25,637 bases of DNA from a virus, in the IMG/VR virus record IMGVR_UViG_3300025286_000127, positions 1 to 25,637 of that record; one strand, 5' to 3'. A program made the position numbers and the translations under genes. Below are positions 1-25,637 of this stretch, one piece after another. Each line of letters opens with the position of its first letter. Positions within the stretch are counted from its first letter, which is position 1. The notes under the pieces are model-generated. The model was not told the DNA's origin. It saw only the letters and a program-made list of their open reading frames with translations, and ran no database searches.

Positions 1-118
1 TTGTTTTTATCTTAAGCCTTTGTAAACAATTCAGAAGCCTTGTCGCCTGAGTATTACTCAGCACGGACGTATCTAAATCTTCTATTTTTATTTCGGCTGT
101 TTTATTATTTATCTGCAT
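1..118 (-). CDS. RpoA C-terminal-domain-like protein (partial)
   Basis: This is the N-terminal 39 codons of a leftward gene that runs off the window. The start ATG at 118-116 follows a GAGGAG ribosome binding site that overlaps the stop of the preceding gene. The visible protein reads IEDLDTSVLS, then six residues, then LLNCLQRLKIKT. This resembles the start of the RNA polymerase alpha C-terminal domain (pattern I-E-E-L-x-L-S-V-R-S ... N-C-L-K-R-x-x-I-x-T), a helix-hairpin-helix fold that binds DNA UP elements and activators. Family assignment is by eye on a short stretch; the six-residue insert is unusual. If right, it would be a small phage DNA-binding or transcription-modifying protein. 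The rest of the gene is needed to decide. Confidence 0.55.
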   Translation of the reverse strand, partial: MQINNKTAEIKIEDLDTSVLSNTQATRLLNCLQRLKIKT

Positions 119-121
119 AAT

Positions 122-352
122 TTACTCCTCTATGGTTACATACTCTAATGTATTTGCTTTAATCGCAGCCTCTTCTTCTAATGAAATGAGAAATTCATCA
201 ACAGCAGATTTGCGAATTAATCTACTTCCCTCCAGTTTTATTGACTTGATTGTTCCATCTGTAAGTAATTTTCTAGCTTTAGTAATTCCGCACCTTATAT
301 AGTCAGCGAATTCGGGGACTGTCATTAATTCACTATTTGTTTCCATATCCAT
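122..352 (-). CDS. Excisionase-like helix-turn-helix protein
   Basis: The product is a 76-residue protein. Residues about 10-57 have the layout of the small MerR/excisionase-type winged helix-turn-helix (HTH_17-like): LMTVPEFADYI, a recognition helix ITKARKLLTDG, a short wing IKLEGSRLIRKS and a closing helix VDEFLISLEE. The tail is acidic. Such proteins bind DNA and act as excisionases or small repressors. No integrase is visible here, so a regulatory role is as likely as excision. The ATG at 352 has GAGGAG in front of it, overlapping the stop of the nuclease gene 4 nt away. The same junction motif recurs before the next gene downstream. The fold call is fairly secure; the function is not. 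Confidence 0.7.
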   Translation of the reverse strand: MDMETNSELMTVPEFADYIRCGITKARKLLTDGTIKSIKLEGSRLIRKSAVDEFLISLEEEAAIKANTLEYVTIEE

Positions 353-355
353 AAT

Positions 356-871
356 CTACTCCTCTATCTCTACGTAGCCGTCTTGTGTCCAACGATACCA
401 TGTTCCGTTCTCTTCTTTAGTCCACGCACCAAGTTCATTTTTCGACCCACCAAAGTAAGGTCGTGCTAGGTCTGCCTCTATAAGTAGTTGGCTGATAGAT
501 GGATTGTCTGTTGATTCTATCCACAATTCACCTAGTACTCTGCCATACTTATCAAAGCCATGTGACTTGAGAATCAAAGTGCCTTTATCAATTATGTAAG
601 CAGTCCATTTATATGTTCTGCCAGACTTATACGTTTTTGATTTAGCAACAGGAGTGGATATTCCCTCGATGAGATTTATAAGGAATTGTTTTGCCTTCAG
701 ACCAAGTATCTTTTCTTTCTTGTCAGAGGTGCGAGACTCTGGAGTATCTATTCCAGTTAATCTTATTGATTTATTAGTTGCAGCTTGGTCAAACCCTAAG
801 TCAATGTACTTAGTGGAGATAGTATCGCCATCATTAATCTTTTCCACGTAGTCAATTTTATATTCATACAT
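356..871 (-). CDS. Staphylococcal nuclease-like (thermonuclease) protein
   Basis: This 171-residue protein has the SNase fold signatures in order: DGDT (residues 14-17), IRLTGIDTPES (36-46), GLKAKQFL (57-64) and DKYGRVLGELWI (107-118). The family's catalytic and Ca2+-binding residues are all visible: Asp16, Arg37, Asp42, Glu45 and Arg111. It should cleave DNA or RNA phosphodiester bonds with calcium. No signal peptide or membrane segment is present, so it acts inside the cell, plausibly in host DNA degradation or nucleotide recycling during infection. An extra tail of about 25 residues (ENGTWYRWTQDGYVEIEE) follows the core. The ATG at 871 has GAGG 9 nt upstream and overlaps the end of the ParB-like gene by 8 nt, so the two are probably translationally coupled. 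Confidence 0.88.
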   Translation of the reverse strand: MYEYKIDYVEKINDGDTISTKYIDLGFDQAATNKSIRLTGIDTPESRTSDKKEKILGLKAKQFLINLIEGISTPVAKSKTYKSGRTYKWTAYIIDKGTLILKSHGFDKYGRVLGELWIESTDNPSISQLLIEADLARPYFGGSKNELGAWTKEENGTWYRWTQDGYVEIEE

Positions 872-1838
872 ATCGGTTCACCTCTGCATTAATTTTAGGG
901 AAATTTCGTCTTGCCAGTTGGTTTAGTTCGCTCCAAATGATGGCATGGGATTTCTTCCGTAGTGTTATTGAGTGAAGGTCCTCTTTGTTCGTGAATTTTT
1001 TAAAAGCATAATGGATTGATGTAAGCATTATGTCTTCAGTCCACATCTTAGATGGAGCTATCGCTCCCGGTTTTGAAGTAGTACCCCTTTTAGATAGTTC
1101 AATTTCTATTTTGTGACGTATCGTTTTTCGTGGATCGCCATCGTTTATAAGGGCATTGTCTTTACCTAACGCCAGACCTTCCCAAAAATCTACACATGCT
1201 TTCGTGTCAATACTTCTATGCAGCAGTATTAAAGCTACAGAAGGTGCTATTGGTAATTTCAACATCTTTGACACAGTTTCTTGGAAGTATTTAATTGCAT
1301 CTAAGCCTTCGTCACTCTCGTTAAGGTGGCTGTCTATAGCTACTGAAAGAGGATTGCTAATTGAATAGCGGTGATTCCCCTGAGATGTCTCATATCGCAG
1401 GAATCTATACATCCACCTAGCTACTCCCGCTCGATAGTTATGATGCTCCTTCCCTAGCAAATAGAGGGTGTCTGCATTTGTCCTTGCCTTGTTTTGATCC
1501 ATTGCAATAAAATCTTCAAAATCATATCCTGATAAAATAAGACTTTCATGTGATGTTCCTGTGTTTACCATCGCAGTCAACCGGTGGTGTCCATCTGCCA
1601 ACTTGTGGTCAGGACTTATCCTAATGGGGTCAAACAAACGATCATTATATTCACCACTTAGCATCGCTCTTTCGAGAGATTCTAGTAAGGGCTTGCTTAG
1701 TCTTCTGTTCCCTATAGAATTTCCCAAAAGGATTTTCGCCTCGTTGGGTGTAATTAGGATTTTGTCTAAGAATATTCCGTTCCCTAAATCAATTGGGAAA
1801 GTTACTGCCTTTGCCTTTTTACTCAATAGTGTAGTCAT
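864..1838 (-). CDS. ParB-like (ParB/sulfiredoxin-fold) phage protein
   Basis: This 324-residue protein has a ParB-type N domain. The sequence ITPNEAKILL...NSIGNRRLSK is followed by DPIRISPDHKL, then ADGHHRLTAMVNTG with DGHHR at about 82-86, then the MDQNKARTNADTL box at about 113-125. I know this arrangement from ParB-like proteins in many phages and plasmids, where it is not linked to true partitioning. Members of the wider fold bind DNA or nucleotides and some are nucleases. The C-terminal half is helical and unassigned. I place the start at the ATG at 1838, because AAGGAGA lies 6 nt upstream. A longer reading from 1877 has no such site and would overlap the ATPase gene by 59 nt instead of 20. 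Biological role unknown. Confidence 0.72.
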   Translation of the reverse strand: MTTLLSKKAKAVTFPIDLGNGIFLDKILITPNEAKILLGNSIGNRRLSKPLLESLERAMLSGEYNDRLFDPIRISPDHKLADGHHRLTAMVNTGTSHESLILSGYDFEDFIAMDQNKARTNADTLYLLGKEHHNYRAGVARWMYRFLRYETSQGNHRYSISNPLSVAIDSHLNESDEGLDAIKYFQETVSKMLKLPIAPSVALILLHRSIDTKACVDFWEGLALGKDNALINDGDPRKTIRHKIEIELSKRGTTSKPGAIAPSKMWTEDIMLTSIHYAFKKFTNKEDLHSITLRKKSHAIIWSELNQLARRNFPKINAEVNRYV

Positions 1839-3171
1839 TCCTGTCTCCTTCATTGTATAATAGCCCGACCGTTCCATTATCGTTAACTTGTAAAGATTTA
1901 GTTGATCTTACAAAATTTGCGATTGCATCACTTGTGATCGTTTCATCTTTTACGATACTTACTCGTTGTGCTAACTTGTCTAAATCTTGTGATCCACTAG
2001 ATTTAATTATCTCTTCACATACTTTAGCTACTGTTAGTTCTCCTAGAACTTGATCGCTCTCGCCTAAGTTCATAGACCTGAATATTACCTTATCTGTATA
2101 AGAGTTTCCATACTCCGATTCTATGACCTTATCAAGGTAGGTTACTTCAAAGCCTCTTGCGGTTGAAGGGGCGGCATCATTTCCTTTACGCCAATACATA
2201 GCAACGTCAGCTACGTTATTACCCTGTGCATTTTTGTAAGTGTCGATCTTTTTTAACTCGTGCATCATTCTTGTGCGGTTATGTTTCATACTGGAACCAT
2301 ACAACTCACCTGCTTTATTGGTATGATCTATTGTGACTGAGGTAGTTCCCTCACCTAGTGTTCGTAAGGCATTGAAGTAGCGTTTTATACTCTCATCGTC
2401 ATTTGCACTACCATCAATGGCGGCAGATAAACTGTCAATCACGAGGTAAGTTGGTGATCCAATATCAGCTACAATAGTTGCAACCTCATCAATCTCATCT
2501 GGTAGACTTCTATCCATTCTCTTCCACAAGATACCTGATTTCTCTGGATCAGTTAAACCAAGTCCTTTTTGAATTGCATACAATCTGTTTTTAAAAACTG
2601 AAGATTCCTCTTCCCAATCTAGCCAGATTACATTCCCTTTAACGGCACTTATACCTGCCGTAGAGATGCCTCTATCTACTAAAACGCATGTGAGTAGGCT
2701 AAACATACTTTTACCCGACCCACCTTTAGCATATACCATATTGCTTGCACCCTTAACAAAGAACGGATTTACAAAAAAACTTCTAGGTGATTCATTAATA
2801 TGCAGATCGGTCATTTCTATTGCAGGAGTACCTTCACGATGCAGGTCAATGATAGCATCGAAAGCCTGATTGATTATGGTACCCCATGATATTTGTGCAA
2901 AGTCATCAGTTTTTTCTGAGAGAACTTCTATCAACCTACGTTTGGTAGAGTAATCTAATAAGCTAACATTAGTTCTTTCGATACGTTCTTGTTGTTTTCC
3001 GATAGTAGGTAAGTCAGCGTATATTGTAATCTCTGCTTCTGTTACTCGTTTCCTAACTTCCCATACTCTGGTAGCACGTATCTTTACTCCATACTGATTG
3101 AAGATAACATCAATAACTGTACCTTCTTTTCTCACTTCCATATTTGATTTCAACTGTTCACTACTAACCAT
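1819..3171 (-). CDS. RecA-like P-loop ATPase (AAA_25/RepA-type helicase-like)
   Basis: The protein has 450 residues. Residues 1-130 are a basic and helical N domain. An ATPase core follows with Walker A AKGGSGKS (148-155), an acidic box WLDWEEES (183-190) that should supply the catalytic glutamate, Walker B YLVIDSLSAA (242-251) and a VTIDHTNK strand with His283. This order is that of hexameric RecA/DnaB-fold proteins of the RepA/AAA_25 group used by plasmids and phages for replication initiation or DNA unwinding. The C-terminal 90 residues could form a winged helix. It sits in the same operon as two nucleases, which suggests phage replication or recombination. The start at 3171 has AGAGG 10 nt upstream and overlaps the previous gene by 8 nt; the alternative ATG at 3141 has no ribosome binding site. 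Confidence 0.8.
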   Translation of the reverse strand: MVSSEQLKSNMEVRKEGTVIDVIFNQYGVKIRATRVWEVRKRVTEAEITIYADLPTIGKQQERIERTNVSLLDYSTKRRLIEVLSEKTDDFAQISWGTIINQAFDAIIDLHREGTPAIEMTDLHINESPRSFFVNPFFVKGASNMVYAKGGSGKSMFSLLTCVLVDRGISTAGISAVKGNVIWLDWEEESSVFKNRLYAIQKGLGLTDPEKSGILWKRMDRSLPDEIDEVATIVADIGSPTYLVIDSLSAAIDGSANDDESIKRYFNALRTLGEGTTSVTIDHTNKAGELYGSSMKHNRTRMMHELKKIDTYKNAQGNNVADVAMYWRKGNDAAPSTARGFEVTYLDKVIESEYGNSYTDKVIFRSMNLGESDQVLGELTVAKVCEEIIKSSGSQDLDKLAQRVSIVKDETITSDAIANFVRSTKSLQVNDNGTVGLLYNEGDRNDYTIE

Positions 3172-3463
3172 AGTTATATAACCTCTTCTTAGTTTTTTGC
3201 TTTACTACATTCTCTTCATTTGCAGGTTCCTTTTTCTTTGGATTATTCAGTTTCATCTTGTTATATATTTGAGTAAGTTTACGGTCTATATCATCAAGTT
3301 TATTTACATGTTCCTTAAAATATTCTGGATGAGAGGATTCAACATTACGGGGAATATTAGTTCTTCTTCGGTTAACCCATAGCTTGCAACAATATGTATC
3401 AGAGGCAGGGTAATCTACCTGACAATTATATTCTCCATTTGGGTATCTTGGGCATTCATCCAT
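3164..3463 (-). CDS. Small cysteine-containing basic protein, unknown
   Basis: This is a 99-residue protein with an N-terminal MDECPRYPNGEYNC segment, further cysteines at about 25 and 26, and a lysine-rich C-terminus (NNPKKKEP, KQKTKKRL). Four cysteines in the first 26 residues suggest metal binding, but I recognise no family. I choose the ATG at 3463 because it shares a base with the preceding stop (TAATG), the usual coupled arrangement in this operon. A start at 3475 is possible. A diverged copy of its first codons exists upstream at 3791-3826, so this gene is the surviving second member of a duplicated two-gene module. Confidence 0.6.
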   Translation of the reverse strand: MDECPRYPNGEYNCQVDYPASDTYCCKLWVNRRRTNIPRNVESSHPEYFKEHVNKLDDIDRKLTQIYNKMKLNNPKKKEPANEENVVKQKTKKRLYNYG

Positions 3464-3756
3464 TAGTCGTACCATCCTTCCTTTAGAAAGAAGTGAGTTC
3501 TTAGCTCTCTTGTTTCTGCTAAACAATCCGCCTCAGATATCAAATCACAAATACATTCACGATTGAATCCACGCATCATCCAACATTCGGAACAACGGTT
3601 ATTGCCTCTCTGCTTGGGAAAGGCATACCATATTTTTTTATCCTCTGGACAATGGTACCAATACTTTCCTGACTCGCATTCAAGTGAAGAGCAGTCCGTG
3701 TTCTCATAAAAACTAGGTGGGTCAACTGGTGGCTCGTAGCTAATTGTCCATATCAT
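3463..3756 (-). CDS. Zinc-ribbon-like cysteine-rich protein (paralogue of 3823-4035)
   Basis: This 97-residue protein begins MIWTISYEPPVDPPSFYEN. Its later pattern is YWYHCPEDKK, then NNRCSECW, then RECICDLI. The same order (YEPP, YYYC, NRCDSCK, GDCICSYI) occurs in the gene immediately upstream, so the two are tandem paralogues. Here the first CxxC pair has only one Cys, so zinc binding may be partly lost. I place the start at the ATG at 3756, preceded by GAGG at 7 nt. Reading further upstream to 3822 would enter a duplicated remnant of another gene in the wrong frame. It may act as a small nucleic-acid or protein adaptor, but the function is unknown. Confidence 0.6.
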   Translation of the reverse strand: MIWTISYEPPVDPPSFYENTDCSSLECESGKYWYHCPEDKKIWYAFPKQRGNNRCSECWMMRGFNRECICDLISEADCLAETRELRTHFFLKEGWYD

Positions 3757-3790
3757 CTCTTTACCTCGCTTTCTATGCTTTCTGTTACAA

Positions 3791-3826
3791 TCATTCTCCA
3801 TTCGGATATCTTGGACATTCATTCAT
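3791..3826 (-). pseudogene. 11-codon remnant of a duplicated gene start (MNECPRYPNGE, stop)
   Basis: An ATG at 3826-3824 overlaps the upstream stop (ATGA) and has GAGGAGA 5 nt before it. It opens a frame reading MNECPRYPNGE and then TGA at 3793-3791. The first codons match the start of the 3164-3463 gene (MDECPRYPNGEYNC) at DNA level for roughly 45 nt, after which similarity is lost and several stops follow. I read it as the dead end of a duplicated gene. It could still be translated as a short peptide that couples the two zinc-ribbon genes. Confidence 0.6.
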
Positions 3827-4035
3827 AATCTCTCCTCAATGTAACTGCAAATGCAATCACCCGACTTAACCTTTGGGATGAACAATTTACAAGAGTCGCA
3901 CCGGTTTATGCCCTCATCTTGCCGAAACAATTCTGAACAGGACTCACAATAATAATAGAGAGAGTCTGCATCCTCACACGCTTCAAAATGATTCTGTGCT
4001 GGCGGCTCGTAATAACTAGCATCAGGTATATTCAT
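3823..4035 (-). CDS. Small zinc-ribbon-like protein
   Basis: This 70-residue acidic protein has two CxxC knuckles, CESC at about 30-33 and CDSC at about 46-49, and a further CIC near the end. The spacing fits a rubredoxin/zinc-ribbon type metal site. The N-terminus carries YEPP, shared with the next gene downstream, its diverged tandem copy. The start at 4035 overlaps the previous stop (TAATG) and has GAGG 7 nt upstream. No family is recognised; such small ribbons in phages are usually DNA-, RNA- or protein-binding. Confidence 0.65.
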   Translation of the reverse strand: MNIPDASYYEPPAQNHFEACEDADSLYYYCESCSELFRQDEGINRCDSCKLFIPKVKSGDCICSYIEERL

Positions 4036-4232
4036 TACTTCACCTCGTTTTCATCAAATATCATGTCATCTAAAATTTCCCAACCTCGTTCTATCATGCT
4101 GTTTGTCATCCATTTCTCGTTGCTACTTAACCATGCCTCAGCTTGGTCGTCAGTCCATTGTGAGTATTCACGACTAGTCCTTATGTGGTGAACATCATCT
4201 GTAGTCCATGCAACTTCTGCATATCTTTTCAT
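4035..4232 (-). CDS. Conserved small acidic protein (paralogue of 8360-8611), unknown
   Basis: The product is a 65-residue protein rich in Trp and acidic residues, with the pattern T-x-D-D-V-x-x-I-R ... Y-x-x-W-T-D-D-Q-A-x-x-W-L ... M-x-x-x-G-W-E-I-L-D-D. The same layout (E-E-I-x-x-I-R ... Y-P-E-W-T-N-E-Q-V-x-x-W-V ... M-N-D-A-G-I-E-W-I-H-D) is found in the cassette gene at 8360-8611, so the two are paralogues. I cannot assign a function. It is the first gene after a 189-nt gap and has a strong AAGGAG site 7 nt before the ATG at 4232. Confidence 0.62.
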   Translation of the reverse strand: MKRYAEVAWTTDDVHHIRTSREYSQWTDDQAEAWLSSNEKWMTNSMIERGWEILDDMIFDENEVK

Positions 4233-4421
4233 TCTTTAACTCCTTATGATTTTGTTGTGAGCAGTTTAAAATCTCATACTCAGGAGAAGAGATGCACTTC
4301 CTGTAACTTCACCACCAAGTTCAGAAGAGTTGGGATTATTTGAAAGTCCTCGCAATGAGGTAATTTACGTCAGGAAACCAAATGAATGAAAAAAACTGAC
4401 GGGTGGTTAAATCCCTAGCGT
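4233..4421. other. Intergenic gap inside the leftward operon
   Basis: This is the longest gap in the operon. CGTCAG at 4368-4373 and CTGACG at 4396-4401 form a 6-bp inverted repeat around a 22-nt loop containing a run of seven A on the + strand. On each strand one frame stays open for about 33-40 codons with protein-like composition but has no ATG and no ribosome binding site, so these could be remnants of a lost gene. I see no convincing promoter or terminator. Confidence 0.4.
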
Positions 4422-4637
4422 TTATTCATTATTTTCTTTTAGCCATTCAGCTACTTCCGACTTACGGAACTTATATATAGTGTTGTAACGATATCTAGGC
4501 ATACCTGCTTTAAGGTAAGTATTCCTGATAGTCCAAACACTAACGTCAAGCCACTCGCTAAGTTTTCTAATACCTATAAAAGGTTCTTCGTTCTCAACAT
4601 ATTGGCGTTCCACTTGTTCTTCCGATTTGACTTCCAT
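4422..4637 (-). CDS. Helix-turn-helix DNA-binding protein (excisionase/MerR-like)
   Basis: This 71-residue protein has a central HTH_17-type domain: IGIRKLSEWLDVS, a turn, WTIRNTYLKAGMPRYR, then a wing YNTIYKFRKSEVAEWLKE. The order of first helix, recognition helix, wing and closing EVAEWL helix matches small excisionases and phage repressor-like proteins. It shares the fold type, though little sequence, with the protein at 122-352. The start is taken at the ATG at 4637, which has GAGG 7 nt upstream; a TTG at 4652 in the same frame lies before that site and is unlikely. The first 64 nt overlap the tail of the nuclease gene in another frame, an unusually long overlap. Confidence 0.7.
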   Translation of the reverse strand: MEVKSEEQVERQYVENEEPFIGIRKLSEWLDVSVWTIRNTYLKAGMPRYRYNTIYKFRKSEVAEWLKENNE

Positions 4638-5416
4638 AATCTCACCTCGCAAATATTTTTAAATGTGTTTTGATGTTCGGGTATATTTCTTATTTCTTTT
4701 ATTTGTATTTGTTTATCCTCAGTCTTTGGCAATTTAACTATGATCGCTCTCATTGGCTGAGTTAAATCTTCATTAGTAAGAAATGTTTCATTACCACTGT
4801 AGGCTAGGGCTAACGTATATGCGCCACCTACCTGTAGTACCATCTCTGCATGAAAATCTTTAGATGTTTTATAGTCTATAACTACTAGTCGGTTATCAGT
4901 ATCTCTAACTATTAGGTCAGCCGTACCTGCAAATCGTATACCATCTTTGTAGTAGTAGAGACTTTGTTCTGTTGCAACTATTCTAGAATCAAATCCAGAA
5001 TCCCTGAGCCATCCATACCAAGCTGAGACTACGGGTTTAAACTTATCTTCATATGGTATGTTTGGGTTATAGGTTAATTCTTCCAGTAAGTAATGTGCCT
5101 GAGAACCAAAGTCACTTGATTCTTTTCTTACTTCTTCAGCCGCATCCTTAGACTTCTCAACCATCTTTAGGATCGCATTGTATTGTAAGTCAGGAGCAAA
5201 GGTTAGAAGGTAGGGTAGGGTATTCTTTATATACTCATACCCTAAGTTCCATCTCCAAATCTCTAAGCCTTTACCCTTGTCCAGTACATCAATGATTGAG
5301 GTAACTCTAGGGAACACTGTTCCTTCAGGGATACGGCTATCTCCCTGTACGAGATAGCCTTTCGCATCGTTAGCTAATCTGACTTCTACTTTCTTATGTT
5401 CTATAGGTGCAACCAT
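4574..5416 (-). CDS. PD-(D/E)XK nuclease of RecB/Cas4 type
   Basis: This 280-residue protein carries the motifs of the RecB-type nuclease superfamily: RVTSIID near the start (37-43), G104-x-x-x-H108 in the helix before the core, Glu150 (VATEQSLY), the metal-binding Asp167 in GTADLI, the D181-Y-K183 dyad in VVIDYKTSK and Gln195 in LQVGGAY. All catalytic positions are present, so it should be an active Mg2+-dependent DNA exonuclease or endonuclease. In phages such proteins resect DNA ends for recombination or replication. The neighbouring RecA-like ATPase and proline-rich protein fit a DNA-processing module. The ATG at 5416 shares a base with the preceding stop (TAATG) and has only a weak AAGTGA upstream, so it probably depends on coupling. 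Confidence 0.85.
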   Translation of the reverse strand: MVAPIEHKKVEVRLANDAKGYLVQGDSRIPEGTVFPRVTSIIDVLDKGKGLEIWRWNLGYEYIKNTLPYLLTFAPDLQYNAILKMVEKSKDAAEEVRKESSDFGSQAHYLLEELTYNPNIPYEDKFKPVVSAWYGWLRDSGFDSRIVATEQSLYYYKDGIRFAGTADLIVRDTDNRLVVIDYKTSKDFHAEMVLQVGGAYTLALAYSGNETFLTNEDLTQPMRAIIVKLPKTEDKQIQIKEIRNIPEHQNTFKNICEVRLWKSNRKNKWNANMLRTKNLL

Positions 5417-6432
5417 TATTCACTTATAAAATATTTCTCTGGATTAGTTATGAAATCAAAGTTCTGAGCAATAACATCTAGCATGGTATCTGCCATAATG
5501 CCTCTTAGAATTGGTCGGGCATCGTTAGCCCACATACTGCCGACTCTCAACATAATTTCTTCAGGACTTTGAGGTTGACCTGATTGTATACCTGCCTCTT
5601 TAACAGACTCATACATAGTGCTATACATTGACTCTACTAACGGTGCCAACATAGTGCTTACACCATTGAAGGCATTACCGATAGACATACCAAGTTGGTT
5701 TTGATCAGCAAATATATTAGCGAGTTTTTGTTTTTGCCAGTCAGGTATATCTACAATAGTGTTATCTACTGGTGGTTGTGGTGGTATATATGGTGGTGCA
5801 GGTGGAGCATATGGTGGTGCAGGTGGAGTATATGGTTGTTGTGCATTTACATTAGGTAAGTTTGGTACCTGATGTAATCCTTGCGAATTATCAACATTAG
5901 GATACTGAGGGAATGGGTCTTGGACTGCATATTGTGGATTAGGTTCTACACTAGTAATTACTGCACCTGCTGTTTGTAAAATGCCTACGGTAGGTGGAAC
6001 ATTCATATCTATATATGGAATACTTCTATCCCACTGAGATATTTTCCAATAGTAATCATCGGGTAAGGCAGTAGCAGGGTTACCAGAGCCGTTACCATTA
6101 GGCTTGGTCTGTTCTAGTACAACATTAAAGGACTGAATACTTTTAAGTAATGTAAACAATTCTTGTCCTTTAGGTATATCTTTAAATTCTGCATTTGGGA
6201 ACAGGAAACTGTTTGGATTCACGTAATCAGGACACACACTTTTATCCACAAAGATTCTTTGAACACTGGTTAAATGATCTCTCCCTGCCAGAGTTGATAA
6301 CTCTTCAGCCCACTCAAACACTCCCTGCAATGTCCATTGGTTTTGATTTTGGGGATTCTGTTCACACTTGAGTACGTGTATTGTTCCGTTTATCCTTGTG
6401 GGTACTGGTTGCCATCTATTATTCATCGTCAT
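5416..6432 (-). CDS. Proline-rich modular protein, unknown
   Basis: This 338-residue protein has three parts. Residues about 1-150 form an ordered-looking domain (WQPVPTRINGTIHVLKC ... WTLQGVFEW). Residues about 165-230 are a Pro/Gln/Asn/Tyr-rich linker with repeated PPYAPPAP units. The C-terminal 110 residues are helical (LANIFADQNQLGMSIGNAF ... RPILRGIMADTMLDVI). I recognise no family. Its place between the nuclease and a coiled-coil protein suggests a DNA-metabolism partner such as a DNA-binding or scaffold protein, but that is inference. The ATG at 6432 is chosen because GGAG lies 6 nt upstream; an ATG at 6459 lies in front of that site and has none. Confidence 0.6.
   Translation of the reverse strand: MTMNNRWQPVPTRINGTIHVLKCEQNPQNQNQWTLQGVFEWAEELSTLAGRDHLTSVQRIFVDKSVCPDYVNPNSFLFPNAEFKDIPKGQELFTLLKSIQSFNVVLEQTKPNGNGSGNPATALPDDYYWKISQWDRSIPYIDMNVPPTVGILQTAGAVITSVEPNPQYAVQDPFPQYPNVDNSQGLHQVPNLPNVNAQQPYTPPAPPYAPPAPPYIPPQPPVDNTIVDIPDWQKQKLANIFADQNQLGMSIGNAFNGVSTMLAPLVESMYSTMYESVKEAGIQSGQPQSPEEIMLRVGSMWANDARPILRGIMADTMLDVIAQNFDFITNPEKYFISE
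5788..5828. repeat. 21-nt-period tandem repeat encoding the proline linker
   Basis: Two identical 20-nt copies (5788-5807 and 5809-5828) repeat with a 21-nt period, and a partial third copy follows. The unit encodes APPAPPY on the - strand. The in-frame period lets the linker change length by slippage without breaking the gene. Confidence 0.85.
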
Positions 6433-6745
6433 TTTCTTCTCCTCTATTTTTAAATTCATTATAAACGATATAGTTTTCTGCTTGAATTAAGACAGGTTTA
6501 AAAGTATTTGATATATCATTAGTAGCTACCACTAATCCATCTATTTCTTCTAATAAATCCTGTAATTTATCTAGTTCTTTTTGTTTGTCCTCAATGAAAT
6601 TGTTATTCAGATATCTTTGTGACTCTATAGTCGTAACATATTGTTCGAGATTATCTTTTCGATTGGTTAGAGTTGTGAAGTATGAATCAATGCGTTCCTT
6701 AAAACTTGAGAACGTTTGATCAATCTGATCTATCTTTTTATTCAT
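6419..6745 (-). CDS. Coiled-coil protein, unknown
   Basis: This 108-residue protein is almost wholly helical, with heptad-like spacing over residues 1-80 (IDQIDQTFSSFKERI, then NLEQYVTTIE, then QKELDKLQDLLEEI). It has an acidic tail (EENDDE), no cysteines, no signal peptide and no catalytic motif. It probably oligomerises or bridges partners. The start at 6745 overlaps the preceding stop region by 8 nt and lacks a clear ribosome binding site, so it likely depends on translation of the gene before it. Its own 3' end overlaps the start of the proline-rich gene by 14 nt. Confidence 0.6.
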   Translation of the reverse strand: MNKKIDQIDQTFSSFKERIDSYFTTLTNRKDNLEQYVTTIESQRYLNNNFIEDKQKELDKLQDLLEEIDGLVVATNDISNTFKPVLIQAENYIVYNEFKNRGEENDDE

Positions 6746-7196
6746 GTGCTTGTTTTATTTTCCAGTCCACTAGGTCTACATCCATATCGCAATGTGGACA
6801 ACCGGCACTTATCCAATTCAGGTGATACACTAACGTAGTTTCACTACATCGAGGACACGTAATAAGAAACTTCTCCTTATTGGGATTCTTATTAGGTGGT
6901 AAGGGTGGTTCCTTATTAGAGATGTATCCATCTACAATTCCTTCTGCCATCTGTTGACATACTTGGAACTCATCTTCATTCAATTTACTTGCAAGCCACT
7001 TGGCGACTACAGTTGCATGATGAATATAATGTTCTGCATCCATTTCTTCTTCTAATTCTTTAGGCATACCTTTTACAATAACAACAAGTGTCTCAGTGAG
7101 GGCTTGTTTATAGGTTTTCCACTCCGCCTCATCCATTATTTCGTGAATATAGTCATCCATTGCCATGTCATCTTCTTTGGAATAGTTACTCATCAT
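6738..7196 (-). CDS. Helical protein with C-terminal zinc ribbon
   Basis: This 152-residue protein has an acidic helical region (residues 1-95), a PPLPPNK hinge, and a C-terminal ribbon with CPRC at 114-117 and CPHC at 133-136. That spacing is typical of a four-Cys zinc ribbon in nucleic-acid-binding proteins. The substrate is unknown. Two adjacent ATG codons (7196 and 7193) both follow AAGGGTGA; either could be used, and the second has the better spacing. The gene overlaps the end of the preceding one by 11 nt. Confidence 0.65.
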   Translation of the reverse strand: MMSNYSKEDDMAMDDYIHEIMDEAEWKTYKQALTETLVVIVKGMPKELEEEMDAEHYIHHATVVAKWLASKLNEDEFQVCQQMAEGIVDGYISNKEPPLPPNKNPNKEKFLITCPRCSETTLVYHLNWISAGCPHCDMDVDLVDWKIKQAHE

Positions 7197-7521
7197 TCAC
7201 CCTTCTACTAGTTGGACGCACTTCATACCTATAAAACTTCAGATCACATTCGATAGGACGTCCATACTCAAAGATTACACGAAGGAGTAATGGTGTAAGT
7301 TCCATAGACCAATGTGTATTCATTACTTCACATGTTAGTTTCTCAGCCATAGACCAAGAAATATTAAACTTTTCGTATACTTCATTTCTAACCTCATAAA
7401 AATCATACATGTCTAGGTGGTCGGAGCTTTCTTCTCCCACGACTCCTAGCAATCCATTAAGTTCTTCAGCAATGTACTCTTTTATTTTTGGACGATTATC
7501 TTTATTAACTCTAGTTACCAC
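7186..7521 (-). CDS. First gene of the leftward operon, unknown function
   Basis: This is a 111-residue protein with an acidic N-terminal half and a basic C-terminus (RYEVRPTSRRVNDE). I recognise no domain. It starts at GTG (7521) with AAGGAG 6-7 nt upstream. It is the first gene behind the - strand promoter at 7581-7553, so the mRNA leader would be only about 25 nt. First position behind a consensus promoter suggests early, strong expression. Confidence 0.6.
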   Translation of the reverse strand: MVTRVNKDNRPKIKEYIAEELNGLLGVVGEESSDHLDMYDFYEVRNEVYEKFNISWSMAEKLTCEVMNTHWSMELTPLLLRVIFEYGRPIECDLKFYRYEVRPTSRRVNDE

Positions 7522-7552
7522 TTTCTTCTCCTTTCAATGCCCTACTTGGATC

Positions 7553-7581
7553 ATCCTAGCATCATCTTCCACTCGTGTCAA
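7553..7581 (-). promoter_or_regulatory. Sigma70-type promoter for the leftward operon
   Basis: On the - strand a perfect TTGACA (7581-7576) is followed by exactly 17 nt and TAGGAT (7558-7553). The predicted start point is near 7546, just ahead of the gene at 7186-7521. It points away from a second promoter only 30 nt to the right. Confidence 0.68.
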
Positions 7582-7616
7582 TACAGTGAAATACAGTTCT
7601 ATTGACCAAATTGACC
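7580..7616. repeat. Two pairs of short direct repeats between divergent promoters
   Basis: AATACAGT occurs at 7580-7587 and 7590-7597, a 10-nt period of about one helical turn. ATTGACC occurs at 7601-7607 and 7610-7616, a 9-nt period. They lie between and over the -35 elements of the two divergent promoters, where a repressor or activator binding both would control them together. Confidence 0.5.
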
Positions 7617-7639
7617 GATAAAAAATTATCTGTTATATT
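7611..7639 (+). promoter_or_regulatory. Sigma70-type rightward promoter
   Basis: TTGACC (7611-7616), a 17-nt spacer and TATATT (7634-7639) give a good promoter facing right, with a start point near 7646. No + strand gene follows; all genes to the right up to 10316 are on the other strand. It would therefore make a short non-coding RNA or an antisense transcript to the cassette genes. Confidence 0.6.
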
Positions 7640-7645
7640 TATAGG

Positions 7646-7720
7646 GATATCGGATGTGAACTCTGATGTTTGTTGTGCTAGAGAGAGTGTCTAGCCTGAA
7701 CAACTTTGCACTCTCTCTTA
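7646..7720 (+). ncRNA. Candidate small RNA with two mutually exclusive hairpins
   Basis: The predicted transcript carries a perfect 10-bp stem, AGAGAGAGTG (7680-7689) with CACTCTCTCT (7709-7718), loop 19 nt. A competing 6-bp stem pairs GCTAGA (7677-7682) with TCTAGC (7690-7695), loop 7 nt. The two share bases and cannot form together. The long stem is followed by an AU-rich stretch rather than a clean U run, so it is at best an imperfect terminator. RNA status is inferred from promoter plus structure only. Confidence 0.4.
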
Positions 7721-7797
7721 TATTTATATAAAGAGATTATTAAAAAAGATATATATAATATATATATATAATATATATAGTTTTTCTTTTCTTTTAT

Positions 7798-7823
7798 TTA
7801 AGTATATTCATTAGGATATTATC
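7798..7823. repeat. Cassette 1 inverted repeat, downstream arm
   Basis: This 26-nt arm is the reverse complement of 8290-8315 with one difference. It lies 18 nt beyond the stop of the 7842-8045 gene. The stretch AATGAATATACTTAA (as read in the partner arm) is private to this pair. Confidence 0.88.
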
Positions 7824-7841
7824 TATAATATATTTAGTTTA

Positions 7842-8045
7842 TTAGTTTTTTAGTTTGTATTTAGTTAGTGCGGTAGCTTTTGCCAACTCCACTTCTTCTT
7901 TTGATAGACTGTCATCCGCTATTTGTTGAGCAATCGTCGCACACTCTTGTGACTTCTTCTCTGTTGGTGCAGTCAGGGCTAAGTAAAGTGCTAGTGTAAC
8001 CGCCTCAAGTGGGTTTTCTGGATACCCTTGTGGTACGTCCATCAT
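7842..8045 (-). CDS. Cassette 1 second gene, conserved small phage protein
   Basis: This is a 67-residue helical protein (ENPLEAVTLALYLALTAP, a hinge, then a QQIADDSLSKEEVELAKATAL helix). I associate this layout with small uncharacterised phage proteins of no known function. There is no signal peptide; the LALYLALTAP stretch is only moderately hydrophobic and is likelier an amphipathic helix than a membrane span. It overlaps the gene before it by 4 nt (ATGA), so the two are coupled and share one cassette bounded by the 7798-7823 and 8290-8315 arms. An adjacent second ATG at 8042 is possible. Confidence 0.6.
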   Translation of the reverse strand: MMDVPQGYPENPLEAVTLALYLALTAPTEKKSQECATIAQQIADDSLSKEEVELAKATALTKYKLKN

Positions 8046-8272
8046 TCCACCTTCACTTTCTCAGGGAAGAATGGTAACTCGTGATCCATACCGCCTTGAT
8101 TAATGGTAAGTCGTACCTCAAACCCTAACTCTCTAGCGTAATCTAGTAGAAATTCATTTAGTGTTTGTTTCCCTGCTATGCGAGTTAATATTCTAGCCTT
8201 CTCATTTGCAGGGTAGTAATACTTAGTGCCATAATGTGTTTGTGCTTGTACCAATACTTTTTTATCGTTCAT
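8042..8272 (-). CDS. Cassette 1 first gene, conserved small phage protein
   Basis: This 76-residue protein has an N-terminal strand-rich part (VLVQAQTHYGTKYYYPANEKARILTRI in two pieces around Lys18) and a second half with LLDYARELGFEVRL. The pattern of a T-H-Y-G turn, Y-P-A-N-E and A-R-I-L is one I have seen in small uncharacterised phage proteins; function unknown. The start at 8272 lies 17 nt inside the upstream repeat arm and follows GGAAAGAGAG, a purine-rich stretch serving as a loose ribosome binding site. It overlaps the next gene by 4 nt. Confidence 0.6.
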   Translation of the reverse strand: MNDKKVLVQAQTHYGTKYYYPANEKARILTRIAGKQTLNEFLLDYARELGFEVRLTINQGGMDHELPFFPEKVKVE

Positions 8273-8289
8273 TAGTTTACTCTCTTTCC

Positions 8290-8315
8290 GATAATACCCT
8301 AATGAATATACTTAA
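8290..8315. repeat. Cassette 1 inverted repeat, upstream arm
   Basis: The arm pairs with 7798-7823 over 26 nt with a single difference at core position 8 (C here, T in the complement of the partner). It begins 17 nt upstream of the ATG at 8272. Only 5 nt separate it from the next cassette's arm. Confidence 0.88.
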
Positions 8316-8320
8316 CTTAT

Positions 8321-8346
8321 GATAAGTACTCTAAGATAGACACTAT
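8321..8346. repeat. Cassette 2 inverted repeat, downstream arm
   Basis: This is the reverse complement of 8640-8665 over 26 nt with one difference, at the same core position as in the other cassettes. It ends 13 nt past the stop of the enclosed gene. Confidence 0.9.
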
Positions 8347-8359
8347 AACTATATGTGTT

Positions 8360-8611
8360 TTATTCTTTCTCTCGTAACTCTAATTCTTCTTCTGAATATT
8401 TATCAATGTTGTCATGTATCCACTCGATCCCTGCATCGTTCATCGCATGGATAATATCATCTTCATAACTATAAGACTCAACCCATTGTTTAACTTGTTC
8501 GTTTGTCCACTCTGGATAGCCTTGATCCTTCCTGATTTGTTGGATTTCTTCAGTGTCTATAAGGGATTCTATCTCTATAAAGTCTTGGTTTTTTCCATAG
8601 TATTTTGGCAT
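8360..8611 (-). CDS. Cassette 2 gene, acidic small protein (paralogue of 4035-4232)
   Basis: The product is an 83-residue, strongly acidic protein. Residues about 18-70 follow the same pattern as the operon protein at 4035-4232: EEIQQIRKDQGYPEWTNEQ, then a W-V helix, then a MNDAGIEWIHDNI helix. The tail ends in a charged EEELELREKE run. No function is known to me for this type. It is the only gene in its cassette. The ATG at 8611 has only a weak GAGAG upstream, and the upstream repeat arm starts 28 nt before it. Confidence 0.62.
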   Translation of the reverse strand: MPKYYGKNQDFIEIESLIDTEEIQQIRKDQGYPEWTNEQVKQWVESYSYEDDIIHAMNDAGIEWIHDNIDKYSEEELELREKE

Positions 8612-8639
8612 TTGGTTTATCTCTCTTTCTTTAAAAGAA

Positions 8640-8665
8640 ATAGTGCCTATCTTAGAGTACTTATC
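8640..8665. repeat. Cassette 2 inverted repeat, upstream arm
   Basis: It pairs with 8321-8346 over 26 nt with one difference. Core ATAGTGCCTATCTTAG is followed by the private extension AGTACTTATC. Two nucleotides separate it from the cassette 3 arm. Confidence 0.9.
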
Positions 8666-8667
8666 TG

Positions 8668-8702
8668 CCTGACAGGTATCCTAAGATAGACACTAGACGT
8701 AG
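8668..8702. repeat. Cassette 3 inverted repeat, downstream arm
   Basis: This 35-nt arm is the reverse complement of 9074-9108 with five differences. The extensions CTACGT and TGTCAGG on either side of the core are shared only by this pair. It ends 20 nt past the stop of the enclosed gene. Confidence 0.85.
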
Positions 8703-8722
8703 TATCATTAATTATAGTTTCA

Positions 8723-9058
8723 TTATTCAGTACCAACTATGTGGCACGTGCAATCTTTATCAGTATGGTACTCATCCAAAGCCTCATAGATCATCTCGTG
8801 GATAGTATCATGGTCTACTTTCTCGTATGGGTAATAATGATCTACTATATAACGTGCAATCATGGCTCTCCATTTTGTATGTTCTCTATCTGATAGGTTT
8901 TTCCATTCAGTATGGTTATGTCCCCAATAACTATTATTGTATTCAGTTTCCAACATATTTCTAGCTGAATTAGATTTTCTTAGCCATCCTGTTACAGCGA
9001 TAAGCATAAATTCTCGAATGGTTGTATTTTTATTTATATTCCAATTTTTTGTTATCAT
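8723..9058 (-). CDS. Cassette 3 gene, unknown
   Basis: This 111-residue protein is rich in Trp, His and Tyr. It has a helical N-terminus (TTIREFMLIAVTGWLRKS) and a long second half (HTKWRAMIARYIVDHYYPYE, then a DTIHEMIYEALDEYH helix), and it ends DCTCHIVGTE with a C-x-C-H group that could bind a metal. I recognise no family. The ATG at 9058 follows a GGGAAAG stretch about 10 nt upstream. It is enclosed by the 35-nt repeat pair 8668-8702 and 9074-9108. Confidence 0.55.
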   Translation of the reverse strand: MITKNWNINKNTTIREFMLIAVTGWLRKSNSARNMLETEYNNSYWGHNHTEWKNLSDREHTKWRAMIARYIVDHYYPYEKVDHDTIHEMIYEALDEYHTDKDCTCHIVGTE

Positions 9059-9073
9059 TTGTTTTGTCTTTCC

Positions 9074-9108
9074 CTACGTGTAGTGCCTATCTTAGAACAC
9101 TTGTCAGG
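9074..9108. repeat. Cassette 3 inverted repeat, upstream arm
   Basis: It pairs with 8668-8702. It ends exactly where the cassette 4 arm begins (9109), with no base between. It starts 15 nt before the ATG at 9058. Confidence 0.85.
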
Positions 9109-9139
9109 ATATAATGACCAATCTAATATAGACATTATC
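9109..9139. repeat. Cassette 4 inverted repeat, downstream arm
   Basis: This is the reverse complement of 9348-9378 over 31 nt with two differences, both wobble-compatible in leftward RNA. It ends 17 nt past the stop of the enclosed gene. Confidence 0.9.
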
Positions 9140-9156
9140 TACTTTGTTAATTGTTT

Positions 9157-9327
9157 TCATTCTTGTGTTATTACACATCCATTATTCGGGTTCTTACATT
9201 TAGGGCTATAACATTCTTCACATTCAGTAAGTATTTCATTTATCCGAATCGCATCTTGCAATAGTTTTAGATATTCGATTTGCTTACTATCAAAGGTAAT
9301 TTCTAAAGGCTTTTTTTGTTCAGTCAT
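9157..9327 (-). CDS. Cassette 4 gene, 56-residue cysteine protein
   Basis: An ATG at 9327-9325 opens a 56-codon frame ending at TGA 9159-9157. The N-terminal part is a charged helix (FDSKQIEYLKLLQDAIRIN). The C-terminal part has four cysteines in the pattern C-EE-C-x4-C-x6-C (TECEECYSPKC, then NNGC), suggesting a small metal-binding knuckle. GGAG lies 10 nt upstream of the start. The 20-nt and 17-nt distances to the flanking repeat arms match those of the other cassettes, which supports it as a real gene despite its size. Function unknown. Confidence 0.68.
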   Translation of the reverse strand: MTEQKKPLEITFDSKQIEYLKLLQDAIRINEILTECEECYSPKCKNPNNGCVITQE

Positions 9328-9347
9328 TAGGTATTATCTCCATTTCT

Positions 9348-9378
9348 GATAATGCCTATATTAGATTAGTCATTATAT
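9348..9378. repeat. Cassette 4 inverted repeat, upstream arm
   Basis: It pairs with 9109-9139. Core ATAATGCCTATATTAG has the private extension ATTAGTCATTATAT. It starts 20 nt before the ATG at 9327; 4 nt separate it from the cassette 5 arm. Confidence 0.9.
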
Positions 9379-9382
9379 AATT

Positions 9383-9411
9383 TAGATAGTTAACCTAATA
9401 TAGACATTATT
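9383..9411. repeat. Cassette 5 inverted repeat, downstream arm
   Basis: This is the reverse complement of 9938-9966 over 29 nt with three differences. The extension TTAACTATCTA (as read in the partner) is private to this pair. It ends 16 nt past the stop of the 9428-9727 gene. Confidence 0.88.
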
Positions 9412-9427
9412 CATTATGGTTTTCAAA

Positions 9428-9727
9428 TTATTTATATTGTTTGTATGATTTTAAATCTTGATTCACTAGTTCTTGACACTTAGTAGGCAATGCTTCAAAG
9501 TCTATTACCTTATCATTAGTACCCCATACACTATAGCGTTGTTCTAATTCACCATGTTGACCAAAGCCTTGTGGATGCGTTGGGTTCTCCGACATTGCTA
9601 GGTAGGGATAAACTCCATATTCATTGGGTTCATATAAAACCATGTACCTATCAAAGTGTTTTTTGCCGCTATCAGCTACTAGTAAAATCCCATTAGGATA
9701 ATTTGTTCTAGACTTTCTATATTTCAT
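9428..9727 (-). CDS. Cassette 5 second gene, conserved phage protein of unknown function
   Basis: This is a 99-residue protein. The central block DRYMVLYEP ... YLAMSENPTHPQGFGQHGE followed by VIDFEALPTKCQELVNQDL is a pattern I know from small uncharacterised proteins in many phages and bacteria: a strand, an ENP-x-HPQGF loop and a closing LP helix. The reaction and partner are unknown. AGGA lies 9 nt before the ATG at 9727. The first 11 nt overlap the end of the preceding gene, so both are probably translated together from one cassette. Confidence 0.65.
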   Translation of the reverse strand: MKYRKSRTNYPNGILLVADSGKKHFDRYMVLYEPNEYGVYPYLAMSENPTHPQGFGQHGELEQRYSVWGTNDKVIDFEALPTKCQELVNQDLKSYKQYK

Positions 9728-9917
9728 TTTGTCTTTTTCCTATATAAAATCCACTATCCCATTGGCATTCTAAATCCATTAGATTTGCATAGCGATTGTC
9801 ATCATAATTTATTTCACCTGATAACATTTTTTCTTTGGTTTTTCTATATGGATTATCTGCAAGGTTTGACCCAAATATATAAGCAGTCTTTCCTTCAGAT
9901 GTAGTACTATCTAACAT
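9717..9917 (-). CDS. Cassette 5 first gene, unknown
   Basis: This is a 66-residue hydrophilic protein (TAYIFGSNLADNPYRKTKE, then GEINYDDNRYANLMD, then QWDSGFYIGK) with no recognised domain. The ATG at 9917 follows AGAAAGTAGAGAAA, a purine-rich leader also found before the gene at 10011-10316. It sits 20 nt inside the upstream repeat arm at 9938-9966. A protein-coding call is supported by the overlap with the better-conserved next gene and by the regular cassette geometry. Confidence 0.55.
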   Translation of the reverse strand: MLDSTTSEGKTAYIFGSNLADNPYRKTKEKMLSGEINYDDNRYANLMDLECQWDSGFYIGKRQNEI

Positions 9918-9937
9918 TATTTGTTTCTCTACTTTCT

Positions 9938-9966
9938 AATAATGCCTATATTGGATTAACTATCTA
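9938..9966. repeat. Cassette 5 inverted repeat, upstream arm
   Basis: It pairs with 9383-9411 over 29 nt with three differences. It overlaps the cassette 6 arm by one base (9966). It starts 20 nt before the ATG at 9917. Confidence 0.88.
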
Positions 9967-9994
9967 GGTTAGGTATTCTTATCAGGATATTATC
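9966..9994. repeat. Cassette 6 inverted repeat, downstream arm
   Basis: This is the reverse complement of 10338-10366 over 29 nt with three differences. The extension ATACCTAACCT (as read in the partner) is private to this pair. It ends 16 nt past the stop of the enclosed gene. Confidence 0.88.
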
Positions 9995-10010
9995 CACTAA
10001 TTATTAATTG

Positions 10011-10316
10011 TTACTCTTCATTAATCATTTCATCTAATGCGTCAATATCAAGTTTAGGATCAAAAAAACTTACACCGTCTTTTGTTTTAGTTTCTTGTGT
10101 AAATCGTTCAATCTTCTCATCTTGCCAAGTGTCTGGTCTCATTAGATGGTTAAATGTTCCTATTAAATCATTGCGCAATGATAAGTATGGCGATGCATAA
10201 CCTTTATAACCTTTGACTATCTGATATAGTGGGTAATCATTTTGTAACCATAGCGCAACGTTCCAAGTTTCATAATTTTTCCATCCATTGTAGGTAGTAT
10301 CTTTTGCTAAACTCAT
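10011..10316 (-). CDS. Cassette 6 gene, NGWKNYETWNVALWL family protein of unknown function
   Basis: This 101-residue protein has the conserved opening YNGWKNYETWNVALWLQND and the later block KDGVSFFDPKLDIDALDEMI. I recognise this pairing from a widespread family of small phage and mobile-element proteins that still has only a DUF name (I believe DUF7249, not certain). No activity is known. It is the first gene of the cassette array behind the promoter at 10498-10470, and so probably the most strongly transcribed. The leader AGAAAGTAGAGAAA precedes the ATG at 10316, without a GGAG-type site. Confidence 0.75.
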   Translation of the reverse strand: MSLAKDTTYNGWKNYETWNVALWLQNDYPLYQIVKGYKGYASPYLSLRNDLIGTFNHLMRPDTWQDEKIERFTQETKTKDGVSFFDPKLDIDALDEMINEE

Positions 10317-10337
10317 TATAGTTTTCTCTACTTTCTA

Positions 10338-10366
10338 GATAATACCCTGATAGGGATACCTAACCT
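10338..10366. repeat. Cassette 6 inverted repeat, upstream arm
   Basis: It pairs with 9966-9994. It starts 21 nt before the ATG at 10316 and is the right-hand limit of the array. No further arm is seen to the right. Confidence 0.88.
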
Positions 10367-10469
10367 TTGTGCTTGGTACCGGATTTTGCCGGACGGTCAA
10401 TCAATCTTTGTCATTGTCGCCATTACCCAAGAATCACTATTCAGTTGTTAAGGTTCTATCACTATCCAT

Positions 10470-10498
10470 AGTCTACACGCTCATACAATAAAAGTCAA
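10470..10498 (-). promoter_or_regulatory. Promoter for the cassette array
   Basis: On the - strand TTGACT (10498-10493) is followed by 17 nt and TAGACT (10475-10470). The predicted start near 10463 would give about 100 nt of leader before the first repeat arm at 10366. The -10 matches consensus at four of six positions. Confidence 0.5.
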
Positions 10499-10508
10499 TA
10501 GGGTAGAT

Positions 10509-10525
10509 ATAGATAGCCTATCTAT
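10509..10525. promoter_or_regulatory. Palindrome upstream of the cassette promoter
   Basis: ATAGATAG, one C, then CTATCTAT forms a perfect 8-bp inverted repeat just upstream of the leftward -35 element. This is a typical place for an activator or repressor operator. Confidence 0.45.
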
Positions 10526-10624
10526 CTATATACCGGTGGGCTGTAGCCATATCATGTATTGGTGTAGGGTGTATCCAAGTAATCATGTAAAGCTAATAAA
10601 AAAGGATAAGGATAAAGTCGCTAT

Positions 10625-10804
10625 CTAAAGTAAACACTAAACTATATTTATTTATATCTATTCTAAAAGACTTAGCGTTTATGTTAGCTATGACCTAAAG
10701 TAAACGATAAATTATATACTTAGCGTTTAAGTTAGCCCCACGTCACAATATTTTTTCCCACTATATATAGCGTCTATTGGTTACCCACCGGGTATCCCTT
10801 AGCG
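10625..10804. repeat. Iteron-like repeats (TTAGCGTTTA in both orientations)
   Basis: CTTAGCGTTTAWGTTAGC occurs at 10671-10688 and 10719-10736. CTAAAGTAAAC-NN-TAAAYTATA occurs at 10625-10646 and 10695-10716 and contains the inverted, slightly diverged motif TAAACACTAA or TAAACGATAA. Looser copies are ATAGCGTCTA near 10768 and CTTAGCGATA at 10798. Repeated short motifs beside AT tracts are typical of initiator-protein binding sites, but could equally be operators. Confidence 0.55.
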
Positions 10805-10993
10805 ATATGTAATAGTGCAAGTGCATACCCATCTATATTTAATTTTATAAAAAGGGAGATAGTATAGATAGGATATTTATAAATATGAAGGCGCATATAT
10901 TATATATATATATATTACATACAATAATAATTCTTTTCTCTTTTTATTTATATAATATATATATATATATTGGGATGAAAATAACTTTTTAAA

Positions 10994-11066
10994 GGGCTGG
11001 GTAAAAGAGATAGTAGCTTCAAAATAATCACATGGAAGGAGGAACGAACCAAGTGAAGCCCAGCCC
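10994..11066. other. GC-rich inverted repeat enclosing a short leader frame
   Basis: GGGCTGGG (10994-11001) is complementary to CCCAGCCC (11059-11066), with an inner AGCTTC/GAAGC pairing. The span is 73 nt, but no D arm, anticodon arm or T loop can be drawn, so I do not call a tRNA. Inside it AAGGAGG (11036-11042) precedes a GTG at 11053 in a 17-codon frame (ATG 11032, stop 11083-11085), which could be a leader peptide. Confidence 0.4.
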
Positions 11067-11090
11067 GATTGAGATTATAGCATAGGGCAA

Positions 11091-11125
11091 TAAAAAAAAG
11101 AGAACGGATAGATACCCGCTCTCTT
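11091..11125 (-). terminator. Intrinsic terminator, leftward
   Basis: On the - strand AAGAGAGCGG (11125-11116), an 8-nt loop and CCGTTCTCTT (11107-11098) form a 10-bp stem with one G-U pair. The complement of the run of eight A at 11092-11099 supplies the T tract. It would stop leftward antisense transcription leaving the late region before it reaches the control region. Confidence 0.72.
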
Positions 11126-11154
11126 CCCAACAATAAACATCAAAGGAGTTAAAA

Positions 11155-11304
11155 ATGATGTCCACAGTAGACGTTAGCATAGGTATTTTATTAAAGCAAG
11201 GAGTAAACCAGTATAGTGCAGATCAGACGTTTCTGGAGGTGGTCGAGGCGGAAGACAGGTTCCGCAATCTGCTTACCTCTCCTTGCGCCGTCATGCTACC
11301 ATAG
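11155..11304 (+). CDS. Small protein at the head of the late operon, unknown
   Basis: An ATG at 11155 (with a second ATG next to it) follows AAAGGAG by 6-7 nt and opens a 49-codon frame ending at TAG 11302-11304. The protein is acidic in the middle (FLEVVEAEDRFRNLL) and has no recognised domain. The excellent ribosome binding site, the position directly after the terminator and the 4-nt gap to the next ATG support it as the first gene of the rightward operon. A GTG-started frame from 11216 would overlap it in another frame and has no binding site, so I reject that reading. Confidence 0.6.
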   Translation: MMSTVDVSIGILLKQGVNQYSADQTFLEVVEAEDRFRNLLTSPCAVMLP

Positions 11305-11308
11305 GATC

Positions 11309-11857
11309 ATGCTTTTGTTATCGAAAACTTGTCCGAGATGTAAAAAAGTAGCAAGAGGAGACAGGGAGGGATTTACCTGCCCTATCTGTGGATGGAACGA
11401 GTATATTATTCCTGCTCCTCCCAAAGAACTCACCGGAAGTGTTCCACTTATAGATAGGTTCTTCTTAGCCTATAAAGGCACACACCCGAAATACAGGTAC
11501 GTAAGAGCGTCTATCATAACGTTTCTTTATCTGACTCCGAAGAAAAAAGATAAGATTATTTACTTTATGGATTGTCCTCATGATAGATGTAATATACGGA
11601 CGGCTGGCAAGAAGTCGTGGCAGTATTCTCTGAGGAAATTAGAGAAGAGTTACTTCAAGTTTGTTTGCAAGGATAAACATTTATGGTATCTTGTGGTGTT
11701 AAATGGCGAGCCGTTACATTGGCTTAGTAATGATATGGAGGTCGATATGCCTAAAGTCGGAAAGAAACATTTTTCATATACTCCTAAAGGCAGGACTGCT
11801 GCTAAGAAGTATGCAAAGAAGACCGGTAAGAAGATGACTAAGAAGAAGAAGTATTAA
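11309..11857 (+). CDS. Zinc-ribbon protein with lysine-rich tail
   Basis: This 182-residue protein starts MLLLSKTCPRCKK, with CPRC at 8-11 and CPIC at 24-27 forming a classic zinc ribbon. A middle domain contains CPHDRC and ends in a strand-rich section (KFVCKDKHLWYLVVLNGEPL). The last 25 residues are strongly basic (AAKKYAKKTGKKMTKKKKY). The ribbon and basic tail point to DNA or RNA binding. Its place immediately before the small terminase suggests a role in packaging or late gene control, but this is inference. The ATG at 11309 lies just after the previous stop, with only a weak AGG before it, so coupling is likely. Confidence 0.6.
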   Translation: MLLLSKTCPRCKKVARGDREGFTCPICGWNEYIIPAPPKELTGSVPLIDRFFLAYKGTHPKYRYVRASIITFLYLTPKKKDKIIYFMDCPHDRCNIRTAGKKSWQYSLRKLEKSYFKFVCKDKHLWYLVVLNGEPLHWLSNDMEVDMPKVGKKHFSYTPKGRTAAKKYAKKTGKKMTKKKKY

Positions 11858-12346
11858 ATGCCAGCTAGTAATGCACGTATAAGCGATCATTTAGCTAACA
11901 GACCCCAAGATGTTAAAGCTAGGCAGGATAAGTTCTTAGAGATATATGAGTCTGATGAAGGTGGAACTATTATCCATGCGGCAGAACAGGTAGGTATTTC
12001 CCGAAATACTGTAATGTACTGGAGAAGAGAGGATGTGCAGGGATTTGTTAAACGATTCGATAACGCCCATAAGACATTTTCCGAAAGAGGCGAGAAAAAC
12101 TGGTTATATAAAAGACTTGAAGACCCAAAGTGTCATCCGAATCTAGTTATGTTTGCATTGAAAGCATTATTACCTAATAAGTATCGTGAATTAGCTATGA
12201 ATACCGATCTGACAGGTGAAACTATCTTAGAAGAACTTAAACGAGCCAGAAAACAAATGGTGAATACCGCTAAAGAGGATATAAAAGATACCTCTGTAAC
12301 AGTAGAACAACAAGTTAAGGACATACTTAGTAGTAAAGGGAATTGA
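11858..12346 (+). CDS. terS: Terminase small subunit
   Basis: This 162-residue protein has a helix-turn-helix at about residues 36-58 (GTIIHAAEQVGISRNTVMYW). It is followed by the helical block typical of phage small terminases (FVKRFDNAHKTFSERGEKN ... LYKRLEDPKCHPNLVMFALKALLPNKYRE). The C-terminal 40 residues are a charged coiled region. Small terminase binds the packaging initiation site on phage DNA and loads the large subunit. It lies directly before the large terminase, the usual order. The ATG immediately follows the stop of the gene before it. Motif recognition plus context make this a good call. Confidence 0.75.
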   Translation: MPASNARISDHLANRPQDVKARQDKFLEIYESDEGGTIIHAAEQVGISRNTVMYWRREDVQGFVKRFDNAHKTFSERGEKNWLYKRLEDPKCHPNLVMFALKALLPNKYRELAMNTDLTGETILEELKRARKQMVNTAKEDIKDTSVTVEQQVKDILSSKGN

Positions 12347-12352
12347 TGTCAG

Positions 12353-13711
12353 ATGGCAATTCAAGCCCCTCCGAATACAGATCAGGTAGCCGAATATATT
12401 TATGGCAAAGTAGGATTTAAACCTACTGAGTTACAGAAACCTATACTCGCTTGTAAGAAACGATTTATACTCGTTGCAGGTGGTGAGCAAGCGGGTAAGA
12501 GTATAGTAGCCTCTAAATTTTTACTGAGTAGATTTTTAGATCACGAAGGTGCTGGACTCTACTGGCTGGTTGCTGCTGACTATGAAAGAACAAGAGCTGA
12601 ATTTGAATATCTTGTTGACGACTTTGCGGCAATCGGTGTTCTCGCTGAAGCATCGAAAAGAGTCGATCCGGGAAAGATCATATTAGCCGATGGAACCAGA
12701 ATAGAAACTAAGTCAGCTAAAGACCCAAGAACTCTTGCTATGCGCGCTCCTAACGGTATTATAGGATGCGAAGCATCGCAGCTAGATTTAGAAACCTTTC
12801 ATAGATTGCGCGGCAGATGCGCTCCGAAGCGAGGGTGGATGTTTTTATCAGGTACCTTTGAAGGCTCATTAGGCTGGTATCCACAGATGTATCAAGCGTG
12901 GGAACACTCGTCTTCTTTAGAGGAAGAATCATTTTCGTTACCTTCTTATTCTAATGAATATCTCTATCCCGGTGGTAGAGATGACCCTGAAATTTTAGCT
13001 TTAGAGAAGGTAAGCAGCGATGACTTCTTTATGGAGAGAATCGAGGGAATCCCGTCACCACCACAGGGAATGGTATTTACTGAAATTAGACCAGATATTC
13101 ATATTCAGGATGTGGAATATGAACCTGATGAACCAGTGCATATATGGATAGACCCCGGTTACGCAGAAGCATATGCATGTGAGATAGTTCAAATAATAAA
13201 TGATCAGGTAAGAGTTATAGATGAAATCTATGAACGCGATCTGGTTACAGATGATATGATTGATATAGCACAATCCAGACCGTGGTGGCGCGATGCGGAG
13301 TTTGGTGTGATTGATATAGCAGGATACCAGCATCAGGCGATGGCTGCACCAGCAGAAGTCTGGCTGGAACGAACTGGTATTTATTTTGATTCACAGAAGA
13401 TAAGAATTAACGAGGGAACAGAAAGATTAAAGTCCTTCTTAAAGACCGATCCGGTGGATCAGAAAGAAGCTCGCATTGTTTTTAGTCCAAAGTGTAAAGG
13501 TATACTTTCTGAGTTTGGAATTATGCCGAATCCCTTCGATGGACAGACTCGTGCGTACAGGTGGAAATATGATCGGGATGGAAATATAGTTGGCGAATCT
13601 CCTCAAGATCAGTATAATCATGGCGTTAAAGCCATAATTTATGGTTTAATTAATCGTTATGGTTATGGCTATATAACTGATAATAGAACAATTAAAGTAA
13701 GGCGTTGGTAA
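12353..13711 (+). CDS. terL: Terminase large subunit (DNA packaging ATPase/nuclease)
   Basis: This is a 452-residue protein. Walker A is VAGGEQAGKS (41-50), with lysine 49. The Walker B strand with catalytic glutamate is GIIGCEA (135-141, Glu140), and the coupling motif is FLSGTFE (164-170). The RNase H-like nuclease domain begins with IWIDPGYAEAYA (Asp267), continues with VIDIAGYQHQAM (Asp321), and ends with QYNHGVKAIIYGL (420-432). The protein pumps genome DNA into the prohead through the portal and cuts it. At the last nuclease motif, where an Asp is common (D-x-x-D-A-x-R-Y), I see His and Lys instead; Asp419 just before could substitute. A 6-nt gap separates it from the small terminase. 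Confidence 0.92.
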   Translation: MAIQAPPNTDQVAEYIYGKVGFKPTELQKPILACKKRFILVAGGEQAGKSIVASKFLLSRFLDHEGAGLYWLVAADYERTRAEFEYLVDDFAAIGVLAEASKRVDPGKIILADGTRIETKSAKDPRTLAMRAPNGIIGCEASQLDLETFHRLRGRCAPKRGWMFLSGTFEGSLGWYPQMYQAWEHSSSLEEESFSLPSYSNEYLYPGGRDDPEILALEKVSSDDFFMERIEGIPSPPQGMVFTEIRPDIHIQDVEYEPDEPVHIWIDPGYAEAYACEIVQIINDQVRVIDEIYERDLVTDDMIDIAQSRPWWRDAEFGVIDIAGYQHQAMAAPAEVWLERTGIYFDSQKIRINEGTERLKSFLKTDPVDQKEARIVFSPKCKGILSEFGIMPNPFDGQTRAYRWKYDRDGNIVGESPQDQYNHGVKAIIYGLINRYGYGYITDNRTIKVRRW

Positions 13712-15598
13712 ATGGCGAATTATAAGCCCGAAGAGATTATCGATCTTGTCGATAGTCATTATGATCTGACTGAACCACTACGCACCCGTATGGATGAAGA
13801 CCATAAAATCTATCGTTTGGAAGAGTTTGATGCCGGTGAAGGATATCAGTCCTATACATCTAATGAACCACAAGTTTATGCAGATAAGCTGATCTCATGG
13901 ATAACGTCTGCCGAGATGGTAACGAGAGTTCCATATAATAATTCTGAACGAGAGCAGCGAGAGAATAATGATGCAAAGGAAAGATTCCTTATCGGAATAT
14001 TAAAAGCGGCTGATGACAGATTAACCGCTAAATTTCAGCCTAGTATAAGACAACAAATGGCTTGGTTTACTTGTATTCGTGGATGGTACGCTGGTCGCGC
14101 GTTATTAGTTAAGAATGAAGATGATGAGACTTACGTGGATATTCAGCCGTGGGACCCGATGCACACCTATTGGGCTGAAGGGAAACACGGACTCGCGTGG
14201 GCTTGCTATAAAACTAAGAAGACTCCATCAGAAATTAAAGCAATATGGGGAGTAGAAGTTAAAGGTGAAAACGCTGAACTCGATGACGATGACGCAATTG
14301 ATGTTTATGACTTCTATGATGATGAAGATAATATAGTATGTACCGATGATACTGTCTTAAAGAAGCGAACTAAGCATGGTGCGGATAGAGTTCCTGTCTT
14401 TTTAGGACCGGTTGGTGCGAATCCTCTGGTTCAGGCTATTACTTTCAATAATAATGTAGATACTGTAGAAGATTATGGCGAGTCTTGCTATAAATCTTCA
14501 CGATCTTTGTATGAGAAGCACAACTTTATGATGTCAACCATGCTTGAACTTACCGCTAGGTCCCGTAGACAAGGACTTAAAGTTAAATCCAGAGATGGAA
14601 GTAAGACTTTAGAGGAAGACCCTTACAAGGAAGGCTCTGAAATCGCTCTTGGACAGGGCGAGGACGTAGAACCACTCGGATTACTGGAGATGGCTAAGGA
14701 ATCAGGGGCGTTTATGGGTCTTGTTGCTGGTGAAATGCAACGAGGCGGCTTACCTCACTCGATTTATGGTCAATTAGAGTTCCAATTATCTGGTTTTGCT
14801 ATTAATACTCTTAGACAAGGTGTCGAAACTATATTAATTCCAAGACTTCAAGCTGTGGAACGAGCGTATCGAGCTATATTCCAGCTTATTTGCGATCAGT
14901 ATATATCTGGCGCATTTAAGGCGATGGAATTATCAGGACAAGATCAGAACAGGATGTATTTTAGGGAAGAAATTACTCCAGATATGATAAAAGACGCAGG
15001 TGATGTAGAAGTTTCACTTATCGGACAACTTCCACAAGACGATATGAGTAAGATGAGTATGGCGCAGATAGCAAGAGAAGGAAATACTCCGTTACTATCA
15101 GATACGTTTATTAGAGATAATATCTTGGGCTTACAATCCGCTGATGCAATGGGAGATTCAATTAATACGCAAATGGCGGAAAGAACTTTACCTGAAGCGC
15201 AGCTTTGGACTCTGTTGCAAGCCGCTATCAGACAAGGCAGGGAGGATTTGGCTGAGTTTTATCAGGGAGAATTAATGAGAGTGTTTATGGCAAAAGCTAT
15301 TGAACAACAACAAATGATAGCTCAGGCTGCACCGCAAGCTCAAGCTCCACCACAAGCTCAAGCTCCACCACAAGCTCCACCACAAGCTCCACCACCCCAA
15401 GGTATGGTTCCTCAAGGTGGAGGTGGACCAACTTTACCACCACAAGTAATGCCTGACGCAATGATGGGAGTACCACCAGTTGCACCAACCGCTCCACCGG
15501 GTCCTTCAGTTCCACCCGGAACTCCAAGACCGGGAGCGCAAGGCACAGAAGCTAGGCTTGCTAATATGGGATTAATACCAGTAGGACCGGGAGGTTAA
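13712..15598 (+). CDS. Portal protein
   Basis: This 628-residue protein starts at the base after the large terminase stop. Its size, position and content fit a phage portal, the dodecameric ring through which DNA enters and leaves the capsid: an N-terminal helical stem (IIDLVDSHYDLTEPLRTRMDE in part), an aromatic-rich core (QPWDPMHTYWAEGKHGLAWA) and a long helical clip/stem region (ILIPRLQAVERAYRAIFQLI). I see no short diagnostic motif, as is normal for portals. From about residue 543 to the end it is a low-complexity Pro/Gln/Ala and then Gly/Pro tail that is probably disordered. Its repeats are expected to vary between related phages. Confidence 0.75.
   Translation: MANYKPEEIIDLVDSHYDLTEPLRTRMDEDHKIYRLEEFDAGEGYQSYTSNEPQVYADKLISWITSAEMVTRVPYNNSEREQRENNDAKERFLIGILKAADDRLTAKFQPSIRQQMAWFTCIRGWYAGRALLVKNEDDETYVDIQPWDPMHTYWAEGKHGLAWACYKTKKTPSEIKAIWGVEVKGENAELDDDDAIDVYDFYDDEDNIVCTDDTVLKKRTKHGADRVPVFLGPVGANPLVQAITFNNNVDTVEDYGESCYKSSRSLYEKHNFMMSTMLELTARSRRQGLKVKSRDGSKTLEEDPYKEGSEIALGQGEDVEPLGLLEMAKESGAFMGLVAGEMQRGGLPHSIYGQLEFQLSGFAINTLRQGVETILIPRLQAVERAYRAIFQLICDQYISGAFKAMELSGQDQNRMYFREEITPDMIKDAGDVEVSLIGQLPQDDMSKMSMAQIAREGNTPLLSDTFIRDNILGLQSADAMGDSINTQMAERTLPEAQLWTLLQAAIRQGREDLAEFYQGELMRVFMAKAIEQQQMIAQAAPQAQAPPQAQAPPQAPPQAPPPQGMVPQGGGGPTLPPQVMPDAMMGVPPVAPTAPPGPSVPPGTPRPGAQGTEARLANMGLIPVGPGG
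15338..15396. repeat. Tandem repeat in the portal tail
   Basis: Two 18-nt units (GCTCAAGCTCCACCACAA) are followed by 12-nt units (GCTCCACCACAA), encoding QAQAPP and QAPP blocks. All periods are multiples of three, so length changes stay in frame. Confidence 0.85.
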
Positions 15599-15599
15599 T

Positions 15600-18152
15600 A
15601 TGCCAATGCTAGATAGGGGAATATATTCTATGATGACAGAGGGAGTAGACGCTATTCCTGCTGCGTTTGGAAGTATGACCGCGCAAGGAGTAGGGATTTA
15701 TCCTGATGAGGCATCCCCATTTTCTCAATTTGAACAACCTGCTCAAGGAATGGGACTTTTGGGTGGGCAAACATACCAGTTTGATCCTTTAGTACCAGCG
15801 AATCTTCAAGCGGGAATGGTTGGTAGCGGAATGATACCCGGTCAACCAGTATCCTTTCGTGATCCAATATTAGATACTCTTATGCAACAGTATAGGGAAC
15901 GGGAGGGGGGTCCGCCGCTAAGTGCTGCGGAGAAGTGGGCAAAACAAAGAGCTATTGAAAAAGCTAAAGCTACTGCTAAGTGGACAGCTACAGAAAGTGA
16001 ATTAGAGAAACAATTAGGTGATAAAGGTAAAGCAGTATCTATTCTTGTAGCTGCTGATGTCGGAGATGATCCATTACAAAGGTCATCTGGAGAAATCGAA
16101 GCATTAGCTGAAAGAACTAATGAGGCTAGAGCTAATAGAAGGGTAAGAGATGAACGAATAGAAAAAGCCGGTGGTTTACAAAATCTTCTTGCAAGACAAG
16201 TAGCATCATCAGATGAAATACAAACTACTTTACCAGATGGTACTGTTATAAAAGAAAGTCCTTCTGAAGCATTAGGACAAAACAGATTCCCCGGTCTTGG
16301 TAGAGCAGGAATCCTCGATATGACAAATGTGGATGAAAACGGGGATTTAGTTATAGAGGATCAGGCTACTGATCAAGCTGCTGCTGGTGCGTTAGATACT
16401 CTTGGTGAGGATGTACCACTAGGATTAAAAGGTACAGAAAGAATTTCTCCTCTTGGAGAACAAACAGATACAGCCGCTGCAAGAGCAGCTATGGATAGAG
16501 ATAATGTCATTATAGATGCTGCCGGAAATGTAACTCAAGCAGGTCAAGCTGGGATGGCAGGTCAAATAGGACAAGCAGCTCAAGCAGGACAGATAGGATT
16601 TTTAGGAACTGAGTCACGTGATCCATATACTGCTATACCCGGATTAGAAGAATATTTCGATCCTACTATGATTGAGACTCCTGCTGAAGTATATCGAAAA
16701 CAGCGACTAGGTGATATTTCTGGAGTTCCTTTAGGTGTCTTACTAGACCCTAATCTTCAAAATGCTTTATCTAGAGGGTTTACTCCTACAATGGGAAGAT
16801 TCTTATTGCAACAAGCCCTACAAACAGGTGCTGATTTTCCGGGTGGAGAATTAGGTATGGGTACTACTGAAGCATTTCAAGACTTTTTAGAAGAAAATCA
16901 AAGGTTGGCTACAGCAGATTACCGAACAGGATATTCTGATCTTGCTGATTATCTTAGAATGTTATCCCAACCACAAGCTCTTGAAGGTATGCCTCCAGCA
17001 CAACTTGCTAGATGGGCTAGTATATTTGGTGAAGGAACGGATGATCAAATGAAGACCGGCATTTTACAAATGTCTATTGCTGCACTTGGAGTTCCACCGG
17101 GTATGGGTAGTCGTGCTTATAATGGTCTTGAGAGAATATATGATGTTATGATCACTCGATACGGTGAAATAGCTGGTAGAGCGCAATTTACTAATTGGGT
17201 AGCATCCGCTTATCCAGTTCCTTATAAGAATGTAGCTCAAAATCAAGTTACTAAAGAAAAAGTAATTACTAATGCAGTTACTGCTTCTGGAGCTACTAAT
17301 AATCAAGAAGTTAATAATGTTGTAGAGGAGATTGCTAAAGAAGGTATGCAACCTGAGAGAGCGCTAGCTGTAACAGGACAAGATGTTTACGCTCCTACAC
17401 CAGAAGAAGCTGCTGTAGTTCCTACTACTACTGACCAACCTGCATTTGAAACAGATGTAAGAGGTAGGGTCACTTATACAGATAGACCTAAAACTCCAGA
17501 GCAACAGCAAGCAGCCTTGGAAACTGCTCAGGAGTATATGCAGCGACAGGCTACAATGATTGGTGGAATGCCACAAGCAGGGATGCCGGGGCTTGCAGGA
17601 GATTTGCCTTCTCCAGCCGTCCCAGCAGGTGGGGAAGTTGCGTATGATCCATTTACTGATGTTGCTCCACCTCCAACACCTATGAATATTCCTACATCTC
17701 TAGGAGGTCAGTATGGAGAAGATGCTCAGGGAGTATATCAGCTAAGAAAGGATGGAGCTAAAACTTATCTTAAAGACCCTGCTACTGGATTAGGGTTCGG
17801 AATTTCAGGTAATTTAGCCTATACTATCGGTGGTACTCCTACTACGAATAGAACATTTAATATTGGTGATTATTCTAATCTTGTAGAGACACTATATCCT
17901 ACAAGAGTAATGACTGCTGGTAAACAAAAACGAATTGATTATTCTATTATTCCTAAAACAACTTGGGAAACAAAGTATCCTGAGTCTGAGTTTGGTATTG
18001 ATCCATATAAGGGAGTTGAAGATAGATTTATACCTCCAAAAACCATCACTTCTCCAAAGGCTAAAGGTATTAGGAATGTTCCACCTCCTTTACCGATAGC
18101 CGGGGAAAAGGCTAAAGGTAGTATATTCGGTGAATCGTTTAGAGGTAGATAA
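15600..18152 (+). CDS. Large low-complexity virion-associated protein, unknown
   Basis: This is an 850-residue protein. Residues about 1-110 and 290-340 are Gly/Met/Gln-rich and likely disordered (repeats such as QAGQAGMAGQIGQAAQAGQ at about 310-330). Residues about 105-200 form charged helices (AEKWAKQRAIEKAKATAKW). A helical middle (about 370-540) and a compact C-terminus with a YGEDAQGVYQLRKDG block follow. No enzyme motif is visible. Its place between portal and an extremely long protein, ahead of scaffold and capsid, suggests an internal or ejected virion component. The ribosome binding site GGGAGG lies across the portal stop, so expression is coupled. Family unknown. Confidence 0.55.
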   Translation: MPMLDRGIYSMMTEGVDAIPAAFGSMTAQGVGIYPDEASPFSQFEQPAQGMGLLGGQTYQFDPLVPANLQAGMVGSGMIPGQPVSFRDPILDTLMQQYREREGGPPLSAAEKWAKQRAIEKAKATAKWTATESELEKQLGDKGKAVSILVAADVGDDPLQRSSGEIEALAERTNEARANRRVRDERIEKAGGLQNLLARQVASSDEIQTTLPDGTVIKESPSEALGQNRFPGLGRAGILDMTNVDENGDLVIEDQATDQAAAGALDTLGEDVPLGLKGTERISPLGEQTDTAAARAAMDRDNVIIDAAGNVTQAGQAGMAGQIGQAAQAGQIGFLGTESRDPYTAIPGLEEYFDPTMIETPAEVYRKQRLGDISGVPLGVLLDPNLQNALSRGFTPTMGRFLLQQALQTGADFPGGELGMGTTEAFQDFLEENQRLATADYRTGYSDLADYLRMLSQPQALEGMPPAQLARWASIFGEGTDDQMKTGILQMSIAALGVPPGMGSRAYNGLERIYDVMITRYGEIAGRAQFTNWVASAYPVPYKNVAQNQVTKEKVITNAVTASGATNNQEVNNVVEEIAKEGMQPERALAVTGQDVYAPTPEEAAVVPTTTDQPAFETDVRGRVTYTDRPKTPEQQQAALETAQEYMQRQATMIGGMPQAGMPGLAGDLPSPAVPAGGEVAYDPFTDVAPPPTPMNIPTSLGGQYGEDAQGVYQLRKDGAKTYLKDPATGLGFGISGNLAYTIGGTPTTNRTFNIGDYSNLVETLYPTRVMTAGKQKRIDYSIIPKTTWETKYPESEFGIDPYKGVEDRFIPPKTITSPKAKGIRNVPPPLPIAGEKAKGSIFGESFRGR

Positions 18153-18163
18153 GGAGAGATAAT

Positions 18164-18568
18164 ATGGCTAATGGCAATCTAAATACATTCGATGATTTTT
18201 ATTCAGGCATGTTAGAGGGGCAACCTCAAATGGCATATATGGGTGCTGTTGCTAATCAGCCTTTCCGTGGTACTGCGCCTATGCAACAACGTGCTAGGGA
18301 TTATTGGGCTAACCAGTACGGTAATGTTTATAATCGATATATGGGACAACGAGCGCAAGAGATGCAAGGGCGAGTTGATCCTTCTAAATGGACAACCTTC
18401 TCTAATTTTCTAAGTGACTATCCTACTATGACTCAAACTAATAATTTAACCGGACGACCTACTGATGTGCCGGGACAATTCGCTCGTAGATACGCTGCGT
18501 TAACTCCATATCAAAGAGGAGTATCTACATCTAGATTCGCACCTAGTACAAGGCATATTTACTTCTAA
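18164..18568 (+). CDS. Small virion-associated protein, unknown
   Basis: This 134-residue protein is rich in Gln, Tyr, Arg and Asn (MANGNLNTFDDFYSGML, then QRARDYWANQYGNVYNRYM) and has no recognised domain. It has a strong AAGGAGAG site 7 nt before the ATG at 18164, which suggests high expression. It overlaps the start of the following giant gene by one base (TAATG). It is probably a structural or chaperone partner of the large proteins on either side. Confidence 0.5.
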   Translation: MANGNLNTFDDFYSGMLEGQPQMAYMGAVANQPFRGTAPMQQRARDYWANQYGNVYNRYMGQRAQEMQGRVDPSKWTTFSNFLSDYPTMTQTNNLTGRPTDVPGQFARRYAALTPYQRGVSTSRFAPSTRHIYF

Positions 18569-21500
18569 TGATGCAACAACCCATATCACCGGAAGAGATT
18601 GCGCGTCAAGCAATCAATCCCGATCCTACGATTTGGGATAAGTACTTAATCCCTGCATTTGAAGGGATTACTAATGCTCCTGTTATAGGACCTGCATTAC
18701 GAGGTATAGGTCAGGGATTAGAGTGGCTTCAGGAAGAAGTAATCAATCCACCTGTTACAGAAATGTTACAGTATTTACCTGTAGGATGGGAAACTACTGC
18801 TACACCTCCAGAGGACTTTGGTATAGCTCCATGGAATGAAGCATGGTGGAAACTTAAAAGTGGTAATCCAACATTAGATTTAGATGCCTTTACTAAGTTT
18901 GTACCTGATGAAGAAACTGGTGGTACTAAAAGACAATTAGTACCTAGTGCTATATTAGATGCTATATTAGCTCCTACTATAGGGGCTGCTCAGTCTTGGT
19001 TTAAAGGACCAACTCCAACTCCGGGTACAGAACGTGCAAGGGAACTTAACGAAGCTATCTTAGCTCTTGAAGCACAAACAGGTAATGATGCTACAGATAA
19101 ACAAAGGATGGCATTGTTAAAAGAGATACAACAACTACCACCATTTTTAAGAGGCGCAGCAGAAGACTTGCCTTATTGGTTTGTTCCATCCGCAAAAGCT
19201 ACGCAAATCGGATTACGAGCTAGTAGAGTCGGTAAGACTATGAAAGCACTGGAGAAGGTATCTCCGCCTACATCTAAAGCTGTATCAGAAGTACTAGAAG
19301 GTGCAGCAAAAACATTAGAACCACTAAAAAGAGTAGAAGATTTAACAGAGGCAGCAGTTAAAAAGGCGGTTAGTCCTATTGGTAAAGTGTTACCTAGAGG
19401 ATTTGTAAAATTAGACCATCAAGGTAGAATAAAATTATATAAACAACTGGCTGAGGACGAAAATGAATTACTCGACCAAGGGCATAGATATATAGATGAA
19501 AAAGATAACATAGAGAAATTATTAACAGCTCAACATTCTTTAGATTCTTTAAATGAAATGGTAAAGGAAACGTTAGGTATTAGAGAAAAGCTATATGAAA
19601 TACGTCCAACTCGTAGAGGAGAACGTATATTCAGAAACAAAACTCCAATCCCTCAAAATGTAGCAGTTAGATGGCAAAAAGATATAACAGGTGAGGACTC
19701 TGTTCTTACAACGGCTAGTAATAGACTACGAAGTATGAAGCCTAGAGATGTTCCTGAATTATCTTATACAAATAGACAAGGAAAAACTATAACTGCGAAA
19801 AAATTAGTTGAAGAAGCTAGAAAGGATTTTCAGACAGGATTCCACTTAGCAGGAAATGATCCAGATCGCTTTACAGTAAGATGGGGAGCTAGAGGGAATA
19901 TAATTTCTAGAAAAAAAACTATCGTACCTGATGAAAGATTTGAAACAAGAAGAATATCTGCTAAAACTGGCGAGCCGATAAAAGGAAGAGTAATAGATTT
20001 TGAGGATCACCCATGGTTCTCAAGACCATTTGATACAAAAGAAACTATTAGTCTTAGTAGGGTTAAGAAAGCTAATCCAGAAAATAAACCTGCTGACAAA
20101 CTAGATGAATATAAGGTTGGAAATACTGTTGAGATTCAAGAGAAATTAGGACTTCAATTAAGTAATAAACAACAAGAAAAATATAATGAACTTTTAGAAG
20201 ATTATTTAGAGACAGCAGAAGGGTATAACTCTGAGGCGGCTGCTCATTATAGATTAGAACTAGATAGATTAAATTCACATGCAGGAGATGCGGTCGAGAG
20301 TCAAACTAGTTTTTTGGATATTGAGTTAAACAGACCTATAAGAGCAGATGGATTTGTAAATGAACAATGGGGATCAGCTTTTACTCGCCTAGATGAACTT
20401 TCTGCTCCACGAATGAAAGGGTGGGCTGCTAATCTCCATAAAGCTAGACAACGTAAATTAGAGGATGGGATTGATTGGACAGTTCAGGATCGTGTCTATC
20501 CGATTGAACGCTATGCTACCAGTGAAGCAGCGATTGATATGCACAGGTTGGCAAAATCGAAACCTTACATAATAAAAGATTTTACAGGCAAATCTCGACA
20601 GATTAACGAATTAGGTCCTCAATCGGAATTAGCTAATCGTATAGTTGATTATCTTTCACCCGGTTCTTCGGATTGGTTTATAAAGAATCTATTTAGATTC
20701 CATGATAGTAGTACAGCTTTACGTGTATTACAGGATGATTATTTTAGATCAATCGATCCACAAGCTGCATTTAAAGCGGGTAGTCATAGAGATGTACTTG
20801 CAGGTGTAATGCTTGCTAGTGGCGCACCGTTAAGAGGTTTTACAAAATATGAAGAGTTTATGAAGGGTGTTGTTCTTAGACAATTAGTAGAAGCAGATAA
20901 TGTAACTGAATGGGATGTTGAAAAACTATTATTAAAACGTCACTTTGATGAAATCCATAATGCTACAGGTGGTGTTAGAAATAAAGATAAAATGCCAAGG
21001 GTATGGAATAAGGAAAAGGAAGAGTTCGTAGAAGGAAACGAATATCTTGGCTGGGAAAAAGAAGTACAAGAAAAATTATCTGAAAGTGATTGGGCGATTG
21101 CAAATAATATAGCTGAAGAAGTAAGAGATCAATACCGTAAATTCTTAGATGACGATGTAGCTGAGGGTATTATTACAGCGAAATTTCGTGATGAATTAAA
21201 CGATGAATATAAATGGTATAACCCTATAGATATACTTGATTATCACGAGAAAGATGCAACTATCTTTGCTAGAGGAACAATGTCTGTCAGAAGCACAGGT
21301 ATTATGAAACTATCCAGAGATGCTGATATTAGTGATTTGGCAATGAGTCCACCTATAGGAGAAGTTCTTGCTAAAAGATTTGTTGTGCATGAGCTTAGGA
21401 TACATAGAAACAGGACTACTAAAGCGTTTGCTCAACTCGCAGGAAGGTCTAAAATAGGTATTGTAGATGTTACTAATAAACTTGTTAAGCAGAAACATGT

Positions 21501-24500
21501 AAATCCTAAAGGACAAGTTTGGGATAAAGATAAGTCTGCATACGTTTCAGCACAAACATTAGAGACAGTAAGTAAAACAAATAAGGAGTTATATGATGAA
21601 ACTCTACAATCAGGGTTTCTTACATTTTACGAGAATGGACAAAGGAAAATCTATGGTTCTATAGATAGTAGAGGGCATGCTGTGCCTATTGATAAGGCGT
21701 GGTGGGATACGCTTAATGGACGAGCAGGTTTAAATGTACGTAGCGACTTAGAAGTTGAAAATATATTTGCTGCTGCTAATTCATTTTTCAAATCAACTTA
21801 TACCACATTCGATCCTTTATTTATGATAGGCAATGGATTAATTGACCAATTAGTAGTAGGACTTAGATACAGAATATTGCCAACTACTATATGGATGAGG
21901 TTAGCTAAAGATATTACTAATAAGGCTTCACAGGGCGAGATAAGATTTAAAAACCTTATGGAGTTACAAGGAGTTCGTGGTACTTATTACGAGACTGCAA
22001 ATAGACGTATGCGAGCTATGCAGAAAGAAGTTGATCGAATTGGTAAGAAAAATACTGCTTCAAAAAACGCTACTGATGGTGCGGTAGTTATGGACGCTAC
22101 TCAGGTTAGAGCTATCAGTAAAGTAGTTGCAGATTCTGCTGCAAAGAGAATGAAACCATTAGCTAAACTAGGTAATGCAATTAGAACGACAGGAGAAATT
22201 GTTGAACAGACTCCACGATTAATTGTAGGAGAAAGAACCTTTAAAAGACTGGTTGGAAAAGCTGAATGGGATAGGTTAATGAAACTATCCAAGGAAGATT
22301 GGAATAGAGAGGTATATAGTAATTGGAACAATACGGGAAGAGGGTTGGTAGATAGTCCAGAATTAAAACAGGCAGCTATGAACGCAATCGAAGCTACTAT
22401 TAATTTTGGTAGAGGCGGAGATCAGATAAGAAGATGGAATAATTATCTTATGTTTCTTAATGCTTCATTTGAAGGAGCAAAACTACCTTTCCGTATGCTT
22501 GGTATTGACCTTACTCCTACATTTGTTCCGAGAGCAGGAGCAACGGTAGGTGGAAGACAGTTTGGTATTGGTTCATGGCGACCAAAGATGGGTAAACGAA
22601 GAGGTGTTACCGGTACTTACGATGATCCATTAGGAGTATCATTCTTAGATAAGCAAATAGGTCCACGAGGTACAGCCGCAATTACTGTATCAATGGCTAT
22701 GACTACTTATGCAGGATTACACTTAGGTTATAATTTCCAACATGCTGAGTATTGGGATATTCCCATGGATATTAGATATAACAGTTTAGTATTTATGTTA
22801 CCTGCTGAAACTGATGAAGATGGAGTAACTTTAATTGATCCATCTACTGGCAGACCAAAGCCTAGATATATTACTATTCCGCATAGATTAAGAGAATTAT
22901 CATTATTTTTTGGAACTATTACTTATTTATTAGAGTCTTCATTTACAGAACATCCTACGGATTGGGGAGATTTTATAGGACAAGTATGGAATGCATCATC
23001 TCCAGTTAGCGATCTTCCTTTACCACAGGTTGTCTCGCGAGGAGCTGAAGAAATGTTTGGGTATGATTTATATAGAGGACGAGAAATCGAAAATCCTGAA
23101 TATGCACATCTTCCTGTTGATGAAAGACATAATAGCTATACTTCTGAATCAGCAAGAATAATATCTGAGCGATTAGGTAATTCAGACTGGTTGCCTGATA
23201 TTATGAAAAAATCTCCTCAGAGAGTAGAACATCTCTATGAAAATATATTCGGTGGCGTGGGTAAACGAGCTTTAGATTTAACTGATTACGCAATATTACT
23301 TATAGAAGATTTACGTAAAGCTGAAGATAGACCTATGAAAGAACATGTTAAAGAATATAGGAATAACATGACTCAGCTAGAAAGAAGTGAGTTTTTAGCA
23401 TTTTTAGAGCGAGATCAAAGGGAGGCATTTGAGAAGGAATTAAGACGACCTGTTCTTGCCGAAGGTAATATAGTAGACCAAATCTTTGATGCTACTGGGC
23501 TTGGACCTAGATTCTCTCCTAATCGTGGTGGAGGAATTAAAGAGACGCAGATACGTGCAGCGGAAGAAGTTATGCCGAATGTTTCTGCTAAACAATCTGC
23601 TAAACTTGCAACACAATTAAGACAATTCGATACCGAAATGCAAGCATTAGGATATGAAAATGATCAGAAACTTGCTGACTGGGAAGCTAAAGATACTGCA
23701 ACTTTAACTGCTTCAGATTGGAATAAATTATTAAGTCCTACTGACTGGATTAAAAAGAATAGACAAGATTACTTTGCTAAACAAGGTGCATTATTAATTA
23801 GTAGATATCAGAATCCAGAAGCTGTTCAGTGGCAGGATGATGCGACTAAAAGACGTTGGTATGAGGCTTATTATACTGCTGGAGGAACTATGCCCGACTT
23901 GCGTAGTCAGGTAGATGAACTAGTAACTGGTTTTTATAATATTCCATTTCCCGGTGATGATAATGCTAGCCCTACTTTAACTATGGCTGAATCATTTAGA
24001 AATCAGGATGAATATATATTAGCTATGCAGGAACTTGCAGAAACTAATGGTGAACCTGAAGTATATAACGAGTTCATAAGATCATTAGATAAGAAGTTAA
24101 GACCAAGAGAAAAAGAATATAAACAGGATATGAGATATCTTAGTGAATGGTATGATGCAGGTAGCACTTTAGATAGTTTGCTTGGTGCTGGAGCGTCTAC
24201 TGAATATCCTGAACTTGAATTAAAATGGCAATCATATCTCGCGGCAGATAGTGCAACAAAAAATCATATACGATCTCAGGATACTCAAATAAATAATTTA
24301 GTTAATAGACGGATAAATCAAAGAAAAATAATAGTAAGAAAAAGCTGGAATACAGAAAGATACCCTCGTATGGATTTCTTACTTGCGTATTGGAGAGGTG
24401 GGAATTACACTCCAATATCCCCATTAGGTATAAATGTAAAGTCTAAGTTATATGGAGGTTCTGGTTTAGAAGCAGGGGAAATGGAACAGTATAGAAATCC

Positions 24501-24525
24501 TCCACTTGGAGTTGGCGTTGACTAA
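18568..24525 (+). CDS. Giant (1985-residue) virion protein with polyvalent-protein motifs
   Basis: This is the largest gene in the window. Residues 1-300 are helix-rich with a Pro/Gly opening, 300-900 hold several basic helical segments, and 900-1070 look enzymatic or adaptor-like but unassigned. From about 1070 the signatures are FDPLFMIGNGLID (1081-1092), NFGRGGD (1279-1285) and FLNASFEG (1296-1303), then a hydrophobic stretch at about 1367-1389. I know this order (NPLF...N..D, then F.R.G, then FFNAS.QG) from the very large 'polyvalent' proteins of phages and conjugative elements, which enter the host with the DNA. The C-terminal 500 residues are charged and helical. It could be an ejected internal protein that protects or guides the incoming genome. 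No lytic transglycosylase motif was seen. Confidence 0.6.
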   Translation: MMQQPISPEEIARQAINPDPTIWDKYLIPAFEGITNAPVIGPALRGIGQGLEWLQEEVINPPVTEMLQYLPVGWETTATPPEDFGIAPWNEAWWKLKSGNPTLDLDAFTKFVPDEETGGTKRQLVPSAILDAILAPTIGAAQSWFKGPTPTPGTERARELNEAILALEAQTGNDATDKQRMALLKEIQQLPPFLRGAAEDLPYWFVPSAKATQIGLRASRVGKTMKALEKVSPPTSKAVSEVLEGAAKTLEPLKRVEDLTEAAVKKAVSPIGKVLPRGFVKLDHQGRIKLYKQLAEDENELLDQGHRYIDEKDNIEKLLTAQHSLDSLNEMVKETLGIREKLYEIRPTRRGERIFRNKTPIPQNVAVRWQKDITGEDSVLTTASNRLRSMKPRDVPELSYTNRQGKTITAKKLVEEARKDFQTGFHLAGNDPDRFTVRWGARGNIISRKKTIVPDERFETRRISAKTGEPIKGRVIDFEDHPWFSRPFDTKETISLSRVKKANPENKPADKLDEYKVGNTVEIQEKLGLQLSNKQQEKYNELLEDYLETAEGYNSEAAAHYRLELDRLNSHAGDAVESQTSFLDIELNRPIRADGFVNEQWGSAFTRLDELSAPRMKGWAANLHKARQRKLEDGIDWTVQDRVYPIERYATSEAAIDMHRLAKSKPYIIKDFTGKSRQINELGPQSELANRIVDYLSPGSSDWFIKNLFRFHDSSTALRVLQDDYFRSIDPQAAFKAGSHRDVLAGVMLASGAPLRGFTKYEEFMKGVVLRQLVEADNVTEWDVEKLLLKRHFDEIHNATGGVRNKDKMPRVWNKEKEEFVEGNEYLGWEKEVQEKLSESDWAIANNIAEEVRDQYRKFLDDDVAEGIITAKFRDELNDEYKWYNPIDILDYHEKDATIFARGTMSVRSTGIMKLSRDADISDLAMSPPIGEVLAKRFVVHELRIHRNRTTKAFAQLAGRSKIGIVDVTNKLVKQKHVNPKGQVWDKDKSAYVSAQTLETVSKTNKELYDETLQSGFLTFYENGQRKIYGSIDSRGHAVPIDKAWWDTLNGRAGLNVRSDLEVENIFAAANSFFKSTYTTFDPLFMIGNGLIDQLVVGLRYRILPTTIWMRLAKDITNKASQGEIRFKNLMELQGVRGTYYETANRRMRAMQKEVDRIGKKNTASKNATDGAVVMDATQVRAISKVVADSAAKRMKPLAKLGNAIRTTGEIVEQTPRLIVGERTFKRLVGKAEWDRLMKLSKEDWNREVYSNWNNTGRGLVDSPELKQAAMNAIEATINFGRGGDQIRRWNNYLMFLNASFEGAKLPFRMLGIDLTPTFVPRAGATVGGRQFGIGSWRPKMGKRRGVTGTYDDPLGVSFLDKQIGPRGTAAITVSMAMTTYAGLHLGYNFQHAEYWDIPMDIRYNSLVFMLPAETDEDGVTLIDPSTGRPKPRYITIPHRLRELSLFFGTITYLLESSFTEHPTDWGDFIGQVWNASSPVSDLPLPQVVSRGAEEMFGYDLYRGREIENPEYAHLPVDERHNSYTSESARIISERLGNSDWLPDIMKKSPQRVEHLYENIFGGVGKRALDLTDYAILLIEDLRKAEDRPMKEHVKEYRNNMTQLERSEFLAFLERDQREAFEKELRRPVLAEGNIVDQIFDATGLGPRFSPNRGGGIKETQIRAAEEVMPNVSAKQSAKLATQLRQFDTEMQALGYENDQKLADWEAKDTATLTASDWNKLLSPTDWIKKNRQDYFAKQGALLISRYQNPEAVQWQDDATKRRWYEAYYTAGGTMPDLRSQVDELVTGFYNIPFPGDDNASPTLTMAESFRNQDEYILAMQELAETNGEPEVYNEFIRSLDKKLRPREKEYKQDMRYLSEWYDAGSTLDSLLGAGASTEYPELELKWQSYLAADSATKNHIRSQDTQINNLVNRRINQRKIIVRKSWNTERYPRMDFLLAYWRGGNYTPISPLGINVKSKLYGGSGLEAGEMEQYRNPPLGVGVD

Positions 24526-24531
24526 TGCGGT

Positions 24532-24544
24532 ATACTAATAGTAT
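24532..24544. promoter_or_regulatory. Short palindrome before the scaffold gene
   Basis: ATACTA, one A, TAGTAT is a perfect 6-bp inverted repeat in the 41-nt gap after the giant gene. It contains a -10-like TATACT but no -35 at proper spacing, so it may be an operator or chance. Confidence 0.25.
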
Positions 24545-24566
24545 TTTAAGGTCGAAAGGATAAAGA

Positions 24567-25340
24567 ATGGTAAATCAGACAGAACAACCAACAGAGAATA
24601 CGGATGCAGCGGTAGATACTGGAAATACTACTACGGATATAACTGATGAGTTTGCCGGAGCAGGTACATTTGAAGATGTAACTACCGTTCCAACAGATGA
24701 TACTCCTGCTGAATCTTCAGAAGGAGAGAGTGCTGTAGAGGAACCGGCTCCTGTAGCCGAAGAGGGTACTCCCGCATCTGATACTCAGACAGAGGATAGT
24801 CCTGTTGATATAACTAAGCGTATTGAAGAGTTAGAACAACAGAATCAATACTATCAACAACAACAACAACAATCACAGTTGCAATCACAAGGTACACAAT
24901 ATAAACAACAATTAGAACAACAAGGGTATTTGCCTGAACAGGCAACTCAAATTGCTCAAAGTTGGATGGCTCAACAGAGTCAGGTGGCACAAACACAGCA
25001 GCAGCAGGAACAACAGATTAAGTTCTACCAAGGACAATCTTCCGCTGCTGAACATTTTGCAGATAAGTATAAATTAAATATATCTGATCTTGCAGAATTA
25101 AGAAATAGTCCTGATCCTAAATCAATGGAAGCAGTAGCGAAGCGAATGGCTTCAGATAGAAAAAAGGACGCTAGGATAGCTGAGTTGGAGGCTAAGCTAG
25201 TACCTCAGCAGACTTTTGATGATAGCCAATCGACTCCTGCTGCATCTAATAATGAGGATAGGTTACTTGAGCGGTATAACCAAGGCGACAGGTCGTCTGA
25301 AGCTCAAGCAGCAGCACGAAGGGCTGCTGGGTTAGCATAA
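24567..25340 (+). CDS. Capsid scaffolding protein
   Basis: This 257-residue protein has an acidic Thr/Glu-rich N-terminal third (residues 1-80), a Gln-rich coiled-coil middle (IEELEQQNQYYQQQQQ, with runs of Q over about 85-150), a short ordered part (AAEHFADKYKLNISDLAELR), and a basic helical C-terminus (LLERYNQGD, then AQAAARRAAGLA). Acidic, coiled-coil proteins with a basic tail placed directly before the major capsid gene are typical scaffolds, which guide prohead assembly and then leave. AAAGGA lies 7 nt before the ATG at 24567. The CAA repeats may vary in length. Confidence 0.72.
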   Translation: MVNQTEQPTENTDAAVDTGNTTTDITDEFAGAGTFEDVTTVPTDDTPAESSEGESAVEEPAPVAEEGTPASDTQTEDSPVDITKRIEELEQQNQYYQQQQQQSQLQSQGTQYKQQLEQQGYLPEQATQIAQSWMAQQSQVAQTQQQQEQQIKFYQGQSSAAEHFADKYKLNISDLAELRNSPDPKSMEAVAKRMASDRKKDARIAELEAKLVPQQTFDDSQSTPAASNNEDRLLERYNQGDRSSEAQAAARRAAGLA

Positions 25341-25367
25341 ATTTATATAATATAAGGAGAATTTAAA

Positions 25368-25637
25368 ATGGCACAGACAGCTACAACTGGTAATTTGGAA
25401 AATGCTCAACGCATTATACTTTCATCAGCCAGATATACAGAGGAGCATAATGCTCCAGCACTCGCTCTTATTGAGCAGTTCAAGCTCCCTAAAGGGGCTA
25501 AACAAGTAACCGTTCCCAAAGTCTCTCAGATGACAATGAGCGACTTAACAGACGGTCAGGACATAGTTGACGAAGAAGATATTGGTATGACTACCGTTGA
25601 CCTCACCGCTAGCGAGGTAGGGGCAAAGGTAATTCTT
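25368..25637 (+). CDS. Major capsid protein (partial, N-terminal 90 codons)
   Basis: An ATG at 25368 follows AAGGAGA by about 7 nt, the strongest site in the late region, and the frame is open to the window end. The protein begins MAQTATTGNLENAQRIILSS, then has EQFKLPKGAKQVTVPKVSQM, and the last visible part is TTVDLTASEVGAKVIL. A short N-arm followed by a strand with V-T-V-P-K and a T-x-x-V-x-L-T-x-x-E-x-G-A-K strand is the usual opening of HK97-fold major capsid proteins. Its position after the scaffold supports this. The remainder lies outside the window. Confidence 0.78.
   Translation, partial: MAQTATTGNLENAQRIILSSARYTEEHNAPALALIEQFKLPKGAKQVTVPKVSQMTMSDLTDGQDIVDEEDIGMTTVDLTASEVGAKVIL

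Follow-up and report, generated by a model that had tools for sequence, protein, structure and literature searches.

Results

Arrangement of the gene units

We analysed a stretch of 25,637 nucleotides, hereafter the window, from a phage known from metagenomes (IMG/VR record IMGVR_UViG_3300025286_000127). Six consecutive units with eight small genes lie on the - strand at positions 7798-10366 of the window (Table 1). Each unit is bracketed by two arms of 26-35 nt that are reverse complements of each other, with 25/26, 25/26, 30/35, 29/31, 26/29, and 26/29 matching positions in units 1 to 6, respectively. These pairs were listed in an initial annotation of this DNA, and a recheck bore out all of their coordinates, lengths, and differences. 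The distances between arms and genes given there were recovered as well: 15-28 nt from the 5' arm to the start codon and 13-20 nt from the stop codon to the 3' arm in all units. The spacers between neighbouring units measure 5, 2, 0, and 4 nt; at the remaining junction, 6|5, the units overlap by 1 nt. The overlapping gene pairs of units 1 and 5 each occupy one unit, with no arms between the two genes.

Table 1. Positions of the arms and genes of the six units
Feature	Position	Strand	Remarks
Unit 6 5' arm, upstream of gene 10011-10316	10338..10366	-	core type B
Unit 6 gene, 101 aa	10011..10316	-	Pfam DUF7249 / phrog_871
Unit 6 3' arm	9966..9994	-	
Unit 5 5' arm	9938..9966	-	core type A
Unit 5 first gene, 66 aa	9717..9917	-	no PHROGs family below E 0.07; 11-nt overlap with second gene
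Unit 5 second gene, 99 aa	9428..9727	-	phrog_4496 (unknown function)
Unit 5 3' arm	9383..9411	-	
Unit 4 5' arm	9348..9378	-	core type A
Unit 4 gene, 56 aa	9157..9327	-	no PHROGs match
Unit 4 3' arm	9109..9139	-	
Unit 3 5' arm	9074..9108	-	core type A
Unit 3 gene, 111 aa	8723..9058	-	family matches weak, below cut-off
Unit 3 3' arm	8668..8702	-	
Unit 2 5' arm	8640..8665	-	core type A
Unit 2 gene, 83 aa	8360..8611	-	family matches weak, below cut-off
Unit 2 3' arm	8321..8346	-	
Unit 1 5' arm	8290..8315	-	core type B
Unit 1 first gene, 76 aa	8042..8272	-	no family match; 4-nt overlap with second gene
Unit 1 second gene, 67 aa	7842..8045	-	no significant family match
Unit 1 3' arm	7798..7823	-	

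The region 7600-10600 was compared with 500 dinucleotide-preserving shuffles using an arm-pair score. Six inverted pairs in the real sequence score at least 17, versus none in the 500 shuffles, where the best pair scores 16. No pair scoring at least 14 with arms 150-1000 nt apart was found within positions 1-7500 or 10701-25637 of the window.

Comparison of the arm sequences

The arms were expected from the initial annotation to have a common core, with a variant in units 1 and 6, and such a core was found. Its exact form, TARTGYCTATMTTAG, occurs seven times in the whole window. All seven copies lie in the arms of units 2-5, eight in total; in the remaining one, the unit 5 5' arm, the core ends in TTGG, not TTAG. 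Another core type is found in units 1 and 6. One fixed site of the core, absent from the annotation, has G in the 5' arm and U in the 3' arm in 6/6 pairs.

All six units were aligned in a register of 26 columns. The pairing of each arm with the other arm of its own unit is the best of all 720 arm assignments in this register, and also the best of the 48 assignments that preserve the core type. Own arms match in 24-26 of 26 columns and adjacent arms in 17-23. Each arm thus fits its own partner better, as had been claimed; the opposite outcome, adjacent arms matching equally well or better, was named beforehand as one that would speak against the claim, and we tested for it and did not find it.

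The extensions of the arms were earlier described as private to each unit. Not all of them, in fact, are unrelated between units. Units 1 and 6 have 20 columns in common; of the other six, five are changed on both arms and one on a single arm. The number of common columns is 19 for units 2 and 3 (three changed on both arms, four on one) and also for units 4 and 5 (four on both arms, three on one). The 12 columns that differ between units 1 and 2 are all changed on both arms, and so are the 10 that differ between units 5 and 6. Unit 3 shows two to four single-arm changes in each comparison with another unit.

Across the units, 16 of the 26 column pairs carry changes on both sides. The covariation score is 0.641, versus a shuffled mean of 0.240 with none of 500 shuffles as high, and it reaches at most 0.125 in slid registers. 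Standard pair types show a modest excess (24 versus 18.6 in shuffles, 4/500 as high). Because of the common ancestry of the six units, counts across them are not independent.

Predicted structure of the transcript

Folding of the - strand with long-range pairing allowed was a check suggested in the initial annotation. In the predicted fold of a 2.75-kb - strand transcript (7700-10450), every one of the six units is enclosed by its stem, and adjacent arms form no hairpins. In the ensemble, 24.7-32.9 own pairs are expected per stem, versus 0.0 between adjacent arms. The predicted stems of 26-35 positions provide an enclosing pairing of at least about two helical turns, as looked for in an RNase III-type stem. 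Complementarity kept by covariation, also looked for, is seen across the units of one phage and in the complementary arms of its relative L019 (see below).

For five of the six units and for L019, the sense RNA forms the stronger duplex of the two strands; unit 6 is the exception, its arms pairing more strongly on the opposite strand. Duplex energies of the unit 5 3' arm are -36.5 kcal/mol with the 5' arm of unit 3 and -34.8 with that of unit 4, versus -33.5 with its own partner. Strong own-flank duplexes also occur at genes that have no such arms: gene 7032-7340 of L037 (-40.8, rank 1/19) and gene 6738-7196 of the window (-29.7, rank 1/20).

A scan of 7500-11400 for sigma-70-like promoters gave 25 hits, near shuffle level (mean 20.0, sd 4.8), and recognised none within the arms. 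Intrinsic terminators in the same region number two, versus 2.0 in shuffles. A possible likeness of the arms to promoters of single-subunit RNA polymerases would require two promoters per gene, one on either side and pointing towards one another. The window has no Rfam match at gathering score and no tRNA.

Arms in other viral sequences

Three further contigs (L008, L011, and L012) carry the units; they are 99.87-100% identical, i.e., they represent the same phage. Among 26 other terminase loci, many of them short, arms of this kind were found in one, L019, the only divergent relative with them. Its terminase is 83% identical, and its one arm pair surrounds an unrelated gene with similar spacing (gaps of 26 and 16 nt). 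The L019 arms match in 23 of 25 positions, both differences being G.U-compatible, and folding gives 22.9 of 25 expected pairs. A motif picked after inspection of these arms, TAAYCYAATANAG, is present in both of them and in all but one of the four unit 4 and unit 5 arms, and has three further occurrences in 2.78 Mb of other loci. A search with the gene enclosed in L019 returned only itself.

Additional stretches from seven related contigs contained no such arms, and a DNA search of named phages with the units gave no match. Scanning viral_contigs with two core patterns yielded 115 and 102 stretches and added 213 loci. More than one core match was present in two of these loci, both from the same phage, and no other locus from these scans had a comparable arm pair. 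Only the same phage was returned when the protein of unit 3 or the exonuclease served as query. Homologues of two unit genes are present in 101 loci, of which one (L144) has a surrounding inverted pair scoring at least 13, with arms about 400 and 600 nt from the homologue. Unit-gene homologues in other phages, up to 75% identical, have no adjoining arms.

The background of inverted pairs was estimated with two scans. The strict one covered all loci collected to that point and required an ORF close to both arms and a score of at least 14; it gave ten distinct gene-spanning pairs, versus one in reversed loci. Four of the ten are from the same phage and the others from L019, L032, L087, L192, L216, and L308. 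The looser one covered 350 other loci (2.91 Mb, some overlapping) and found pairs in 19 loci, one of which (L361) is L019 again, with at least two pairs in three; on inspection these three (L052, L053, and L375) are repeated leaders or palindromic elements. A pair scan with longer seeds misses the pairs of unit 3 and L019, which the other scans detect. Repeated hairpin-like intergenic elements were observed in the phage or phage-like contigs L042 and L375.

Terminase relatives of 53-54% identity occur in at least three Chloroflexota/Dehalococcoidia assemblies among the matches listed; an earlier assembly scan with a single terminase protein gave no match. The relatives are a hint that the host may belong to this group.

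Discussion

Proposed gene-enclosing stems on a phage message

The gene-enclosing RNA stem itself is well supported in silico by the arms, their covariation, and the predicted fold. We consider it fairly probable that the stems are partner-specific elements of an early message that are cut, probably by host RNase III, or else left in place as end clamps.

The message would be a leftward (- strand) transcript bearing the six tandem gene units, presumably transcribed together and early. If the stems form in the cell, the 5' and 3' arms would pair across the gene over 26-35 positions, and each unit would thus lie in its own closed loop. The start and stop codons would be inside the loop, with the stem just beyond the footprint expected for the ribosome. 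The outer stem, which varies by unit, would make the pairing partner-specific; the inner core with the fixed G.U is common to the units and is the likely recognition part. Host RNase III, or another double-strand nuclease, would most likely cut the stems, as for the 16S/23S pre-rRNA stems, and the single-unit mRNAs released in this way may gain stability, both of their ends still being clamped against exonucleases. The window proteins scanned, a subset of its ORFs, include no RNase III.

The initial annotation had suggested mRNA panhandles as one possible function. The pairing part of that suggestion is supported by the fold, the inter-unit covariation, and the L019 pair; as a whole the interpretation is supported only in part. 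The inter-unit covariation makes the stem claim directly testable.

More tentatively, the operon may be organised as one loop per gene unit, the loops being translated, processed, and turned over independently. As each unit has its own orthogonal long-range stem, a single transcript would fold into a chain of closed loops, the outer stems acting as an addressing code against cross-pairing. If the stems work as proposed, a crowded operon could tune the stability of its messages one by one, and the design would be a compact route to insulated, exonuclease-resistant messages from one promoter.

Alternative explanations

The arms are less likely to have arisen at the DNA level, through mobile or invertible cassettes or through gene conversion, than as RNA stems. 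The arms could be terminal inverted repeats or recombination ends used in gaining or exchanging small genes, with complementarity resulting from recombination chemistry or from gene conversion between arms; we regard this as rather unlikely. The units, 0-5 nt apart or overlapping by 1 nt, do resemble a cassette array and hold small genes of unknown function, and the related arm pair of L019 encloses an unrelated gene. The nine arm differences outside the core (four G.U-compatible, four A.C, and one C.C) show no G.U bias, and hence there is no sign here of selection for RNA pairing over DNA symmetry. However, conversion would be expected, as a tendency, to erase the fixed G/A difference between the arms, which is kept in 6/6 units while much else co-changes. 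The spacers between unit ends are all different and reveal no constant target duplication. Homologues of the unit genes elsewhere lack adjoining arms, multiple core copies were found by the viral_contigs scans only in contigs of the same phage, and these scans showed no unit at a second place or in a different genome. No recombinase is present among the window proteins scanned, a subset of the ORFs of a record that may be a fragment. Exchange of cassettes between genomes, the other function initially suggested, thus came out as the weaker one, given the single pair among 101 homologue loci, the restriction of multiple cores to this phage, and the lack of a constant target duplication.

Each 3' arm could instead fold locally with the next 5' arm into an RNase III site or a terminator, the match across the gene being a by-product of the repeated core. 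Two of the five junctions do form strong local hairpins (-27.8 and -20.2 kcal/mol), which could compete during transcription, and repeated intergenic elements of hairpin type exist in L042 and L375. Yet the other junctions are weaker: -3.6 (6|5) and -8.7 kcal/mol (2|1), both joining different core types, and -13.5 kcal/mol at 4|3. Single arms folded alone are also weak (0.0 to -6.5). Given the junction energies, the ensemble fold, and the column matching, we reject local hairpins as the main structure and hold this explanation to be improbable.

A gene flanked by inverted repeats is the textbook arrangement of invertible DNA. A recombinase might flip each unit at its own repeats and so switch the gene on or off relative to its promoter, the private sequences confining the inversion; partner-specific arms with a common core would suit such an enzyme. 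A single orientation is seen for every unit among the four contigs that span them (the window, L008, L011, and L012), which are possibly not independent samples, and no invertase is present among the window proteins scanned, so that inversion seems quite improbable.

Duplication from an arm-bearing ancestor with functionless, decaying arms would agree with the common core, its two types, and the single-arm changes of unit 3, but independent decay hits one arm at a time, and the prevalence of two-arm changes between units 1 and 6 and their exclusive presence between units 1 and 2 make it very improbable.

Comparison with known systems

Gene-enclosing RNA stems of the proposed kind share features with several known systems; no description of a tandem design with one stem per unit was found. 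The early polycistronic message of T7 is cut into units at RNase III sites, which are local hairpins between genes. In contrast, strong local hairpins are limited here to two of the five junctions and own-arm pairing is preferred. T4-type phages reportedly have mobile regulatory cassettes, named PeSLs (said to be from Arbiol 2010 and Comeau 2014). PeSLs are local elements between genes. They consist of a promoter and a stem-loop and are described as mediating gene shuffling between T4-like phages (PMC4503421). The arms studied here, unlike PeSLs, pair across the gene, with no promoter recognised in them by the sigma-70-like scan.

The SAS/ESAS repeats of Cluster K mycobacteriophages, including imperfect 17-bp inverted repeats, are tied to gene starts in the passages concerned (PMC3203893). 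They are likewise repeated inverted elements at phage genes. According to the same passages, both half-sites of ESAS are upstream of the gene with a spacer of 4-13 bp (PMC3203893), whereas the two arms studied here flank the gene.

For icaR of Staphylococcus aureus, pairing between the 5' and 3' UTR of one mRNA is described as forming an RNase III substrate and as covering the Shine-Dalgarno region, which interferes with translation initiation (PMC3868564, in part). In the phage, pairing between the two flanks of a gene, 5' and 3', is likewise predicted. Unlike in icaR, the predicted pairing misses the ribosome-binding site, which should stay free since the 5' arm ends 15-28 nt before the start codon, and the design is repeated six times.

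Bacterial pre-rRNA is similar in layout: as far as the source (PMC7038931) covers it, inverted flanks enclose consecutive units in long-range stems, commonly with RNase III sites. Such flanks with an enclosing stem for consecutive units are common to bacterial 16S/23S precursors, archaeal precursors with the bulge-helix-bulge, and, with predicted stems, the phage units. The phage stems align without gaps and therefore have no 3-nt bulges of the archaeal kind. The phage units differ from pre-rRNA in being small protein genes, six in tandem, with unit-specific stem sequences, and their processing is only proposed. If the stems form in the cell, the phage would handle its mRNAs in the way that cells handle pre-rRNA, with a separate stem to excise or shield every unit.

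Results

Layout of the window and anatomy of the arms

The virus record, 25,637 bases long with a G+C content of 38%, carries minus-strand genes in its left part, up to ~10.3 kb. Six consecutive units, which comprise eight small minus-strand genes and are numbered so that unit 6 comes first in the RNA sense, sit between this set and the plus-strand set. The adjoining 10.37-11.2 kb hold short ORFs only.

Coordinates of features in the window and in compared viral or metagenome loci (L-numbers)
Locus	Positions	Strand	Feature
Window	left of ~10.3 kb	-	Staphylococcal-nuclease-like protein, AAA ATPase, PD-(D/E)XK exonuclease
Window	from ~11.2 kb rightward	+	Terminase subunits and other long genes
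Window	7798-10366	-	Units 1-6
Window	10011-10316	-	Gene of unit 6 (DUF7249 / phrog_871)
Window	9428-9727	-	Second gene of unit 5 (phrog_4496)
Window	11095-11128	-	Terminator-like hairpin and U tract, in the ORF-poor region separating the divergent gene sets
Window	7680-7718		Possible 10-bp hairpin (AGAGAGAGTG / CACTCTCTCT) directly downstream of unit 1; adjoined by a long AT repeat, 6 nt shorter in L012
Window	6738-7196		Own-flank duplex without such arms (-29.7)
L037	7032-7340		Own-flank duplex without such arms (-40.8)
L019	3200-3224, 3537-3561		Arm pair, 23/25 complementary, both differences G.U-compatible
L032	126-1598		382-aa gene with no Pfam match in a terminase relative, bracketed by inverted arms (20 nt, perfect) and by a 22-nt palindrome that is repeated
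L113	3394-5016		Phage gene cluster, six genes with leader TAGAAAGTAGAGGATAAGA or a near-variant before the start; comparable leader in window units 5 and 6
L042	2629-3999		Repeated hairpin-like intergenic elements (~40-80 nt) among small genes, adjoining DUF7249 homologues
L045	3363-3980		As L042
L052	1260-3420		Several genes preceded by long repeated leader elements; GC-rich centre flipped in one copy
L262	136-1051		~800-nt segment flanked by 55-59-nt inverted repeats
L298	12013-12928		As L262
L321	1-908		As L262, arm halves combined differently
L343	9507-10422		As L262

The initial annotation described each unit as bracketed by a reverse-complementary pair of arms (26-35 nt), and this is borne out: all six pairs score at least 17, a value that no pair reached when 7600-10600 was shuffled 500 times with dinucleotides preserved. 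Elsewhere in the window, no pair with arms 150-1000 nt apart scores 14 or more. In the RNA sense, the 5' arm is followed by 15-28 nt holding a purine-rich, ribosome-site-like stretch, then by one gene or two overlapping genes, 13-20 nt and the 3' arm. Units are spaced by 5, 2, 0 and 4 nt, and at one junction they share one base. The core common to the arms is of one type in units 2-5 and of another in units 1 and 6, always identical in type in both arms of a unit. In the register centred on a shared site, where a G of the 5' arm faces a U of the 3' arm in all six units, five further pairs are invariant.

Partner preference and covariation

The arms had also been said to fit their own partners better than their neighbours, and the comparison agrees (24-26 of 26 columns paired, versus 17-23 for neighbouring arms). 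The own-unit assignment gives 150 standard pairs out of 156; no other among the 720 possible assignments gives more than 147 (mean 119), and it also leads the 48 that preserve core type. Read by row, RNA duplex energies favour the own partner in every unit; read by column, they give the 3' arm of unit 5 slightly stronger binding to two foreign 5' arms than to its own. The suggested covariation analysis, run across units, found changes on both sides in 16 of 26 pairs and a score of 0.641 (0.240 in shuffles, 0/500 as high; at most 0.125 in slid registers), with 24 pair types against 18.6 (4/500 shuffles reach 24), counts that are not independent events because the units share a history. Single-arm changes are absent between units 1 and 2 and between 5 and 6; several occur in other comparisons, mostly those with unit 3.

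RNA pairing or DNA origin

Folding the minus-strand RNA of 7700-10450 predicts all six own stems, with 24.7-32.9 pairs expected in each, and no hairpins between adjacent arms; two junctions folded alone could reach -27.8 and -20.2 kcal/mol. In L019 and in every unit except unit 6, the sense-strand arms form a stronger duplex than their opposite-strand counterparts. Two observations count against an RNA explanation of the simple kind: the arms differ at nine places besides the fixed core site (four G.U, four A.C and one C.C), and strong own-flank duplexes also occur without such arms (L037 and window, table). Simple homogenisation of the arms as DNA is in turn disfavoured, since the core G/A difference persists in all six units while nearby columns change on both arms. 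Weighed together, the evidence favours RNA pairing with a fixed wobble, a DNA origin being less likely.

Distribution among relatives

Searching with the terminase yielded 31 loci, of which five come from this very phage (identity 99.7-100%). In L008, L011 and L012, the three of the five that extend across the units, all six pairs recur in unchanged orientation, so that these contigs contribute hardly any variation. Of the remaining 26, several of which are short and may stop before the matching region, only L019 (terminase 83% identical) has arms of this kind. They enclose an 89-aa gene, with gaps of 26 and 16 nt, that has no relatives among the collected loci or in the viral_contigs scan. 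The motif TAAYCYAATANAG, picked after the L019 arms had been seen, is present in both of them; of the four arms in units 4 and 5, three contain it, and it occurs another three times in 2.78 Mb. Nine additional stretches (one from the same phage), inspected together with 12 terminase loci, contained no such array; the arrangement in L032 is nested and of another kind, and a single 16-nt pair is present in each of L013 and L036. Among the matches listed, terminase relatives of 53-54% identity lie in three Chloroflexota/Dehalococcoidia assemblies (L374-L376), which may point to the host group of the phage family.

Outside this phage, 101 loci encode a homologue of the gene in unit 6 or unit 5; in one of them (L144) an inverted pair scoring at least 13 surrounds the homologue, with arms ~400 and ~600 nt away. 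The arms therefore seem to go with the phage lineage and not with the enclosed genes. The L113 homologue of the second unit 5 gene is 75% identical and has the leader TAGAAAGTAGAG in common with units 5 and 6. Separately, the ~800-nt segment of L262, L298, L321 and L343 could be invertible, although L262 and L298 might merely show a single arrangement read from its two strands.

Discussion

The full-text literature searched, which covers few subscription papers and preprints, yielded no account of a phage with gene-enclosing stems in tandem; we file the arrangement as a variation on known RNA architecture. From the sequence, the covariation, the predicted fold and one related case, and by likeness to pre-rRNA processing stems and icaR, we propose that a stem would enclose each gene unit in the RNA, and that the stems might be cut by host RNase III or serve as end clamps. 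We infer single-message transcription, early timing, stems in the cell, the nuclease and the benefit. The units resemble ribosomal precursor processing with one stem per unit, each of its own sequence. Processing stems from inverted repeats are general in bacteria too, commonly with RNase III sites (PMC7038931). In icaR, a single 5'-3' UTR pairing is cut by RNase III (PMC3868564) and covers the Shine-Dalgarno region, whereas the window arms leave that region uncovered.
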